Positions 1 to 64,000 of a stretch of 64,000 nucleotides of DNA are shown here, in pieces. Made by a program: the position numbers and the translations under genes. The notes under the pieces were generated by a model that saw only the letters and a program-made list of their open reading frames with translations, did not search any database and was not told the origin of the DNA. Position 1 is the stretch's first letter, and every line of letters starts with the position of its first letter. The DNA comes from Streptomyces pseudovenezuelae. GTDB taxonomy: Bacteria > Actinomycetota > Actinomycetes > Streptomycetales > Streptomycetaceae. The stretch covers positions 735,905 through 799,904 of the forward strand of contig NZ_KQ948148.1 of assembly GCF_001513955.1 (NCBI RefSeq), written 5' to 3'.

Positions 1-2
1 GC

Positions 3-485
3 TACCAGATCGCGAACGCCAACGGGGTGGTGAAGTTCGAGACGATCTTCCCGGGCTGGTACACCCCGCGCACCTGCCACATCCATGTGAAGGTGCACAC
101 CGGGGGCGAGAAGGAGGACGGCACCTACGAGGGCGGCAAGGTCAATTACACGGGCCAGCTGTTCTTCGACGACACGGTCGCCGAGGAGATCTTCGCGCTG
201 GAGCCGTACTCCCGGCACTCCGGCAGCTACACCACCCTCGACAACGACATGGTCTACGACGGCGGCGGCGCCTCCAGCGGCCTGCTCACCCTCAAGGCCG
301 TCCACAAGGCTGACCCGTCCAAGGGCTACAAGGGCTCCCTGAGCCTGGCCGTCGATCCCGACGCCGAGAACACGGGCGCGGGCAGCGGCGGTGGCGGCAC
401 GCCCCCGAGCGGCGGCCCGACGGGCGCACCGCCGAGCGACGCTCCGTCCGAAAGTGCCAGTGCTTCGGCCGCCGCGTCCTCGTAG
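3..485 (+). CDS. Intradiol ring-cleavage dioxygenase-like protein, C-terminal part
   Basis: The gene enters from the left edge, so its start is not visible. The visible 160 residues fit the C-terminal half of the catechol/protocatechuate dioxygenase fold: a tyrosine in GWYTPR followed by the HIHVKVH segment supplies Tyr and His ligands of the non-haem Fe(III) centre in this family. After about residue 125 the protein ends in a low-complexity Gly/Pro/Ser/Ala tail, typical of the extracytoplasmic dioxygenase-like proteins of Streptomyces; a signal peptide would lie outside the window. The next gene begins 9 bp downstream. The family is clear; the substrate is unknown. Confidence 0.85.
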   Translation, partial: YQIANANGVVKFETIFPGWYTPRTCHIHVKVHTGGEKEDGTYEGGKVNYTGQLFFDDTVAEEIFALEPYSRHSGSYTTLDNDMVYDGGGASSGLLTLKAVHKADPSKGYKGSLSLAVDPDAENTGAGSGGGGTPPSGGPTGAPPSDAPSESASASAAASS

Positions 486-494
486 GGTACGGCC

Positions 495-1328
495 GTGAGC
501 AGCCGCGAGGACGAGGCGCTGGCGCTGGCCGCCGTGGACGCGCTGACCGGTCAGCTGGCCCTGGTTCCCAAGCCGGGCCTGCCCGACCCGCGCGACCTCG
601 GCGCCCGCGCCACCCGTCGGGACCACTGTTCCCTGCGCTGGTCGGCCAGGGCGCTCGCGCCCGGCCTCGCGGCGATGGCCGCCGCCGCCCGTCGCACCGG
701 CGAGCCCAGCCCCCAGCTGCGCGCGGAGCTGGGCGCGATCGGCCGGTGCACCGAGCACTCGGTGGGCCTGGCGGGCGGCGGCCACCGCGGCGCCCTGTGG
801 ACTCTCGGTCTGCTGGTCGCCGCGGCCGCCCTCGACCCGGGCGCACGGTCCGCGGACGTGTCCGCGGCCGCCAAGAAGATCGCCGCGCACAGCGACAGAC
901 GGGCCCCGCGCCGGCCCTCCCGGGGCTCCTCGGTGTCCGCGAAGTACGGCGCGGCGGGCGCCCGGGGCGAGGCGCGGGCCGGATTCCCGCACGTACGGCG
1001 GGCGTTGGACGCACTGGACAGGTCCCGCAGGGCGGGTGCGGCAGAGTCCGAGGCCCGCCTGGACGCCCTGCTCACCGTGATGTCGACCCTCCAGGACACC
1101 GAACTCCTCTACACGGCGGGCCCCTTGGGCCTGCGCCACGTCCAGGCGGGCGCCCGCGGGGTCCTGGAGGCGGGCGGTACGACGACGGCCGCGGGCCGGG
1201 AGGCCCTGCTCGCCCTCGACGCGGACCTCCACGCGCGCGCGTGGAGCCCTCGCGGCAGCGCGGGGTTGCTCGCGGGGGCCCTGTTCGTGGACGCGCTTCC
1301 GGTCCGGGCCGACCCGGTGTCGGCCTGA
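495..1328 (+). CDS. Triphosphoribosyl-dephospho-CoA synthase-like (CitG/MdcB) protein
   Basis: 277 residues from a GTG start. CitG/MdcB enzymes make the 2'-(5''-triphosphoribosyl)-3'-dephospho-CoA prosthetic group of citrate lyase or malonate decarboxylase acyl carrier proteins. Family landmarks are visible: VPKPGLPDPRD near the N-terminus, GGGHRGALWTLG (THKG-like nucleotide loop), ARGEARAGFPHV, a DTELLYTAG stretch and SPRGSAGLLAG near the end. No citrate lyase or malonate decarboxylase subunit lies nearby, so its actual role here is uncertain. Start chosen because the GTG sits directly after the dioxygenase stop and the homologous region begins at once. Confidence 0.8.
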   Translation: MSSREDEALALAAVDALTGQLALVPKPGLPDPRDLGARATRRDHCSLRWSARALAPGLAAMAAAARRTGEPSPQLRAELGAIGRCTEHSVGLAGGGHRGALWTLGLLVAAAALDPGARSADVSAAAKKIAAHSDRRAPRRPSRGSSVSAKYGAAGARGEARAGFPHVRRALDALDRSRRAGAAESEARLDALLTVMSTLQDTELLYTAGPLGLRHVQAGARGVLEAGGTTTAAGREALLALDADLHARAWSPRGSAGLLAGALFVDALPVRADPVSA

Positions 1329-1369
1329 CCCGGTGTCGGCCTGGCACAGGGCCGGTCGTCGAGCGTCGG

Positions 1370-2617
1370 TCAGTTCGCGAGCGCGTGCGCCTCGACGTCC
1401 TCGCAGGGGGCGTCCGTCTCCGGCACACGGCAGGCGGCCCGCCTGGTCGCCGGTCCCATCGCGTACGACGCCACCAGCGTCGCCCCGCCGAGCAGCAGCC
1501 ATCCCGGCGTGCCCCACTCGACGAGCAGCGTCGTCAGGACCAGCGGCCCCAGGGTCCGGGCCACCGTCACCCCGGTTCCGAAGAACCCCTGGTACTCGCC
1601 GACCCGTTCGGCCGGAGCCAGGTCGAAGGAGAGCTGCCAGGACCCCGCCGACTGCCCCATCTCGGCCACCACCTGCAACACCGCCCCGAGGACCAGCGCC
1701 CCCACGGCCACCCACGGCGAGACCCCCGCCGACAGCGCGAACACCGCGCAGGCCGCCAGCATGACCCACCCCGACCGCCGCACCGCGCGCGTGGCCGACG
1801 CGAGCCCGGTCACCCCGCGGGCCATCCGCACCTGGAACACCATCACGGCCCCGGTGTTGAGCACGAACAGCGCGGAGACCAGCCAGGTCGGAGCCGCGGT
1901 CCGCTCGGCGATCCACAGCGGGATCCCGAGGCTCAGCAGCGGCATCCGCAGCAGCAGGACGGTGTTCAGCAGGGTGATCACGGCGTACGGCCGGTCGCGC
2001 AGCACTCCGGAGCCTCGACGCCGGTCCACGGCGCCGCGCGGCGCCACCGACGGCAGCCGCAGCAGCAGCCCCGCACACACCAGGAAGCTCACCGCGTCCA
2101 CCGCGAACACCCCGAGATACGCCGACCGCGTCCCGGCGTGCAGCGCCAGCCCGCCGAGCCCCGCGCCGACCGCCAGTCCGGCGTTGAGTGTCGCCTGGAG
2201 GTGGGCCAGCAGCCCGGTCCGCTCCCGGGCGGACACCAGCCCCGCGAGCAGCGCCTGCCGGGCCGCCGCGAGCCCCGACTGCGCGGAGGCGTAGGCACAG
2301 GCCGCCAGGACGAACGGCACGAAGTCCCGCACCACCAGGAACGACGCCACCGCCAGCCCCGTCGCCAGCGCCAGCAGCACCGCCGTACCGCGCGCCCCGC
2401 GCCGGTCCGCCAGCCGGCCGAGCGGCACTCCCACCATCGACCCGACCCCCCATCCGACGGTCAGCCCGAGCCCCACGCGCGCGGGGTCGAGCCCGACGAC
2501 GTGCGTGAAGTAGAGCGCCGACGTCACGTAATAGGCGCCGTCCCCGACGGAGTTGCTCAACTGGGCGAGCGCCAGGACACGTTGCGGCCCCGCGGGCGGG
2601 ACGAGTGAGTTCGTCAT
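1370..2617 (-). CDS. MFS transporter (drug efflux type)
   Basis: 415 residues with about twelve hydrophobic segments. The GRLADRRGAR loop between TM2 and TM3 is the MFS signature. The N-terminus MTNSLVPPAG is cytoplasmic and has no signal peptide. It starts 52 bp downstream of a MocR regulator read in the same direction, so the two are probably co-transcribed or co-regulated. The substrate cannot be told from sequence; a small-molecule exporter is the best guess. Confidence 0.85.
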   Translation of the reverse strand: MTNSLVPPAGPQRVLALAQLSNSVGDGAYYVTSALYFTHVVGLDPARVGLGLTVGWGVGSMVGVPLGRLADRRGARGTAVLLALATGLAVASFLVVRDFVPFVLAACAYASAQSGLAAARQALLAGLVSARERTGLLAHLQATLNAGLAVGAGLGGLALHAGTRSAYLGVFAVDAVSFLVCAGLLLRLPSVAPRGAVDRRRGSGVLRDRPYAVITLLNTVLLLRMPLLSLGIPLWIAERTAAPTWLVSALFVLNTGAVMVFQVRMARGVTGLASATRAVRRSGWVMLAACAVFALSAGVSPWVAVGALVLGAVLQVVAEMGQSAGSWQLSFDLAPAERVGEYQGFFGTGVTVARTLGPLVLTTLLVEWGTPGWLLLGGATLVASYAMGPATRRAACRVPETDAPCEDVEAHALAN

Positions 2618-2669
2618 GGGAACGACACTAGAAGCGCGGTGGACCGCTGGGCAGGCCCAATAGGAGCGC

Positions 2670-4019
2670 CTATGAATGGCCCAATTCCAGGACGCGGGCC
2701 AGGGCGTCCAGCGCCCCGGGATACGCCCCCTCCCGGGGCGTCCCGTATCCCACGACGAGCCCCTCGCGGGACCCCGCCGTGTGCCAGTGCTCCCGGAGGG
2801 ACCCCACTGCGAGCCCCTCCACCGCGGCCCGCGCCAGCACCGCCGCCTCGTCCCCGACCTCGACCAGCGCGTGCAGCCCGGCCGCGATCCCCTGGACCCG
2901 CCGGCGCTGCCCCAGCCGCTCCACGAGCCGGTCCCTGCGCCGCCGGTATCTGAGCCGGCACGCGCGCACGTGACGGTCGTAGGCGTGACTGCGGATCAGT
3001 TCGGCGAGCGCCAGCTGACCGAGGGTCTCGGTGCTGTGGTCGCTGTGCAGCTTGGCGTCGGCGACGGGTCCGACGAGGTGCGGCGGCAGCACCATCCAGC
3101 CGAGCCGGAGCGCGGGTCCGAGCGTCTTGGACGCCGTCCCCAGGTAGACGACCCGGTCTGGCGCCATCCCCTGGAGCGCCCCGACGGGCTGCCGGTCGTA
3201 CCGGAACTCCCCGTCGTAGTCGTCCTCGACGACCAGCGCCCCACGCGCGCGTGCCCAGTCGGTCAGCGCCCGCCGCCGCGAGGGGTGCAGGGTCACGCCG
3301 GTCGGGTACTGGTGGGCGGGAGTGACGACGACGGCCGCGGGGTCCCCGAGACCGTCGACCTCGACGCCCCGCTCGTCGACGGGCACCGGCACCACCCGCC
3401 CGCCACCGCGCCGTACGACCTCACGGTGGAACGGCAGCCCGGGGTCCTCCATGGCGACGTCGGCACCCGCCAGGACGCGCGTGAGCAGAGCGAGTCCCTG
3501 CACGGCCCCGGAGGTGACGACGATCCGCTCGGGCGGTGCGACGACCCCACGGGCCCGCCCCAGATATTCGGAGAGCGCGACCCGTAGCTCGATCCGTCCC
3601 AGGGGATCGCCGTAGTCGTAGGCGGAGACCGGTGCGGTCGCGACGGCCCGCCGCACGGCCCTGAGCCAGGCGGCGGCCGGGAAGGCGCCGACGTCCGGAC
3701 TGCCGGGCCGCAGATCGAAACGCGGCACGGGCGCGCGTGCCGCGGCCTTCAGGGGTGCCGCGTCGAGAGCGGGCAGGGGCGCGACCTCGGTACCGGCCCC
3801 TTGCCGAGCGGTGAGGAACCCCTCGGCGATCAGCTGGTCATAGGCCGCCTTCACGGTCCCCCGGGAAACCCCCAACTCCTCGGCGAGCCGTCGAGTCGCG
3901 GGCAACCGGGCGCCGGGGGCCAGCTGACCGTCGCGGACGGCGTCGCGCAGGGCTCGTTCGAGCCCGACCCGACGCCCTTCACCGGCGATGACTTCCAGAT
4001 GCAGGTCCACCGGACCCAC
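2670..4019 (-). CDS. MocR/PdxR-type transcriptional regulator (GntR HTH plus aminotransferase domain)
   Basis: 449 residues. Residues about 15-80 are a GntR winged helix (LPATRRLAEELGVSRGTVKAAYDQL). Residues about 105-445 form a fold-type I aminotransferase domain: the PLP aspartate lies in VVEDDYDGEF and the Schiff-base lysine in GTASKTLGPALRLGW. Such proteins sense PLP or amino compounds and usually act on their own or a neighbouring promoter. The MFS gene follows on the same strand and is the likeliest target. Not necessarily PdxR, because no pdxS/pdxT genes are near. Confidence 0.9.
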   Translation of the reverse strand: MGPVDLHLEVIAGEGRRVGLERALRDAVRDGQLAPGARLPATRRLAEELGVSRGTVKAAYDQLIAEGFLTARQGAGTEVAPLPALDAAPLKAAARAPVPRFDLRPGSPDVGAFPAAAWLRAVRRAVATAPVSAYDYGDPLGRIELRVALSEYLGRARGVVAPPERIVVTSGAVQGLALLTRVLAGADVAMEDPGLPFHREVVRRGGGRVVPVPVDERGVEVDGLGDPAAVVVTPAHQYPTGVTLHPSRRRALTDWARARGALVVEDDYDGEFRYDRQPVGALQGMAPDRVVYLGTASKTLGPALRLGWMVLPPHLVGPVADAKLHSDHSTETLGQLALAELIRSHAYDRHVRACRLRYRRRRDRLVERLGQRRRVQGIAAGLHALVEVGDEAAVLARAAVEGLAVGSLREHWHTAGSREGLVVGYGTPREGAYPGALDALARVLELGHS

Positions 4020-4022
4020 TTA

Positions 4023-4056
4023 AGGGGCGCGGGGAACCGCGCGACAAGCCACGACG
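4023..4056. repeat. Streptomyces-type intergenic GC-rich repeat, copy 1
   Basis: The 34-bp stretch starting AGGGGCGCGGGGAACCGCGC matches 25088-25121 at 32 of 34 positions. It sits in the gap between the MocR start and the pepP stop. The CGCGGGGAACCGCG part can fold on itself. I recognise this as a common Streptomyces intergenic repeat; its function is unknown, perhaps a transcription-end or nucleoid-protein site. Confidence 0.7.
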
Positions 4057-4072
4057 CACCCGCGCCCGAAAC

Positions 4073-5533
4073 TCAAGCCTTCAGACCCGCCATCCACGCC
4101 TCCACCTCGTCGGAACGACGCGGCAGCCCGGACGACAGGTTCCGGTTCCCCTCGGCCGTCACCAGGATGTCGTCCTCGATCCGCACCCCGATGCCCCGGT
4201 ACTCCTCGGGCACGGTCAGGTCGTCGGCCTGGAAGTACAGACCGGGCTCGACGGTCAGCACCATCCCCGACTCCAGGACCCCGTCCACGTACGCCTCCAC
4301 CCGCGCGGCGGCGCAGTCGTGGACGTCCATGCCGAGCATGTGCCCGGTGCCGTGCAGCGTCCAGCGCCGCTGGAGACCCAGCTCCAGGACCCGCTCCACC
4401 GGGCCCTCGACCAGGCCCCACTCCACGATCCGCTCGGCGAGCACCCGCTGGGCCGCGTCATGGAAGTCCCGGTACTTGGCACCCGGCTTCACGGCCGCGA
4501 TCCCGGCCTCCTGGGCGTCGTACACGGCGTCGTAGATCCTCTTCTGGATCTCGCTGAACCGGCCGTTGATCGGCAGCGTCCGCGTGACGTCGGCCGTGTA
4601 GTACGTGTGCGTCTCGACGCCGGCGTCCAGGAGCAGCAGCTCACCCGCCCGTACGGCCCCGTCGTTGCGCACCCAGTGCAGGGTGCAGGCGTGCGGTCCG
4701 GCCGCGGCGATGGTGCCGTAGCCGACGTCGTTGCCCTCGACCCGCGCGCGCAGGAAGAAGGTGCCCTCGATGTAGCGCTCGGAGGTGGCCTCGGCCTTGT
4801 CGAGGACCTTCACCACGTCCTCGAAGCCCCGCACCGTCGAGTCGACGGCCTTCTGGAGCTCCCCGATCTCGAACTCGTCCTTGACCAGCCGCGCCTCGGA
4901 CAGGAAGACCCGCAGCTCCTCGTCCCGCTCGGCGGTGACCTTGTCGGTCAGCGCGGCCTCGATGCCGGCGTCGTAGCCGCGTACGACCCGCACCGGGCCG
5001 GTGGCCTCGCGCAGCTTGTCGGCGATCTCCCGCACGTCGGACACGGGGACGCCGTACAGCGTCGACGCCTCGGTCAGCGAGTGCCGGCGTCCGACCCACA
5101 GCTCACCCTGACCCGACAGCCAGAACTCACCGTTCTCGCGGTCGGAACGCGGCAGCAGGTACAGCGTGGCGGTGTGGCCGCCGGAGACGGGCTCCAGGAC
5201 GAGCACGCCGTCCTCGGTCTGGTTGCCCGTGAGGTACGCGTACTCGACGGAGGCCCGGAAGGGGTACTCGGTGTCGTTGGAGCGGGTCTTCAGGTTGCCC
5301 GCCGGGATCACCAGCCGCTCCCCGGGGAAGCGCGCGGAGAGCGCCGCGCGGCGGGCCGCGGTCTCGGCGGCCTGAGCGATCGGCTCCAGGTCGCGCAGCT
5401 CGGTGTCCGCCCAGCCGGACTGCATGCTCTCGGCCAGCTCGTCGGAGACGCCCGGGTAGAGGCCGTTCTTCCGCTTCTTGATCGGCTCTTCGGACTCATC
5501 TTCCGGGGTCGCCGGGGTGAGTTCTTCGGCCAC
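4073..5533 (-). CDS. pepP: Xaa-Pro aminopeptidase (M24B)
   Basis: 486 residues. It removes N-terminal residues preceding proline, in the cytoplasm, with a di-metal site. An N-terminal creatinase-like domain (to about 230) precedes the pita-bread domain, whose five metal ligands are visible: Asp in LLLDAGVE, Asp in YTADVTRT, His in GTGHMLGMD, Glu in TVEPGLY and Glu in GVRIEDD. An in-frame ATG lies at 5539, but the AAGGAGG at 5540-5546 abuts it directly, while the GTG at 5533 has the normal six-base spacing; I therefore prefer the GTG. Downstream lies the intergenic repeat. Confidence 0.93.
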   Translation of the reverse strand: MAEELTPATPEDESEEPIKKRKNGLYPGVSDELAESMQSGWADTELRDLEPIAQAAETAARRAALSARFPGERLVIPAGNLKTRSNDTEYPFRASVEYAYLTGNQTEDGVLVLEPVSGGHTATLYLLPRSDRENGEFWLSGQGELWVGRRHSLTEASTLYGVPVSDVREIADKLREATGPVRVVRGYDAGIEAALTDKVTAERDEELRVFLSEARLVKDEFEIGELQKAVDSTVRGFEDVVKVLDKAEATSERYIEGTFFLRARVEGNDVGYGTIAAAGPHACTLHWVRNDGAVRAGELLLLDAGVETHTYYTADVTRTLPINGRFSEIQKRIYDAVYDAQEAGIAAVKPGAKYRDFHDAAQRVLAERIVEWGLVEGPVERVLELGLQRRWTLHGTGHMLGMDVHDCAAARVEAYVDGVLESGMVLTVEPGLYFQADDLTVPEEYRGIGVRIEDDILVTAEGNRNLSSGLPRRSDEVEAWMAGLKA

Positions 5534-5621
5534 GGTCATCCTCCTTGAAACGGCACTGGACCCCGTCCATCGTACGGTCGTACGGAAGGGGGCCCAGGGC
5601 CGGAAGACCTGTTACCACCCG

Positions 5622-7070
5622 CTACTCGAAGTGAGCCGCGAGCAGCACGACGTCCTCCGGGGAGTCCGCCCCGTCCAGCCCGTCCGGCAACACGGTCCGC
5701 AGCACGTGGTCGGCCACGGCGTCCGGGTCGGCGCGCAGCGCCTTCGGCACCCCGGCCGCCGCCGCGTGCAGACGCGCGAAGGCGCGGTCGGTGGCGTCAC
5801 CGGTGCGGTGCAGCAGCCCGTCGGTGTACAGCAGGACCGTCTCTCCGGGCTCGGCGCTCAGCTCCACGCTCGGCGCCTCCCAGCAGGCGAGCATGCCGAG
5901 CGGCGCGGACACGGAGGTCTCCACGAACTCGGTGCGCCGCTCACCGATCAGCAGCGGCGGGCAGTGCCCGGCACCGGCCAGCGTGATCTTGCGCAGCGCG
6001 GGCTCGCAGTAGGCGAACAGGGCGGTGGCGGAGCGGGCCGGCTCGGTCAGCCGGAGAAGCAGCTCCAGGTCGGACAGGACGGCGACCGGGTCCTCGCCCT
6101 CCATCACGGCGTACGCCCGCAGGGAGGCCCTCAGACGCCCCATCGCGGCGATCGCGCTCGGGCCGGAGCCGGTCACCGAACCGACCGCGAGACCCAGTGC
6201 CGCGTCCGGCAGCGGCAGCGCGTCGTACCAGTCGCCGCCGCCGCGCGGGCCGGTGCGGTGCCGGGCGGCGAGCCGGACGCCGGGGACACGGGGGAGCCGG
6301 GACGGCAGCAGCTCCTCCGCCATCGTCGCCATGCACGCGCGGGTGCGCTCGACCTCAAGGAGCCGGGCCAGGTGCTCGGTGGCGTAACGGACGTACAGGC
6401 CGACGAGGTGGCGCTGGCGCTCGGACGGCTCGGCGGGCTCGTCGTAGAGCCACACGGCGGCACCGAGGCGGCCGGCGTCGTTGGTGGCGAGGGGGAGCGC
6501 GTAGCAGGCCGCGTAACCGAGGCGGGCGGCCACCTCGCGGTGGCGCGGGTCGAGGCCGTCCTCGGCGAGCAGGTCGGGCTGGGCGATCTCACCGTCGCCG
6601 CCCGGCAGCCCGTCGAGGATGCGGCCGTACGACATCGCGCTGCGCGGCACGGTCTCGATGTGCCCGAGGTCGGCGCGGGCGAGGCCGAGGCCGATCGTGG
6701 TGTCGGGACCGAGGCCGTCGTCCGGTTCGAGGACGACCAGCGCGCGCCGGGCTCCCACCAGGGCGGATCCGGCGCGCAGGAGTTCCTGGAGGGCGTCGGA
6801 CAGCGCGTCCGTGCGGGCGAGGCGTTCGGTGAGTTCGTGCAGGGTCGTCAGGTCTGAGACCCAGCCGGCGAGCCGGTCCTGGAGCAGGGCGCCGGGTGCG
6901 TTCGGCGCGGGGACCGAAGGGGTGCCCGGGGCGGCGGGCGCGGGCGCGACAGTGTGTGCGGGTGCGGGAACCGTGGAATCGATTCCGGCCACTTTCGGAG
7001 GGTGAGGGGCGTTCATGGCGTCCGGCTTTCCGACCGGTGCGTATTGCTCAAAAGCATCGCAAACCCCCAT
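5622..7070 (-). CDS. SpoIIE-type PP2C phosphatase-like protein with GAF-like domain
   Basis: About 482 residues if begun at the ATG at 7070 (MGVCDAFEQY); an ATG at 7016 has a better GGAAAG site and is a good alternative. After a Pro/Ala-rich leader, residues about 95-250 look like a GAF sensor, and the last 230 form a PPM/SpoIIE domain. Motif I (GGGDWYDALPL) and the late YTDGLL are intact, but the usual GDVxGHG motif reads GSVTGSG, so one metal-binding Asp and the His are replaced by Ser. The phosphatase may be weak, altered or inactive. Family members act on anti-anti-sigma factors. Confidence 0.85.
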   Translation of the reverse strand: MGVCDAFEQYAPVGKPDAMNAPHPPKVAGIDSTVPAPAHTVAPAPAAPGTPSVPAPNAPGALLQDRLAGWVSDLTTLHELTERLARTDALSDALQELLRAGSALVGARRALVVLEPDDGLGPDTTIGLGLARADLGHIETVPRSAMSYGRILDGLPGGDGEIAQPDLLAEDGLDPRHREVAARLGYAACYALPLATNDAGRLGAAVWLYDEPAEPSERQRHLVGLYVRYATEHLARLLEVERTRACMATMAEELLPSRLPRVPGVRLAARHRTGPRGGGDWYDALPLPDAALGLAVGSVTGSGPSAIAAMGRLRASLRAYAVMEGEDPVAVLSDLELLLRLTEPARSATALFAYCEPALRKITLAGAGHCPPLLIGERRTEFVETSVSAPLGMLACWEAPSVELSAEPGETVLLYTDGLLHRTGDATDRAFARLHAAAAGVPKALRADPDAVADHVLRTVLPDGLDGADSPEDVVLLAAHFE

Positions 7071-7585
7071 GTCATTCTGCGCCGCTAGCAGTGTCTCCAC
7101 ATGTACACGCACTCGTAAGGGGATGTCCAGCATTGTCCTGCCGGGATTCCTGGTGTCCGTGGGTAACCGGTGGAGAGTGGGTTGACGGGTAAAGTTGGCT
7201 AAAAACTGCCTCGGGTTACGGTGTATTGAGGTCGACTGGCCTTGCTCCACAGAGCGTCACAGCGGTCGTGATGGGTACGTACTCGGTAAGGACCAGGGGT
7301 GGTGGACCGTCACCCGGAACCTGGTGACCGACCCGGGCGTCTTAGCCACCGACGATCGAGCCCCATCCTCCCGTGGCGGAGGCGGAGAGAAATACGCGGG
7401 ACGGCAAAACGCCAGACTTCGCCACCCCCCGCCACGCCCGCGCTTTTGATAGACGCAGTATGGGGTTCCCCTTGTCTCGGACAAGGGTGTGATGCGCCAA
7501 CAGGTACGCACAGTGAAGTGATCGACACATGGTGTGATGTGGTCCACGGTGTTGCCAGCGGTGCAACGGAAAGGAACGAGCGCTC
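7071..7585. other. Intergenic region between divergent phosphatase and Prim-Pol genes
   Basis: 515 bp with no convincing gene. It must hold both divergent promoters. A TTGACG hexamer occurs at about 7182 before an A-rich stretch, but no well-spaced -10 box follows, so I do not call a promoter. A GGAAAGGAA ribosome site immediately precedes the ATG at 7586. Confidence 0.4.
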
Positions 7586-8251
7586 ATGCGCGAGATCCTC
7601 GGAAGGCGACGCAGGCTCCTGTCCCAGCGCAGCGACGGAAGGCCTGAATTGTTCAGCGCGGCCCTGACCTTCGCGAAGGAATGGCAGTGGCCCGTACTCC
7701 CGGGCGTGGCGCCGGACCCGGAGGGCCGGGCCCGCTGCGGATGCCCCGACCCGGAGTGCACGGTCCCCGGTGCCCACCCCTTCGACCCGGGGCTGCTCGC
7801 GGCCACCACGGACGAGCGCATGGTGCGCTGGTGGTGGACCAACCGCCCGGCCGCGCCGATCATCCTGGCCACCGGCGGCAGCGCCCCCTGCGCGGTCAGC
7901 CTGCCGGCCCTGCCGGCCGCCCGCGCCCTGGCCGCGCTCGACCGCGAGGGCATGCGACTCGGCCCGGTGATCGCCGCGCCGACCCGCTGGGCGTTCCTCG
8001 TCAAGCCGTACTCCATGGAGCAGCTGGGCGAGCTGCTGTACGCCCAGGACCACGTCCCCGGTTCCCTGCGCTTCCACGGCGAGGGCGGCTACCTCGCCCT
8101 GCCGCCGTCCGAGACCGGCCACGGCGACATCACCTGGGAGCGGGCCCCGCTGCCGGGCTCCGCCTCCCCGTGGGTCCCCGATGTCGAGGCCGTGGTGGAC
8201 GCCGTGGTCGAGGCCCTCACTCGTACGGGTGTGAGCGCGCCCGAGTTGTAA
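7586..8251 (+). CDS. Prim-Pol-like (bifunctional DNA primase/polymerase N-terminal) protein
   Basis: 221 residues from an ATG preceded by GGAAAGGAA. It has the overall layout of the Streptomyces Prim-Pol family: EWQWPVLPG, a CGCPDPECTVPGAHP cysteine cluster, RWWWTNRPAAPIILATG and a C-terminal CHG-like segment. Where active members carry an acidic D-x-D for metal binding, this protein reads APCAVSLPALPA, so catalysis is doubtful. A hairpin (CGCGCCCGA 8236-8244 with TCGGGCGCG 8257-8265) spans its stop codon and probably ends transcription. Confidence 0.75.
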   Translation: MREILGRRRRLLSQRSDGRPELFSAALTFAKEWQWPVLPGVAPDPEGRARCGCPDPECTVPGAHPFDPGLLAATTDERMVRWWWTNRPAAPIILATGGSAPCAVSLPALPAARALAALDREGMRLGPVIAAPTRWAFLVKPYSMEQLGELLYAQDHVPGSLRFHGEGGYLALPPSETGHGDITWERAPLPGSASPWVPDVEAVVDAVVEALTRTGVSAPEL

Positions 8252-8307
8252 GGGTGTCGGGCGCGGGCGGAACCGGGTGCCCGCGCCAGGTCGTTATCGT
8301 CCGCTTC

Positions 8308-8937
8308 ATGCTGCGACATTCCGGGGGACGACCCCCAGACCCCCGATGGGTTCGTCTGCTCGCCCTGTCGGGCATCGTGGTGTGCGCGATCGCGCTGCCC
8401 CTGGCCGTGGCCTCCGCGGGACAGGTGGGCGACGGAGGCCGCACGGTCGTACGCGATCTCGTGCGCCCCGCGGAGCCCCCCGCCGTACGACCGTCCGCGG
8501 ACCCCTCGGCCGTACGGTCGTCGGCGGCCGACGACTACAAGGCGCCCCGGGCCGGCGCCGGACGCGCCCCGCTGCTGCTCGGCCTGGGTCTCGCCACCGC
8601 CGCGCGCTGCGGTCCCGAACTGACCTCCCCCGACGGCATCGAGGCGCAGACCTGTGTGCTCACGCAGGGCGAGGAGACCTGGGCGCGGACCTACTACCGC
8701 AACGCGACCGGCGCGGTGCTGGACGCCGCGCTCAGCTTCATGGGCCCCGGCGGGCGCACGGTGCAGCTGCACTGCGCGGTGAGTGCCGGGGACGAGCCGG
8801 ACAGCTGTGAGACACCCCGGGAACACACCCGGGGAGCGCCCACCGACTACACGGCGGTCGCGGAGTTCGCCCGGCGGGGCAGCGGACCACTGCTGCTGCG
8901 AACCGGGAGCAACTCCGGGGAAACTACGGGCAGTTGA
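8308..8937 (+). CDS. Membrane-anchored or secreted hypothetical protein
   Basis: 209 residues. The N-terminus has basic residues followed by a hydrophobic segment (about residues 15-38, LLALSGIVVCAIALPLAV), either a signal peptide or an anchor; the rest should be extracytoplasmic. It has a Pro/Ser linker with three Cys residues further on (RCGPEL, QTCVL, LHCAV) that could form disulfides. I do not recognise a family. A strong hairpin 40 bp after the stop probably terminates it. Confidence 0.7.
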   Translation: MLRHSGGRPPDPRWVRLLALSGIVVCAIALPLAVASAGQVGDGGRTVVRDLVRPAEPPAVRPSADPSAVRSSAADDYKAPRAGAGRAPLLLGLGLATAARCGPELTSPDGIEAQTCVLTQGEETWARTYYRNATGAVLDAALSFMGPGGRTVQLHCAVSAGDEPDSCETPREHTRGAPTDYTAVAEFARRGSGPLLLRTGSNSGETTGS

Positions 8938-8978
8938 CGCGCGCTGCCGTTCCGTAAAGCTGCCCGGGCACAGAAAGA

Positions 8979-9016
8979 CCCGGTTGCTGGCGACGGGGGA
9001 TGCACCAGCAACCGGG
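8979..9016 (+). terminator. Strong hairpin, probable terminator
   Basis: CCCGGTTGCTGG (8979-8990) pairs perfectly with CCAGCAACCGGG (9005-9016) around a 14-base loop, without a T-run, as usual in Streptomyces. An ATG within the loop (9000) opens a 51-codon reading frame to 9155 preceded by ACGGGGG; I treat that as unproven. Confidence 0.6.
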
Positions 9017-9181
9017 CTATTGGAACGGTAACAAGAGATCGGCCGTTCGCAAATTCGACCGCTCCGCTCCCTGGCTTATTCGGACACCGATTCGCCTACT
9101 CCTGAGGGGAGTTGTGGACGGAGGTGGCCGTTCCGCGGAGGCTCGGTGCGACTGACCGGCCGGTCAGCCGCACCGGCTTCG

Positions 9182-10171
9182 TCAACTCAGCGTCACCTGG
9201 CGGTTGGTGAGTCCGCCACGGGCGCGGCGCTCGTCGGGGGTCAGCGGTGCGTCCGTGGCCAGAGCGCCCGCGAGACGCTCGGCGAACTCGGCGGCCGGCT
9301 TCTCGATGTCCTCCGCGGTGACCCCGCTCGGCAGGTCCCAGACCGGGACGGTCAGGCCGTGGGCGCGGAAGGAACCGACGAGCCGGGTGCCCTCGCCGAG
9401 GCTCGACTTCCCGGCCGCGTGCAGTCGCGCGAGCGCGTCCAGAAGTTGCTCCTCGGGGTGCGGCATGACCCAGCGCAGGTGGTTCTTGTCCGGCGTTTCG
9501 CACCAGTAGGCGGCGTCGACGCCGGTCAGCCGGACGGTCGGGATGGCCGCCGCGTTGGCCCGCTCCAGGGAGGCGGTCACCTCAGGCGTGGCGTTCTCCG
9601 CGTCCGGGACCCAGAACTCGAAGCCCTCGTGCACAACTGGCTCGAAGGCGCCTTCGGGGTCGAGCAGATCCTGCAGTCGCGGACCGTCGGCGGGAGCGCG
9701 CCGGCCCTCGACCGGGGTGCCCGGGGCCGCGGTGAGCGCGCGCTGGAGGGTGTCGGCGAGGTCGCGGCTGATGTCACCCGACGCCGTGTCGTTCTGCAGG
9801 CCGAGCAGTACCGAGCCGTCGTCGCGGCGCAGGGCGGGCCAGGCCATCGGCAGGACCGTGGCCAGCGTGACCGACGGGACGCCCTCGGGGAGACCGCTCC
9901 TGAGGGTCAGCCCGACCGTGGCGGCGGGGACCAGCTCGCGCAGGGCAACCCAGTCGCCCTCGCCGGCGAGGCCCTCGAAGGGGCGGTGCACCAGCTCGGT
10001 CGCGGCCTGTGCGGCGGCCCGGCCGTGGCAGGCCTTGTAGCGGCGGCCGCTGCCGCACGGGCAGGGTTCGCGCGCGCCGACGACCGGGATCCGACCATCG
10101 GCGCCTGCGCCGCGGGCGCCATCCGTGGTCTGCGGGCGCTTGGCCTTCGTCTGGGGTCGCTTCTTGGCCAT
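9182..10171 (-). CDS. SEC-C motif protein (DUF5926-like)
   Basis: 329 residues starting MAKKRPQTKAKR. A basic N-terminal tail leads into a SEC-C zinc motif, CPCGSGRRYKACHG, at about residues 38-51, the same zinc finger that ends SecA and that in other proteins binds zinc and often ribosome- or chaperone-related partners. The remaining 270 residues are an uncharacterised conserved domain. The longer frame upstream to 10267 lacks a ribosome site and I reject it. It is conserved in streptomycetes but without a known role. Confidence 0.8.
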   Translation of the reverse strand: MAKKRPQTKAKRPQTTDGARGAGADGRIPVVGAREPCPCGSGRRYKACHGRAAAQAATELVHRPFEGLAGEGDWVALRELVPAATVGLTLRSGLPEGVPSVTLATVLPMAWPALRRDDGSVLLGLQNDTASGDISRDLADTLQRALTAAPGTPVEGRRAPADGPRLQDLLDPEGAFEPVVHEGFEFWVPDAENATPEVTASLERANAAAIPTVRLTGVDAAYWCETPDKNHLRWVMPHPEEQLLDALARLHAAGKSSLGEGTRLVGSFRAHGLTVPVWDLPSGVTAEDIEKPAAEFAERLAGALATDAPLTPDERRARGGLTNRQVTLS

Positions 10172-10295
10172 CGTGGCTGTCTCCCGGTTACGGCTCGTCT
10201 CGTACGGGCGCGAGCCTAGCCGCTTGCGACTTGGCCGACGGGAGCCTGTGGACAACCACCCGGGCATCCTGCTCGGACGTCCGGGCCCGGTCGCC

Positions 10296-10931
10296 TCAGC
10301 CGAGATCGTCGAACGCGTCCGAGAAGTCCAGGTCGGGTATCGCCACCGACGGGGCCACGACCCGCGCGGCGAAGTCGCTCCGCCGGCGGCCGGCGTCCGG
10401 ATCGTGAACGTCCGAGTGGACGATCACCCAGACCGTGACCTCGCCCCGGGCGTCGTCCCTGACGCCCCAGTCGTCGGCCAGCGCGGTGATGATGTTGAGC
10501 CCGCGGCCGCCGTGCGCGGTGACCGAGGGGGTGGCCGGAGCCGGGCGGGTGGGTCCGCCGCCGTCCGTCACCTCGACCGTGAGCCTGCCGCCCGCGTCCA
10601 CCCGCCAGGCGGCGCGGACGTCGCCGTCCCCGGCCAGGGCGTCGCCCAGCGGCCGGCCGTGCTTGCACGCGTTGCTCAAGAGTTCGGAAAGAATCAGTAC
10701 GGCGTCGTCGATGACCGATTCCGCCACGCCACCCCTGCGCAGCTGCACGCGCATACGGTGTCTCGCTTCCCCCACGCCCGCAGGGCCATGGGGTACGGCC
10801 ATGCTCGACGACGTGGGCACCTCCTGTGCCACCACCAACGCCACCCCCGAGACCTCCTTCGCCCCACGCCACGGTGTGGATGCCCCATTGGCCTGTACCG
10901 GAAACCGGCCAATCACGTTCCGCCGACGCAT
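10296..10931 (-). CDS. ATP-binding regulator, HATPase_c_2 (anti-sigma factor kinase-like)
   Basis: About 211 residues. Bergerat-fold motifs are visible: the N box in ELLSNACKHG, a G1-like TDGGGPTR and a G2-like HGGRGLNII. This single-domain GHKL family includes SpoIIAB/RsbW-type anti-sigma factors, very numerous in Streptomyces. The start is uncertain: GTG at 10952, ATG at 10931 and GTG at 10916 are all in frame and none has a clear ribosome site; the GHKL domain itself begins well downstream. No partner sigma factor is adjacent. Confidence 0.82.
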   Translation of the reverse strand: MRRRNVIGRFPVQANGASTPWRGAKEVSGVALVVAQEVPTSSSMAVPHGPAGVGEARHRMRVQLRRGGVAESVIDDAVLILSELLSNACKHGRPLGDALAGDGDVRAAWRVDAGGRLTVEVTDGGGPTRPAPATPSVTAHGGRGLNIITALADDWGVRDDARGEVTVWVIVHSDVHDPDAGRRRSDFAARVVAPSVAIPDLDFSDAFDDLG

Positions 10932-10989
10932 TCGCAACGGTCGAACACGCACCGAACGCGCCGGGGCACACCCTGTGACGGAGGGGACG

Positions 10990-11817
10990 TCAGCGGCCCA
11001 GTCGGTCGAGCACCGCGCGCGGGCGGTTGGTGATGATGGCGTCGACGCCGAGCTCTACGCAGAGGTCCACGTCCTCGGGCTCGTTCACGGTCCACACGTG
11101 CACCTGGTGGCCCGCCCGCTTCAGGCGCTCGATGTATCCGGGGTGGTTGCGCACGATCCGGATCGAGGGTCCGGCGATGCGCACCCCCGCGGGCAGCCGG
11201 CCGTCCCGCAGCCGGGGCGAGACGAACTGCAGCAGATAGACCGTGGGCAGGGTCGGCGAGGCGGCACGCACGCGATGCAGTGACCGGGCCGAGAAACTCA
11301 TGACCCTGATCGGCGACTCGGCGGCGGAGGCGGGCGCGTCCAGGCCGAACCGCTTCAGCAGCGCCAGCAGCCGCTCCTCGACCTGTCCCGCCCAGCGCGT
11401 CGGGTGCTTGGTCTCGATGGCCATCTCCACCCGCCGCCCCGCGTCGGCGACGAGTTCGAGCAGCCGCTCCAGGGTGAGGACGGAGGTGTCCTCCCGGTCC
11501 TCGGGCCGGAACACCCAGTCCGGCTCCTCGTCCCGGGTGCGCCAGAACTCCCGCGTCCTGCGCGAGCCGAAGTCCAGGGCGGCCAGGTCGGCGAGCTCCA
11601 GGGCCGAGACCGCTCCGCGGCCGTTGGACGTACGGTTGACCCGTCGGTCGTGGACGCACACGAGATGGCCGTCGGCCGTGAGGCGTACATCGCATTCGAG
11701 GGCGTCCGCACCGTCCTCGATCGCCTTGCGGTACGCGGCGAGCGTGTGCTCGGGAGCGTCTTCCGAGGCTCCGCGGTGGGCGACGACTTGAGTCAGCTGC
11801 TGCCGTGCGTGGGTCAC
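10990..11817 (-). CDS. Glycerophosphodiester phosphodiesterase
   Basis: 275 residues from a GTG at 11817 (VTHARQQL). GDPD enzymes hydrolyse glycerophosphodiesters to glycerol-3-phosphate and an alcohol. The catalytic set is in place: AHRGASE, EHTLAAY, the metal pair in ALECDVRLT and the second His in CVHDRRVNRT; ETKHPTR supplies a further acidic ligand. The frame continues upstream to 12006, but that part reads through the intergenic region and has no family similarity. It has no signal peptide in this form, so it is probably cytoplasmic. Confidence 0.88.
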   Translation of the reverse strand: MTHARQQLTQVVAHRGASEDAPEHTLAAYRKAIEDGADALECDVRLTADGHLVCVHDRRVNRTSNGRGAVSALELADLAALDFGSRRTREFWRTRDEEPDWVFRPEDREDTSVLTLERLLELVADAGRRVEMAIETKHPTRWAGQVEERLLALLKRFGLDAPASAAESPIRVMSFSARSLHRVRAASPTLPTVYLLQFVSPRLRDGRLPAGVRIAGPSIRIVRNHPGYIERLKRAGHQVHVWTVNEPEDVDLCVELGVDAIITNRPRAVLDRLGR

Positions 11818-12075
11818 CGCGTCATGGTGCCACCGCTCGGGGGTACGCGTGCGAACGGAGGCATATGGATTGCGCCTCATTTGTCTTGCATGGCCTATAT
11901 AAAGAGCAGCCACAGACCCACAGGCACCGCTTATGGTGCCCTGACGGCCCGTGGGAAAAGCTGACGGCATACAAAAGGACATGCACAGCTGACGCACGCC
12001 GGACATGAAGCGGCACTGGCCGAGCGTGACCGAGTGCGACCGACAACCGACAGCCGTGGACCGAGGAGAGAAGCT

Positions 12076-13560
12076 GTGAGCACCGAGAACGAGGGCACCG
12101 CGGTACCCCCGGCCCCGTCAGCACCCCCCGTGCCGGTGGACGCTCCCGCGGCTTCGGCACCCCAGGCCCCCGACGCGGGCGCCCCCACCACTCCGATCCC
12201 GCCGCACCCCTCCGGTGGCGCCCAGGGTCCGGAACTCGTGCACGCGGGACCGGCTCCGGCGTACGCCTCGGCACAGGGGCAGCCGCACGGCGGCCCGGGC
12301 GGTCCCGAGGGCGCCTGGCCGCCGCCACAGCCTCCGGCCACCCCGTCGTACGCCGACGGCGGTGCGGGCGGTGCCGGTGCGGGCGGCGCCGGTCCTACGG
12401 GTGTCTGGGGCGCGGGCTACCAGCAGCCGACGCCGAAGCCGAAGAACGGCCGCGGTGGTCTCGTCGCCGCGATCCTGGTGGCCGCGCTGGTCGCCGGCGG
12501 CCTCGGCGGTGGTCTCGGCTACACCCTGGCCAAGAACAACGACAACGGCTCCTCCACGACCCTGTCCGCCTCCGACAGCGGCGGCAGCGTCAAGCGGGAC
12601 GCCGGTACCGTCGCGGGCGTGGCGCAGCGGGCCCTGCCCAGCACGGTCACCATCGAGGCCGAGTCCACCAACGGCGAGGGCGGCACCGGCACCGGCTTCG
12701 TCTTCGACACCCAGGGCCACATCGTCACCAACAACCACGTGGTCGCCGACGCGGTCGACGGCGGCAAGCTGACCGCCACCTTCCCCAACGGCAAGAAGTA
12801 CGACGCCGAGGTGGTCGGCCACGCGCAGGGCTACGACGTGGCCGTCATCAAGCTCAAGAACGCGCCGGGCGACCTCAAGCCGCTCACCCTGGGCAACTCC
12901 GACCAGGTGGCGGTCGGCGACTCCACGATCGCGATCGGTGCCCCCTTCGGCCTGTCCAACACCGTCACGACGGGCATCATCAGCGCGAAGAACCGCCCGG
13001 TGGCCTCCAGCGACGGCAGCGGCAGCAACGCCTCCTACATGAGCGCCCTGCAGACGGACGCGTCGATCAACCCGGGCAACTCGGGAGGCCCCCTCCTCGA
13101 CGCTCAGGGCAACGTGATCGGCATCAACTCCGCGATCCAGTCCACCAGCGGCGGCGGCCTCGGCGGCACCAGCCAGTCCGGCTCGATCGGCCTCGGCTTC
13201 GCCATCCCGATCAACCAGGCCAAGTACGTCGCCCAGCAGCTGATCAAGACCGGCAAGCCGGTCTACGCCAAGATCGGGGCCTCCGTCTCCCTGGAGGACT
13301 CCACGGGCGGCGCGAAGATCACCACCGAGGGTGCCGGCGGCTCCGCCCCGGTCGAGGCGGGCGGCCCCGCCGCGAAGGCCGGCCTCAAGCCCGGCGACGT
13401 CATCACCAAGCTGGACGACCACGTCATCGACTCCGGGCCCACCCTGATCGGCGAGATCTGGACCCACAAGCCCGGCGACAAGGTCAAGATCACCTACGAA
13501 CGCGACGGCAAGACCCGCACGGTCGACCTCACCCTGAGCTCCCGCACCGGCGACAGCTGA
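12076..13560 (+). CDS. HtrA-like membrane serine protease (S1C, PDZ)
   Basis: 494 residues from a GTG with GAGGAGAG seven bases upstream. A long Pro/Ala/Gly-rich cytoplasmic N-terminus (to about 130) is followed by one transmembrane helix (GLVAAILVAALVAGG) and a trypsin-like domain outside the membrane. Catalytic His lies in TNNHVVAD, Asp in GYDVAVIKL, Ser in NPGNSGGPLLD. The last 100 residues are one PDZ domain (AAKAGLKPGDVITKLDDH). Expected role: envelope protein quality control. A perfect 14-bp hairpin follows. Confidence 0.93.
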   Translation: MSTENEGTAVPPAPSAPPVPVDAPAASAPQAPDAGAPTTPIPPHPSGGAQGPELVHAGPAPAYASAQGQPHGGPGGPEGAWPPPQPPATPSYADGGAGGAGAGGAGPTGVWGAGYQQPTPKPKNGRGGLVAAILVAALVAGGLGGGLGYTLAKNNDNGSSTTLSASDSGGSVKRDAGTVAGVAQRALPSTVTIEAESTNGEGGTGTGFVFDTQGHIVTNNHVVADAVDGGKLTATFPNGKKYDAEVVGHAQGYDVAVIKLKNAPGDLKPLTLGNSDQVAVGDSTIAIGAPFGLSNTVTTGIISAKNRPVASSDGSGSNASYMSALQTDASINPGNSGGPLLDAQGNVIGINSAIQSTSGGGLGGTSQSGSIGLGFAIPINQAKYVAQQLIKTGKPVYAKIGASVSLEDSTGGAKITTEGAGGSAPVEAGGPAAKAGLKPGDVITKLDDHVIDSGPTLIGEIWTHKPGDKVKITYERDGKTRTVDLTLSSRTGDS

Positions 13561-13633
13561 TCGACACGCGGCCGTCCCCACCTGTCCCCCTGCTCCCCGC
13601 GCCGCGGCCACCAGCGGCGAGGGGAGCGCCTTA

Positions 13634-13665
13634 GCAGAGGCCCCGGATCACTCCGGGGCCTCTGC
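13634..13665 (+). terminator. Terminator hairpin after the HtrA-like gene
   Basis: GCAGAGGCCCCGGA and TCCGGGGCCTCTGC form a perfect 14-bp stem with a TCAC tetraloop, 73 bp after the stop. Confidence 0.85.
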
Positions 13666-13740
13666 GTCGTCCACGGCGGGGCAGAACCGGCATCCGCCCG
13701 GCCGGGCGGAGAAAAAAAGAGGGGCTATGTCCGCTCGCTC

Positions 13741-14191
13741 GGTGATCCGCACAATGCTGCCGCGCAGGTGTCGGCCGCGAATCCGACGGACTGCGGGGCG
13801 CAGGAGAACAGCGCCGCCGGACTCTCCCGCTGCCTCATCTCGATGACATGCAGAAGTGCGCCAAGGACTACGCGAACCGCGGGGCGCAGAACGCCGACTT
13901 CCTGGTCGCCGACGTGTCGGACCGCGACGCGGGCTGGTGCGCACAGCCGGCCCACGGCGGCCATGACAACTTCTGGACCGACCAGAAGGCCGCCGCCTCG
14001 CTGAAGTTCTATACAAGGACCACATGGTCGACTGGTTCTTCGGGCACATGGACCAGGTGGCGAACGCGCACATCGCCGGCCTGCTGTTCTGCGCGGGGCA
14101 GCAGGAGCAGACCTCGGTCGAGACCGACGGCCGAAACCCGATCAACAAGACGATCGCCTATCGCCACGCCGGGGGCACAGCCCTCAAGTAG
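13741..14191 (+). pseudogene. Frameshifted remnant of a secreted protein
   Basis: Three successive reading frames give one continuous-looking protein. Frame one yields SAANPTDCGAQENSAAGL (from 13771); the second begins DDMQKCAKDYANRG (about 13842) and runs through FLVADVSDRDAGWCAQP to SLKFY (about 14010); the third gives KDHMVDWFFGHMDQV to a stop at 14191 (GGTALK). Two frameshifts and no intact start mean it is dead. The Cys pairs and Asn/Gly-rich style suggest an extracellular protein, perhaps carbohydrate-related, but I do not recognise the family. Confidence 0.6.
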
Positions 14192-14334
14192 GCACTGGAG
14201 AGGGGGAACGGCCGGACGCCAGTAGCCTTGCCCGGTGCCGGCCTGAGCCACGGGACCTTGTGTGGGCCACGCGCTCCGCCCGCCACCGGAGGCCGGTACG
14301 CTGTACCCGCCCCGCCCCAGGTGGGACGGGGCGA

Positions 14335-14421
14335 GGTGGGTTGCCCGAGCGGCCTAAGGGAACGGTCTTGAAAACCGTCGTGGCAGCGATGTCACCGTGG
14401 GTTCAAATCCCACACCCACCG
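14335..14421 (+). tRNA. tRNA-Ser (anticodon TGA)
   Basis: Acceptor GGTGGGT (14335-14341) pairs with ACCCACC (14414-14420), discriminator G. The anticodon loop CTTGAAA gives TGA. The long variable arm and GTTCAAATC T-loop are typical of class II tRNA-Ser. CCA is not encoded. Confidence 0.95.
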
Positions 14422-14428
14422 CAGGTGA

Positions 14429-14466
14429 ACGGCCCCTGACCAGGCAACTTGGTCGGGGGCCGTTCT
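14429..14466 (+). terminator. Terminator hairpin after tRNA-Ser
   Basis: ACGGCCCCTGACCA and TGGTCGGGGGCCGT form a long stem with one imperfect pair, starting 8 bp after the tRNA. Confidence 0.7.
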
Positions 14467-14549
14467 CGTATGGTCGCACCGCGATTGCCCGTGGTTCCCC
14501 GTAACTTCCCGCTCGATCGGGCACGTGAGGGGCACGCCAGCCTCGCGGC

Positions 14550-14684
14550 ATGACCGCACAGCCACGGATCGGCTCCCTCCGGGCTCGACGTATCCCCGAT
14601 TACCCGCAGCACGACCGCGACTTTCTTGAGTACATGCTCGACTGCGCGAAGCCCGTGACTGGCGACGACGGTACGGCGTACTGA
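14550..14684 (+). CDS. Possible small protein or gene fragment
   Basis: A 44-codon frame beginning MTAQPRIGSLRARR and containing YPQHDRDFLEYMLDC. The composition is protein-like, but there is no convincing ribosome site and no recognised family. It lies in the 470-bp stretch after tRNA-Ser that otherwise holds nothing I can identify. It may be a leftover of an earlier element inserted at this tRNA. Confidence 0.25.
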   Translation: MTAQPRIGSLRARRIPDYPQHDRDFLEYMLDCAKPVTGDDGTAY

Positions 14685-14936
14685 TCTTCAGCTTGCGCCT
14701 CGTCGAGCCCCCTTCAACTCACCACTGTACGAACGACCTGGACGCCATGGGCCGCGTCTGCTCGGCTCTGCCTGGGTCGATGGTGGACGGGATGGGAGCA
14801 CCCCGCGCACGCCACTACGGACTCGCAGTCGGGAACGGCGCCCCCTCCATCCCGGTGTCGGCCGATTCCCCGCCGGAGCCACGGCCTTGACCGTGGGCCG
14901 CGCCATTGCGGTGATCGGAAACGGGTTTTTCCCGGC

Positions 14937-15377
14937 CTACAGCTCGTAGTCGCGCGCCAGTTCCTCCCACGCGACCTCCCGCAGCCCCTCCTGCGCGTCG
15001 CATTCCGACGGCACGCGTGCGTGGGGCTGGAACCAGATGATCGTGAGGTGGCTGCCGTGCAGGACGGGGTCGCGGGACGGGGTCAGGGCCGTGGAGCGGA
15101 AGACGCCGACGCAGGCCACCGCCGGCAGCATCTCGACCGGACCGAAGGCGCCCGGGTAGTGGTCCGGGTACTCGTGCGGCGGCGGTATCAGGTGCACGGG
15201 GGCGGTCGGGTAGTCGTGTTCGGCCGATCGCAGCAGGCCTTTGATCCGCAGCTCGTTGACCGGTCTGCACGGGTAGCCGTCCAGCATCCCGCCGTACGTC
15301 GACGTCAGGCGCAGCTCCCCGAGGTCGACCCTGCGGCCGGAGGTCAGGACGAGCCGGGACAGGGTCATGATCGGCAC
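14937..15377 (-). CDS. Conserved hypothetical protein
   Basis: 146 residues starting MPIMTLSRLVLTSGRRVDLG (an ATG three codons in is equally possible). It has a compact, mixed alpha/beta-looking composition with many Pro and His (HLIPPPHEYPDHYPG) and no signal peptide or membrane helix. It follows the Prim-Pol gene on the same strand after 52 bp and may share its transcript. I do not recognise the family. Confidence 0.7.
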   Translation of the reverse strand: MPIMTLSRLVLTSGRRVDLGELRLTSTYGGMLDGYPCRPVNELRIKGLLRSAEHDYPTAPVHLIPPPHEYPDHYPGAFGPVEMLPAVACVGVFRSTALTPSRDPVLHGSHLTIIWFQPHARVPSECDAQEGLREVAWEELARDYEL

Positions 15378-15429
15378 TCTGTGGCGCTCCCATGGTGCGG
15401 GTGGTTCTGGTGGTGCGGGTGGCTCTGCT

Positions 15430-16302
15430 CTATGGCCGGCGGCCGGTCATCCGTGCCGCCGACGCGATCGTCGCCCGTGCCTCGCGTTCCGTGAGTCCCG
15501 TGGTGCGGGCCGCGTCCACCAAGGGGGCGACCAGCGCCGATCCGATGCCGTTCTCGTAGGCGCGGCAGGCGGCCCAGAAGAGGCGGGTGTTGCGCTGGCC
15601 CTCGTGGGCGGCGAGGACGAACTGCACGAGCCCCTGGCCCCGGTCGCCGGCCGAGGGATGGGTGGCGGGGTGGGTGGGGCGGGGCGGGGGCAGCAGCAGG
15701 TGCAGCAGGGCCGGCGGGCAGGCCGCGGGGGCGAGGTGGGCGGTGCCGGGGGCTGTGGAGTAGGTGCCGTGGTCGGTGCGGGAGCCGGGGCCGACGAGGT
15801 AGCCGCCGGCGCCCCGGATGTCGATGCCGGGGGCGAGTCGGCCCGCCGAGTTGGGCACGGCGGCGTCGGGCGGGCCGGTCAGCCACAGGTGGCGGCCGCC
15901 GCTCGGGGTCAGGACGACGACCGTGTCGGGGATCGTGAAGAGGTGGCGCAGGGCCAGTTCGCGCAGGGCCGCCGAGGAGTCCGTGCCCGACTTGGTGTCC
16001 AGGTCCACGCCGATCAGATGGTGGGGTGGCAGACCGCACGCGATGCCGTAACCCGTGGCCCAGGGCGCCGCGGCGAAGAGCTCGCGGATGCGGACGGGGT
16101 CGGTCGAGGCGTCGTAGACCCCGTGGCCGAACGCGCCGCACTCGCCGTGGCAGGGGGTGGCCAGGAGGCCGTCGTCGCGGTGGGGGGAGCGCAGGGCGGG
16201 GAGCTTGGTGCGGGACAGGGGGATGACGGCCAGCCCGCGCTCGGCGGCTGACAGGGCGTGGGCGAGGGCCAGCGTCGTGGCCTGCCGGTCGGTGGTGGCC
16301 AT
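15430..16302 (-). CDS. Bifunctional DNA primase/polymerase (Prim-Pol) domain protein
   Basis: 290 residues starting MATTDRQATTLALAHALSAA. Prim-Pol domain: HALSAAERGLAVIPL, a cysteine/His pair (CHGECGAFGHG), the acidic metal motif in LIGVDLDTKSG, and TPSGGRHLWLTG. Unlike the protein at 7586-8251 it keeps the D-x-D. Stand-alone Prim-Pol proteins of this type are abundant in Streptomyces chromosomes and elements; role unknown, probably nucleic-acid synthesis or repair. Just upstream, on its own strand, a CGAACA direct repeat (about 16309-16326) may be a regulator site. Confidence 0.82.
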   Translation of the reverse strand: MATTDRQATTLALAHALSAAERGLAVIPLSRTKLPALRSPHRDDGLLATPCHGECGAFGHGVYDASTDPVRIRELFAAAPWATGYGIACGLPPHHLIGVDLDTKSGTDSSAALRELALRHLFTIPDTVVVLTPSGGRHLWLTGPPDAAVPNSAGRLAPGIDIRGAGGYLVGPGSRTDHGTYSTAPGTAHLAPAACPPALLHLLLPPPRPTHPATHPSAGDRGQGLVQFVLAAHEGQRNTRLFWAACRAYENGIGSALVAPLVDAARTTGLTEREARATIASAARMTGRRP

Positions 16303-16649
16303 GTCTCCATGTTCGTACGTGTGTTCGAAAAAGGGAAGGGGTGGCGGGTGCGACGCGCCGAGGTCCTGGGATTGGCCGGAAAAGTGCCGGAACGCTTCCT
16401 CTGTTGTCCCGCTTGACGATCAAGAGTCCGGATCATCCCGCTCTTCTCCGTGAAGTCGCGAAAGGGGTTTATCGACTTGTCCTCACGCTTCAGGGGGAAT
16501 AACCGCTTCCGCTCTGGTTCGCCGGGGATTCGGTGGGCAACTCTGATCTCGCGACGTCGTGCACAGCACCGGGGCGGTCGGCCAACTTCCCTGGAAACAG
16601 CCTTACTTGACGCACTACCGGTCACAGGCCGGGTTCTGGAGGAAACACC
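16303..16649. other. Intergenic region between Prim-Pol and small secreted protein
   Basis: 347 bp, no gene seen. It must hold two divergent promoters. TTGACG occurs at about 16608. GGAGG ends seven bases before the ATG at 16650. Confidence 0.4.
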
Positions 16650-16964
16650 ATGGCAAGCATCCGTACCGCTCGCGTCATCGCCGCCGTCTCCGCCCTCCCG
16701 CTCGCCGTCGCACTCTTCACCGGCGTCGCGGCAGCGGACAACGGCGGCTTCGCGGACGACGGATCGAACGCGGGAGTCGCGAGCATCGTGGGCAGCGGTG
16801 TCGGACACGACAACAAGGGCAACTCGTCCACGACACAGCAGAGTGCCGTCGGCTCCGGGGCGTCGAACCAGAGCAACACGGCGCAGGTCAACGGCTCCGC
16901 GTTCACGGCCATCAACCAGGGGAACAACAACACGTCCGTCAACTTCACCCCCTTGTGGTGGTGA
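16650..16964 (+). CDS. Small secreted Asn/Ser/Gln-rich protein
   Basis: 104 residues from an ATG with GGAGG upstream. Residues 1-29 form a signal peptide ending AAA/D. The mature chain is about 75 residues of Asn, Ser, Gly, Gln and Thr with repeated N-T and Q-S-N-T patterns, ending FTPLWW. It lacks cysteines. The composition is reminiscent of surface amyloid formers such as curlin, rodlin or chaplin, but the sequence is none of these. Two hairpins follow at once, so it is a single-gene transcript. The role is unknown; a surface function is inference. Confidence 0.75.
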   Translation: MASIRTARVIAAVSALPLAVALFTGVAAADNGGFADDGSNAGVASIVGSGVGHDNKGNSSTTQQSAVGSGASNQSNTAQVNGSAFTAINQGNNNTSVNFTPLWW

Positions 16965-16967
16965 TCC

Positions 16968-17049
16968 GCGAGGGCTGACGGCCCTCGCCGGGGGGTGTGC
17001 TTCATGGGGTGGGACACGACCGCGCGGCGGCGCTTCGGCGCCGCCGCGC
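16968..17049 (+). terminator. Two successive hairpins after the secreted protein gene
   Basis: GCGAGGGC (16968-16975) pairs with GCCCTCGC (16981-16988). Then GCGCGGCGGCGC (17022-17033) pairs perfectly with GCGCCGCCGCGC (17038-17049) around a TTCG tetraloop, an extremely stable structure. Confidence 0.75.
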
Positions 17050-17078
17050 AGGCGTGTGCGCGGGCGCCTGCGGCGACC

Positions 17079-17110
17079 TTGACACCGCACCAGATCTGAC
17101 GGACAGTCAG
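17079..17110 (+). promoter_or_regulatory. Putative promoter and dyad for the MaoC/thiolase operon
   Basis: TTGACA (17079-17084), 17 bp, then GACAGT (17102-17107). A dyad CTGAC-ggaca-GTCAG (17096-17110) overlaps the -10 region, which would suit a repressor. Inferred by eye only. Confidence 0.4.
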
Positions 17111-17139
17111 GAAATCTTGCGGACAAGGAGGTTGTCGCC

Positions 17140-18804
17140 ATGACCGACGATCCGCACGACCTGACGTCCGGGCGGGAGGCCCAGGGCCCGCAGGCCTACG
17201 GCCGGGATGACGTGGTGGTCCGGTCGAAGTCCCGCGGTGCGGGTGAGCCGGCGGGTGGGCCGGGGGCCCGGGAGGCGGTCGGTCCGGTCGTCGGGCGGGA
17301 GGCGCAGGGCCCGGATGACGTGGCGGCCCCGTTGAAGTCCCGCGGTGCGAGTGCGCCGGTGCGTGAGTCCGGGACCGACGATCCGCACAGCCTGACGCCG
17401 GGCCCGGAGCCCCGCGGCCCGGAGGCGCATGGCCAGGATGATGTGGTGGCCCGCTCGACGTCCCGCGGTGCGAGTGAGTCGATGAGTGAGTCCGGGACCG
17501 ACGATCCGCACGACCTGACGTCCGACCCGGAGGCACATGGCCGCGATGACGTGGTGGTCCGGTCGAAGTCCCGCGGTGCGGGTGAGCCGGCGGGTGGGTC
17601 CGGAGCCGGGGAAGCGGTCGGTCCGGTCGCGGGGCGAGAGGCCCACTGCCCGGATGGCGGGGTGGCCCCGTCGAAGGCCCTCGGCGCGAGTGAATCGGCG
17701 GGTGGGCCAGGGGCCGGGGAGGCGGTCGGTCCGGTCGTGGGGCGGGAGGACCGCGGTCCGTTCGTCAGCCGGGAGGCCCACGGTCCGTTCGTCGGCCCGG
17801 AGGCCCGTCGCCCGGTGGGTGGCGCGTCGCTCCAGGCAGGGACCGACGGTGCCGTGCCCGAGGACCACCCCCCGGCACACGATCTGCAGACCCGCCTCAA
17901 GTCCTACGAAGGGCGCCCCGCCGCTGTCTCCGCCACCGGCAAGGACCCCGTCAACCTGCCCATGATCCGCCACTGGTGCGAAGCCCTGGGTGATGCCCAC
18001 CCGGCGTACACCGGCCCGGAGGCCATCGCCCCGCCCACCATGCTCCAGGCCTGGACGATGAGCGGCCTGGGCGGCCCTGGCGGCCTCGGCGGACACACCG
18101 GACGTGCCCAGGCGTACGACGAACTCCTCGCGCTCCTGGACGCGTCGGGCTGCACCTCGGTCGTCGCCACCGACTGCGAGCAGGAGTATCTCCAGCCGTT
18201 GCGCCCCGGCGACGAGATCACCTTCGACACGGTCATCGAGTCGGTCTCCGAGCGCAAGACCACCAGGCTCGGTACCGGCCACTTCGTCACGACCCGTACC
18301 GACGTCCGCGTGGGCGAGACCCTCGTAGGCACCCACCGTTTCCGCATCCTCAAGTACGCGCCCGCACAAGCGAGGAAGACCCCTCCCCGGCCCCGCCCCG
18401 TCGTCAACCGCGACAACGCCGGCTTCTGGGAGGGCGTCGAACGGCACCGGCTCCTCATCCAGCGCTGCACCGCCTGCGCGGCCCTCCGCTTCCCGTGGCT
18501 GCCTGGCTGCGCCCACTGCGGCGGCCCCGACTGGGACACGGTCGAGGCGAGCGGAGAGGGGACCGTCTACTCGTACGTCGTCATGCACCACCCGCCCTTC
18601 CCGGCCTTCGACCCTCCCTACGCCGTCGTGCTCGTCGAACTCGCGGAGGGCGTGCGGATGATCAGCAACGTGGTCGGGACGCCGTACGACAAGGTGCGGA
18701 TCGGGATGCCGGTACGGCTTGCCTTCCAGTCGTACGACGGTGACCTCACCCTTCCGGTCTTCCGCGCCGCCGAGAGGGACGTCGCCGAGGAGGCCGCCGT
18801 ATGA
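17140..18804 (+). CDS. ChsH2-like protein: MaoC-like N domain plus DUF35 OB-fold, with repeat-rich N-terminal extension
   Basis: 554 residues from an ATG with AAGGAGG seven bases upstream. Residues about 1-245 are imperfect repeats of TDDPHDLTSG, DDVVVRSKSRGAGEPAGG and GAGEAVGPV blocks, charged and probably disordered. The conserved part starts near DLQTRLKSYEGRP: a hot-dog MaoC-like domain (about 250-400), then a DUF35 domain with a zinc ribbon (CTACAALRFPWLPGCAHC) and OB fold. In mycobacteria ChsH2 pairs with ChsH1 as hydratase and its DUF35 part binds the Ltp2 aldolase. It overlaps the next gene by ATGA. Confidence 0.85.
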   Translation: MTDDPHDLTSGREAQGPQAYGRDDVVVRSKSRGAGEPAGGPGAREAVGPVVGREAQGPDDVAAPLKSRGASAPVRESGTDDPHSLTPGPEPRGPEAHGQDDVVARSTSRGASESMSESGTDDPHDLTSDPEAHGRDDVVVRSKSRGAGEPAGGSGAGEAVGPVAGREAHCPDGGVAPSKALGASESAGGPGAGEAVGPVVGREDRGPFVSREAHGPFVGPEARRPVGGASLQAGTDGAVPEDHPPAHDLQTRLKSYEGRPAAVSATGKDPVNLPMIRHWCEALGDAHPAYTGPEAIAPPTMLQAWTMSGLGGPGGLGGHTGRAQAYDELLALLDASGCTSVVATDCEQEYLQPLRPGDEITFDTVIESVSERKTTRLGTGHFVTTRTDVRVGETLVGTHRFRILKYAPAQARKTPPRPRPVVNRDNAGFWEGVERHRLLIQRCTACAALRFPWLPGCAHCGGPDWDTVEASGEGTVYSYVVMHHPPFPAFDPPYAVVLVELAEGVRMISNVVGTPYDKVRIGMPVRLAFQSYDGDLTLPVFRAAERDVAEEAAV

Positions 18805-19190
18805 GAACGGGCGACGCGCTGCCACCCCTGGAGATCCCGATCACCCGCACCCTGATCGTCGCGGGCGCGATCGCCTCCCGGGACTACCAGGACGTGCACC
18901 ACGACCCGGAGTCGGCCCGGCAGAAGGGCTCCCCGGACATCTTCATGAACATCCTGACGACGAACGGCCTGGTGGGGCGCTACATCACCGACCACTTCGG
19001 CCCGCGGACCGTGCTCAAGAAGGTGGCCATCAGGCTGGGCGCGCCCAACTACCCCGGCGACACCATGGTGCTGAGCGGGACCGTGGAGACCGTCGAAGGC
19101 ACCACCGCGACGGTCCGGATCGTCGGATCCAACGGCATCGGCAACCACGTGACGGGGACGGTCACCTTCTCCCTGAAGGACGCCGAATGA
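18801..19190 (+). CDS. MaoC-like hydratase (ChsH1-like)
   Basis: 129 residues. A single hot-dog fold with DYQDVHHDPESA, the hydratase-2 region that carries the catalytic Asp/His pair. It overlaps both neighbours by four bases (ATGA), so it is translationally coupled and probably forms a heteromer with the upstream ChsH2-like protein, whose hot-dog domain lacks such an obvious motif. Expected activity: hydration of an enoyl-CoA. The true substrate is unknown. Confidence 0.85.
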   Translation: MRTGDALPPLEIPITRTLIVAGAIASRDYQDVHHDPESARQKGSPDIFMNILTTNGLVGRYITDHFGPRTVLKKVAIRLGAPNYPGDTMVLSGTVETVEGTTATVRIVGSNGIGNHVTGTVTFSLKDAE

Positions 19191-20353
19191 GCACACGCGC
19201 GCGTGACCGGCTCGGCGGCCTGGCCGCGATCGCCGGCGTCGGGGCCACGGAGTTCTCCAAGGACTCCGGCCGCAGCGAACTGCGCCTGGCCGCCGAGGCG
19301 GTCCGCGCGGCGCTCGACGACGCCGGGCTCACCGCGGCCGACGTGGACGGCATGGTCACCTTCACCATGGACACCAGCCCGGAGATCACCGTCGCCCAGG
19401 CCTGCGGGATCGGCGAGCTGTCCTTCTTCTCCCGCGTCCACTACGGCGGCGGCGCGGCCTGCGCGACCGTCCAGCAGGCGGCGCTCGCGATCGCGGCGGG
19501 CGTGGCCGAGGTCGTGGTCTGCTACCGCGCCTTCAACGAACGCTCCGGCCGCCGTTTCGGCTCCGGCGTTCAGCACCGCGAGCCCTCCGCCGAGGGAGCC
19601 GCCCTCGGCTGGCCCCTGCCCTTCGGCCTGCTCACCCCCGCCTCCTGGGTGGCGATGGCCGCCCAGCGCTATCTGCACACCCACGGCCTCGGTCCGGAGG
19701 CCTTCGGGCAGGTGGCGGTGACCGGCCGCGCGTACGCCGCCACCAACCCGGCCGCCTGGTTCCACGGCCGCCCCATCACCCTCGCCGACCACGCGTCCTC
19801 CCGCTGGATCGTCGAGCCGCTCAGGCTCCTGGACTGCTGCCAGGAGACCGACGGCGGCCAGGCGATCATCGTCACCTCGCTCGCACGCGCGCGTGACCTC
19901 CCGAACCCGCCCGCCGTCATCACGGCCGCCGCCCAGGGCGCGGGCCGCGCCCAGGAGCAGATGACCAGCTTCTACCGCGACGACCTCACCGGTCTCCCCG
20001 AGATGAACGTCGTCGCCCGCCAGCTGTGGCGGACCTCGGGCCTGGCCCCCGAGGACATCGACGTGGCGATCCTGTACGACCACTTCACCCCGTTCGTCCT
20101 GATGCAGCTGGAGGAGTTCGGCTTCTGCGGGCGTGGCGAGGCCGCGGACTTCGTACGCCGGGCCGCGCTCCCCCTCAACACCCACGGGGGCCAGCTGGGC
20201 GAGGCCTACCTCCACGGGATGAACGGCATCGCGGAAGCCGTACGACAACTGCGGGGGACGGCCGTGAACCAGGTGCCGGAGGCGGGGCGGGTGCTGGTGA
20301 CGGCGGGGACGGGGGTACCCACGTCCGGGCTGGTGCTCACCGTGGACGGGTAG
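19187..20353 (+). CDS. Thiolase-fold lipid-transfer protein / Ltp2-like aldolase
   Basis: 388 residues, thiolase superfamily, SCP-x/Ltp branch: AIAGVGATEFSKDSGRS at the start, VHYGGGAACATVQQA in the middle and HTHGGQLGEAYLHGMNG near the end. In steroid catabolism Ltp2 cleaves the hydroxylated side-chain CoA thioester as an aldolase, bound to the DUF35 domain of ChsH2; the three-gene order here matches that complex. No other steroid-ring genes lie in the window, so the natural substrate may be another branched acyl-CoA. Confidence 0.85.
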   Translation: MSTRARDRLGGLAAIAGVGATEFSKDSGRSELRLAAEAVRAALDDAGLTAADVDGMVTFTMDTSPEITVAQACGIGELSFFSRVHYGGGAACATVQQAALAIAAGVAEVVVCYRAFNERSGRRFGSGVQHREPSAEGAALGWPLPFGLLTPASWVAMAAQRYLHTHGLGPEAFGQVAVTGRAYAATNPAAWFHGRPITLADHASSRWIVEPLRLLDCCQETDGGQAIIVTSLARARDLPNPPAVITAAAQGAGRAQEQMTSFYRDDLTGLPEMNVVARQLWRTSGLAPEDIDVAILYDHFTPFVLMQLEEFGFCGRGEAADFVRRAALPLNTHGGQLGEAYLHGMNGIAEAVRQLRGTAVNQVPEAGRVLVTAGTGVPTSGLVLTVDG

Positions 20354-20514
20354 CCCTCAGACGGGTAGCCCCCAGGGGTGATCCCGCAGTAGACGGGCCC
20401 TGCTCGTCCACCTTCAGGAGGTGCAGTCAGCCCCACTTCTACAACCTGAGGGGGAGTCCTCTTCGGGACCTGTGGCCGATGAGCGGGGGGTGGTCGCGAA
20501 TCTAGCGTGGAGCC

Positions 20515-21072
20515 ATGACCACACCCGTCTGCACCAGCGCTTCGAAGGCCGCCGTACCGGCGACGCAGACCCTCGCGTACCCCTCGTTCGCCTCGTACGT
20601 GAAGGCCCGCCAGCCGGTGCTGCTGCGTACCGCCCGGTCGCTGACCGCGAACCCGAGCGACGCCGAGGACCTGCTGCAGACCGCCCTGACCAAGACCTAC
20701 GTCGCCTGGGAGCGCATCGAGGACCACCGGGCCCTCGACGGATACGTGCGCCGGGCCCTGCTGAACACCCGCACCTCGCAGTGGCGCAAGCGCAAGGTCG
20801 ACGAGTTCGCGACCGACGAGATCCCCGAGCCCGAACCCGTGCCCGGCGGCGACGACCCCGCCGAGCAGCAGGCGCTGCACGACGCCATGTGGCGGGCGAT
20901 CATGAAGCTGCCGGCCCGGCAGCGGGCCATGGTCGTCCTCAGGTATTACGAGGACCTCAGCGAGGTGCAGACGGCCGAGGTGCTCGGGGTCTCCGTCGGC
21001 ACCGTGAAGTCGGCGGTGTCGCGGGCGCTGGGCAAGCTCCGCGAGGACCCCGAGCTGGTGCTCGCCCGCTAG
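20515..21072 (+). CDS. SigE-family ECF RNA polymerase sigma factor
   Basis: 185 residues. Sigma region 2 (LTANPSDAEDLLQTALTKTYVAWERI) and region 4 (QRAMVVLRYYEDLSEVQTAEVLGVSVGTVKSAVSRALGKL, about 130-170) are clear. This actinobacterial SigE-like group often has no adjacent anti-sigma factor, and none is seen here. It stands alone between two operons on the same strand. Confidence 0.92.
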   Translation: MTTPVCTSASKAAVPATQTLAYPSFASYVKARQPVLLRTARSLTANPSDAEDLLQTALTKTYVAWERIEDHRALDGYVRRALLNTRTSQWRKRKVDEFATDEIPEPEPVPGGDDPAEQQALHDAMWRAIMKLPARQRAMVVLRYYEDLSEVQTAEVLGVSVGTVKSAVSRALGKLREDPELVLAR

Positions 21073-21203
21073 GAGCGGCCAGGCGCGGCCCCCGTCAGGA
21101 GCAGCCAGGCACAGCTGGGAACAGCCAGGAACACCGGGGAACCGTGGGTGACGGCCGGCCGTTGTGAGGGCATCGTGACGTGATCGATCGCCCGGCTCTA
21201 GTG

Positions 21204-21221
21204 ACATACCGCGCGGTATGT
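21204..21221 (+). promoter_or_regulatory. Perfect 18-bp palindrome, probable TetR-type operator
   Basis: ACATACCGCGCGGTATGT is its own reverse complement and lies about 60 bp upstream of the acyl-CoA ligase start. Size and symmetry fit a TetR-family operator. No TetR gene is adjacent; the nearest is at 24373. Confidence 0.65.
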
Positions 21222-21279
21222 GCGCAGAATCGGCGCAACCCTTACTACCGCGTAGGCAATGTCGCCCCGGGAGGACGCC

Positions 21280-22938
<1,659 letters not shown>

Positions 22939-22967
22939 CCACAGCGCCGGGAGACCCGGAGGACATG

Positions 22968-23009
22968 GCGGTCAGGGCGCCCTGAACGAGAACCGGGGGC
23001 CCTGACCGC
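22968..23009. terminator. Bidirectional terminator hairpin
   Basis: GCGGTCAGGGC and GCCCTGACCGC form a perfect 11-bp stem between the converging fadD and MFS genes. Confidence 0.7.
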
Positions 23010-23042
23010 CGTACCGTGTCCGTCCTCGCCGTACCGCATTTG

Positions 23043-24236
23043 TCATCGCCGTACCGAAGTGGCGATCCAGCCCAGCGTGAGCCAGACCCCCGCCACCGCG
23101 CACACCCCGCCCCAGCCCCACCATCCGTACGCCGACCCCGCCAGTGCGGACGCCGTCGCGCCGCCCGCGAACCCGGCCACGACATACGCCGTGTTGGCGG
23201 TGGCCGGGGTCGAGGTCGTCGTCAGGGCGAGGGTCTGGTTGGCGACGTGGGAGGCGACCAGGGCCGCGTGGACGGCGATCGCCGCGACGAACAGGGCCCA
23301 CATGACGTGTCCGCCGAGCCAGAACAGCGGTACGGACACGGCCGCGAGCAGATACGCCGACCGTACGACCCTGGCGGCGCCGAAGCGGTCCACGAACCCG
23401 CCGGCCAGTGGCGCCACGACGCTCGCGGCCAGCCCGAAGAGGCCGAAGAGCCCGGCGGTCGCGGTCGACAGGCCGTACCCAGGGCCGGTCAGCAGGAGGG
23501 CCAGCGAGGTCCACAGCGCGCTCCAGGCGCCGTACATCCCTGCCTGCCGCACGCACGCGCGCCACAGGTCGGGCGAGCGGCGCACGACGGACGGCAGGGT
23601 GGTCAGGCCCGAGAAGAGCGGGCCGGAGCGGCGCGTCCGTTCCGCCGGCAGGGCGTACGCCGTCGCGAGCCCGAGGACGGCCGTCAGGGCGGCCGCGCCC
23701 ACGAACACCACCCGCCAGCCGAAGGCCTGTCCGATCAGCCCGCCGAGCACCCGGGCCGCGACGACCCCGGTGAACAGGCCGGCGATGACGGCAGCGACAT
23801 GGCGGGCCCGGCGGTCGGCGGGGGCCCGCTGGGCGACCAGCGGGACCAGCAGCTGGGGGACGACGGTGGCCGCGGAGGCGACCAGGACAGCGGCGGCGAG
23901 GGCGGTGGTGCCGGTGGCGAGCGCGGCGGCGGTCAGGGCCGCGGTGGTCACGAGCGAGAGGGCGGCGACCAGGCGCCGCCGGTTCACGCTGTCGCCGAGC
24001 GGCGCGAAGACGAGCAGGCCGAAGGCGTAGCCGAACTGCGCGACCGAGGCGACCCAGGCCACCGCGGCGGGGGTCGAGCCGTAGTCGCGGGCGATGAGGG
24101 GGAGCAGCGGGGCCGCGAGATAGATGTTGGCGGCCGTGACGGCGGTGCAGACGGCGATGAGGACGAGGAGGAGCGAATCCGCGCGCCGGGCGGGGGCCTG
24201 GGTGGACCGTCCGGTGGTGACGGTTGCTGTCGGCAT
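23043..24236 (-). CDS. MFS transporter
   Basis: 397 residues, about twelve membrane helices, with FAPLGDSVNRRRLVAALS as the loop 2-3 signature. It is divergent from a TetR gene across a 136-bp region with palindromes, so it is almost certainly that regulator's target. An exporter of small toxic compounds is likely; substrate unknown. Confidence 0.87.
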   Translation of the reverse strand: MPTATVTTGRSTQAPARRADSLLLVLIAVCTAVTAANIYLAAPLLPLIARDYGSTPAAVAWVASVAQFGYAFGLLVFAPLGDSVNRRRLVAALSLVTTAALTAAALATGTTALAAAVLVASAATVVPQLLVPLVAQRAPADRRARHVAAVIAGLFTGVVAARVLGGLIGQAFGWRVVFVGAAALTAVLGLATAYALPAERTRRSGPLFSGLTTLPSVVRRSPDLWRACVRQAGMYGAWSALWTSLALLLTGPGYGLSTATAGLFGLFGLAASVVAPLAGGFVDRFGAARVVRSAYLLAAVSVPLFWLGGHVMWALFVAAIAVHAALVASHVANQTLALTTTSTPATANTAYVVAGFAGGATASALAGSAYGWWGWGGVCAVAGVWLTLGWIATSVRR

Positions 24237-24266
24237 GACCGGGGGACCCTTCGAGTCAGGTCTAAC

Positions 24267-24342
24267 AACTAACTGGTTGGTTGGTCGAACGGCTCAACAG
24301 TCTGGGAAGGCTTCCCATTCCCTGTCAACCAAATAGTTGGTT
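24267..24342. promoter_or_regulatory. Paired operator-like palindromes between MFS and tetR
   Basis: AACTAACTGGTTGGTT (24267-24282) and AACCAAATAGTTGGTT (24327-24342) are near-identical dyads with AACCAA/TTGGTT half-sites. Between them lies TGGGAAGGCTTCCCA (24303-24317), an inverted repeat with a one-base centre. The two dyads are likely TetR operators, one per divergent promoter. Confidence 0.6.
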
Positions 24343-24372
24343 ACTTGCCTGGCGTGCCCCTACCCTGGCCCC

Positions 24373-24957
24373 ATGGCAGCAACCAGGGACCCCGAGGCCA
24401 CCCGAGCCCGGATCTTCGAGGCGGCGGTCGCCGAGTTCGCCCGGCACGGCATCGCGGGCGCCCGCATCGACCGCATCGCGGCTCAGGCCAAGGCCAACAA
24501 GCAGCTGATCTACGCCTACTTCGGCAACAAGGCGGAACTGTTCACGAAGGTGCTGGGCAAGGCCATGCTCGACCTCGCGGTCGCCGTCCCGGTCGACCCG
24601 GACGACATCGAGAACTGGATCGACCGCCTCATGGACTACCACGAGGCCCACCCCGAGGTGCTGCGGCTGCTCTTCTGGGAGGGCCTGGAGTACGGCTCCG
24701 GCACCGAACTCCCCGACGAGGCCGAGCGCCAGGAGCACTACCGCCTCAAGGTCGAGACCCTCCGGGACGGCCAGGCCCGCGGTGTGGTCACCGACGCCAT
24801 CCCACCCCGCGACCTGCTGTTCCTGCTGATCGCCGTGGCCAACTGGGCCGCGGTGGTCCCGCAGATGAAGCGGATCCTGGTGGGTGGGGAGCCCGCGGAC
24901 CGGGAACGGCTACGGGCGTCGGTGCGAGAGGCGGCACGGCGGCTGGTGGCCGATTAG
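24373..24957 (+). CDS. TetR-family transcriptional regulator
   Basis: 194 residues starting MAATRDPEATRARIFEAAVA. The N-terminal helix-turn-helix is typical (GIAGARIDRIAAQAKANKQLIYAYFGNKAELF); the rest is the helical ligand domain. The frame extends upstream to 24337, but that part is atypical and covers the operator. It likely represses the divergent MFS gene and itself. Confidence 0.9.
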   Translation: MAATRDPEATRARIFEAAVAEFARHGIAGARIDRIAAQAKANKQLIYAYFGNKAELFTKVLGKAMLDLAVAVPVDPDDIENWIDRLMDYHEAHPEVLRLLFWEGLEYGSGTELPDEAERQEHYRLKVETLRDGQARGVVTDAIPPRDLLFLLIAVANWAAVVPQMKRILVGGEPADRERLRASVREAARRLVAD

Positions 24958-25087
24958 AGGTGTTGCGGGGCGCGGGGAAGGGCCGTTGGGGACGGGCGGA
25001 AGGGCCATTTGGGGGCCACTTGGGGGCGCGCGGAAGGCTTTTCAGGGGGGCGCGCAGGGGCTTTCGGGGGCGCGGGTAGGGGCTGTT

Positions 25088-25121
25088 AGGGGCGCGGGGA
25101 ACTGCGCGACCAGCCACGACG
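25088..25121. repeat. Streptomyces-type intergenic GC-rich repeat, copy 2
   Basis: AGGGGCGCGGGGAACTGCGC and the following 14 bases match 4023-4056 with two changes. It lies between the converging tetR and kinase-like genes, after about 110 bp of degenerate G-runs (24961-25087) that may be decayed copies. Confidence 0.7.
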
Positions 25122-25186
25122 GCGCCGCAGCCGCCGGACGACCCGCAACGCCCCCTCGGACGGCGCCTCAAGAACCGACGGCGCCC

Positions 25187-28100
25187 TCAGTTCGTCCCGA
25201 TCCTGGCCAGCAGATCCACGATCCGCGCCTGAACCTCCGCACTCGTCGACCGCTCGGCAAGGAACAGAACCGTCTCCCCGGACGCCAGCCGAGGCAGATC
25301 CGCCTGATCCACAGCCGCCGTGTACACCACCAACGGCGTCCGGTTCAGCTGCCCGTTCGCCCGCAACCAGTCCACGATCCCCGCCCTGCGCCGATGCACC
25401 TGCATGAGATCCATCACGACCAGGTTCGGCCTGAGCTGCCCCGCCAACGTCACCGCGTCCGCGTCGCTGGCCGCGCGGGCGACCTGCATCCCCCGCCGCT
25501 CCAGCGTCGCGGTCAGCGCCAGCGCGATCTCCGCGTGCTCCTCGATCAGCAGCACCCGCGGTGGGTGCTGCTCGGTGTCCCGGGGCGCCAGCGCCTTCAG
25601 CAGGACGGCGGGATCGGCGCCGTACGCCGCCTCCCGCGAGGCCTGGCCGAGCCCGGCGGTCACCATGATCGGCACCTCGGACGCCACCGCCGCCTGCCTG
25701 AGCGACTGGAGCGCGGTCCGCGTGATCGGCCCGGTGAGCGGGTCCACGAACAGCGCGGCCGGGAACGCCGCGATCTGCGCGTCGACCTCCTCGCGCGACT
25801 GCACGACGACGGGCCGGTACCCACGGTCGCTGAGCGCCTGCTGGGTCGTCACGTCCGGCGCGGGCCACACCAGCAGCCGCCGCGGGTTGTCCAGCGGCTC
25901 CGGGGGCAGTTCGTCGTCCATCGGCTGCGGCCGCGGGGTGTCCGGGATCTCGACGGCCCCACCGGGACCGTCCAGCGGTTCGGGCCCCTCGGCGGCGTTC
26001 TCGTCCGGTGCCCCTATGGCGTACGACCGCCCGGCCGCCTCGGTGGCGTGCGCGAGCCGCGACTGCCCGGCGAGCGACGGCTGCGGTGCCTGCGCCGGTG
26101 CGGACACCGCTTGCTCGGCCGCCGGACGCGTTCCCGTCTCCGGGGTCGCGGCGGCAGCGGGGTCGGGCCGGGTGCCGAGCTTGCGCCGCCGCCCCGACCC
26201 ACCGGACTGGTGCGGAGGAGGCGTGGCCGTCCCCGGCTGCTGCACCTGGGCCGCCTGCCGGGTGAACGGAACTCCCTGACCGAGGGTGCGCACGCTGATC
26301 GCCCGGCCCTGGGTGGAGTTCGGGTCGACGGGCGCGGCGGGTGCCACCGCGGCTTCGGCGGGCAGCGGCTGCGCCGACGGCGTGCCGGGCGGCGGAGCGG
26401 CCTGACCGGCTTCGGGAGCCTGCGCGGGCTGGGGCGCGGCCTGGTTCGGGGGTACGGCGGTGGCGGCGCCGTTCGCCGGTACGGGGACGCCGGCACCGGA
26501 GGCGTCGTGGCCACCGGGCCATGGCTGGGAAGCGGCCGGTGCCGGTGCCGGTGCCGGCACCTGTGCCTGGGGTGCCTCGGCGGGGAGCGGCATGCCGGGG
26601 GCCGGTGCGGGAAGGTCCGGGGCCGCGGGGAGCGGCGAGGCCGGGGCGGGTGCGGCCTGCGGGATCAGGCCGGCCTGTCCGGTCGCGTTCTGCACGGCGA
26701 CGCCCGGGAACTGGGCCGGCGGCACCGCGCCGGGGACCTGCTGGGCCGGTGCCGTAGGAACTCCCACGGGCACGGGCCGACCGGCGGCGGCTGCCGGGAC
26801 ACCCTGCCCGGACTGAGCCTGGGCCTGGGCCTGGGCCTGGGCTTGAGCCTGGACCCCCTGCGCGGGCGTACCGGCCGTCGCCTCCGCGGGCTGGGCCACG
26901 GCCCGTCGACGGCGGCCCGTCGGCGCGTTGGTGGGGTGCGGCTGCGGCGGGGTGTGGTCGTCGGCCTGGTCGTGCGGCACGGCATCGTGCCGGCCTTCGT
27001 CACCGTGAACGTCGGCGGGGTGGGGCTGCGCGAGGCCGTTGGCGGGAACGGGGGCCGGAGCCTGACCCGGGGCCTGGACCGGGCCGGGCACCTGCGCGTT
27101 CGCGGGGACCTGGGCCTGACCGGGTGCCGGAATCTGACCCGGCAGCAGTCCTTGACCGGGGACCGGCACCTGTCCCTGACTCGCCACCGGCACCTGTCCA
27201 GGAAGCGGCCCCTGTCCCGCGACCTGGCCCGGGATCTGCCCGTGGGCCTGTCCCGGAACCTGCCCCGGCACCGCAGCCTGTCCCTGTACTTGGCCCTGCC
27301 CCTGTCCCGGGACCGGAGCCTGCGCCTGAGCCTGCACCTGAGCCGGTCCCGTCGGGTCCGTGCCGTCGGCCGGTCGGTCCGCGTCGGCGGGCGGGAGGGC
27401 GAACACCGAGCGGGGGGCGGCCTCCTGCGCCGCCGCGCGCTCGGAGGCGGCCGCGAGGGCGCGCCGCCGCCGTCCGTCCTGCTGCGGTGTGCCGTCACCG
27501 GACGGGCCCTGCCCGGCGATCTGGAGCTGCCCCTGCGGCCGGCCCGCCTCGGCGGAGCCGCCCGCGGGCAACGCCGCCGGCAGCGCGTGCTGTTCGCCAC
27601 CGTCCTGCCGGGCCCGGTGCCCGGCGGGTACGGGCACGCCCTGCGGCGGCACGGTCCCGCCCAGGCCGGTGCCCGCGGCCGCGGAACCGGCGCCGTGCTC
27701 GGAGGCCATCACCACGGCGCCCTCGGCCACCCCGGCTTCGGCGCCCTCGGCACCTTCGGCGGGCCGCCCGCGGCGCCGCCCGGTACCGCCGGAGCCGTCC
27801 CCGTCGTCGCCGGAGGCCTGCGCCGGTACGGACACCTGCTGCTGGTCCTGCTCGCCCGCCGCCCGCCGCCTGCGCCGCCCGGTGGGCGCGACGGAGTCGT
27901 CGGTCCCGGAGGGGACGTCGGCGTCCAGGAAGGAGTCGGTGGAGGAGCGCCGGGCCCGCCGCCGTCCGCCGCCCTCGGCCGGGGCGCTCTCGACGGGGGC
28001 GCCCTCCTGGGGCCCGGCCTCCAGCGCGGCCGGACCGGGAACCGCGACGGCCCCCGCGCCACCGCCGATGGGCACTTCGAGGACGTACGCGCTGCCGCTC

Positions 28101-29716
28101 ATGCCGGGCACCTCGTGCGTCTGGAGCACACCGCCGTGAGCGCGCACGATGCCCCGCACGATCGGCTCGTGCACCGGGTCTCCCCCGGCGTACGGCCCGC
28201 GCACCTCGATGCGCACGCTCTCGCCGCGCAGCGCGGCCGCGACCACGACCGTGTTGTCCATGTAACCGCCCGCGGACACGGGAGAGTTCCCGGTCGCGTC
28301 GACCCCGGCCACGTCCGCGATGAGATGCGCGAGCGCGGTCGCGAGGCGCTGGGCGTCGACCTCGGCCTCGATGGGCGGCGCGTGCACGGCGAACTGGACG
28401 CGCCCCGGCCCGATGAGCTCGACCGCGCCGTCCACACCGGCGGCGACGACCGCGTCGAGCATGACGTTCGTACGGACGACGACGTCGGTGCCCGCGTCGA
28501 GGCGCTGGTAGCCGAGGACGTTGTCGATGAGGTTGGTGATGCGGGAGTAGCCGGCCGAGAGGTGATGCAGGACCTGGTTGGCCTCGGGCCACAGCTGTCC
28601 GGCGTCGTCGGCGGCGAGCGCGGACAGTTCGCGCCGCAGTTCGTCGAGGGGCCCGCGCAAGGAGCGTCCCAGCAGCGTCAGTAGTTGGTCGTGCCGACCG
28701 GCGAGGGCCTCGTAGCGGTCCTTCTCGCGTTCCCCGAGAGCGGCGTAGCGCTCCTCGCCCGCGGCGATCTCCTCGTCGTGGCGCTCCTGGAGCTCCTCCA
28801 GCTCGGTGATGTGCTTCTGGCGCAGCGCGGTCAGCTCGGAGGCGTGCTCCTCCTCCAGCCGCTCCAGCTCCTGCGCGTGGGCCTTCTCCGCGGTGGACTT
28901 CTCGTCGGCGAGAGCGTCGTAGGGCCGCCGGTCGGTGAAGGTGAGCACGGCGCCGACGAGCTGGTCGCCGTCGCGCACGGGCGCGGTCGTCAGGTCGACC
29001 GGGACCTTGTCGCCCTTCTTTGACCACAGCACCTGCCCGCGCACCCGGTGCTTGCGTCCGGAGCGCAGGGTGTCGGCGAGCGGGGACTCCTCGTACGGGA
29101 AGGGGGTGCCGTCCGCGCGTGCGTGCAGGATGAGGTCGTGGAGCTCGCGGCCGCCGAGGTCGCTGGCCCGGTAACCCAGTATCTGAGCGGCCGCCGGGTT
29201 GACGAGCACGATCCGCCCGTCGGTGTCGGTCCCCACGACACCCTCCGAGGCGGCCCGCAGGATCATCTCGGTCTGCCGCTGCGAACGGGCCAGCTCGGCC
29301 TCGGTGTCGACGGTCCCCGTCAGATCCCGTACGACGAGCATGAGCAGTTCGTCGCCGCTGTAGCCGTAACCGTCGTAGGCCTGCTGGCCGTTCTCCAGGT
29401 TGGCGCTGGTGACCTCGACGGGGAACTCGCTGCCGTCGGTCCTGCGCGCCACCATCCGGGTCGGCTTGGTCCGCCCGCGCGGGTCCATGTGGTCGGGCCG
29501 CCGCATGGAGCCCGGGATGAGCCGTGAGTCGAAGTGGGGCAGCAGATCGAGCAGCCCGCGCCCGACCAGCGCGGTGCCCGGCGCCTCGAAGGCCTCCAGC
29601 GCGATGGTGTTGGCGTTGACGACGGTCCCATTGGCGTTGACCAGCACCAACGCGTCGGGAAGCGCGTCGAGTATGGCTGCGAGGCGAGCAGCGCCTCGGG
29701 ATGGCCTGCTGCTCAC
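25187..29716 (-). CDS. Giant PAS / histidine-kinase-like / receiver protein without phospho-acceptor His
   Basis: 1509 residues. Order: PAS (about 10-130, LDALPDALVLVNANG), PAS (about 145-265, AASEGVVGTDTDGRIV), a Glu-rich coiled coil (about 275-345), a dimerisation-like segment LLTLLGRSLRGPLDEL where the H-box His is absent, and a weak GHKL-like domain (about 430-565). Then about 630 residues of Pro/Gln/Ala/Gly low complexity, a degenerate receiver (about 1270-1370) and a receiver-like domain with VLLIEEHAEI and VVMDLMQ (about 1385-1500). Cytoplasmic, no membrane helix. Possibly a signalling scaffold. Confidence 0.85.
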   Translation of the reverse strand: MSSRPSRGAARLAAILDALPDALVLVNANGTVVNANTIALEAFEAPGTALVGRGLLDLLPHFDSRLIPGSMRRPDHMDPRGRTKPTRMVARRTDGSEFPVEVTSANLENGQQAYDGYGYSGDELLMLVVRDLTGTVDTEAELARSQRQTEMILRAASEGVVGTDTDGRIVLVNPAAAQILGYRASDLGGRELHDLILHARADGTPFPYEESPLADTLRSGRKHRVRGQVLWSKKGDKVPVDLTTAPVRDGDQLVGAVLTFTDRRPYDALADEKSTAEKAHAQELERLEEEHASELTALRQKHITELEELQERHDEEIAAGEERYAALGEREKDRYEALAGRHDQLLTLLGRSLRGPLDELRRELSALAADDAGQLWPEANQVLHHLSAGYSRITNLIDNVLGYQRLDAGTDVVVRTNVMLDAVVAAGVDGAVELIGPGRVQFAVHAPPIEAEVDAQRLATALAHLIADVAGVDATGNSPVSAGGYMDNTVVVAAALRGESVRIEVRGPYAGGDPVHEPIVRGIVRAHGGVLQTHEVPGMSGSAYVLEVPIGGGAGAVAVPGPAALEAGPQEGAPVESAPAEGGGRRRARRSSTDSFLDADVPSGTDDSVAPTGRRRRRAAGEQDQQQVSVPAQASGDDGDGSGGTGRRRGRPAEGAEGAEAGVAEGAVVMASEHGAGSAAAGTGLGGTVPPQGVPVPAGHRARQDGGEQHALPAALPAGGSAEAGRPQGQLQIAGQGPSGDGTPQQDGRRRRALAAASERAAAQEAAPRSVFALPPADADRPADGTDPTGPAQVQAQAQAPVPGQGQGQVQGQAAVPGQVPGQAHGQIPGQVAGQGPLPGQVPVASQGQVPVPGQGLLPGQIPAPGQAQVPANAQVPGPVQAPGQAPAPVPANGLAQPHPADVHGDEGRHDAVPHDQADDHTPPQPHPTNAPTGRRRRAVAQPAEATAGTPAQGVQAQAQAQAQAQAQSGQGVPAAAAGRPVPVGVPTAPAQQVPGAVPPAQFPGVAVQNATGQAGLIPQAAPAPASPLPAAPDLPAPAPGMPLPAEAPQAQVPAPAPAPAASQPWPGGHDASGAGVPVPANGAATAVPPNQAAPQPAQAPEAGQAAPPPGTPSAQPLPAEAAVAPAAPVDPNSTQGRAISVRTLGQGVPFTRQAAQVQQPGTATPPPHQSGGSGRRRKLGTRPDPAAAATPETGTRPAAEQAVSAPAQAPQPSLAGQSRLAHATEAAGRSYAIGAPDENAAEGPEPLDGPGGAVEIPDTPRPQPMDDELPPEPLDNPRRLLVWPAPDVTTQQALSDRGYRPVVVQSREEVDAQIAAFPAALFVDPLTGPITRTALQSLRQAAVASEVPIMVTAGLGQASREAAYGADPAVLLKALAPRDTEQHPPRVLLIEEHAEIALALTATLERRGMQVARAASDADAVTLAGQLRPNLVVMDLMQVHRRRAGIVDWLRANGQLNRTPLVVYTAAVDQADLPRLASGETVLFLAERSTSAEVQARIVDLLARIGTN

Positions 29717-29886
29717 GAGACGCTTCCTCCCTGTTACCGCACCTTGCCGACCGCTCGGGCCATCTTGCCAAGGGGCCCGCGACGTGTCACGCGAGGGAGT
29801 CTAAGCGCAGCGCCTGCGCGGGGGTGCCGGATGAGAGGGAGGTCGCACGACGAAGTGAAGTAGAACGTGTGACCGCCTCCCGGAGG

Positions 29887-30315
29887 CTAGGTGCCCATGC
29901 CGGGGAGGAGCGGCACGAACCGGTCCCAGCGGGCGGTCTCGCATCCGTTGCTCCGGTCGAACCGGGCGTCCACGGGTCGACCGGCCCAGGTCCCCGTGAC
30001 ATGGGCGGTGGCGGGACCGCCGTAGAGCATCGTGCAGACGCTGCCCTCGGGGACGGGGGCGAAGGTGTCGCGCCCCCACCGGGTGTTCTTGTCCAGCCCG
30101 GCGCACGCGCCCACGGGGTCGGGGTGGGTGCCGCGCGCGGGGTGACAGTCGACCTCGAAGGTCCCGTCGGCCCCGCTGCCCGCGTCCCGGACGGTGACGG
30201 TGAGGTGGTCGCCGGCCTCGGTGTACGCCGAGGCGGGGACGGGCGCCAGGGCGGCGAGGAACAGGGGGAGCGGGATCGAGCGGGCGAGCCGGCGGAACGG
30301 GGTGACGTATGACAT
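29887..30315 (-). CDS. SSI-family secreted subtilisin/trypsin inhibitor
   Basis: 142 residues with a signal peptide to about residue 30 (ASA/YTEAG). The mature part follows the Streptomyces subtilisin inhibitor pattern: FEVDCHPARGTHPDPVGACAGL, then CTMLYGG, TGTWAGRPVDARFDRSNGCETARW. Four cysteines form the two conserved disulfides. The reactive-site bond would be Met-Leu in CTMLY, a subtilisin-like specificity. Exported; it probably controls extracellular serine proteases. Confidence 0.85.
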   Translation of the reverse strand: MSYVTPFRRLARSIPLPLFLAALAPVPASAYTEAGDHLTVTVRDAGSGADGTFEVDCHPARGTHPDPVGACAGLDKNTRWGRDTFAPVPEGSVCTMLYGGPATAHVTGTWAGRPVDARFDRSNGCETARWDRFVPLLPGMGT

Positions 30316-30468
30316 GCCCTGACTAACGGCGGACGAGGCCGGACGTTGCGCGGAAGCACTTTGCCCTGCGCCCCGCCTGCCTAGTACCGTGGGAGCCGAT
30401 TGGTGGCGCGACCTTCGGCTGTGTCATCATCTGCACGCACCACTCGCGCTCGCGCGGGCGGCTGTGCT

Positions 30469-30559
30469 GGAGGCGTCGCCTAGTCCGGTCTATGGCGCCG
30501 CACTGCTAATGCGGTTTGGGACTTCAATCCCATCGAGGGTTCAAATCCCTCCGCCTCCG
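30469..30559 (+). tRNA. tRNA-Ser (anticodon GCT)
   Basis: Acceptor GGAGGCG pairs with CGCCTCC (30552-30558), discriminator G. The anticodon stem CCGCA/TGCGG holds loop CTGCTAA, anticodon GCT. Class II variable arm. Confidence 0.95.
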
Positions 30560-30571
30560 CGCAAGATCACC

Positions 30572-30600
30572 GAAGCCCCGGTCCGAGCGACCGGGGCTTC
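30572..30600 (+). terminator. Terminator hairpin after tRNA-Ser(GCT)
   Basis: GAAGCCCCGGTC and GACCGGGGCTTC form a perfect 12-bp stem with a five-base loop. Confidence 0.8.
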
Positions 30601-30768
30601 GTCGTTCCCGGCCGTTCCCGGTCGTTCCGGATCTCGCTCAGATGTACGTTTCCGCAGCTCACAACGGGTATGGCAAACGGATTTCACATGCGAGCGGCAG
30701 TCATGTAATGTTCTTCCTGTCGCCGCGAGCGGCCCGGAAGGGCAAGAAACGGCGAGAAAACAGAACAA

Positions 30769-30841
30769 GCACTCGTAGCTTAACGGATAGAGCATCTGAC
30801 TACGGATCAGAAGGTTGCAGGTTCGAATCCTGCCGAGTGCA
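30769..30841 (+). tRNA. tRNA-Arg (anticodon ACG), integration target of the AICE
   Basis: Acceptor GCACTCG pairs with CGAGTGC (30834-30840), discriminator A. The stem TCTGA/TCAGA carries loop CTACGGA, anticodon ACG. Its anticodon-loop-to-3'-end part is repeated exactly at 52177-52220, so the element supplied the present 3' half and kept the tRNA functional. Confidence 0.96.
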
Positions 30842-30843
30842 CA
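30800..30843 (+). repeat. attL (44-bp direct repeat, inside tRNA-Arg)
   Basis: Runs from CTACGGATCAG in the anticodon loop to CGAGTGCACA just past the tRNA. Identical to 52177-52220; the flanking bases differ on both sides. Confidence 0.93.
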
Positions 30844-30850
30844 GCACGTC

Positions 30851-30882
30851 AGAGGCCCTGTGGAGTGATCCACAGGGCCTCT
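30851..30882. terminator. Terminator hairpin between tRNA-Arg and int
   Basis: AGAGGCCCTGTGGA and TCCACAGGGCCTCT pair perfectly over 14 bp with a GTGA loop. It serves tRNA-Arg and probably int, which converge here. Confidence 0.8.
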
Positions 30883-30892
30883 GCTTTATGTC

Positions 30893-30914
30893 TTGACGGC
30901 AGTGTTTGACGGCA
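30893..30914. repeat. Left arm-type repeats (TTGACGGCA x2)
   Basis: TTGACGGCA occurs at 30893-30901 and 30906-30914, 50 bp inside attL. The same word recurs 78-107 bp inside attR, so these are good candidates for integrase or Xis arm sites. Confidence 0.6.
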
Positions 30915-30932
30915 ACCGCCTTTGGAAGTCGA

Positions 30933-32216
30933 TCAGACGGCTACCGGGACACCGGCCGCGCCGTCGTCATCGTCCGGGTCGTTGCCGTCACCCCTTAGAG
31001 CATCCCCGACGCGATCGAACGCGGAGCGCTGCGAATCGAGCCGTACGAACGTGTAGATGTCCATGGTCACGCGGATCGAACTGTGGCCGAGGACTTCCAT
31101 GATCATGCGGGCGTCGGCGCCCTGTTCGTGGAGGAGCGAGGCGCAGGTGTGTCGAAGGTCGTGGAAGCGGACCTTGCGGACGCCGGCCCGTAGGGACAGC
31201 GCCTCGAAGGAGCGGTTCAGGTTGCGTGGCTCGATCGGGGTCCCGTTCTTCGTCGTGAAGACCAGACCGTGCCCCGTCCCCTTCCAGTTGTCGCCCGCAC
31301 TCTTCCGATCGGCGACTTGCTGGGCGCGCTGAGCACGGAGCGCCGTCACGCACTCGGACGGCAGGGCCACGCGTCGCGCCGAGCGCTGCGTCTTCGGAGC
31401 CACGATCAGCAGCTCACCGCCGACCCGCTGTAGAGCCTGTCGGACGGTGAGGACGCCGTCGTGAAGGTCGAGATCCGACCAGCGCAGGCCCAGCAGCTCA
31501 CCGCGACGCAGGCCGATGCGCACCGCCAGCTCGTACGCGGCCCAAAGCCGGTTGTCACGAGCCGCCGCCAGGAGCTGACGGCCCTCCTTGACCGTCAGTG
31601 GTTCGATCTCGCGCTTCGTTCCCATGCTCAGCTCCACGTTCCGAGCCACGTTGCGGGGCAACTCGTCTTCTCGTACGGCGTGCTGGAGAGCGGCACGCAT
31701 GATCACCAGCAGAAAGCGCACAGTACGGTCCGAGGGGAGTTTCTTGCAGCACTTACCGAGGGCGCAGCAGCGCCGCTTGTGCTCCGGACGCTTCTTGTCC
31801 TTGCCCTGCGCGCAGCACTGGCAGGTGACGGCCGTCTTCGCGAGGAAGGCGCGGATGTCGCGGGCGGTCAGCCGGACCAGCTTCTTCCGGCCGAACTCCG
31901 TGGTGACGTAGTTGCGAACGAGCGATTCGTAGTTGACGTAGGTCGTCCGGCGGACCTTGCCCTGCGCAACGTTCGTCAGCCAGTAGGCCAGATACTCGGC
32001 AATCGTCATCTTGTTGGTGGCGACCGGGAGCCCACTGAGGGAGTTCGCCTTGAGCTTGGTGAGCTTCTCGTGGGCGTCATCCCAGGTCTTGCCGTAGACG
32101 CTGCGCCGCTTGTATGTGCCGTCTGTCGTGAGGACGTACGCGCTTCCCTCCCAACGACCGTCCTTGCGCAGGTAGATGGTGCCCTCGTTGTTGGCGTTCT
32201 TCTTCGACTGGGCCAT
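30933..32216 (-). CDS. int: AICE tyrosine integrase
   Basis: 427 residues from ATG 32216. AP2-like arm-binding N-terminus (GTIYLRKDGRWEGSAYV), core-binding domain, then the catalytic domain with Arg in RIGLRRGELLGLRW, HDLRHTCAS, LGHSSIRVTMDIYTF holding the active Tyr. A cysteine-rich insert (CQCC ... RRCC ... KCCKK, about residues 137-165) may bind zinc and is seen in other AICE integrases. It overlaps the xis stop by one base (TGATG). It should recombine the tRNA-Arg att sites. Confidence 0.95.
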   Translation of the reverse strand: MAQSKKNANNEGTIYLRKDGRWEGSAYVLTTDGTYKRRSVYGKTWDDAHEKLTKLKANSLSGLPVATNKMTIAEYLAYWLTNVAQGKVRRTTYVNYESLVRNYVTTEFGRKKLVRLTARDIRAFLAKTAVTCQCCAQGKDKKRPEHKRRCCALGKCCKKLPSDRTVRFLLVIMRAALQHAVREDELPRNVARNVELSMGTKREIEPLTVKEGRQLLAAARDNRLWAAYELAVRIGLRRGELLGLRWSDLDLHDGVLTVRQALQRVGGELLIVAPKTQRSARRVALPSECVTALRAQRAQQVADRKSAGDNWKGTGHGLVFTTKNGTPIEPRNLNRSFEALSLRAGVRKVRFHDLRHTCASLLHEQGADARMIMEVLGHSSIRVTMDIYTFVRLDSQRSAFDRVGDALRGDGNDPDDDDGAAGVPVAV

Positions 32217-32398
32217 CAGGCGGCTTCCTGTTCGGTACGGAGGGAGATGTACGAGTCCACGGCGGCTTCGCTGATGCGTCGGCAGCGGCCGATCTTGAAG
32301 GAGGCGAGTTCGCGGGAGCGGATCAGGTCGTGGACCTTCCAGCGGCTGATGCCGAGACGCTCGGCGACCTGGTCCACGGTGAGCACGGCCGTCGTCAT
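32216..32398 (-). CDS. xis: Excisionase, MerR-like winged helix
   Basis: 60 residues starting MTTAVLTVDQVAERLGISRW. A helix-turn-helix of the excisionase family (VAERLGISRWKVHDLIRSRE). It starts within the stop of the replication gene (ATGA) and ends within the int start, so rep, xis and int are one coupled unit as in pSAM2. It should direct the integrase to excision. Confidence 0.9.
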   Translation of the reverse strand: MTTAVLTVDQVAERLGISRWKVHDLIRSRELASFKIGRCRRISEAAVDSYISLRTEQEAA

Positions 32399-33858
32399 GC
32401 AGGCAGCAGCCCTTCCTGTTTGGCGCGTTGGGTGAGGGCGATGTCGTGGCGGACCTGGGCAGCGAGGAGTTCTTCGCCGGGGCTGTAGCCACTGCTGAGG
32501 TAGGTCCAGGAGGAAGCAGTGACGAGGGTGGTGTTCTCGTCCTCGACGGGGAGGCCGGCCCGGATGCGGGCGGCTTCGGCCTGAGCCGTTCGCCAGGCGC
32601 GGCGTACATCGCGGAGTGCGCCCAGGGTGGTCGAGTAGGCGCGCGACTTGCTGGAGAAGTGGCCGCGGAAGCCGAGCATGTGAGCCCACTTCCAGAGCTT
32701 GAGGTGGGCGAACTCGGGGAGGTGGCCGAGGGCCCAGGCGGTGCGGATCATCTGCCGGGCGTGCTGCTGGACGGGGAGGTCTGTGAGGGGTTCGGCTTGG
32801 CCGGTGCCGTCGCAGTCGGCGCACAGGTCGCGGAATCCGTCCGGGCCGCGTACGTAGCCGCGTCCGACGCAGGGGCGGCATACGAGGGTGCGGTCCACGG
32901 TGCCCGCGCCTTCGGCGTTCTTGGTCGCGTACTTGGCCACGTATCCGGCGACCTTGGCATCCGTGAGTTCGCCGTCCCCCAAGGCGGAGATCTGGTCCAC
33001 CTTGAAGCGGTCGCCCCACCGGATGATGCGTTCGCCGACCGCGTCCGACTCGACCGTGAGCCGGGCCCGCTCGACCGCCAGGCCGACGGCGACCCGGAGG
33101 GTATCGAAGGTTGCCCAGGCCGGGGGCGAGGTGGTGTGGCCATCGGGCCCGTCGAAGCGGACGACCGCGTGGAAGTGGACCAGGCCGCGTTGTTGGTATT
33201 CGGCGACCTTGGCGAAGGAGACGCGGAGAGCCGCGTTGAGTGCCTTCTGCGTCATGCTGAGGTGTTCGGCGAGGGCGCGGCGCAGGTAGGTGGTGAAGCG
33301 TGCCCACAGAGCCCCGGCGTGAGCGTTCCACAACACGGCCCCGGCATAGTCGTAGCTCGTTGGACGGAGTGGGGTGCCGAGTTCGGGAGCGTCCTGGAGG
33401 TGGCTCTCGCCGCATGCGCAGGGGCGGGGCTTGCCCGCGTCGGTCGTCGGACGGTTGTGGACGGGGCCGAAGGACGGGGCGGTGAGGGTGACGAATGCAC
33501 GAGGGTGGTCGCGGACGGCTTCGGCGACGTTCTTGCCGCCGGACAGTCCGGCCTTGATCAGGTGGTAGGTGTCGGCCGCGTAGACGCGGGAGCAGGAGGG
33601 GCAGCGGGAGGCGCGGCGGTTGCCGCAGGTGGTGAGGAGGCGTCCGGAGGGTTCGTCCTCGGAGCGGTAGGAGCGGACCACTTGCTTGGTGGTCTGGTCG
33701 GTGGTGACTGTCCAGCCGTGCAGGTTGACGGGACTGGTGCAGCCGCGAAGGTCGCGGATCTGTTCGGCGACTCGGTCGAAGTCGTCCGTGTTGGCCAGTT
33801 CGACCAGGTGCCGCAGGCCGGGGCTGATGACGTGGCGCAGGTCGAGGGGGCGGCGCAT
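32395..33858 (-). CDS. Replication initiator protein (RepSA-like, rolling circle)
   Basis: 487 residues starting MRRPLDLRHVISPGLRHLV. Matches AICE replication initiators: a zinc-like CGNRRASRCPSCSRVYAADT near the N-terminus, the VHFHAVVRFDG segment typical of the HUH/rolling-circle metal motif, and a second Cys cluster (CRPCVGRGY ... CADCDGTG). It should nick the element's double-strand origin after excision. The longer upstream frame to 34092 overlaps the next gene and I reject it. Confidence 0.88.
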   Translation of the reverse strand: MRRPLDLRHVISPGLRHLVELANTDDFDRVAEQIRDLRGCTSPVNLHGWTVTTDQTTKQVVRSYRSEDEPSGRLLTTCGNRRASRCPSCSRVYAADTYHLIKAGLSGGKNVAEAVRDHPRAFVTLTAPSFGPVHNRPTTDAGKPRPCACGESHLQDAPELGTPLRPTSYDYAGAVLWNAHAGALWARFTTYLRRALAEHLSMTQKALNAALRVSFAKVAEYQQRGLVHFHAVVRFDGPDGHTTSPPAWATFDTLRVAVGLAVERARLTVESDAVGERIIRWGDRFKVDQISALGDGELTDAKVAGYVAKYATKNAEGAGTVDRTLVCRPCVGRGYVRGPDGFRDLCADCDGTGQAEPLTDLPVQQHARQMIRTAWALGHLPEFAHLKLWKWAHMLGFRGHFSSKSRAYSTTLGALRDVRRAWRTAQAEAARIRAGLPVEDENTTLVTASSWTYLSSGYSPGEELLAAQVRHDIALTQRAKQEGLLPA

Positions 33859-34009
33859 GAGTGGCGGAGAGTCCTTTCTGGCACGAGGGTGGGCCTGCGG
33901 GCAGCAGCGATTCAGTGCGCTCGGGCTGCTGCCCGCAGGCATGGCAGGTCGGGCCCAGGGGTGGGCGGCGGTGGGAAGTGCCGGAGAGGCCGGCGAAGGG
34001 GAGCAGCCG

Positions 34010-34708
34010 CTACAGAGCGGCGTGCAACGCGGTGGCCATGGGCAGGCCGATCCCGAGTCGCGTTTTGAGCTGGGCTGCCGTGATCGGTTCACCGTGCTCG
34101 GTGTGGTGAGACGTTGCGATGGAGCGTGCTTCGGTCAGCAGCGGCTCAGGAACCTTGATTGCGGGTGAAGCGGGAGCCGGGGCGATCTGAGGAGCGACCG
34201 AGGCCGGGGCAGGAACGGTGAGCGGCACCGCAGGACGGGAGACGTCGGAAGTCGTCTCAGGCTCCGACCCGATCGCGTTCGGCAGGGGAGTTGATGCGGC
34301 GGGGCGCGCAACAGTGTGGAAGGCGCGCAGGAGCTGCGGGCCGACGGTGCCCCAGCCGAGGAGGAGCAGCGGGGCGACCGCGTCGACGGCGGCACGGCCG
34401 TAGTGTCCGGCGACGATCGGTTCGGCGACGTTGAGGGCGAGGGTCAGCAGTCCGGAGAAGTGCATGAGGCGCGTGGCAGACGTCATCTGCTCTGCTGGGA
34501 GACCGCGTAGAGAGAGGTAGCGGAGTGCGACCAGGAGGCCGACCACGGATAGGTCCACCATCGGGGCGATGAGCGGTGCGATCGGGCGGGGCACGCCGAG
34601 GCGCAGGGCGAGGGACCAGACGTTGCCGAAGGAGAAGACGAATGCCAGCGCGGCAATGACGATCATGACGGCGGTGATGGTGCGCTGTGTGATCCGGTCT
34701 TCTGCCAT
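34010..34708 (-). CDS. DUF2637 membrane protein (Spd-like, AICE)
   Basis: 232 residues. Four hydrophobic segments in the first 125 residues (AVMIVIAALAFVFSFGNVWSL is the first), then a Pro/Ala linker and a small C-terminal helical domain (EPITAAQLKTRLGIGLPMATAL) that resembles a winged helix. DUF2637 proteins accompany the transfer gene of AICEs and streptomycete plasmids, where Spd proteins help intramycelial spread. It starts 58 bp after the transfer gene on the same strand. Confidence 0.82.
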   Translation of the reverse strand: MAEDRITQRTITAVMIVIAALAFVFSFGNVWSLALRLGVPRPIAPLIAPMVDLSVVGLLVALRYLSLRGLPAEQMTSATRLMHFSGLLTLALNVAEPIVAGHYGRAAVDAVAPLLLLGWGTVGPQLLRAFHTVARPAASTPLPNAIGSEPETTSDVSRPAVPLTVPAPASVAPQIAPAPASPAIKVPEPLLTEARSIATSHHTEHGEPITAAQLKTRLGIGLPMATALHAAL

Positions 34709-34766
34709 GAGTGTTCACCTCCTCTCCTGAGGTATCAGGGACGTGCGAGGGCGTACGTCGGGCTGG

Positions 34767-36173
34767 TCAGGCGTCGAGCTTCGTAAGATCCACATCCGCC
34801 ATGCGAGGGCCGAGGACGGCTTCCAGGAGGGCGTACGGGTGGGTGGTCAGGTCGGCCGTTTCTTCGGCTATCCGAGCCGCTTCCGTGTCGGGTACGTAGG
34901 GCGTACGGATGCGGGTGAAGCCGGGTTGCGACTGGTGGTTCATCGACGCGACGCCGACGTAGGTGGGGTCCTGGAGGTTGATCGGGTTGGCGTCCGGCCA
35001 TTCCCGGATCTCGTCGCCGAGAGCGGCCACGGCGGCTTCGGCGGTCTTCTGAGCGAAGCTCAGACCTACGGGGCAGACGTCGCGGATGAAGGTGGGGATC
35101 GCGTCGCCGGTGGACTTCTGAGTGGTGAGGATGACGAGTAGTCCCACGGACCGGCCCTTTTTAACCAGGTCTTCCACGAGCCGGGCGTTCTCGGCGGCGA
35201 GCGCGGCCAGCTTCTTCGTCTGCTGGTCGCTGCCCTTGTGGTCGCGGAAGTAGGTGTGTGCTTCGTCGATGATCAGTACGACGAGGGGCCAGCTCTCGGA
35301 GGGGCCGATGTCCCACATGGACTTCACGCCGAGCACGTGGCGCACCGACGCCGACCGGGCGCGGCGGAGCTCCACCAGGTGCCGGAACAGCTTGTTGGCC
35401 TCTTCCAGGTCATCCCCCACGAAGGCGAACATGCGCTGTACCCAGTCCGCGTAGTCGCCTTCATAGGCAGCCGACACCTTGCCGTCCGCGCAGGCGAACT
35501 GCACCGCAGGCGAGGGCGCCCAGTCGGAGAGGAGCCGGTTGATCAGGCTGGTCTTGCCGAAGCCGGGTAGGCCGGCCACGGTCACGCCGGGCACCTGAGT
35601 GAGGTTCACGGACACGGGCTGTGCGTACTCGTCCAGGCCCAGATCCCACTGGGCTGTCTCCTCCGGTGGCTCACCCGTGGGGTGGTGCTCGGTGGGAAAC
35701 TTCAGCGGATCCAGTCGCACACCCCGGATGAGGACCTGCCCAGGACTGTCCTGGGTGACCGCCACTCGCGTGCACCGCCAGGCGTCCGCTAGGTGTGGAC
35801 CCGCCTTCTGGAATTGCTGCAGCCCTACGCCAGGCAGGCACTGCGCCCGAGCGATCACTCCGTACGCGTCGTGCTTCACCTTCAGGGAGGGGATGAGGAC
35901 GCGCGGCTTGATGGGCTTGCCGTTCGTGTTCGCCAGCGACGCCAGCGCGGTCGGGGTCTTGTCCGTGGCGGACAGCTTGAGCATGGGTGCGAGCCGCTTC
36001 CAGCCCCACCGCACGCGAATGGCCTGCCGTATGGACTGCCGGGTCATGGCATCGGCGCGAACGTAGCGGACCACCCACCAGACTGCCCATCCGACAAGCA
36101 CGGCGAGCGCGAGGGCGACGACGAGCGGGACGTGACCGAAGATGCCTTCCGCCGGGGGGTTCGGATCCTTCAT
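34767..36173 (-). CDS. FtsK/SpoIIIE-type conjugal DNA translocase (TraB/TraSA-like)
   Basis: 468 residues. One N-terminal membrane helix pair (VPLVVALALAVLVGWAVWWVV), then an FtsK-like ATPase: Walker A in AGLPGFGKTSL (about 225-235), Walker B in LVVLIIDEAHTYF. In Streptomyces this single protein forms a hexameric pore and moves double-stranded element DNA between hyphae after binding clt repeats. Its start overlaps the next upstream gene by ATGA. Confidence 0.92.
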   Translation of the reverse strand: MKDPNPPAEGIFGHVPLVVALALAVLVGWAVWWVVRYVRADAMTRQSIRQAIRVRWGWKRLAPMLKLSATDKTPTALASLANTNGKPIKPRVLIPSLKVKHDAYGVIARAQCLPGVGLQQFQKAGPHLADAWRCTRVAVTQDSPGQVLIRGVRLDPLKFPTEHHPTGEPPEETAQWDLGLDEYAQPVSVNLTQVPGVTVAGLPGFGKTSLINRLLSDWAPSPAVQFACADGKVSAAYEGDYADWVQRMFAFVGDDLEEANKLFRHLVELRRARSASVRHVLGVKSMWDIGPSESWPLVVLIIDEAHTYFRDHKGSDQQTKKLAALAAENARLVEDLVKKGRSVGLLVILTTQKSTGDAIPTFIRDVCPVGLSFAQKTAEAAVAALGDEIREWPDANPINLQDPTYVGVASMNHQSQPGFTRIRTPYVPDTEAARIAEETADLTTHPYALLEAVLGPRMADVDLTKLDA

Positions 36174-36382
36174 GTGCGCTTCTCCAACGGGTTGTAGAGG
36201 AAGGCCCCGAGGGCTGTTTCGAGGGCCGCCCGATCCGCCGGGCGGTCGAGGCGGGGGTAGCCGTAGCCGACGAGCACAGCCGCCACCGAGGTCACGAGTG
36301 ATTCGGTGAACCGGGCATCCGGCCCGGCGTGAGGCAGCGGGTAGCTGCGCTCAGCGCCGGACCGGGAAGTGGTGCCGCTCAC
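36170..36382 (-). CDS. Small AICE protein of unknown function
   Basis: 70 residues, ATGA-coupled to both neighbours (36170-36173 and 36379-36382). The centre, TESLVTSVAAVLVGYGYPRL, is a moderately hydrophobic helix; no clear domain. Its place between tra and another small gene is common in AICEs, so it probably assists transfer. Confidence 0.75.
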   Translation of the reverse strand: MSGTTSRSGAERSYPLPHAGPDARFTESLVTSVAAVLVGYGYPRLDRPADRAALETALGAFLYNPLEKRT

Positions 36383-36729
36383 GCCGCCTCAGCGGCCGGG
36401 GCCACCAGGTCCAGGCGGTCCGCGCGGTAGGCGATGCCGTCCGAGAGCGAGCCGTTGAAGATGCGCGCCCACGGTGTGGCGAACAGCTCCACCGGCATGA
36501 CCGGGACACCCGGCCGGAGGCCGTTGGGGAGGCCGGTTTCCGGGACGGTGATCTTCAGGGCCTCGGCACGGTCCTCTTCCATGAAGAAGAGGGTGATCGT
36601 GTAGAGCTTCGCGCCGGTCTCACGGTCGGTGGCGAACTGCGTCTTCTCCTGGTCCGCGTACTTCGGCACCGGCAGGGTGCCGACCATGAACGAGGACGTG
36701 GGGAGCAGGCCAACGCGGATGCGTGCCAT
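36379..36729 (-). CDS. Conserved AICE small protein
   Basis: 116 residues starting MARIRVGLLPTSSFMVGTLP, with GAAAGGA at good spacing; the upstream frame to 36759 overlaps that site and I reject it. A beta-rich soluble protein (KLYTITLFFMEEDRAEALKITVPETG). It is the first gene of the tra operon, just downstream of the operator region. Such proteins recur in AICEs without an assigned role; a replication or transfer helper is possible. Confidence 0.78.
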   Translation of the reverse strand: MARIRVGLLPTSSFMVGTLPVPKYADQEKTQFATDRETGAKLYTITLFFMEEDRAEALKITVPETGLPNGLRPGVPVMPVELFATPWARIFNGSLSDGIAYRADRLDLVAPAAEAA

Positions 36730-36790
36730 GGGAGTTGAGTCCTTTCGATTGCGCTCCACCGGAGTGGTGGGGCGTGCTCTCCATTGAACA

Positions 36791-36882
36791 TAGCAGACCT
36801 AGCAGAGTCAAGTGAATCGAGTGAGCTAGGCTTCAACTGACGTAGGCCACCTATGTCAGTGGGGTGTGCTAGGGCTGCTAGG
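36791..36882. promoter_or_regulatory. Divergent control region with paired KorSA-type operators
   Basis: TAGCAGACCTAGCA (36791-36804) is the inverted copy, with one mismatch, of TGCTAGGGCTGCTA (36867-36880). Between them an imperfect 23-bp dyad CTGACGTAGG ... CCTATGTCAG covers 36837-36859. The region separates the tra operon from the korSA-like gene and should hold both promoters. Confidence 0.6.
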
Positions 36883-36900
36883 AATCGCTACTCTTGGGCC

Positions 36901-37398
36901 ATGAGCCCCGCGCCAGAGAGCAAGCACGATCGCCGGCCGCCCTATCAGCACGCTGCCGACGAGATTCGGCGCGACATCTTGCAGGGGCGGATCAAGCCGG
37001 GCGAGCAGATGCCGTCCATCCGCGAGCTACAAGAACGCTTCGGCGTGGCGAACATGACCGCCAGGTCCGCGCTCAACGTGCTGCGCGATGAGGGCCTGAT
37101 CTACACGATCCACGGGCGGGGCAGCTTCGTCGCTGACCACAACGCCGGCGGGGAGCCCTCGGCGAACTACAACGCTCCAGCCTGGTATTTGGCGAACAAG
37201 GACGCGAGCGCTGGCCAGTCAGGGGCGAGGGAGGGAGAGCCCGACGACGCCGAAGCAGTCGAAGTCGCCGGGACCACCCTTGCCGAGGTACTCACCGCAC
37301 TACGTGACGAGATCCGTGTTCTCAGTGCCGATCATCAGGAACTGCGGCGTGAGGTCGAGGAACTGAAGGCAGCTCAGCAGCCGAAGCCGCAGTCCTGA
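36901..37398 (+). CDS. GntR-family repressor (KorSA-like)
   Basis: 165 residues from ATG 36901. A GntR winged helix fills the first 75 residues (PSIRELQERFGVANMTARSALNVL). The C-terminus is a coiled coil (EIRVLSADHQELRREVEELK), probably for dimerisation, instead of a ligand domain. In pSAM2 KorSA represses pra and itself and thereby keeps the element integrated; the position here, divergent from the tra operon, matches. Confidence 0.87.
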   Translation: MSPAPESKHDRRPPYQHAADEIRRDILQGRIKPGEQMPSIRELQERFGVANMTARSALNVLRDEGLIYTIHGRGSFVADHNAGGEPSANYNAPAWYLANKDASAGQSGAREGEPDDAEAVEVAGTTLAEVLTALRDEIRVLSADHQELRREVEELKAAQQPKPQS

Positions 37399-37549
37399 AC
37401 TGGGCCACTTCCTCTCGCAACTCCCTTGTCTCTCTGCTGAGGCGAGCGACCATGGCCCGCATCTCCTCGATCAGTGCGACCACCTGATCCGTGTCCCCGC
37501 CGTGAATGCTGGTCGACCCCATTTCGTTGTCCGGTATGTGCTCGGTCAT
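37322..37549 (-). CDS. Small coiled-coil protein, antisense to korSA end
   Basis: 75 residues from ATG 37549 (MTEHIPDNEMGSTSIHGG) with GAGGA just upstream. A predicted coiled coil lies in VVALIEEMRAMVARLSRETREL. Its last 77 bp overlap the 3' end of the korSA-like gene on the other strand. The good start site and amphipathic helix support it, the overlap weakens it. Function unknown. Confidence 0.5.
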   Translation of the reverse strand: MTEHIPDNEMGSTSIHGGDTDQVVALIEEMRAMVARLSRETRELREEVAQFRTAASAAELPSVPRPHAAVPDDRH

Positions 37550-38239
37550 CGTTCCTCGCTTGCCACCGTGCCGTCGTTGCGTGCCGCACTCGCTCGCTCC
37601 GTCGGGGCCCGCCCGCCGCATCCGTGTCTCTCCCAGGTCGATCGACTACTTCGCTGCGGTGCTGTTCAGAGTTTCTTTACTGGATCAAGGCGGCCCGCCT
37701 GCGGCGGACCGCGCGCGCTGGCGGCCACGGGCCGCCGCCGCTCCCTGTCTCCGCCACCGCTGCGCCGGCCCCCGGCCGCTCAGCGCGCAGTACCGCCGAG
37801 TCAGACAGCCAGGGCAGGAAGCGGTTCACCCAGACCAAGGACCAGGCCGAGGCCGAGCAGGCACGACCCCGCCGCCCTGGTGACCCTCGTTCCGAAATCT
37901 GGAAACGTGGCTGATGCCGGAACAGGGTTGCTGGAGACATACATGACGGGTGCTTGTTCGGCGGACTCGCCGTCGTGGCTGACTTTCGGTGGTCCAGGTC
38001 AGAACTGTGCGCCCGATGACCGTCGTTCATCCGCCCTCCTCCCCAACGCAACGCCAGCTGACAGGGGTTGCAGCCGCACCCGAATCCGAGCACGCCGACT
38101 GCCCCGGTACCATCGGCACCGGGGTCCTGATCAGGACTTCCATGACCGGACCACCCGGAATGCTGTCCAGGCTGAGGGTGGTCCGGTCTCTTGCTGTCGG
38201 CCGCCCGCGCGAGCAGGCTCGGTGAAACGGGCCGTGGGA
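37550..38239. other. Non-coding AICE stretch with GC-rich inverted repeat
   Basis: 690 bp without a convincing gene: open frames exist on both strands but have shadow-like Arg/Pro/Ala composition. GGCGGCCCG (37689-37697) is inverted as CGGGCCGCC (37728-37736), preceded by an AT-richer TTTCTTTACTGGATCAAG. Such a region next to korSA is a plausible site for the transfer locus (clt) or a replication origin; that is inference from position. Confidence 0.4.
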
Positions 38240-39076
38240 TCAGCTCAGGGCTTTACCCACCTCGTAGATCGTTGGCCGATCTTCGGGAGCGTGGCTGAGC
38301 ATCGCGTCGACCAGATCGCCCAGCTCACCGGGCGCCTTCACAGCACGGCGCCTTCCGTTCGCCACTGCTTCTCTCTGGACGGCGCGTGGAGCGTCGTCCG
38401 GGTACTCGACCGCTCGCCACCCGGTGGCTGAGATCAGGAGGGACGCCCCGAGGGCGTAAATGTCGGCCTCCTGCGTCGGCTCGGCTTCTCCGATGTCGAG
38501 CACGCTGCGAGCGATCTCTGGTGCCTCGTAGTGGACGAGGCAGCCGCGGAACGGGAAGTCGTAACTCTCAGGTACCTGCCCGCCGCGAGCTAGCGCGAGG
38601 TCGATGAGATGAGTTCGTACCGGCCCGATGATGAAGTGGGCAGGCTGCACGTCGCCGTGTGCCCAGCCCCGTACATGGAGTTCTGCCAGCGCTTCGACGC
38701 AGCCCAGTGCCACGCTGTAGTGCGGCGCGATGGATGAGCCCCGCCTGCGGCAGGGCTCCCAGATCCGGTACAGGTCTGGCCCCTCGTGCCACGGCTGGAA
38801 GTTCCAGGTTCCACGCTCCCACTCGCCGTACGCGACCTCACCCGAGCCGAGACGGTGCAGCACGGCCCCTTCGCGTGCGGGCGCAAGCGCGGTCCAGGGT
38901 TGGGCCGGCCACTCCCCAGTGGCCTCGATCGGATAGCCGAGTTTCACGGCGTAGTGACCACGGGGGCCGTCCACCTCCCAGACCGTGGAGCCCCGACGGC
39001 TCAGGACCAGCCGCTGTTCCGTGGGCATGAGCGCGTCGAGCACCACAATCGGCATTTCAGGGGTTGAGTCGGACAA
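38240..39076 (-). CDS. Protein-kinase-like protein of AICE accessory locus
   Basis: 278 residues. The start is a TTG with AAGGAGAG eight bases upstream; an ATG at 39055 has no such site. Kinase-fold landmarks: lysine in HYAVKLGYP, catalytic loop GWAHGDVQPAHFIIG (HGD in place of HRD), LIDLALA in place of DFG, and an APE-like YEAPEIARS. The metal Asp survives as D in LIDLA, so activity is possible. It ends the minus-strand group divergent from the HTH/Nudix genes. Confidence 0.8.
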   Translation of the reverse strand: MSDSTPEMPIVVLDALMPTEQRLVLSRRGSTVWEVDGPRGHYAVKLGYPIEATGEWPAQPWTALAPAREGAVLHRLGSGEVAYGEWERGTWNFQPWHEGPDLYRIWEPCRRRGSSIAPHYSVALGCVEALAELHVRGWAHGDVQPAHFIIGPVRTHLIDLALARGGQVPESYDFPFRGCLVHYEAPEIARSVLDIGEAEPTQEADIYALGASLLISATGWRAVEYPDDAPRAVQREAVANGRRRAVKAPGELGDLVDAMLSHAPEDRPTIYEVGKALS

Positions 39077-39144
39077 CGTCCTCTCTCCTTCCGGCGACGC
39101 GGCCGACCACCAACCCGGGCCGACCGCACCGCTGTTGTCTGGTG

Positions 39145-39588
39145 CTACGCGTCACCGTAGGGACGGCCGCAGTCCGAGTCGCACTGTGCGAGGTTCGTGC
39201 CGTCGACGGTCCACAAGTCGTCGAAGACCGCGAATCCAGCGGCCTTCATGGCACGGGCCGAGCCCGCGACCTTCTCCGGGTCGCGGGCCCCGCCTCCCGG
39301 CTTCGGGTTGTGATGCAGGAAGCGGCCCGCGTACCGCTCACACAGCTGGGCGTACTCCTTGGTGTGCAGGATGAGTGCGTGAAGGCCGAGGTCGACATCG
39401 TCCGAAGGGACCATGGAAACGGTGGCAGTTGCCGCCGTGACCACGAAGGCCACCGCCTGGTCCGCGATCCGCTCGGCACGCTCGGCCGACTCGCTGTTGT
39501 GGGTGACCACGAAGTGGGCGAGGCTCTCGAACAACTCCTCACCTGCGACCGCGCGACCGGTCCTCTGCACGCTCGCCGTTGCTGTCAT
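39145..39588 (-). CDS. Conserved AICE accessory protein
   Basis: 147 residues starting MTATASVQRTGRAVAGEELF. An all-helical protein with a conserved-looking VDLGLHALILHTKEYAQLCERYAGRFLHHNP centre, rich in His, and a Cys pair near the end (QCDSDCG). Similar proteins sit beside Nudix/HTH genes in other Streptomyces elements. The His/Cys content may bind metal. Role unknown. Confidence 0.72.
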   Translation of the reverse strand: MTATASVQRTGRAVAGEELFESLAHFVVTHNSESAERAERIADQAVAFVVTAATATVSMVPSDDVDLGLHALILHTKEYAQLCERYAGRFLHHNPKPGGGARDPEKVAGSARAMKAAGFAVFDDLWTVDGTNLAQCDSDCGRPYGDA

Positions 39589-39736
39589 GTGCCGTCTCCT
39601 CATGTGAAGTGGTGCAGGGCACTTACCTGCCGCCTCGATCGCCGAGTTCAACTCGAAGGCGATCGCCAGCGGGATCGGAGGCCGGCCCCGAACGGGGACG
39701 GGGAGCCGTACGTGGCACCCGCTCGGGGCGGCCGGT

Positions 39737-39838
39737 CTAGTACTGGCCGGTGCCGAGGGCCATGCCGATCACCAAGCCGCACGAGCCGCTGATGCAGATG
39801 ATGAACAGGACCCCGGCATACCGGCCGACGGCGCGCAT
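39737..39838 (-). CDS. Single-helix membrane micropeptide
   Basis: 33 residues (MRAVGRYAGVLFIICISGSC and onward), almost wholly one membrane helix. Its ATG overlaps the stop of the preceding gene (TGATG), which argues for coupled translation. No family recognised. Confidence 0.5.
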   Translation of the reverse strand: MRAVGRYAGVLFIICISGSCGLVIGMALGTGQY

Positions 39839-40122
39839 CACAGCCCGACCCGACTGTTGCCGTTCCTCGTTGCCAGACGGGCGTTCAGTTCTTCCCGAGC
39901 GCTGAGCGCGACGACGTTGTCCGGCATGGCATCCCACTCCCTGCCTCCAGGGATTGGCCGCATCTGCACGCGACCGCCGATCTCACCCATGACGACGCCG
40001 ATGCGTCTGCTGGCACTGTCCTTCGCCAGTTCGCCGATGCCTGGCCTGGTCTGCTGGTTGCTCGCCATGCACACGAGCTTCGTGCCGACCACCAGGACGT
40101 CGGAACCACCGACAATCCCCAC
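39838..40122 (-). CDS. Small AICE accessory protein
   Basis: About 94 residues if begun at GTG 40122; GTG 40092 or ATG 40068 are alternatives and the first frame codon at 40194 overlaps the divergent gene. The sequence GIGELAKDSASRRIGVVMGE and LRPIPGGREWDAMPDNV-like part (QMRPIPGGREWDAM) resembles a small beta-barrel. Found next to HTH/Nudix loci in related elements; role unknown. Confidence 0.6.
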   Translation of the reverse strand: MGIVGGSDVLVVGTKLVCMASNQQTRPGIGELAKDSASRRIGVVMGEIGGRVQMRPIPGGREWDAMPDNVVALSAREELNARLATRNGNSRVGL

Positions 40123-40187
40123 TTCAGGACGTCCCGCGTCGGGTAGAACGTCCCTAGTGCCGTCCCCGGATGTTAGGAGAGATTGAA

Positions 40188-40931
40188 ATGGCAAACGAGA
40201 GACTACGTGCGGCCATGGCGGCCGGTGGCTGGACGTACAACGCCCTCGCGGGCAGGGTCGAAGTCGATCCCAAGTCCGTCGAACGATGGGTCAACCTGGG
40301 GCGTACGCCGCGTCGTGCCACAGCCATGTTGGCAGCAGAAACGCTAGGAGAAGACGTGCACGCTCTATGGCCATCACTCAGGCAGGCACGCCCCGCCCGC
40401 GCCGTCAGCCCAGAACTTGTGGCCCTCTACGACCAGCGGGCGGACATCCCCGTATCCACCTTCGTGGACCTCCTGACCCAGGCGCGCGAGCAGATCGACG
40501 TGTTGGTGTACGCCGCTGTCTTCCTGCACGAGGCGTACCCGAGACTCAACGAGCTCTTGAAGGAGCGAGCGGCCGAGGGCTGCACTGTCCGCATCGCGCT
40601 CGGCGACGCGGAGAGCTCGAACGTCCAACAGCGTGGTGAGGAGGAGAAGTTCGGCCACGGCATCCAGTCACGTTGCCGCCTCGCGCTGATGCACTACCGC
40701 CCGCTTATCGGGACGCAGGGCATCGAGGTACGGACCCATGCCACGACGCTCTACAACTCGATCTATCGGGCCGACGACCAAGCACTGGTCAACGCCCACG
40801 TCTGGGGCGTGAACGCCTACCGAGCCCCTGTGTGGCACCTGCGCCGAAATGGGGAAGGCGGCATGTTCGAGACCTACGCTGACAGCTTCGATGCAGTGTG
40901 GGCGACCGCCAAGCCAGTACGAGAGAAGTGA
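40188..40931 (+). CDS. XRE-type HTH protein with PLD-like C-terminal domain
   Basis: 247 residues from ATG 40188 with AGGAGA upstream. Residues 1-60 form a helix-turn-helix (WTYNALAGRVEVDPKSVERWVNLG). Residues about 95-240 resemble a phospholipase-D-like fold (IDVLVYAAVFLHE, CTVRIALGDAES, VRTHATTLYNSIYRADDQ) but the HxK motif is not intact, so it is probably a sensor, not an enzyme. The Nudix gene follows after two bases, so the two are co-expressed. Confidence 0.8.
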   Translation: MANERLRAAMAAGGWTYNALAGRVEVDPKSVERWVNLGRTPRRATAMLAAETLGEDVHALWPSLRQARPARAVSPELVALYDQRADIPVSTFVDLLTQAREQIDVLVYAAVFLHEAYPRLNELLKERAAEGCTVRIALGDAESSNVQQRGEEEKFGHGIQSRCRLALMHYRPLIGTQGIEVRTHATTLYNSIYRADDQALVNAHVWGVNAYRAPVWHLRRNGEGGMFETYADSFDAVWATAKPVREK

Positions 40932-40933
40932 TC

Positions 40934-41404
40934 ATGGCACGCACGGAGTACTACGACGACCCGGACGCCCCCAAGCCCAACAGTCTGGTCGTCGCCGCGT
41001 CCGCAGTGGTCACTGACGACGAGGGACGCATCCTCCTACAGCGCCGGCGGGACAACGATCTCTGGGCGCTGCCTGGCGGCGGCATGGAAATGACGGACTC
41101 CCTGCCAGGCACCGCCGTCCGTGAAGTGAAGGAGGAGACGGGCCTGGACGTGGAGATCACCGGCCTCGTCGGGACCTACACCGATCCTCGCCACGTCATC
41201 GCCTATACGGATGGTGAGGTGCGTCGACAGTTCAACGTCTGCTTCACCGCGCGTGTGATCGGAGGTCAACTCGCGATCTCGGACGAGTCCACGGAGCTGA
41301 AGTTCGTCCAGCCTGAGGAGATTGATCAACTGCCCATGCATCACACGCAGCGGCTACGAATCCGGCACTTCTTGGAGCAACGTGAGCGGCCCTATCTCGG
41401 TTGA
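40934..41404 (+). CDS. Nudix hydrolase (Pif-like candidate)
   Basis: 156 residues. The Nudix box is complete: GGGMEMTDSLPGTAVREVKEETGL (residues about 50-73, given here only as GGGMEM through REVKEETG). In pSAM2 the Nudix protein Pif prevents redundant transfer between cells that already hold the element; this gene is the natural equivalent, although a housekeeping nucleotide hydrolase is possible. It is translated with the HTH/PLD-like gene. Confidence 0.88.
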   Translation: MARTEYYDDPDAPKPNSLVVAASAVVTDDEGRILLQRRRDNDLWALPGGGMEMTDSLPGTAVREVKEETGLDVEITGLVGTYTDPRHVIAYTDGEVRRQFNVCFTARVIGGQLAISDESTELKFVQPEEIDQLPMHHTQRLRIRHFLEQRERPYLG

Positions 41405-41852
41405 TTTCGGCGTCTTTGGATCAGATAGGCCGACCTCTGAGGCCTAGCGCAACAGAGGCTGGTCACTGGAGGTCATTGATGCCGAGGGCGACCACGCCCT
41501 TGTCGGCCACTGCGGTGTCAGTGGAGGTGACCACACGGCTGCGGTCTTGGAGGTGGGGTCTTGCTGGTTCCGTGTTGGGGAACGAACGAGGATCATGTGC
41601 GCGGCTACCGTTAGAGCAGCCACCGCACACGCACCCGAAACCCGACGAATAGTAACCACACTCACGAAAAGCCCCCGAAATGCCCGGAACCGGGCACCAA
41701 GGCAGTCTCCCAAAACCATTCACCCAATGTCGGTCACCTGGCACGCCCCGCCAATCGATGTTGGGCCTCGGGAGCAGCCAAGGGGGCTGTGAACAGCATT
41801 GCCGCTGTTCACAGCCCTTTCGAACAGGGGCGCTTGTCAGGCGGGGTGAGGT
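41405..41852. other. Intergenic region between Nudix gene and NTPase gene
   Basis: 448 bp between converging genes. I see no gene. It ends in a strong hairpin (41784-41817). Confidence 0.4.
41784..41817. terminator. Bidirectional terminator between Nudix and NTPase genes
   Basis: GGGCTGTGAACAG and CTGTTCACAGCCC pair perfectly over 13 bp, followed by TTTCG on the plus strand. Confidence 0.8.
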
Positions 41853-44800
41853 CTACTTCGTCAGCCGTCGCATCAGATCGGTGAGCTCCGCTTCCTGCTT
41901 CGCCAAGCCACTGGTCGCCCCAGCGGCTGTGCACATGTGCTGGGCCGCGCGTACCACCGGGGCGACTTCTGACAGGTGGGCTCGCCTTTCCAGGCGTATG
42001 CGAGCGAAGGTGATGTGGGCGTCTACCGCGATCTCTAGGGGTGTTGCGCTCAGCTCATCCGTCCGGATGAGTGAAACCGCCTCCCGCGTGGCTGCCCGCG
42101 CCTCCTGGTCGCGTGCCAGTGCGTGGTATGCCGAGCCGAGACTGGTCAGGCAACGGACCTGGAACGGCACCAGAGAAGGATTTTCGTGGCCGTTCTTCCG
42201 AAGCTCTGTCAGCAGAGTGTTCGCTGTGATGAGGTCTCGCAGACCGGACTCACTGTGGCCCTGTTCGACGGACATTTTCCCTTTCATTTCAAGGACGGTG
42301 GCCAGCTCCAGCCTCACCCCGGGCCGCTCCGCGCCCCGGGCTTGGTAGAGGCGAACGGCATTCCGGGCGCTTGCCGCCGCTTCCTCCCGATGGTTTGCCG
42401 CCCACTGATGCAGGGCGAGCAGAGCGAGAAAGACCGCTGTCTCCACCCCTTCCGTTCCTCCGATTTCCCGCAGCGTGGAGCCGAGCCTTCTGATGCCTCG
42501 CGCAGATCTTCTGAGGTCGCCGACGGCGACCAAGGCACGCACGTACGAGGTCGTCAGCCGGACGTCCAGCCAGGGTAGGGGAGCGTAAATCTGGCGGAAG
42601 TGCGCGTAAGTGCGTAGTGCGATCAGGGACATCGTCACGGAATTGCTCAACTCGCCTTTCGCCAGGAGGATGTCGGCGATCCTGCTCTGGCGCTCCGCGA
42701 GGTCCGGTGCGAACCACGGGAGGCGTTGCGCGAGTTCTTCGCTCGCCTCCGCCGCCTGCCGCGCGAGGGTGAGCGCTTGGTCGTGATCGCCGGCCATCTT
42801 GAGCGCATCGGCCCGCGCCCCAAGGACCAGTGCCAGGACAGTCTTGTCCCCTGGAACCGGGACGCGGGTGTTCGCCTCTGTGCCGGTGAGGGTAACGCTC
42901 TCAAGGGAGAGCGGAAGCGCGGTGGTTACCCGTCCGCACTTCAGGAGGATCGTCGTGTGCTTCGCCAGGGCGACCGCCAGCGCTTCACGATGCCGGGGTT
43001 CCTTTCTCGCCAGGCTCCGGTACAGACGCAGTGACTCCGACGAGACGGTCAGCGCCTTGATCGGGCTCTCGTGTGCCATGGTGTCGCCCAGGACTGCGAG
43101 CGCCTCTGCCAGCGGAACGGTCCGCCTCTTGTCCGCGTCCCTCACCTTCCGTGCGAGCGACACCGCTTCGCTGGCCGAGTCGATGGCGGCGCGTGTGTGT
43201 CCTTTCCTCACCTGCACCGTGCTCATGAGGGCAAGAGCCTGTACAAGGCGCTCGGCACAGTGGACGGACCGTTTCTCGGCGAAGAGCTTGCGCCATTCTG
43301 AGATACTCTGCGCTGCCGTGCGCCAGGCGGCTTCCACATCCGCCATGCCCAGCAGGAAGCTGGCTTGTGAGTGCAGCGCACGGGCCAGGTACACACGGCG
43401 ATTCGGGCCCCATTCGGACACTCGCCGGAGTCGGCTCACAGCTTCGTCGCAGATCATGAGGGCCCGCAGGTCACCCGATTCGTAGAAGAGCCATTCGGCA
43501 TGGTGTACCAAGGAGGCGGAGAGCGCTGTTCCGAAGGTACCCGCGCTCCTCTCGGGGGCAGTCGGGCGGGAATCGTCCGGCGCTCCGCCCACTGACAGGG
43601 AATCCTTGATCTTCAACGCCTCCGCGCCAGCCTGCGCTGCCTCCTTGTGGCTGCCCTGCTCGGTTAGGGCGGCGCACAGACTAAACAACGCGTCGGCCAA
43701 GGCGGCGCTGTGGCTGTCCGATCCCGCTTCGGCGAGAGGACGCAGGAGGGCGATCTCTTGGTGTGCAGTCTCGGCAGCCTGGTCGAACAAACCGGCAAGC
43801 TGGTAGATGGCGGTGAGTTCGTGACACAGGGTTGCTTGCTCCGCCGGGTCCTCCACCTCCTGCAACCGGGCCTTGGTGACGCGGGCGAGGATCGCTGCCG
43901 CACCCGTACCCAGTCCCTTGTGTTGGTGGGAACGCAGCGTCTCGGCCACGATCCGCAGAGTCCCGAGTTCGATGTGTGGATTGTTCGCTAAGGTGGCCAA
44001 GGAGGCATTGCCGCATTCCAAGACGATCCGAGGACGGGCCTTGAGCAAGGGGGAGAGGTAGTCCACGGAGATGTGGCGCCACCGGGGTGCCATCTCGATG
44101 AGCGTGGTGAGGGCCGCGCGAACGCTCCGGCTGTCGTCCTCACTCGACGACTTCAGCAACTGGTCCGTGGCCTCAGCCATCCAGCGCTGCCCCGTGAACT
44201 CCGCACCGTGACCCGGTAACGTCAGGGCGACGAAGTCCTCGGCCAGCCGATCGGGTTGCAGAGGCTCCAGGACATCCTCCTCCTCCCTGAGCACGGAGGG
44301 AGACGGATAGCAGAAGGCGTGGTCCTCGACGATTTTGCGGGCGCGCTCGTTATTGCTCGCGGTGCCCATGAGGACCGCGATCTCGTAGGCCTCACGCCGT
44401 CGCAGGGGGCCGCACAACGAGGCTGCATAGACCGCGCTTTCCAGCGCTTCGGCATCGGTGCGGAGCCGCTTGCGGCGCTCCAGGTTCTGCCAGTGGTCCC
44501 GTTCCCGTTTCAGAAGGTACGAGGACAGTCGTGCGGGATCCACAGGAGCCGAGGTCTTCTGGTGATAGGCGTCGACCGCGGCGAGCGCCGCCATGTGGAT
44601 TGTGAGGATCAAGGAGTAGGCGGGGTCGGAGAGCAGTCCCGGAGGTGGGTTGACCGCTTCGAGCTCGGAGACCTTGAGCCGCGCGGCGAACGCGTTGCGT
44701 GCTTCGAGGAAGGCGCGCTCCCGGTCTTCTAGTCGGGCGCCCAGAGGGGGTAGCCGGACCGCTTCCGCGACCAGGTCCAGATCCCTGTCGAGACTGTACT

Positions 44801-45512
44801 CAAGCTGCTCCCACCAGGCGCCGGCGGGTCGTGAGAGCAGGAGAATGCGAAGCGGTAGCTTCCAGAGTTCTAGGGACTGACGGATGAACTCCGACAGGTC
44901 ATGCTCGGGCCATCGCTCCGCGTAGTCGACGATGACCAGGACACCTGTGGCGTCTTCGCCCACCACGGGCGCGCTTCGCATGTCCGGCGCTGAGTTCTTC
45001 GTGTGCTGGGCTTCCAGAGCTATCCAGCCAGCTTCACCCCAGGTCCGGGCGAGGTGCCGGGCGAACCGGGTCTTGCCCTCGCCGCCGGGGGCGTGCAGAA
45101 GGCGTAGGAGTACGTCCTCGTCACGGTCGCGCCATGTGGCGAAGTCCTCCTCCTCGTCGGACCGCCCGGAGAAGTCCACCACCTCATCGCGCGTGCGCAG
45201 GAGCTTGCTCGGTTGCTGACGTCCCTGTGCGGCAGCCGAAAGGGAAATGCGGTTCTCCAGGAACAGCTTGTTGATCCGCCAGGGGGGTGTGACCTGGGGG
45301 ATGATCATGTCGCGCCCCGCCTGATAGACGGTCGCGTTTTCGTCCGCCCACGCGACGATGCTGGAAAGGGGCCGGTCCCACTCGGTCAAGGACGGTCCAG
45401 AGCGATGTCGCGACCTGCCTCGCCAAGCTTCGTCCGCCGAACGTCCGGCGTCGCTCCCATCCTCGTCAGCAAGAGATCCATGGCAGCCCCCAGGTTCACC
45501 AATAGTGGACAA
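41853..45512 (-). CDS. Large STAND-like NTPase with helical-repeat (TPR-like) C-terminus
   Basis: 1219 residues, possibly from a TTG at 45512; no ribosome site is visible, so the start is uncertain. Residues 63-68 (YQAGRD) carry a QxGRD motif. Walker A lies at about 142-149 (PGGEGKTR), Walker B at 191-198 (VLVIVDYA). A helical winged region follows, and from about 520 to the end Ala/Leu-rich helix pairs look like tetratricopeptide repeats. The layout is that of STAND sensors used in anti-phage defence and regulation. It is the last gene of the cyclase operon. Confidence 0.82.
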   Translation of the reverse strand: MSTIGEPGGCHGSLADEDGSDAGRSADEAWRGRSRHRSGPSLTEWDRPLSSIVAWADENATVYQAGRDMIIPQVTPPWRINKLFLENRISLSAAAQGRQQPSKLLRTRDEVVDFSGRSDEEEDFATWRDRDEDVLLRLLHAPGGEGKTRFARHLARTWGEAGWIALEAQHTKNSAPDMRSAPVVGEDATGVLVIVDYAERWPEHDLSEFIRQSLELWKLPLRILLLSRPAGAWWEQLEYSLDRDLDLVAEAVRLPPLGARLEDRERAFLEARNAFAARLKVSELEAVNPPPGLLSDPAYSLILTIHMAALAAVDAYHQKTSAPVDPARLSSYLLKRERDHWQNLERRKRLRTDAEALESAVYAASLCGPLRRREAYEIAVLMGTASNNERARKIVEDHAFCYPSPSVLREEEDVLEPLQPDRLAEDFVALTLPGHGAEFTGQRWMAEATDQLLKSSSEDDSRSVRAALTTLIEMAPRWRHISVDYLSPLLKARPRIVLECGNASLATLANNPHIELGTLRIVAETLRSHQHKGLGTGAAAILARVTKARLQEVEDPAEQATLCHELTAIYQLAGLFDQAAETAHQEIALLRPLAEAGSDSHSAALADALFSLCAALTEQGSHKEAAQAGAEALKIKDSLSVGGAPDDSRPTAPERSAGTFGTALSASLVHHAEWLFYESGDLRALMICDEAVSRLRRVSEWGPNRRVYLARALHSQASFLLGMADVEAAWRTAAQSISEWRKLFAEKRSVHCAERLVQALALMSTVQVRKGHTRAAIDSASEAVSLARKVRDADKRRTVPLAEALAVLGDTMAHESPIKALTVSSESLRLYRSLARKEPRHREALAVALAKHTTILLKCGRVTTALPLSLESVTLTGTEANTRVPVPGDKTVLALVLGARADALKMAGDHDQALTLARQAAEASEELAQRLPWFAPDLAERQSRIADILLAKGELSNSVTMSLIALRTYAHFRQIYAPLPWLDVRLTTSYVRALVAVGDLRRSARGIRRLGSTLREIGGTEGVETAVFLALLALHQWAANHREEAAASARNAVRLYQARGAERPGVRLELATVLEMKGKMSVEQGHSESGLRDLITANTLLTELRKNGHENPSLVPFQVRCLTSLGSAYHALARDQEARAATREAVSLIRTDELSATPLEIAVDAHITFARIRLERRAHLSEVAPVVRAAQHMCTAAGATSGLAKQEAELTDLMRRLTK

Positions 45513-45586
45513 ATGCTACATGCGGTTGAAGTCCCTGCGAACGGGTGCGCACCGACCGGGAAAGCCGCAGGGCGCGGTCTCAGCGT

Positions 45587-46429
45587 TCACTCCGACGGCT
45601 CCTGTGGCCTCGACCGGTCCGAGCCGACGATGTAGTCGCGGCCGACCTGGATAAGGCGGGCGTTGCCGCTGGCCCGCCCCCGAAGGCGCACCGAGGTGCC
45701 GCGTTCGGCGGGTCTGGCGTCAAAGTTGGCGTCCCGCTGCCTCGCAGTGCGGTCCCCTTGCCCGGGCTCCACCGCCTTGACAGAGAGATAGGGTTTGATC
45801 ACTGCCGTGACCAGACCCGGCACGAAGACCCAGCACATCTCCTCAAATTCCGGCTTGCCGTTGACTCTGGCTGTGGCCGGAAGGAAGTGATGTGGTTGCA
45901 GCGTGGGTGTGCGGCCTGCCCGGACGGCTCGCCGGAACACCGGGTCTGACACCACGGCCGCCAGCGGAAGACCGTGGTCGACCGCCGCCGCCATGGCCTG
46001 ATAAGCCGGTTCGCTGTCGATGAGCCGGCACGCGTCATTGACCGCATCACCCCGGTGCGCGGGTGGCTCCAGCGGGCCGACATGCACGCTCGCGCGCAGC
46101 ATGAGTTTCGGTTCGTCGGCTAGCCGGGTTCGCGCATGTTGCTCCAGCGCCCGGCTGAGGTTTGCGAGAAAAGGGTCGACAAGTCGGGCCGCGTGTCGCG
46201 CGTGAAGTACGTAGATGGCTCCGTCCCCCCGGTCTTTCACCGCGTCCTCTGGCGTCGAGACGTCGCTGATACCGCTCTGCGTGAACAACGTTGAGACGAT
46301 GTCGTCGAGGCGGGCGCGGGTGGGCGCCATGTGCATTTCGGGAATCTGGCTATACCCCTTCATATCGATGACCAGGAGCGCGTGCTCTTGGGGCACGTCA
46401 GCTGCGTCGGACGCGGGGAGAGCGGGCAT
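45587..46429 (-). CDS. Class III-like nucleotide cyclase (Pycsar PycC-type candidate)
   Basis: 280 residues. The cyclase core is residues about 15-150: first metal Asp22 in VIDMKGYS, second Asp69 in DRGDGAIYVL, and the Asn131/Arg135 pair in GDAVNDACRL that stabilises the transition state. Single-domain cyclases of this size next to a PycTM-type effector make cCMP or cUMP in Pycsar immunity. The C-terminal 90 residues are not part of the core and hold IQVGRDYIV (260-268), a motif also found in the NTPase downstream. Soluble. Confidence 0.85.
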   Translation of the reverse strand: MPALPASDAADVPQEHALLVIDMKGYSQIPEMHMAPTRARLDDIVSTLFTQSGISDVSTPEDAVKDRGDGAIYVLHARHAARLVDPFLANLSRALEQHARTRLADEPKLMLRASVHVGPLEPPAHRGDAVNDACRLIDSEPAYQAMAAAVDHGLPLAAVVSDPVFRRAVRAGRTPTLQPHHFLPATARVNGKPEFEEMCWVFVPGLVTAVIKPYLSVKAVEPGQGDRTARQRDANFDARPAERGTSVRLRGRASGNARLIQVGRDYIVGSDRSRPQEPSE

Positions 46430-46558
46430 GGAACCTGGCCTTTCTGGCTCATGAGAGCTTTCCGGCTCATGAGAAGGGGTGAGATGTGACGTACGCGATG
46501 GTCCTCGGTCTCACGGTCGTGTGGTGCCCAGGAGTGGGCAGCACACAGGCGTGTTGCG

Positions 46559-47245
46559 TCACTCCCGGGTGTTTGCGTGAGTCTGGATCGACGCGATGTC
46601 CCGTACGACGAGACCACCGGATGCCTCCGTGTCGAGCCACCCCTGCACTCGCCATGGTCGGAGAGCTGATCCGACGGCGTTGCGAGATGCGCCGATCATC
46701 TGTGACAGCTCCGTCTGCGTCAGCCGTAGGACGTGATGGGTGCCCGGGGCCGAGGCCGCCTGGAGCAGGCGGCCGAGGGTAGAGGCCAGCCGGACAGGCA
46801 CTGGCGCAGTGGCCATCTCCAGGCGTACCGCCTCCGCTTCGCGGACTCGTGCTATGGCGTGACGCAGCAAAGGGCCCAGAAGTTTGTTGCTGTTGGTGAA
46901 GGACAGGAAAGCCGATGCGGGTACCACGTGAACCCTGCAGACCTCGGCAGCCGTCACAGACGCCGTACGCGGCTGATTATCCAGGACGGCCAGCTCTCCG
47001 AGAATTTCACCCGAGCCGCGCACTGACAGTAATGTCTGCTCCCCTTGAGCTCCCGTCACCGTGATCAGGACGGAGCCGGAAGCCAGTAGGACGACGTGAG
47101 TGCCGCGATCACCTTGGCGTAGCAGTACAGACCTTGCCGGCCGCACGTGAAGCGGCGCCAGGTCGCACAGTTGCGCCCACAGATGCTGACCGATGACCGA
47201 GCTGTGTGACCGGTACATACCCACCCCCGTCGTGATGGCTGTCAC
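46559..47245 (-). CDS. Crp/Fnr-type cyclic-nucleotide-responsive regulator
   Basis: 228 residues from GTG 47245; ATG 47218 is an alternative. A cyclic-nucleotide-binding domain (about 25-140) with an intact phosphate cassette, GELAVLDNQPRTASV, then a winged helix (TQTELSQMIGASRNAVGSAL, about 180-200). The preserved Glu and Arg of the cassette suggest it can bind a cyclic nucleotide. Placed between the membrane effector and the cyclase, it may sense the product of the cyclase and tune the operon. Confidence 0.88.
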   Translation of the reverse strand: MTAITTGVGMYRSHSSVIGQHLWAQLCDLAPLHVRPARSVLLRQGDRGTHVVLLASGSVLITVTGAQGEQTLLSVRGSGEILGELAVLDNQPRTASVTAAEVCRVHVVPASAFLSFTNSNKLLGPLLRHAIARVREAEAVRLEMATAPVPVRLASTLGRLLQAASAPGTHHVLRLTQTELSQMIGASRNAVGSALRPWRVQGWLDTEASGGLVVRDIASIQTHANTRE

Positions 47246-47257
47246 CCCGTGATGTTC

Positions 47258-47776
47258 TCAAATGGTGATGTACAGGATCAACAGTGCTGCTCCCGATACG
47301 CTGAGCGCCGCCATCGTGACGTCCACGGCACACCTGAGGATCCGGAACTTCCGTTGAGCCAGTGTCGTGAACAACGCGAGCCGCTCGGCTTGCAACAGCT
47401 GATGCCGGTCCGCTTCCGGCGCCACGGCGTCCGCCTCGGCGGTCTCCGCCCGCCCGGGAGTAGCGGTGAGACACGCGAAGATCCTCAACTTGCCGTCTGG
47501 CGGGAGGACGGGGCGTATGGCCCACATCGTCATCATGAGTGCCGCACCGAGAAGGCCAGCGACACCCACCAAGGCGGTCATAGGCACCCATGCAGATTTC
47601 GGCATCGTGGACAACAGCGCCGCGTCGGCGGTCAGTAGACCGCCGATCAGGCCGCACAAGATTGCCGCTTTCATGTCTGCGCGCTGTAACTCCTGGAACA
47701 TGCCGTCCGCTTCGGGCTCAAGCCGACTACACCACACCGGTCCGTGCGCGCCGGAGTTCCCACTGGGCTCGGACAT
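47258..47776 (-). CDS. Pycsar-type transmembrane effector (DUF5706/PycTM-like)
   Basis: 172 residues from ATG 47776, with AGGGGGG just upstream; the frame to 47848 has no such site. It fits the PycTM family: ADMKAAILCGLIGGLL at the first helix (38-57), a second helix (63-87), a central loop with FACLTATPG and a QRKFRILR motif before the last helix (147-170). In Pycsar such proteins permeabilise the membrane when they sense a cyclic pyrimidine nucleotide. First gene of the operon; the Crp-type gene follows after 12 bp. Confidence 0.82.
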   Translation of the reverse strand: MSEPSGNSGAHGPVWCSRLEPEADGMFQELQRADMKAAILCGLIGGLLTADAALLSTMPKSAWVPMTALVGVAGLLGAALMMTMWAIRPVLPPDGKLRIFACLTATPGRAETAEADAVAPEADRHQLLQAERLALFTTLAQRKFRILRCAVDVTMAALSVSGAALLILYITI

Positions 47777-48056
47777 ACGCCCCCCTGACGTCTCAGCCAC
47801 TGTCTGTGATCTCAACCGTGCCAGGCCGACAGCAGCGAGGGTGACCAACGCAGGGCGCCAGGCCTGCCGAACGCGTCACACACTGGTCGCAACACCAGCC
47901 CCTGAGGGCGTTGCCTTAACCAAGCCACGGCGGACCTATTAGAGGCGTGGACCTCCCCTGTTGGCGGAGAAGCGTGCCCAACTTCTTCGACTCACAGCGC
48001 AGGGTTTGATTAACGCGCCGCGTGCCCACGGCTGGCAGACGCCCCCCGATGGACCG

Positions 48057-48240
48057 TCAGCAGAGCTGAGTGATGACCTTGAGCAGGGTGCCGCTTCCGC
48101 CGCAGATCAGGTGGTGTTTGCTACCCGTCTTGCGCCGGTCGACTGGCAACGGACCGGTGTGTCGGCACACCCATTTTTTCGTGTGGATGTGTGAGCCGTC
48201 CACACAGGCTCGTGACCAGTCGAGTTCGCCAGCCGCGTTC
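48057..48240 (-). pseudogene. IS5-family transposase fragment
   Basis: The minus frame contains GELDWSRACVDGSHIHTKKW, then GPLPVDRRKTGSKHHLICGG and LLKVIT, matching the first catalytic Asp region of IS5-type DDE transposases widespread in Streptomyces. Both ends are missing and the frame stops right after LKVIT. No terminal inverted repeats seen. It marks a past insertion between two cargo modules. Confidence 0.8.
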
Positions 48241-48365
48241 ACTAACCGTGACCTCGCTGGGCTCGGAGGCTTTACCGTGATTCCCGCGGTTCCCCGCTCG
48301 ATCTGGGGCGCTATAGAAGCGCCGACAGGTGGCAATCGGAGGCAGGTCTCTTGTTGAGAGTCAGA

Positions 48366-49412
48366 CTATGTCTGCGGAAGCGTAGCTCGTTGAGCCGCAA
48401 GTTCTGCCCTTCCGTAGTAGCCATCAGCCTTATAAAGGAAGGCGAAACTACTGACGATTAGACCAACTGCTGTGCATAGCCACAGTGCTATATGTCCTCC
48501 TCCGATGGGGTGTACGAAGAAGGACCCGATGGTTCCGCTGCCAAGTAGCGACGTGACCGCGAGAGCGGCGGCACGCAATCCTTTGCCTAACGTTCGGCGG
48601 CGGTCTTCCGACTTGGCGAAGTCATCCATAAGGTCTGTACCGCTGTCGATTTCCCCGATGCGTGTCTTCAGGATGAAGGCGTGCAATCGTTCAAGGGACT
48701 CGATGCTGGCATCCGGAGAGATCTGCTCGGCGATGCTTTCACGGATGTCAGTATGGAGGTTGTGGCCGCCGATGCTCTGAGCGATCTGGTTGAAGAGCTT
48801 GTCTTTCCACCAGTAGGAGGGGCCACCATCATCCCCGGGATACTTGCTTTCCAAGCCTTGGTGTCCATAGTGCCGTTCAGGCTCCTCAGTTAGCTTGATG
48901 AGGATCAGCTGTGCAATGGGCATGAGTGGCGCAAGGCGAACGCGGGAGTGCGCGAAGCTAACGATCTCGACAGGCATATGGCCCTGCCAGCCGGGATTGA
49001 TGAAGTCACCAGTGCAGTGAATCATTAAGCCGAGTCGGGCGTAAGAACTGCGCCCCTCGATCTTGCCAGCGTAGAGCGGCGGCACCGTGAACTTCTCGTA
49101 GGTTCGGCCGAGCAGGACCTCATTGGGCTTGAGATCAATGGCCTCGCCGGGGCGATATTTCACTTTCTTCCAGCGGCGTCTAGGCGCTAACTCTTGGAGT
49201 TGCTTGTTGCGGAGATCGAGTACAGGCCGGCGCCAAAATCGCCAACCAGGCGGACGCGGGACCTTTCGAGCTTTCCAGAAATGAGTATCGAGGCGCAGGT
49301 CGATCGAGCAGGGCTGAATCTGCCTGTCAGGATCGAACCCGTAGTCCGGGTAGCGAGCCTCAATCCCCAAGTCTGGAAGGATATCTCTAATGGTCTTGTC
49401 CGCTGCGTACAA
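48366..49412 (-). CDS. dCTP-deaminase-like protein fused to two membrane helices
   Basis: 348 residues. It starts with TTG directly after the previous stop, with GGAGG at ideal spacing. Residues about 30-200 match dCTP deaminase/dUTPase: IQPCSIDLRLD, GKIEGRSSYARLGL, DFINPGWQGHMPVEI (catalytic Glu149) and YPGDDGGPSYW. Normal Dcd proteins have about 190 residues; here a helical linker and two membrane helices (279-298, 305-327) follow. Stand-alone dCTP deaminases act in phage defence by depleting dCTP, so a membrane-tethered defence enzyme is likely. Confidence 0.82.
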   Translation of the reverse strand: MYAADKTIRDILPDLGIEARYPDYGFDPDRQIQPCSIDLRLDTHFWKARKVPRPPGWRFWRRPVLDLRNKQLQELAPRRRWKKVKYRPGEAIDLKPNEVLLGRTYEKFTVPPLYAGKIEGRSSYARLGLMIHCTGDFINPGWQGHMPVEIVSFAHSRVRLAPLMPIAQLILIKLTEEPERHYGHQGLESKYPGDDGGPSYWWKDKLFNQIAQSIGGHNLHTDIRESIAEQISPDASIESLERLHAFILKTRIGEIDSGTDLMDDFAKSEDRRRTLGKGLRAAALAVTSLLGSGTIGSFFVHPIGGGHIALWLCTAVGLIVSSFAFLYKADGYYGRAELAAQRATLPQT

Positions 49413-49658
49413 CTACGCCTCCGCCTCATCCCACGCCTGGATATCCTTTAGTGCGAAGCTACGCTCAACCTGCTTGTCGAGATCAATGGCATCCATTAGC
49501 CATTGCTTGCCAGGGTGCCAATCGGTTGAACCAAACCAGATCTTGAGTGGCTGGATATGTCGCCAGCCCTTTTCGCCCCGGTAGTTGATGTAAAGGATCC
49601 TGACTTCTTGTTCGGACAACACAGTGAGCTCGTTATCGGAAGAGGGTGTATCCGTCAT
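49413..49658 (-). CDS. WYL-like small protein
   Basis: 81 residues. The core, INYRGEKGWRHIQPLKIWFG followed by STDWHPGKQWLMDAIDLDKQ, has the pattern of the small WYL-like proteins (YRGExxxRxIxPxxIxFG, HPxxQWLL, DxDKxxxR) that may bind a nucleotide or nucleic-acid ligand. It lies 4 bp after the DUF1653 gene and directly abuts the dCTP-deaminase-like gene, so all three are co-translated. Confidence 0.75.
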   Translation of the reverse strand: MTDTPSSDNELTVLSEQEVRILYINYRGEKGWRHIQPLKIWFGSTDWHPGKQWLMDAIDLDKQVERSFALKDIQAWDEAEA

Positions 49659-49662
49659 ACTT

Positions 49663-49920
49663 TCATTCCCCCTCTTCCTTCACCAACTCGAATCGCTGTT
49701 GTGTCCCCGTCTGGGTTTCTACGGTTTCTTGGAACATGGTGAGTGGTCGAACCCATACACCATGATCACCGTAGAGTGCTTGGTAAACGACGAGCTGTTC
49801 GGATGTCTCGGTGTGTTGTGCCACGTGCAAAACTCGGTACAAGTTTCCCTTGTAGTGTCGATAGACACCCGTGCTCAACTGGCACCTTTTTCCGTAGAGC
49901 ATAGATTTACGGTAAGGCAA
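49663..49920 (-). CDS. DUF1653 protein
   Basis: 85 residues. The DUF1653 pattern is plain: GVYRHYKGNLYRVLHVAQHT, then LVVYQALYGDHGVWVRPL and FQETVE. These small proteins are common and uncharacterised; they often sit near nucleotide- or phage-related genes. First gene of the three-gene operon ending in the dCTP-deaminase-like protein. Confidence 0.88.
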   Translation of the reverse strand: MPYRKSMLYGKRCQLSTGVYRHYKGNLYRVLHVAQHTETSEQLVVYQALYGDHGVWVRPLTMFQETVETQTGTQQRFELVKEEGE

Positions 49921-50012
49921 GATTGCCCCCTCTCCTATGCATGAATCCCCGAAGCTGTCGAATGTCGCCGTGCGCTTATGCGTATCTTCCGATGGGCTAA
50001 TTACTACCCATG

Positions 50013-50170
50013 GCCCACGCTCTCAAGCGTGGGCGCGCGTCCACACCGTAGCGCGAGCGCGCCCCGAGGGAGCCTCGCTTGTGGGGAACGTAACGCAGGC
50101 GTGTGGACTCGCATGATGATAGTTTGTCATGTTTTCAGATACTTTTCATGATCGATTATTCACTCGATCG
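50013..50170. promoter_or_regulatory. Structured, AT-richer divergent control region
   Basis: GCCCACGCT (50013-50021) pairs with AGCGTGGGC (50026-50034). GTCCACAC (50039-50046) is inverted as GTGTGGAC (50101-50108). Several CATGA/TCATG words follow (50112-50152), then GATCGA ... TCGATC (about 50151-50170). It lies between the DUF1653 operon and the HEPN-like gene, so it must carry their promoters; the folds may be operators or a small RNA. Confidence 0.45.
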
Positions 50171-50361
50171 CTGACCACGCGGGCGTTCTGGTCCTATTGG
50201 AATCGGACGGCAATGGCACCAGTTGGCTTGCTCTGTTGCAATGCCGGCAAGCGTAGTGATCCGTGATGGCGGCTGACAGGTGGCGGCCATGTAGAGCTCT
50301 CGATGCCGTGAGCGCGGGAAACCCGGTGGAACGGCACTCGCGGACCATCCACACTGCCTTC

Positions 50362-51780
50362 ATGGACAACACCCCGACTGGCGGCTGGTCACCGGCCGAC
50401 AACCCCTATGCCATCGCTGTCTCCGAAGCGCGGTGGTGGAAGGAATCCGCTCGGCTTGCCGTTCTGCGCATGCGTCCAAATGATGACGCCCGCTTCGGCT
50501 GGTTCAGCACCCAGCAGATCGACGCGCGGCAGCTCGTTTTCGCTCTACGGCAACTGATCTCCGCTGAAGACCTTGAACAGTTCGCGCTCAAGGAGATCGG
50601 CATCGACCAGGCCGTGCGGGATGCACTCACCGAGGCGCGGCAGCGGTTTGAGAACGCGCTCCCTGGTATCAAGGAGATGCGCGACGGCCTCATGCACTTC
50701 GAGGAGTGGGCGCGCGGCCTGGGGCGCGGTCCGCAGAAGAAGCAACGGGATGATGGTGTCCTGCCGCGAGATGTTGCACGACACTTCTGGGGCTTCGGGT
50801 TTAACCCGACCGCGGGCACGGTGTCGTTCGGCCCTTACATCATCAGTATTGATACAGCAGAGCGGGCCGCTCATGAATTCGCTCATGCCATCTATATGGC
50901 AGCACATGAGGTGGATAAGAGGAATACGGCAGAGCTGCGCGCAAAGACGATTGCTGCCCTGACGGTTGGGGGTATTCAATCCGGCGTGCCTGATGCTGGC
51001 TTCAAGGTCTCGCCCGGTGATGATCTGAGCATCTGGGTATCGCTGGACCGAACTCCTGGAGTCGAGGAGTTGGTGTACATCGGCCTTGCAACGCGCATTG
51101 TTGAGGCCCTGGCATCGGCCGACTTGCGGCTTGTCTCGAACATAGATACTGCGGACCAGGCGGCAGTCGTTCGACTGGCACGTGGTGAGTGTCTGTATGT
51201 GGCCGCAGACACCGTTGAGGCAGATGAATCAGAACCTGATGGGTCGATAGAACCTATCACCCTGGCGCAATTCCAGCGGACCGTGGATCTGGCTGTAGAA
51301 AAGCTCCGAGAGGCTGATCGCTGTGCAGAGATCGGGGCCTTCGAGGCAGCGTGCGTGTTGGTCGGTGCCGCCGTTGAGTCTGCGCTCATCGCTCAGGTCT
51401 GCGTCTTCCAATCGGAAGTCCGCGCCGCAAATCTTTGGCGAAAGCACCGCAAGCGGAAGACGGGCCCCGAAGAAGAAACACCGCTACTTAAGTGGACTCT
51501 TGAAGACCTCATTCAGGTAGCAGTCAGGATGAAGTGGCTGCCAACCTCCGGTGAGGCTGGTTCTGCGACCGAGCCAGCAGAGAGGCTTGTCGGTGAGGTC
51601 GGCGATGCCGTGCGGTTCATCCAAGAGGTGAGGAATTTCGTTGCCCATCCGGGAAAGTACGTCCGTAGCGAGTATTGGCCAACTATCGGGCGCGCTGAGT
51701 ATGACGTGGTGTACGGGGTCGCGCGGGCGGTGCTGGATCATCTGCACGAAGCAATAGAGAAACTTGGGTCATGCACGTGA
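50362..51780 (+). CDS. Large protein with two HEPN-like Rx4H motifs
   Basis: 472 residues from ATG 50362 (MDNTPTGGWSPADN); the frame upstream to 50263 lacks a ribosome site. All-helical and soluble. An N-terminal MRDGLMHFEEWARG (R107, H112) and a C-terminal EVRNFVAHPGKY (R424, H429) both fit the Rx4-6H signature of HEPN ribonucleases. A HEFAH (171-175) matches HExxH of zinc proteases but sits in an Ala-rich helix and may be chance. Codon usage and GC are lower than in the host. Family unknown to me; a defence RNase is plausible. Confidence 0.7.
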   Translation: MDNTPTGGWSPADNPYAIAVSEARWWKESARLAVLRMRPNDDARFGWFSTQQIDARQLVFALRQLISAEDLEQFALKEIGIDQAVRDALTEARQRFENALPGIKEMRDGLMHFEEWARGLGRGPQKKQRDDGVLPRDVARHFWGFGFNPTAGTVSFGPYIISIDTAERAAHEFAHAIYMAAHEVDKRNTAELRAKTIAALTVGGIQSGVPDAGFKVSPGDDLSIWVSLDRTPGVEELVYIGLATRIVEALASADLRLVSNIDTADQAAVVRLARGECLYVAADTVEADESEPDGSIEPITLAQFQRTVDLAVEKLREADRCAEIGAFEAACVLVGAAVESALIAQVCVFQSEVRAANLWRKHRKRKTGPEEETPLLKWTLEDLIQVAVRMKWLPTSGEAGSATEPAERLVGEVGDAVRFIQEVRNFVAHPGKYVRSEYWPTIGRAEYDVVYGVARAVLDHLHEAIEKLGSCT

Positions 51781-52176
51781 GACGGTTTTAGCTTGACGTC
51801 TTCTGACCTCATGCCGTCGGCCAACCTTTACCAGGGCGCGCCTCGGCGCAGCGCGGGGCGGGCCGAAGGCAGAAGCGTCGCCCGCAGCGGAACCGGGAAG
51901 CGCGCCTGGCGGAGCGGAGCGCAGCAGGGGCTTGAACCCGTAGAGAAAGTTGTAGTTCAGCCGATCTGCGGGGGCCGACTGCCGGAGTGGTGGTGGCCAG
52001 AGTCGATCTTGTTGGAGCTGTAGCGGGTCGGCTGGTAGATCGTCATGACGACGGCGCGACCGGTCGGCGTTGACGGCAGCGCTGACGGCAACGACGGCAC
52101 ACGGACGCACATAATCGCTGGCATGAGCAATCGGAGTAGGAGGCCGTCGGCAGCCCTCACGGCAAGCTGCCCGATC
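51781..52176. other. Right end of the AICE, no gene seen
   Basis: 396 bp between the HEPN-like gene and attR. It holds the right arm-type repeats near its end. A CGCGCCTCGGCGCAGCGCGG-like GC stretch occurs at about 51837-51858. No gene is supported. Confidence 0.45.
52070..52099. repeat. Right arm-type repeats (TGACGGCA)
   Basis: TTGACGGCAG (52070-52079), CTGACGGCAA (52082-52091) and CGACGGCA (52092-52099) match the left-end repeats at 30893-30914 in the same orientation. Confidence 0.6.
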
Positions 52177-52220
52177 CTACGGATCAGAAGGTTGCAGGTT
52201 CGAATCCTGCCGAGTGCACA
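52177..52220 (+). repeat. attR (44-bp direct repeat of tRNA-Arg 3' part)
   Basis: Identical to 30800-30843. It carries only the 3' half of the tRNA, so this side is the displaced original end, and the host terminator follows seven bases later. Confidence 0.93.
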
Positions 52221-52226
52221 CAGTTC

Positions 52227-52254
52227 AGAAGCCCCGGATCACTCCGGGGCTTCT
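52227..52254 (+). terminator. Original host tRNA-Arg terminator
   Basis: AGAAGCCCCGGA and TCCGGGGCTTCT form a perfect 12-bp stem with TCAC loop. Before insertion it would have followed tRNA-Arg directly. Confidence 0.8.
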
Positions 52255-52412
52255 GGCGTTTCAGGCGCGTACGGCAGCGCAGCGCAGCAACACTCTCCGA
52301 ACCCGATCTCCCGGGTGGGATCGCAAGGATCTGGAGAATCTGGAAGATCGGGAAGCCTCGCGCGCCGAGCCGTTGCGGGGCCGTTGTCAGACCCGTGCTG
52401 CATGCTCTGCCC

Positions 52413-52778
52413 ATGCTGATTGCGACCGACAGTCGAGGCCATGTGCTGAAGCACCCGTCGAAGCCTGCGATAGGCGCGATGCTCGCCGACCTGCGACCTG
52501 GCGACCACGTGCTCCTTGAGCGGCAGGACCATGACCGTGAGGGCGACTGGTACATCCAGGTCTGGTTCCGCGACGAGACCACGTACCAACTGGAGTTCCG
52601 AAACGGCGTCCCCGCAGAGCACTACCAGACACTGACCACCTCTCAGGAGCAGGTCAGCCAGGCGCTCCTCGGCTGGGCGGCGGACGAGCCGGACTGGCAG
52701 CGCGGCATCACGTGGGACAACATCGGCGCCATGTTCGGCGCACCGGTCGCGGAGGATCCGGATCAGTCCGCTCTCTAG
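52413..52778 (+). CDS. Conserved hypothetical protein
   Basis: 121 residues from ATG 52413 (MLIATDSRGHVLKHPSKPAI); an ATG six codons earlier (52395) is possible. A small soluble alpha/beta protein: DLRPGDHVLLERQDHDREGD, then YIQVWFRDETTYQLEFRNGV, ending in a helical ALLGWAADEPDWQRG. It reads like an immunity- or suppressor-type small protein, but I recognise no family. First host gene right of the element. Confidence 0.7.
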   Translation: MLIATDSRGHVLKHPSKPAIGAMLADLRPGDHVLLERQDHDREGDWYIQVWFRDETTYQLEFRNGVPAEHYQTLTTSQEQVSQALLGWAADEPDWQRGITWDNIGAMFGAPVAEDPDQSAL

Positions 52779-52927
52779 TGTCATGCTCCTGCCGATCATG
52801 GGACCACGGGATCAGCGTGCGGGGAACTGGTACGACGGCGCGTCGGCGTACGCGTCCGCTGCCGGGGCCGTGTGGAGATGTCCTGAACGGCCTTCTCTTC
52901 CCTGACCTCAAGGCTGTCGATCAAGTC

Positions 52928-52961
52928 AAAGCCCCCTCGGGATCGTCCCGGAGGGGGCTTT
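52928..52961. terminator. Terminator hairpin
   Basis: AAAGCCCCCTC and GAGGGGGCTTT form a perfect stem extended by CGGGATCGTCCCG; it ends the transcription unit of the 52413 gene and of the converging small gene. Confidence 0.8.
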
Positions 52962-53010
52962 GGTGTGGCGTGCGGTGGCCGGCTGGTCGGTGGGGGTGTG
53001 GGGCATGACC

Positions 53011-53196
53011 TCACGCGTTGCTCGTGGCCAGGCCGTGGAAGGCCTGGGTGGTGTGGGGGTGGGCGAGTTCGTCGAGCAGGTGGCGCCAGTCGGGGTCGGT
53101 CTTGGTGGGGTGGGCCAGGTCCCAGGCGGTGAGGAGTGGGGCCAGTTCGTTCTCGGGGGAGGTCTTGACCGGTGGGGCGGACAGCTGCGGGCTCAT
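53011..53196 (-). CDS. Small hypothetical protein
   Basis: 61 residues (MSPQLSAPPVKTSPENELAP onward), with GGAAGGAACT upstream of the ATG. Helical and acidic, with DWRHLLDELAHPHTTQAF. No family recognised. The strong ribosome site and a terminator 50 bp past its stop support expression. Confidence 0.55.
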   Translation of the reverse strand: MSPQLSAPPVKTSPENELAPLLTAWDLAHPTKTDPDWRHLLDELAHPHTTQAFHGLATSNA

Positions 53197-53690
53197 GGGA
53201 GTTCCTTCCGGAGGTGGCGATGAACTCGGTTTCGGGGTGCGGTGGTTCGGATCCGATGGCTTCTACGATGCCGCCGATGCCCGGCCCGCGACATGGAGCC
53301 GTCCACCCGAAACGGGGTGGGGGCAGCTGTACCCCCAGGGGGCTGCCGGCACCCGTCGCGGGAGTGTCGTAGCCCTCTGCGACCGTGGTCATCGCGGGCG
53401 GTGCGGACATCGAGAAAGGGTGGCTGCACCACGGTCTGTCGTGGTCCGGGCGGGCGGATACGCCTGCATCGGCGGCCGGCGAACGACTCCCGCTTCCCCG
53501 GGCAGAACTACCAGTTGGTGGGAGGGGAGTCATACGAGGACGCGGTTGCTCGTGAACTCGACGAGAAGGTATGGGTGTTCGGGGTGGCGGCTGTGTCTTG
53601 ACTTCAGGTTTCGTGCCGCGGCGAGGTCCGCGCGTGCTGGCGGGCGGCGGGCGTTCGTGGCTGGGCCTCGGCGTCGGGCCGGGTTCCCGG
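53197..53690. other. Degenerate region, possible Nudix relic
   Basis: About 490 bp without an intact gene. The plus frame near 53500-53600 reads FPGQNYQLVGGESYEDAVAR followed by ELDEKVWV, resembling a decayed Nudix box (RELxEExG with E to K and G to W changes). No start or full domain is present. Confidence 0.35.
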
Positions 53691-54203
53691 TCAGCAGGCG
53701 GTGCTCACCGCGGTCCGCGGCAGGGTCGGGCGGGGCAGGGCGACCACGGTCCCGGACGGGCGCCGGGACGTGTGGGTGCCGGTGAAGACGAACAGGCGCA
53801 GGACCAGGAAGCGGCCGATGCCGGCGAGGGCCGAGGCGCTCAGGTAGACCGCCTGTTCCGTGAGCAGGGCCGGCGAGGACTGGACGGAGTGCAGGAGGAT
53901 CATCGCGACGCAGGTGACGGCGTACGCGGCGGCCGCCGAGCCGGAGGACTGGAGGTGTCGGCGCCAGCCCGGGCGGCGGCCGGTGCCGAAGGTGAACAGG
54001 GCGTGCAGCTCGGTGCACAGGAGCGTGGAGGCCACGGTGATCACCGCGTTGGCCACCGCCCACGGCATCGTCATCGCGACCAGCGGTACGGCGAAGCTGG
54101 AGAGGACGCCGATCCCGCCGCCGCAGACGACGAAGCGCACGAAGGAGGCGAGCGGGCCGGGCGTGGACGGGGACTTGGTCCGGTCGGCCGTCTGCGGCTC
54201 CAT
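53691..54203 (-). CDS. GtrA-family membrane protein
   Basis: 170 residues from ATG 54203 with AGGAAA upstream. Four membrane helices and the GtrA pattern (FVRFVVCGGGIGVLSSF, NAVITVAST, LFTFGTGR, GRFLVLRLFVFTG). GtrA-like proteins are thought to flip polyprenyl-phosphate sugars across the membrane. It stands alone; a GT2-GtrA fusion lies 5 kb to the right. Confidence 0.85.
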   Translation of the reverse strand: MEPQTADRTKSPSTPGPLASFVRFVVCGGGIGVLSSFAVPLVAMTMPWAVANAVITVASTLLCTELHALFTFGTGRRPGWRRHLQSSGSAAAAYAVTCVAMILLHSVQSSPALLTEQAVYLSASALAGIGRFLVLRLFVFTGTHTSRRPSGTVVALPRPTLPRTAVSTAC

Positions 54204-54477
54204 GGGTTTCCTCCGGCTCGGCGCTGCCTGGTCGATCCGCTGGATCCCGGGTGGACCAGCTGCGATCAACGATGCCGTGGCGGGCTCGCCGAAACGATGG
54301 AGTGTTCTACCGAACCGAAGGTAGGGCTGGCTCCACCCCCGGGGTGGGGCAGCCCCGGCGCCCGCCCGTCAGTGACCCGGCCCGCGCGCCAGTTACCCGT
54401 CGTCCGGCGCCTGCCCGCCAGTTCCCAGATCCCGGCGTCCGCCCGCCAGCCCCCGGATCCCGGCACCCGCCTCCCCG

Positions 54478-54966
54478 TCACTCACCCTCCGCGTCCTTCG
54501 CCCGCAGCTCCTCGATATAAGCGAGCGCGAGGTTCGTCGAGCGGCTGAACCAGTCGTGGAGTACGGCGATCTCGTCGGCGGAGTAGCCCGCGAAGACGGT
54601 GTCGAGGCGGTCGTAGTACGGCTGGTAGAGGGCGACGACCTTGGTCACGGCGTCGGGCAGCGCGGCGACCCGGACGCGGCGGCGGTCGTGGGGGTCGGGG
54701 ACGCGGGTGACGTAGCCGCCGCGTTCGAGGCGGTTGAGGATGCCGGTGACCGCGCCGGTCGTGACGTGGGCGTGCTCGGCGAGGTCGCCTGCCGTGAGGA
54801 GGTTCTCGCCGGCCTTCAGGACGCAGGCGAAGCACAGCAGGTCGGTGACGTTCAGGCCCAGCCGCTGGGCCATCTCCTGCTGGCCGAGGTGGGCGGTGGC
54901 GATGAAGAGGTCCATCGCCTCCAGTGCCTGGGCCGGAGTGGCGGTGGGGCGGGGCTCGGCGGGCAT
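54478..54966 (-). CDS. MarR-family transcriptional regulator
   Basis: 162 residues. A winged helix with TAGDLAEHAHVTTGAVTGIL and the wing VTRVPDPHDRRRVRVAAL flanked by dimerisation helices. It is divergent from the HGxxPAAW-like gene over 81 bp holding two direct repeats, so it likely controls itself and that gene. Confidence 0.9.
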   Translation of the reverse strand: MPAEPRPTATPAQALEAMDLFIATAHLGQQEMAQRLGLNVTDLLCFACVLKAGENLLTAGDLAEHAHVTTGAVTGILNRLERGGYVTRVPDPHDRRRVRVAALPDAVTKVVALYQPYYDRLDTVFAGYSADEIAVLHDWFSRSTNLALAYIEELRAKDAEGE

Positions 54967-54980
54967 CGGATTCCTGATTC

Positions 54981-55028
54981 TCTTAGTACGTGAGAGGTTT
55001 CTGCGGTAAATTTCTTAGGACGTGAGAG
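54981..55028. promoter_or_regulatory. Direct repeats, candidate MarR operators
   Basis: TCTTAGTACGTGAGAG (54981-54996) and TCTTAGGACGTGAGAG (55013-55028) differ at one base and lie 32 bp apart, three helical turns. Each also has TCT/AGA-type dyad ends. They overlap the divergent promoters. Confidence 0.6.
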
Positions 55029-55047
55029 AACGGGTCGAGGAGGATCT

Positions 55048-55419
55048 GTGAGTGCACATCAGTATGACGAGGGGCACACGGTCGCGGGATGGACCGGAGT
55101 CGGCATCGCCACCGTGGGGACGTCCGTGCTCGGACTGGGGGTGTGCCGGGTGTCCGGCGCGCTGATCGCCGTCGGCCTCGTGATCACCGCGGCGGCCGCC
55201 CTCGTCACCTGGGCCCTGCACCTGACCGGCTGGGGCAAGCCGCCGGGGCGCCGGCCGCGCGAGCAGTGGGGCATGCGGGTGCGGGACACGGGCGCACGGC
55301 AAGGGCATCCCGGATGCGTCGGGTGCCGGATGGCGGGCCGGGGCGGCCCGCGGACCAGGGCGGTCGAGGTGAGGCCCGCCGCGACGGCGGAACCGGCCTC
55401 CATGGAGTCGGTGGGCTGA
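55048..55419 (+). CDS. Small membrane protein (HGxxPAAW-like)
   Basis: 123 residues from GTG 55048 with GAGGAGGA upstream. The N-terminal YDEGHTVAGWTGVG is a variant of the HGxxPAAW motif of small actinobacterial membrane proteins. Two membrane helices follow (VGTSVLGLGV, LIAVGLVITAAAALVTWAL), then a basic cytoplasmic tail. Role unknown. Likely under control of the divergent MarR. Confidence 0.78.
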   Translation: MSAHQYDEGHTVAGWTGVGIATVGTSVLGLGVCRVSGALIAVGLVITAAAALVTWALHLTGWGKPPGRRPREQWGMRVRDTGARQGHPGCVGCRMAGRGGPRTRAVEVRPAATAEPASMESVG

Positions 55420-55478
55420 CCGGCCCGGCGGTTGCCGTGCGGCCCCGTTGTCAGTGGTGGCGCCTACTCTCGTGAGGG

Positions 55479-56354
55479 ATGGCACAGGGATGGAAGTGCT
55501 CGGGGTTGTCGTGGCCGGAGGACGGCCCCGTGCTGCGGTGGGAAGGCGGTCGGCGCAGTGTGCTGACCTGGGGGAAGCGGGTGGCCTTCGGGGTCGCGGA
55601 GGGGGGTGTGCGGACATGTGTGGGAGCGCGGGGGCATGCGTGTGCGGCGCGGGTCGCGGTGTCGGGGCGGAGCACGGGGGCGCGTTGCGAGGAGTGCGCG
55701 CGGCTGGACAGGGCGCACTCCGTGGCCGCCGACACCCTCGCGGACGACCCCCGGCCGTACCGGGTGTATCTGGCGTGGTTCGGGCCCGGCATGGTCAAGG
55801 TCGGCATCACGGCGCACCAGCGGGGTTCCGCCCGTCTGCGGGAGCAGGGTGCCGTCTGCTTCAGCTGGCTCGGCACCGGTCCGCTCATGGCCGCCCGGCG
55901 CACCGAAGAGCTGCTGCGGGCGGCGCTCTCGGTACCGGACCGGATTCCCTACGGCGCCAAGCGGGCCGTGCGGTCCGCCCTGCCGGCGTCGGCCGCCGAG
56001 CGGGCCGCAGAGCTCGCCGGGCTGCACGCGCGGGCGGGGCGGCTGGCCGGCTGGCCGGACTCCCTGGAGCAGGCGCCGTACGAACCGGTGGACCACGTCG
56101 AGGTGTTCGGGCTCGCCGGGCTGCCCACCGCCGCGGGTGAGGTGAGCGAGCTCGTCGCGGGCGGGTCGGTCGGCGGGCGGCTCCTCGCGGCCGCCGGACC
56201 CGACCTGCACCTGGAGACGGACGGCGGGGGAGTCGTCGTACTGGACACCCGGCTGATGACGGGGTGGGAACTGGTCCCGGCCGACGGCGCGGAAATCACC
56301 GTGCCGGTGAGAGAGTTCAAGGAGGCGCCGGGGGTTCAGGACGGGTTGTTCTGA
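55479..56354 (+). CDS. DUF2797 protein with GIY-YIG-like segment
   Basis: 291 residues. N-terminal zinc-like Cys residues (HACAAR ... RCEECARL) precede a segment resembling GIY-YIG nucleases: YRVYLAWFGPGMVKVGITAH followed by RLREQGA and TEELLRAAL. DUF2797 proteins are conserved in actinobacteria without known role; nuclease activity is only inferred. It starts 60 bp after the upstream gene; a short gene follows on the same strand. Confidence 0.8.
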   Translation: MAQGWKCSGLSWPEDGPVLRWEGGRRSVLTWGKRVAFGVAEGGVRTCVGARGHACAARVAVSGRSTGARCEECARLDRAHSVAADTLADDPRPYRVYLAWFGPGMVKVGITAHQRGSARLREQGAVCFSWLGTGPLMAARRTEELLRAALSVPDRIPYGAKRAVRSALPASAAERAAELAGLHARAGRLAGWPDSLEQAPYEPVDHVEVFGLAGLPTAAGEVSELVAGGSVGGRLLAAAGPDLHLETDGGGVVVLDTRLMTGWELVPADGAEITVPVREFKEAPGVQDGLF

Positions 56355-56381
56355 CGAGTCCGACGAGGGGGAGGACCGGGG

Positions 56382-56873
56382 ATGGACATCACCGTTCAGT
56401 GGATACGCACGTCGTGGACGAAGCGGTCCCGCGGCGGCGAGGCGGCGACACGGAGGAACGCGGCGCCGGCCGGCTTCGCGCTGCCGCCGTCCGCGGTGGG
56501 GCGGGCCGCAGCGCCGTTCGTCCACGCGGTCCGGATGGACGAGCGGGACGACTTCGTGCCGCACGACCACCAGGGCGACCATCTCAAGGGCGTCGACGTC
56601 CAACTCCGGGAGGCCGACGGGCGGTTGCGGGTGCTGCCCCGGGTGAGACCGATGTTCGGGGTGCCGCCCCGGCCGCGGCGGCGCCCGGGCGTGCGGCTGG
56701 AGCCCGGGCAGTGGGTGCGGTGGCAGCTCAACTACCGCTTCAGCAGTGCCGTCGGCCTGCGGGACTGGTCGTACTGGCTGGACACCTTCAACATCGCCTA
56801 CGGCCCCGTCGGCGCCGAGGTGTTCCTCGGGGCGCCGACCGTTCATGTGGACGAGCAGGGGCCGGTCCGCTAG
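56382..56873 (+). CDS. Hypothetical protein
   Basis: 163 residues, starting 27 bp after the DUF2797 gene. Beta-rich and soluble: RMDERDDFVPHDHQGDHLKG, LEPGQWVRWQLNYRFS, then WSYWLDTFNIAYGP. No signal peptide. It may share the DUF2797 transcript. I do not recognise a family. Confidence 0.68.
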   Translation: MDITVQWIRTSWTKRSRGGEAATRRNAAPAGFALPPSAVGRAAAPFVHAVRMDERDDFVPHDHQGDHLKGVDVQLREADGRLRVLPRVRPMFGVPPRPRRRPGVRLEPGQWVRWQLNYRFSSAVGLRDWSYWLDTFNIAYGPVGAEVFLGAPTVHVDEQGPVR

Positions 56874-57006
56874 CGGCCCGAACCCGGGACGGATGCCTCG
56901 TCCGTCCCGTCGGGCAAGCAGTTCCCCAGGCGTTGCCTGAGAGGCGCCTGTGTGTTTCTCAGGAAAATCACAGACTCTCGAAAGGGTGCTCTCAGGGGTC
57001 CCCGAC

Positions 57007-57759
57007 ATGGTGTTCACCATGACCACGACCTCGCCCCAGGGGCGCACCGAACTGCTGAGGCCGGACGGGAGCCCCGTCCGAGTGCTTGTGGTGGACGACG
57101 AGCTGTCGATCACCGAACTGCTGTCCATGGCCCTGCGCTATGAGGGATGGCAGATCCGCAGCGCGGGCGACGGCACGGGTGCCGTCCAGACCGCACGGGA
57201 GTTCCGGCCCGACGCCGTCGTCCTGGACATGATGCTGCCGGACATGGACGGGCTGACCGTCCTCGGGCGGCTGCGGCGCGAACTGCCGGACGTGCCCGTG
57301 CTGTTCCTGACGGCGAAGGACGCTGTGGAGGACCGGATCGCCGGGCTCACCGCCGGTGGCGACGACTACGTCACCAAGCCCTTCAGCCTCGAAGAGGTCG
57401 TGGCCCGGCTGCGCGGGCTCATCCGCCGCTCCGGAGCGGCCGACCGCCGTTCCGACTCCGTGCTGGTCGTCGGTGACCTCACCCTCGACGAGGACAGCCA
57501 CGAGGTCTCGCGGGCCGGGCAGAACATCCACCTCACCGCGACCGAGTTCGAGCTCCTGCGGTTCCTGATGCGCAACCCCCGGCGGGTCCTCAGCAAGGCG
57601 CAGATCCTCGACCGGGTGTGGTCGTACGACTTCGGCGGCCAGGCCAACGTCGTCGAGCTCTACATCTCCTACCTGCGCCGCAAGATAGACGCGGGGCGGG
57701 AGCCGATGATCCACACCCGGCGCGGCGCCGGCTACCTGATCAAGCCCGCCGCCTCATGA
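57007..57759 (+). CDS. OmpR-family response regulator
   Basis: 250 residues if begun at ATG 57007; GTG 57010 and ATG 57019 are in frame. Receiver domain with VVDDELS, phospho-acceptor Asp in VVLDMMLPD and Lys in TKPFSLEE; C-terminal winged helix (LTATEFELLRFLMRN ... ELYISYLRRKI). Its stop overlaps the kinase start (ATGA), so they form a two-component pair. The downstream glycosyltransferase genes are probable targets. Confidence 0.92.
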   Translation: MVFTMTTTSPQGRTELLRPDGSPVRVLVVDDELSITELLSMALRYEGWQIRSAGDGTGAVQTAREFRPDAVVLDMMLPDMDGLTVLGRLRRELPDVPVLFLTAKDAVEDRIAGLTAGGDDYVTKPFSLEEVVARLRGLIRRSGAADRRSDSVLVVGDLTLDEDSHEVSRAGQNIHLTATEFELLRFLMRNPRRVLSKAQILDRVWSYDFGGQANVVELYISYLRRKIDAGREPMIHTRRGAGYLIKPAAS

Positions 57760-59408
57760 GCGGGCGACGACGGCCGCGGGCGCAGAAGCGGGCAGGGCGG
57801 CCAGGAAAGCCGCGCACGCTGCGGACGCGGCTCGTCGTCGCGTCGGTGGTGCTGATCGCGGTGGTCTGCTCGGTGATCGGCACGGTGACGACAGTGGCGC
57901 TCCGGTCGCATCTCTACGACCAGCTGAGCGGCAAGCTGAACGAGGCATCCTCACGTGTGGCGCCGCGCGACTTCCCGCCCGGGAAGCTCGGCAACGGCAA
58001 CCGCAACAACAGTGACGGCGTCAACCAGAACGGCCAGCTCGGCGGGCAGGGCAACCAGCAGAACACCCCCGCCAAGTTCGTCACCGGACCGGGCCCGGAC
58101 GGCACGATCGCGGCCAAGGTGGAGAAGGGCAAGATCACCGACGCCAAGCGCGGAGTGAAGTCCGACTCCGACCAGAACTTCGCGATGAACGCCCGGAACC
58201 TCACGGCGGCTCAGATCAAGGCGCTGAACGCGGTTCCCAAGGACGGCAAGCAGCACAAGGTCGAGCTGCCCGGCATCGGTGACTACCTCGTCCGGTACTC
58301 CAGCAACGACACCTCCGCCTATTACGTCGCCCTCCCCACCACGGACGTGGACGCCACCATCGACACCTTGATCCTCGTCGAGATCAGCGTCACCGCCGCC
58401 GGCCTCGGCGCCGCCGTCATCGCCGGTTACGTCCTCGTCGGGCTCGCCACCCGCCCCCTGCGCAGGGTCGCCAACACCGCCACCCGGGTCTCCGAACTGC
58501 CTCTCCACACCGGGGAGGTCAACCTGAGCGAGCGGGTGCCCGAGGCGGAGTGCGACCCGCACACCGAGGTCGGCCAGGTCGGCTCCGCGCTGAACAGGAT
58601 GCTGGACCACGTCCACGGCGCCCTGCACGCACGGCAGCAGAGCGAGATGCGGGTGCGGCAGTTCGTCGCCGACGCCAGCCATGAGCTCAGAACACCGCTC
58701 GCCTCCATCCGCGGCTACGCCGAGCTCACCCGGCGCGGCAGAGAGGAGGTCGGCCCCGACACCCGGCACGCCCTCGGCCGTATCGAGTCCGAGGCGGGCC
58801 GGATGACCCTGCTCGTGGAGGACCTGCTGCTGCTCGCGCGCCTGGACGCCGGGCGGCCGCTGCAGTTCGAGCAGACCGACCTGATCCCGCTCGTCGTGGA
58901 CACCATCAGCGACGCCCGCGCGGCCGGCATGGACCACAACTGGCGCCTCGACCTGCCCGACGAACCCGCCCTCGTCTCCGGCGACGCGGCCCGCCTCCAG
59001 CAGGTGCTCATCAACCTGCTCGGCAACGCCCGCAAACACACCCCGCCGGGTACGACGGTCACCGCGCGCGTGCAGCGCCGCGGACCGTGGATGTGCGTGG
59101 ACGTCGAGGACAACGGGCAGGGCATCCCGTCCGACCTGCTCCCGCACGTCTTCGAACGGTTCGCGCGCGGCGACTCCGCGCGCTCCCGCGCCACCGGATC
59201 CACCGGCCTCGGCCTTGCCATCGTGCAGGCCGTCGCGACCGCGCACGGCGGTGCGGTGACCGTGGACAGCGTTCCGGGGCGGACCGTGTTCACCATGCAC
59301 CTGCCCGCGGTCGGCCCCGTGGCCCCCCATCCGGCGCCCGAAACGAACTGGCAATCGCACTCACAGGCACAGCACAGCGCCGCCATATGGGTGCAACAGG
59401 GGGCTTGA
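57756..59408 (+). CDS. Sensor histidine kinase
   Basis: 550 residues. Membrane helix 1 (LVVASVVLIAVVCSVIGTV, about 27-47), an extracellular domain of about 150 residues with an Asn/Gly/Gln-rich stretch, helix 2 (about 205-230), HAMP, H-box with DASHELRTPL, N box NLLGNARKHT, G boxes DNGQGIP and STGLGLAIV. It pairs with the OmpR-type regulator upstream and probably senses an envelope signal. Confidence 0.93.
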   Translation: MSGRRRPRAQKRAGRPGKPRTLRTRLVVASVVLIAVVCSVIGTVTTVALRSHLYDQLSGKLNEASSRVAPRDFPPGKLGNGNRNNSDGVNQNGQLGGQGNQQNTPAKFVTGPGPDGTIAAKVEKGKITDAKRGVKSDSDQNFAMNARNLTAAQIKALNAVPKDGKQHKVELPGIGDYLVRYSSNDTSAYYVALPTTDVDATIDTLILVEISVTAAGLGAAVIAGYVLVGLATRPLRRVANTATRVSELPLHTGEVNLSERVPEAECDPHTEVGQVGSALNRMLDHVHGALHARQQSEMRVRQFVADASHELRTPLASIRGYAELTRRGREEVGPDTRHALGRIESEAGRMTLLVEDLLLLARLDAGRPLQFEQTDLIPLVVDTISDARAAGMDHNWRLDLPDEPALVSGDAARLQQVLINLLGNARKHTPPGTTVTARVQRRGPWMCVDVEDNGQGIPSDLLPHVFERFARGDSARSRATGSTGLGLAIVQAVATAHGGAVTVDSVPGRTVFTMHLPAVGPVAPHPAPETNWQSHSQAQHSAAIWVQQGA

Positions 59409-59422
59409 CCAGAGTCGTTCCC

Positions 59423-60976
59423 ATGCGAACCGACTCTTCTCCCGGCACCCTGCCGGCGCGGGAGCACCTCCCGGCCGGCGACGCCGGTACGCCTGTCCTG
59501 GACGTAGTGATCCCCGTCTACAACGAGGAGAAGGACCTCCAGCCGTGTGTGCTGAGACTGCACGAGCACCTCAAGCGCACGTTCCCGTACGCGTTCCGCA
59601 TCACCATCGCGGACAACGCGTCGACGGACACCACTCCCCTGGTGTCGCGGCGGCTGGAGGCGGAGATACCGGAGGTCAGGGCCTTCAGGCTGGAGCAGAA
59701 GGGCCGCGGCCGGGCGCTGCGGACCGTCTGGTCCGCCTCGGACGCCCCGGTCCTCGCCTACATGGACGTGGACCTGTCCACCGACCTCAACGCCCTGCTG
59801 CCGCTGGTGGCCCCGCTGATCTCGGGCCACTCCGACCTGGCGATCGGCTCCCGGCTCGCCCGCAGCTCCCGGGTCGTGCGCGGTCCCAAGCGCGAGTTCA
59901 TCAGCCGCGCGTACAACCTGATCCTGCGCGGCTCCCTCCAGGCCCGCTTCTCCGACGCGCAGTGCGGCTTCAAGGCCATCCGGCGTGACGTGGCGCAGGT
60001 CCTGCTGCCGCTCGTCGAGGACACCGGCTGGTTCTTCGACACCGAGATGCTGGTCATCGCCGAGCGCGCGGGACTGCGGATCCACGAAGTGCCCGTCGAC
60101 TGGGTCGACGACCCCGACTCCACCGTCCACATCGTCAGGACGGCGACCGAGGACCTCAAGGGGGTGTGGCGGGTGGGCAAGGCCCTGGCCAGCGGATCGC
60201 TGCCGCTGGACCGGATCACCCGGCCCTTCGGCGACGACCCGCGCGACCGCGACATCCAGGACGTGCCGAAGGGGCTGGCCCGCCAGCTCGTCGGGTTCTG
60301 TGTCGTCGGCGGTCTGTCGACCCTCTTCTATCTCGTCCTCTACAGCGCCTTCCGGCAGTTCGGCGGCTCCCAGACCGCCAACGCGCTGGCCCTGCTGGTC
60401 TCCGCGGTCGCCAACACCGCCGCCAACCGGCGCCTGACCTTCGGGGTGCGCGGGCGGGGCGGTGCGGTGCGGCACCAGGCGCAGGGCCTGGTCGTCTTCG
60501 GCATCGGCCTCGCGCTGACCAGTGGCTCGCTCGCCGCGCTCAACACGGCCAGCAGCGACCCCGCGCACTCCACCGAGCTGGCGGTGCTGATCGCCGCCAA
60601 CCTCGCGGCGACCGTGCTGCGCTTCCTGCTCTTCCGGGCCTGGGTGTTCCCGGACCGCGGTGAGGACCGGGACCGGTCCACCGTCGTCGCCACCCACACC
60701 CCGTCCGCGCCGGCCAGTGCCACCCGGCAGCTCCCGCAGCAGCCCGCGCCGCTGCCCCAGCGCCCGACGGCCGCCCGGTACGCCACGACCACGCCGTACA
60801 GCCCGCCGTCCCCGTACGACACGACGTACGACAAGGCGTACGACACGACGTACGACACGACGTACGACACGACCGAGTTCCGCGCCGGTGAAGCCGCGGA
60901 GCAGCGCTCCTGGAAGGACGCCACCATGCAGCTCGACCCGGTGCGCCCGACCGACACCGACCCGAGGAACTCCTGA
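59423..60976 (+). CDS. GT2 glycosyltransferase fused to GtrA domain
   Basis: 517 residues from ATG 59423 (ATG 59387 is possible). The GT2 domain (about 25-260) has VVIPVYNEEKDL, the metal DxD in YMDVDLSTD, and QCGFKAIRR: a dolichyl-phosphate-sugar synthase-like enzyme. The C-terminal GtrA domain has four helices (LVGFCVVGGLSTLFYLV). A Pro/Gln linker and five YDTT-type repeats close the protein. It likely makes and flips a polyprenyl-phosphate sugar for the enzyme encoded next, whose ATG overlaps this stop (TGATG). Confidence 0.9.
   Translation: MRTDSSPGTLPAREHLPAGDAGTPVLDVVIPVYNEEKDLQPCVLRLHEHLKRTFPYAFRITIADNASTDTTPLVSRRLEAEIPEVRAFRLEQKGRGRALRTVWSASDAPVLAYMDVDLSTDLNALLPLVAPLISGHSDLAIGSRLARSSRVVRGPKREFISRAYNLILRGSLQARFSDAQCGFKAIRRDVAQVLLPLVEDTGWFFDTEMLVIAERAGLRIHEVPVDWVDDPDSTVHIVRTATEDLKGVWRVGKALASGSLPLDRITRPFGDDPRDRDIQDVPKGLARQLVGFCVVGGLSTLFYLVLYSAFRQFGGSQTANALALLVSAVANTAANRRLTFGVRGRGGAVRHQAQGLVVFGIGLALTSGSLAALNTASSDPAHSTELAVLIAANLAATVLRFLLFRAWVFPDRGEDRDRSTVVATHTPSAPASATRQLPQQPAPLPQRPTAARYATTTPYSPPSPYDTTYDKAYDTTYDTTYDTTEFRAGEAAEQRSWKDATMQLDPVRPTDTDPRNS
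60815..60874 (+). repeat. 12-bp tandem repeat in the GT2-GtrA gene
   Basis: Five units of TACGACACGACG (one variant TACGACAAGGCG) encode the YDTT/YDKA repeats near the C-terminus. Confidence 0.85.
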
Positions 60977-63162
60977 TGACCACGCAGACCGACCGTCCGA
61001 CCCAGCAGGGTTCCGGATGGGGTCCGGCGCCGGTGCCCCCCGAGGCACCGGTCGTTCCCCCGGCCCCCGAGTCCGGTGAACCCCAGCAGCCCTTCGTGCG
61101 CAGACTGTGGCGCGGCCGCCCCGAGGACCCGCGCTGGGCGCGCCCGGCCTTCCTCGGCCTGCTGGCCGCGACCCTCCTGCTCTACCTGTACGACCTGAGC
61201 TCCTCCGGCTACGCCAACTCCTTCTACTCGGCGGCGGTCCAGGCCGGCAGCCAGTCCTGGAAGGCGTTCTTCTTCGGTTCGCTCGACGCGGGCAACGCCA
61301 TCACCGTCGACAAGCCCCCGGCCTCGCTGTGGCCGATGGAGCTGTCGGTGCGGGTCTTCGGCCTGAACTCCTGGGCGATCCTCGCGCCCGAGGTCCTGAT
61401 GGGTGTCGGCTCGGTCGCCGTCGTCCACGCCTCCGTGCGCCGCCGGTTCAGCCCCGCGGCCGGTCTGATCGCGGGCACGGTGCTCGCGCTCACCCCCGTC
61501 GCGGCGCTGATGTTCCGGTTCAACAACCCCGACGCCATGCTGGCGTTGCTGATGGCGCTGGCCTGCTACTTCGTGGTCCGCGCCCTGGAGGACGGCCGCA
61601 CGAAGTGGCTGCTGTGGGCCGGTGCCGCGATCGGTTTCGCGTTCCTCGCCAAGACCCTGCAGGCCTTCCTGATCCTGCCGCCGCTGGCGATCGTCTACGC
61701 CGTCTGCGCGCCGGTCTCCGTGAAGAAGCGGCTGGGCCAACTGGCCGCGGCCACGCTCGCGTTGGTCGTCTCCGGCGGCTGGTGGGTGGCGATCGTCGAA
61801 CTGTGGCCCGCCTCCTCCCGCCCCTACATCGGCGGCTCCCAGAACAACTCGTTCCTTGAACTGACCTTCGGCTACAACGGCTTCGGCCGACTAAGCGGCG
61901 ACGAGACCGGCTCGGTCGGCGGCGGGGGCGGCGGAGGCGGCACCGGCCAGTGGGGCGAGACCGGCTGGGACCGGATGTTCAACTCCGAGATCGGCGGCCA
62001 GATCTCCTGGCTGCTGCCGGCCGCGCTGATCCTGCTCGTCGCCGGCCTGGTGGCGACCCGCAAGCTCGGCAGGACCAGCGTCAGGCGTGGTTCGTTCCTC
62101 GTCTGGGGCGGCTCGCTGCTGATGACCATGGTCGTCTTCAGCTACATGGCGGGCATCTTCCACCAGTACTACACGGTGGCCCTCGCCCCCTACATCGCGG
62201 CCGTGATCGGCATGGGCGCGGGCATCCTGTGGGAGAAGCGCACCGAACTGTGGGCGTCGATCACCCTCGCGGCCTCGGTCGTGGCGGCGGTGTCCTGGAG
62301 CTACGTCCTGCTCAACCGCACCTCCGACTACCTGCCCTGGCTGAAGTACCTGGTCCTGATCGGCGGCCTGGTCGCCGCGCTCGGCCTGATCTTCGCGGGC
62401 CGCGTCAGCCGTCAACTCGCCCTCGCCGCGGCCTCCCTGGGCCTGGTGGCCTCCCTGGCCGGCCCGACGGCGTACACGATCAGCACCCTCCAGGAGGGTC
62501 ACACCGGTTCCATCGTGACGGCGGGTCCGGCGGGCGCGTCCATGATGGGCGGCGGCGGTCCCGGCGGTGGCCGGGGCGGCTTCGGCGGCGGCATGCCGGG
62601 TCAGAACGGCCGGCAGAACCAGCAAGGCCAGAACCAGCAGAACGGCAACGGCGGCACGGGCGGCTTCCCCGGCGGCGGCATGCCCGGCCAGAACCAGCAG
62701 AACGGCAACGGCACCACCCAGGGTCAGCAGGGCGGCCCCGGCGGCCAGACCGGCGACGGCGGCGGCATGGGCGGCGGCGGTGGCGTCGGCGGCCTGCTGA
62801 ACGGTGCGAGCGTCACCTCCGAGGCCAAGAAGCTGCTGGAGGCCGACTCGTCGAAGTACACCTGGGCCGCGGCGGCCATCGGCGCCCAGAACGCGGCGAG
62901 TTACCAGCTCTCCACCGGTGACCCGGTGATGGCGATCGGCGGCTTCAACGGCACCGACCCGTCCCCGACGCTGGCCCAGTTCAAGGAGTACGTGGCGGAC
63001 GGCAAGATCCACTACTTCATCGCCAGTGGCTCGGGCGGCGGCATGGGCGGCAGCAGCAGCGGTACCTCCTCGCAGATCACCTCATGGGTCGAGGCCAACT
63101 TCAAGAAGATCACGGTCGGTTCGGCCACCTTCTACGACCTCACCCAGAAGGCGAGCGGCTGA
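60976..63162 (+). CDS. ArnT/PMT-like membrane glycosyltransferase
   Basis: 728 residues, about eleven membrane helices. The GT39/GT83 pattern is clear: an early acidic loop (YANSFYSAAVQAGSQSWKAF), TVDKPPASLWPM and FRFNNPDAMLALLMALACYF. After the helices comes a Gly/Gln/Asn-rich stretch of about 90 residues (515-605) and a folded extracellular domain of about 120 residues. It likely transfers a sugar from a polyprenyl-phosphate donor, made by the upstream GT2 protein, to an envelope or exported acceptor. Confidence 0.9.
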   Translation: MTTQTDRPTQQGSGWGPAPVPPEAPVVPPAPESGEPQQPFVRRLWRGRPEDPRWARPAFLGLLAATLLLYLYDLSSSGYANSFYSAAVQAGSQSWKAFFFGSLDAGNAITVDKPPASLWPMELSVRVFGLNSWAILAPEVLMGVGSVAVVHASVRRRFSPAAGLIAGTVLALTPVAALMFRFNNPDAMLALLMALACYFVVRALEDGRTKWLLWAGAAIGFAFLAKTLQAFLILPPLAIVYAVCAPVSVKKRLGQLAAATLALVVSGGWWVAIVELWPASSRPYIGGSQNNSFLELTFGYNGFGRLSGDETGSVGGGGGGGGTGQWGETGWDRMFNSEIGGQISWLLPAALILLVAGLVATRKLGRTSVRRGSFLVWGGSLLMTMVVFSYMAGIFHQYYTVALAPYIAAVIGMGAGILWEKRTELWASITLAASVVAAVSWSYVLLNRTSDYLPWLKYLVLIGGLVAALGLIFAGRVSRQLALAAASLGLVASLAGPTAYTISTLQEGHTGSIVTAGPAGASMMGGGGPGGGRGGFGGGMPGQNGRQNQQGQNQQNGNGGTGGFPGGGMPGQNQQNGNGTTQGQQGGPGGQTGDGGGMGGGGGVGGLLNGASVTSEAKKLLEADSSKYTWAAAAIGAQNAASYQLSTGDPVMAIGGFNGTDPSPTLAQFKEYVADGKIHYFIASGSGGGMGGSSSGTSSQITSWVEANFKKITVGSATFYDLTQKASG

Positions 63163-63244
63163 CGGTTCTCCCCGGCGGAAGGGCGGTGACCTCGGTCGCC
63201 GCCCTTCTCGTCGTACGGCGGCGGAGCGCGGCCGGAAAGTTCGT

Positions 63245-63278
63245 TGTACGCCGTATAAGAACTGTTCTACGGTGTACA
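63245..63278 (+). promoter_or_regulatory. Operator-like inverted repeat touching the MFS start
   Basis: TGTACGCCGTA ... TACGGTGTACA is an imperfect dyad ending two bases before the ATG at 63281. The centre contains TATAAG and TTCTAC, possible -10 boxes. No Shine-Dalgarno sequence fits, so the mRNA is probably leaderless. Confidence 0.6.
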
Positions 63279-63280
63279 GC

Positions 63281-64000
63281 ATGACCGCTTCCGCCCCGGC
63301 CCCCGTCGCCGTCTCCCAGGGCCATCCCCAGCGCTGGCTGATACTCGGCGTCATCTGTCTCGCGCAGCTGACCGTGCTGCTCGACAACACGATCCTGAAC
63401 GTGGCCATCCCCTCCCTCACCACCGAACTGGGCGCCGCCACCTCCGACATCCAGTGGATGATCAACGCGTACTCGCTGGTGCAGTCGGGGCTGCTGCTCA
63501 CCGCGGGCAGCGCGGCCGACCGCTACGGCCGCAAGAAGATGCTGGCCGCGGGACTGGTGCTGTTCGGCCTCGGATCGCTGGTCGCGGGTCTCGCCGACTC
63601 CACCGCCCAACTGATCGCGGCACGGGCCGGCATGGGCGTGGGCGGCGCACTGCTGATGACCACCACGCTCGCCGTGGCGATGCAGATCTTCGCGCCGGAG
63701 GAACAGCCGAAGGCGATCGGCATCTGGGCGGCGGTCAACTCCCTGGGCTTCGCCACCGGCCCTCTCCTCGGCGGCTTCATGCTGAACCACTTCTGGTGGG
63801 GCGCGATCTTCCTGATCAATTTGCCGGTCGCCGCGCTCGCCCTGGTCGCGGTCATCGGCTTGGTCCCCGAGTCCAAAAACCCGCGCGGCGACCGCCCCGA
63901 CCTGCTCGGCGCGTTGCTCTCCACGATCGGCATGGCCTCCCTGGTCTTCGCGATCATCTCCGGCCCCGAGCACGGCTGGACGTCCGGCCGGGTGCTGACG
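63281..64000 (+). CDS. DHA2-type MFS exporter, N-terminal part
   Basis: At least 240 residues; runs off the right edge. Motif A in GSAADRYGRKKM and the 14-helix DHA2 motif LLDNTILNVAIPSL are plain. Exports drugs or metabolites with proton exchange. The start abuts an operator-like dyad. A TetR gene may lie outside the window. Confidence 0.9.
   Translation, partial: MTASAPAPVAVSQGHPQRWLILGVICLAQLTVLLDNTILNVAIPSLTTELGAATSDIQWMINAYSLVQSGLLLTAGSAADRYGRKKMLAAGLVLFGLGSLVAGLADSTAQLIAARAGMGVGGALLMTTTLAVAMQIFAPEEQPKAIGIWAAVNSLGFATGPLLGGFMLNHFWWGAIFLINLPVAALALVAVIGLVPESKNPRGDRPDLLGALLSTIGMASLVFAIISGPEHGWTSGRVLT

What the first reader, a model, noticed from the sequence alone, without database searches (positions are those of the whole stretch)
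48366..49920. Membrane-tethered dCTP-deaminase-like protein with DUF1653 and WYL-like partners
A Dcd-like core with GRSS and a catalytic-type Glu is fused to a helical linker and two membrane helices, almost doubling the usual length. It is tightly coupled to two small proteins of unknown role. dCTP deaminases are proven anti-phage enzymes; the membrane anchor and the partners look like a new version, with the partners perhaps as sensor or regulator.
Basis: partly seen in the sequence, partly recalled or inferred. Interest (0 to 1): 0.78.

Follow-up and report, generated by a model that had tools for sequence, protein, structure and literature searches.

The report
Membrane-anchored dCTP-deaminase-like protein on mobile element
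A soil bacterium's jumping DNA element carries a three-gene set whose main protein is a probably membrane-anchored relative of a DNA-building-block enzyme with an altered active site, possibly a weapon or sensor in fights between bacteria, viruses and other mobile DNA.

Summary
On the minus strand lie DUF1653 (49663-49920), a stand-alone WYL-like domain (49413-49658) and a 348-aa dCTP-deaminase (Dcd) family protein (48366-49412) whose C-terminal helical extension has one clear and one marginal membrane segment. The set recurs in the same order in two other Streptomyces, each time at a different chromosomal site, under purifying selection. It is not core metabolism: the genome has a normal Dcd elsewhere. 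In the window the set is cargo of a 21.4-kb actinomycete integrative element bounded by exact 44-nt tRNA-Arg repeats, which also carries a PycTM-like gene. The Dcd domain keeps the catalytic Ser/Arg/Glu, but all three copies replace the motif-III Asp by Asn (plus Ala to Gly, Gly to Asp, Gln to Asp); 0 of 32 compared Dcds do. The matching Asp-to-Asn change in a dUTPase nearly abolishes hydrolysis but not binding (published). So the protein is either a deaminase unable to finish the dUTPase step or a nucleotide receptor. Defence or inter-element conflict is the most likely role, but unproven: P0001 matches no defence model, and only the window copy has a plausible defence neighbour. New variant of a known kind.

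The parts
48366..49412 (-). Dcd-family protein, 348 aa (P0001): Dcd domain 1-205, helices 202-213, 220-230, 237-249, long helix 258-291 and helix 305-344; putative TM segments 282-300 and 308-326
   Evidence: Pfam DCD 2.5e-28; TIGR02274 over cut-off; AF2 model mean pLDDT 77.6; VIA-align Z 23.6 to 2qxx, 183 aligned, rmsd 2.7; hydropathy
49413..49658 (-). stand-alone WYL-like domain protein, 81 aa (P0002)
   Evidence: Pfam WYL E 3.4e-4, below cut-off; phrog_3715 2.8e-23; AF2 model; first 15 Foldseek rows all WYL regulators (PafBC, BrxR, CapW, DriD), best E 0.013
49663..49920 (-). DUF1653 protein, 85 aa (P0003)
   Evidence: Pfam DUF1653 9.4e-30; solved relative 3be3 E 2.9e-14
30800..30843 (+). 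one 44-nt att-like repeat (3' half of tRNA-Arg 30769-30842)
   Evidence: exact direct repeat, tRNA
52177..52220 (+). other 44-nt repeat: far end of the element carrying the set
   Evidence: exact direct repeat, spacing 21377
30933..32609 (-). tyrosine integrase of the element (ORF as listed; the true start is probably internal)
   Evidence: Pfam Phage_integrase 1e-28
32395..34092 (-). RepSA replication initiator of the element
   Evidence: Pfam RepSA 6.8e-146
34767..36173 (-). FtsK/SpoIIIE-like transfer protein of the element
   Evidence: Pfam FtsK_SpoIIIE E 2.9e-4 and AAA_22 1.2e-4, both below cut-off
47258..47848 (-). PycTM-like membrane protein (P0007), neighbouring cargo, not part of the three-gene set
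   Evidence: Pfam PycTM 28.1 bits, cut-off 27.2; weak PADLOC 2TM-effector and PycTM matches, E 7.6e-4 and 1.5e-3

Best explanation
A three-gene cargo module of actinomycete integrative elements used in conflict with phages or rival mobile DNA. SHOWN (by sequence and prediction): a Dcd-family domain fused to a helical, probably membrane-inserted tail; two small partner genes; mobility; constraint; altered active site. INFERRED: the Dcd trimer sits on the cytosolic face of the membrane (positively charged flank before the first TM segment) and acts on dCTP. With Ser122, Arg126 and Glu149 kept but motif-III Asp replaced by Asn, I expect at most deamination of dCTP to dUTP without efficient hydrolysis of dUTP, so dCTP falls and dUTP rises, hurting a replicating invader. 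The WYL-like protein is the likely sensor or licensing subunit (precedent: the WYL1 protein stimulates Cas13d); DUF1653 has no assigned step.
For: Same three genes in the same order in window, Streptomyces sp. P3 (84% identity for the Dcd protein) and S. fumanus (74%); three different sites: tRNA-Arg element with exact 44-nt repeats, a 6.4-kb interval between 97% identical 91-nt repeats overlapping tRNA-Ser in P3, absent at the homologous site in the window, and an ~11-kb variable interval in S. fumanus with an integrase gene at one edge. dN/dS about 0.07-0.18 where computable. Separate ordinary Dcd and Dut in the genome. Dcd fold Z 23.6. Ser/Arg/Glu/Gln/Tyr kept in 3 of 3. PycTM-like neighbour in the same element. 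AICE cargo is reported to include phage-resistance genes (PMC9513070, abstract and passages). WYL1-Cas13d precedent in PMC9122601 (passages).
Against: No PADLOC model matches P0001 or P0003. Asn139 and Asp194 replace residues that are Asp and Gln in 32 of 32 other Dcds, so even deamination may be lost. At the P3 and S. fumanus copies, of 10 neighbour ORFs scanned with PADLOC 8 matched nothing, one NUDIX protein matched PDC-S07 (E 2.5e-10) and one HTH protein matched several HTH models (best 3.1e-11), which read as generic domain matches; Pfam shows ordinary families there. Only three loci known. The first TM segment is marginal. The P3 DUF1653 frame looks broken.
Confidence: 0.38

Rival explanations
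1. Nucleotide receptor: the Dcd domain no longer catalyses; it binds a pyrimidine deoxynucleotide and switches the attached two-helix membrane segment, which perturbs the membrane (logic like two-TM effectors of cyclic-nucleotide defence, but with a dUTPase-fold receptor).
For: Asp to Asn in 3 of 3 copies against 0 of 32, aligned to the host dUTPase motif-III Asp; in Mtb dUTPase the D83N row reads 0.0002 of wild-type efficiency (marked unreliable by the authors) with a Kd of 1.5, below the 1.8 and 3.9 of two other variants (PMC5519681, table passage without its header); the motif-III Asp holds the catalytic water and the 3'-OH (PMC3905902, passages); the membrane part is fused directly to the domain.
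Against: Deaminase Ser/Arg/Glu are fully kept, which a pure receptor need not keep; the three C-terminal parts match no SLATT or other two-TM family in Pfam at E <= 5 and hhalign finds no likeness to the neighbouring PycTM-like protein (3-row profile).
Confidence: 0.27
2. Addiction module: P0001 is a membrane-toxic protein, and P0002/P0003 are its antidotes, keeping the integrative element in the population.
For: Small genes directly upstream of and coupled to a probable membrane protein on a mobile element; three different sites.
Against: P0002 and P0003 belong to families found away from P0001 in phages (377 and 39 of 50,697 records at E <= 0.01), unlike dedicated antitoxins; the DUF1653 frame seems broken in P3 while P0001 stays intact, though P0002 could be the antidote.
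Confidence: 0.15
3. Element-serving nucleotide metabolism: the protein adjusts dCTP/dUTP/dTTP for the element's own replication or transfer, or counters host defence.
For: Plasmids and phages carry Dcd genes (57 of 72,556 plasmid and 64 of 50,697 phage records with a match to P0001).
Against: None of those records has a match covering 80% of P0001; a membrane anchor and altered motif III are odd for a supply enzyme.
Confidence: 0.15

Closest known systems
Bifunctional dCTP deaminase-dUTPase (M. tuberculosis 2qxx/4a6a) and E. coli Dcd (1xs1)
   Same: Fold over residues 1-205 (Z 23.6 for 2qxx and 21.5 for 1xs1); Ser/Arg/Glu set and C-terminal Tyr
   Different: Ala115, Gly116, Asp119 and Gln174 (host Dcd numbering) replaced by Gly, Asp, Asn and Asp; about 140 extra C-terminal residues with membrane segments
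Anti-phage dCTP deaminases (DcdV type; recalled, primary papers not held)
   Same: Would act on the same nucleotide if active
   Different: Recalled to be zinc-dependent deaminases with an N-terminal kinase-like domain; P0001 has the dUTPase-superfamily fold and only three Cys (35, 133, 313); no PADLOC match
WYL-domain regulators PafBC, BrxR, CapW, DriD; accessory WYL1 of Cas13d
   Same: P0002 predicted fold
   Different: P0002 is a bare domain without HTH or WCX; by residue spacing (inference) the Arg pair needed for ssDNA binding in PafB (R211/R214, PMC11804915) falls on Ala69 and Asp72, and the WYL Tyr on Leu54
SLATT / PycTM two-TM defence effectors
   Same: Cytosolic sensor or enzyme domain plus two TM helices (general logic, recalled)
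   Different: No sequence match
AICEs of the pSAM2 type
   Same: Integrase, RepSA, FtsK-like, GntR, NUDIX, tRNA 3'-end repeats
   Different: Nothing unusual seen; the cargo is the new part

Membership tests
dCTP deaminase / Dcd-Dut (PF22769, TIGR02274) | Curated profile above cut-off | tested here: met
   Pfam 99.5 bits vs 27; NCBIfam 102.6 vs 92.8
dCTP deaminase / Dcd-Dut (PF22769, TIGR02274) | Dcd fold including C-terminal arm | tested here: met
   AF2 model, Z 23.6 to 2qxx, residues 1-205
dCTP deaminase / Dcd-Dut (PF22769, TIGR02274) | Catalytic Ser, Arg and Glu (S111/R115/E138 in E. coli numbering; roles of Ser and Arg recalled) | tested here: met
   S122, R126, E149 in 3 of 3 and 32 of 32; Glu149 aligns with the site of the E138 variants
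dCTP deaminase / Dcd-Dut (PF22769, TIGR02274) | Motif-III Asp and preceding Ala | tested here: not met
   Asn139 and Gly135 in 3 of 3; Asp and Ala in 32 of 32 others
dCTP deaminase / Dcd-Dut (PF22769, TIGR02274) | Deaminase activity | not testable with these tools
   needs biochemistry
Anti-phage dCTP deaminases (zinc-dependent, DcdV type) | Match to a defence-system model | tested here: not met
   0 PADLOC families at E <= 1; that PADLOC holds such a model is only inferred, from PMC11124354 (abstract start in listing; passages)
Anti-phage dCTP deaminases (zinc-dependent, DcdV type) | PCxxC zinc motif (recalled) | tested here: not met
   three separate Cys only, 35, 133 and 313
WYL domain (P0002) | Pfam profile above cut-off | tested here: inconclusive
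   21.0 bits vs 21.8
WYL domain (P0002) | WYL small beta-barrel fold | tested here: met
   first 15 of the Foldseek rows are WYL proteins, best E 0.013, none at 0.001; Z 7.3-7.9 for BrxR, CapW and PafBC with Hfq/Sm-type rows at about 6, so moderate
WYL domain (P0002) | ssDNA-binding Arg residues of PafB | tested here: inconclusive
   mapped by spacing only; A69/D72 at R211/R214, R66 at R208, K62 at R204
DUF1653 (P0003) | Pfam profile above cut-off | tested here: met
   103.2 bits vs 23.5
SLATT or other 2TM defence effector | Family profile match of the C-terminal part | tested here: inconclusive
   no SLATT or PycTM hit at E <= 5 for 3 C-terminal parts; the C-terminal part was not folded and searched alone
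AICE | Integrase, RepSA, FtsK-like protein and tRNA-derived direct repeats | tested here: met
   the FtsK-like match is below Pfam's cut-off

The most novel reading that the evidence does not exclude
A dUTPase-superfamily enzyme turned receptor: a membrane-tethered Dcd whose motif-III Asp-to-Asn change keeps nucleotide binding but blocks hydrolysis, so that a shift in pyrimidine dNTPs (as in phage replication), together with a stand-alone WYL subunit, opens or collapses a two-helix membrane effector. It would be a defence system that reads the dNTP pool directly.
Probability: 0.22. Interest if true: 0.8.

Novelty: new variant of a known kind. Interest (0 to 1): 0.5.

Why it matters
Dcd and dUTPase are textbook nucleotide enzymes; a mobile, membrane-anchored version with a consistently altered catalytic motif and a WYL partner would link dNTP-pool sensing or depletion to membrane-level immunity, a combination that I did not find in the family libraries searched. 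It also gives a small, testable operon in laboratory-friendly Streptomyces.

Tried and rejected
Core-metabolism reading: rejected, a normal 191-aa Dcd is encoded elsewhere and a Dut too. Viral origin of the fusion: two viral-contig scans with P0001 or its alignment gave no relative; plasmid and phage tblastn gave no match covering 80% of P0001. More distant fusions: the C-terminal part in 396 phylum genomes gave self plus one weak 50-residue hit (E 3.2e-4), in 296 class genomes self plus one weak hit (E 0.0023); neither weak hit was followed. The WYL-like alignment in 391 order genomes found only the window's and one known set; the DUF1653 alignment in 293 order genomes found only self.

ssDNA sensing by P0002: attractive because WYL proteins such as PafBC and DriD bind ssDNA, but not claimed, since the key Arg pair maps to Ala/Asp. 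Sequence-profile searches of the PDB with the WYL-like alignments gave only short lectin/WDR24 matches, judged implausible. DUF1653-dUTPase link: one phage record labels a DUF1653-like protein 'dUTPase', but a PHROGs scan of its 106 aa shows only a weak match to phrog_21101, a family that also matches P0003 (it was not scanned with Pfam), so I take the label as a mis-annotation and dropped the link. The 81-member set (80 viral loci and the host Dcd) shows Ala and Asp in 81 of 81 and Gln in 80 of 81 at these sites, but was partly selected by a peptide pattern containing the motif, so I rely on the 32-member set: the 29 best non-self loci plus 3 phage or plasmid records. It is a similarity-ranked, not a random, sample.

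Literature: DUF1653 occurs in 1 paper (listing); 0 papers hold three of the five terms dCTP deaminase, DUF1653, WYL domain, transmembrane helices, Pycsar; SLATT with dUTPase gave 11 papers, none on this by title, one of them read in passages (PMC9503650); dCTP deaminase with anti-phage and transmembrane gave 2 (listing). These searches cover only the open-licence library.

Full report
WHAT IS THERE. The minus strand of 48366-49920 encodes, in order of transcription, DUF1653 (85 aa), a WYL-like domain protein (81 aa) and a 348-aa Dcd-family protein. Gaps are 4 nt and 0 nt; in all three known copies the WYL-like stop codon TAG is followed directly by a TTG start of the Dcd gene. P0001 matches Pfam DCD (E 2.5e-28, residues 26-173), NCBIfam dCTP_deam above cut-off and phrog_1663 dCTP deaminase (E 1.3e-31). 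Its AF2 model, built on 44 sequences, has mean pLDDT 77.6: mostly about 90 or more over the Dcd core except a stretch at 51-80 (60-67), and 50-83 over the part after residue 190. Residues 1-205 match the M. tuberculosis Dcd-Dut 2qxx at Z 23.6, 183 residues, rmsd 2.7 (Foldseek). After it come helices 202-213, 220-230, 237-249, 258-291 and 305-344. Hydropathy marks 308-326 clearly and 282-300 marginally as membrane segments, with 6-7 positive and 2 negative residues just before the first, which by the positive-inside rule (established knowledge) puts the Dcd domain in the cytosol.

THE SET IS REAL AND MOBILE. A scan of genome contigs for close relatives found two more loci, Streptomyces sp. P3 (84% identity) and S. 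fumanus (74%); both carry all three genes in order, though the P3 DUF1653 frame loses similarity after about codon 60. In a sample of 391 genomes of the order only the window's genome and one other have the Dcd protein at E <= 1e-30. The genes evolve under purifying selection: dN/dS 0.07 and 0.08 for the Dcd protein in two pairs, 0.15 and 0.18 for the WYL-like gene in two pairs and 0.14 for DUF1653 in one pair; dS exceeds 1 in all of these, so the values are rough. Two further pairs were saturated (Dcd P3-S. fumanus, WYL-like window-S. fumanus), and the two DUF1653 pairs with P3 were not made. The linker and membrane part changes faster than the Dcd part but is still constrained (dN 0.148 vs 0.068, window against P3).

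In the window, the 3' half of tRNA-Arg (30800-30843) is repeated exactly, 44 of 44 nt, at 52177-52220, and between the repeats lie an integrase, RepSA (E 6.8e-146), an FtsK-like protein (below Pfam's cut-off), a GntR regulator and a NUDIX protein: an actinomycete integrative and conjugative element with the set as cargo. In P3 the set lies between two 91-nt repeats, 97% identical, that overlap the 5' part of tRNA-Ser (they may be att-like or a duplication), next to a NUDIX gene and a 124-bp piece 98% identical to the window element's GntR gene region; the homologous tRNA-Ser site in the window (14335-14422) does not hold the set. In S. fumanus it lies in an approximately 11-kb interval that interrupts synteny with the window's own genome (which has about 4.6 kb of other DNA there), with an integrase gene at one edge. 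So three copies, three sites, all on or beside mobile-element sequence. The genome also encodes an ordinary 191-aa Dcd and a Dut elsewhere.

ACTIVE SITE. Aligned with 32 other Dcds (the 29 best non-self loci and 3 phage or plasmid records), the three copies keep Ser122, Ser123, Arg126, His132, Thr134, Glu149, Gln168, Tyr182 and Tyr191, as do 32 of 32. They differ at four sites where the others are uniform: Gly135 for Ala, Asp136 for Gly, Asn139 for Asp, Asp194 for Gln (3 of 3 against 0 of 32 each; recounted). Glu149 aligns with the site of the E. coli E138 variants and Gly135 with the Mtb A115 site (alignments; titles). Asn139 also aligns with the motif-III Asp of the host dUTPase. In dUTPase that Asp holds the attacking water and the sugar 3'-OH (PMC3905902, passages). 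In Mtb dUTPase the D83N row reads 0.0002 of wild-type efficiency, marked unreliable, and a Kd of 1.5 (PMC5519681, table passage; I did not see the header, columns read from the text); that D83 is the motif-III Asp is my inference. In Mtb Dcd-Dut a Phe at A115 inactivates (same paper); Gly is smaller, so it is not predicted to block the site.

PARTNERS. P0002's family is widespread in phages: 377 of 50,697 phage records at E <= 0.01, against 5 of 72,556 plasmid records; 15 IMG/VR loci hold it, often inside longer proteins of unknown function. Its AF2 model (mean pLDDT 83.7) has WYL regulators as the first 15 Foldseek rows, all with modest E-values (best 0.013), and BrxR, CapW and PafBC lead the VIA-align list at Z 7.3-7.9 with Hfq/Sm-type rows near 6. 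WYL domains bind nucleic acids or related ligands and can serve as accessory regulators (WYL1 with Cas13d; PMC9122601, passages). By spacing from the conserved Trp, the PafB residues R211/R214 that are needed for ssDNA binding (PMC11804915, passages) correspond to Ala69/Asp72 in P0002, and R208 to Arg66, which is invariant in the 14-member alignment; I therefore do not claim ssDNA binding. DUF1653 has a solved relative named only 'uncharacterized protein' (3be3); 39 of 50,697 phage records and 28 of 72,556 plasmid records hold a relative at E <= 0.01.

HOW IT MOST LIKELY WORKS. A cytosolic, membrane-anchored Dcd trimer, switched by the WYL-like subunit, most likely acts on dCTP in conflict with phages or competing elements. 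The complete conservation of the deaminase Ser/Arg/Glu argues for retained chemistry, the Asp-to-Asn change against the dUTPase half-reaction: the prediction is deamination uncoupled from hydrolysis, hence dCTP loss and dUTP gain. The main rival is a receptor that only binds a pyrimidine dNTP and triggers the membrane hairpin. Addiction-module and element-supply readings are less likely but open. Evidence for conflict is contextual: mobile cargo, and in the same element a PycTM-like gene above the Pfam cut-off, a CRP-like protein and a large protein with weak TPR matches. Against it: no PADLOC match for P0001 or P0003. Near the other two copies I scanned 14 neighbour ORFs with Pfam: NUDIX, HTH (three), DUF6879, GNAT, glyoxalase, IS110 transposase, integrase, four without any match and one with only a sub-threshold match; not every ORF there was scanned. 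Ten ORFs there, all among these 14, were scanned with PADLOC: 8 without a match, a NUDIX protein matching PDC-S07 (E 2.5e-10) and an HTH protein matching 14 models (best HTH_VI 3.1e-11), which I read as generic domain matches.

NOVELTY. As a protein it belongs by descent to the Dcd family, but it fails one family-wide active-site feature, so 'it is a dCTP deaminase' is not established. I did not find the membrane-tethered architecture with WYL and DUF1653 partners in the libraries and papers searched, within the limits of those collections. The analogy to the proven anti-phage dCTP deaminases is functional at most; from recall these are zinc enzymes of a different fold, and the primary papers were not held. 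New variant of a known kind.

Noticed in passing
window 41853-47848 (-): Upstream cargo in the same element: 1219-aa protein with weak TPR matches, a 280-aa protein without Pfam match that looks like a class III cyclase by eye (GDG motif), a CRP-like regulator and a PycTM-like membrane protein: possibly a split Pycsar-like system.
   Followed up: partly
window 45300-45329 and 45623-45652 (-): The 1219-aa protein (VYQAGRDMII near its N-terminus) and the 280-aa protein (IQVGRDYIVG near its C-terminus) share a short GRD peptide motif, perhaps a pairing signal.
   Followed up: no
window 52176-52223: A 14.3-kb Streptomyces longwoodensis plasmid (NZ_CP108973.1) carries a 48-nt, 97.9% match to the att sequence at its very end, perhaps an excised element.
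   Followed up: no
window 48070-48241: Remnant of an IS5-family transposase between the set and the PycTM-like gene (87% to an annotated IS5 transposase).
   Followed up: no
L004 5494-5730: The P3 DUF1653 ORF loses similarity after about codon 60, as if frame-broken, while its WYL-like and Dcd genes stay open.
   Followed up: no
L144 10639 onward and L145: In P3 another stretch of about 19 kb on the other side of the same tRNA-Ser gene is bounded by a repeat of its 3' end: probably a second element at one site.
   Followed up: partly
window 50263-51780 (+): 505-aa divergent protein inside the element with no Pfam match above cut-off (weak RecJ_C- and DUF4145-like hits).
   Followed up: no
L157 2471-2791: A phage DUF1653-like protein is annotated 'dUTPase' although PHROGs shows only a weak DUF1653-type family match: probable mis-annotation.
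   Followed up: partly
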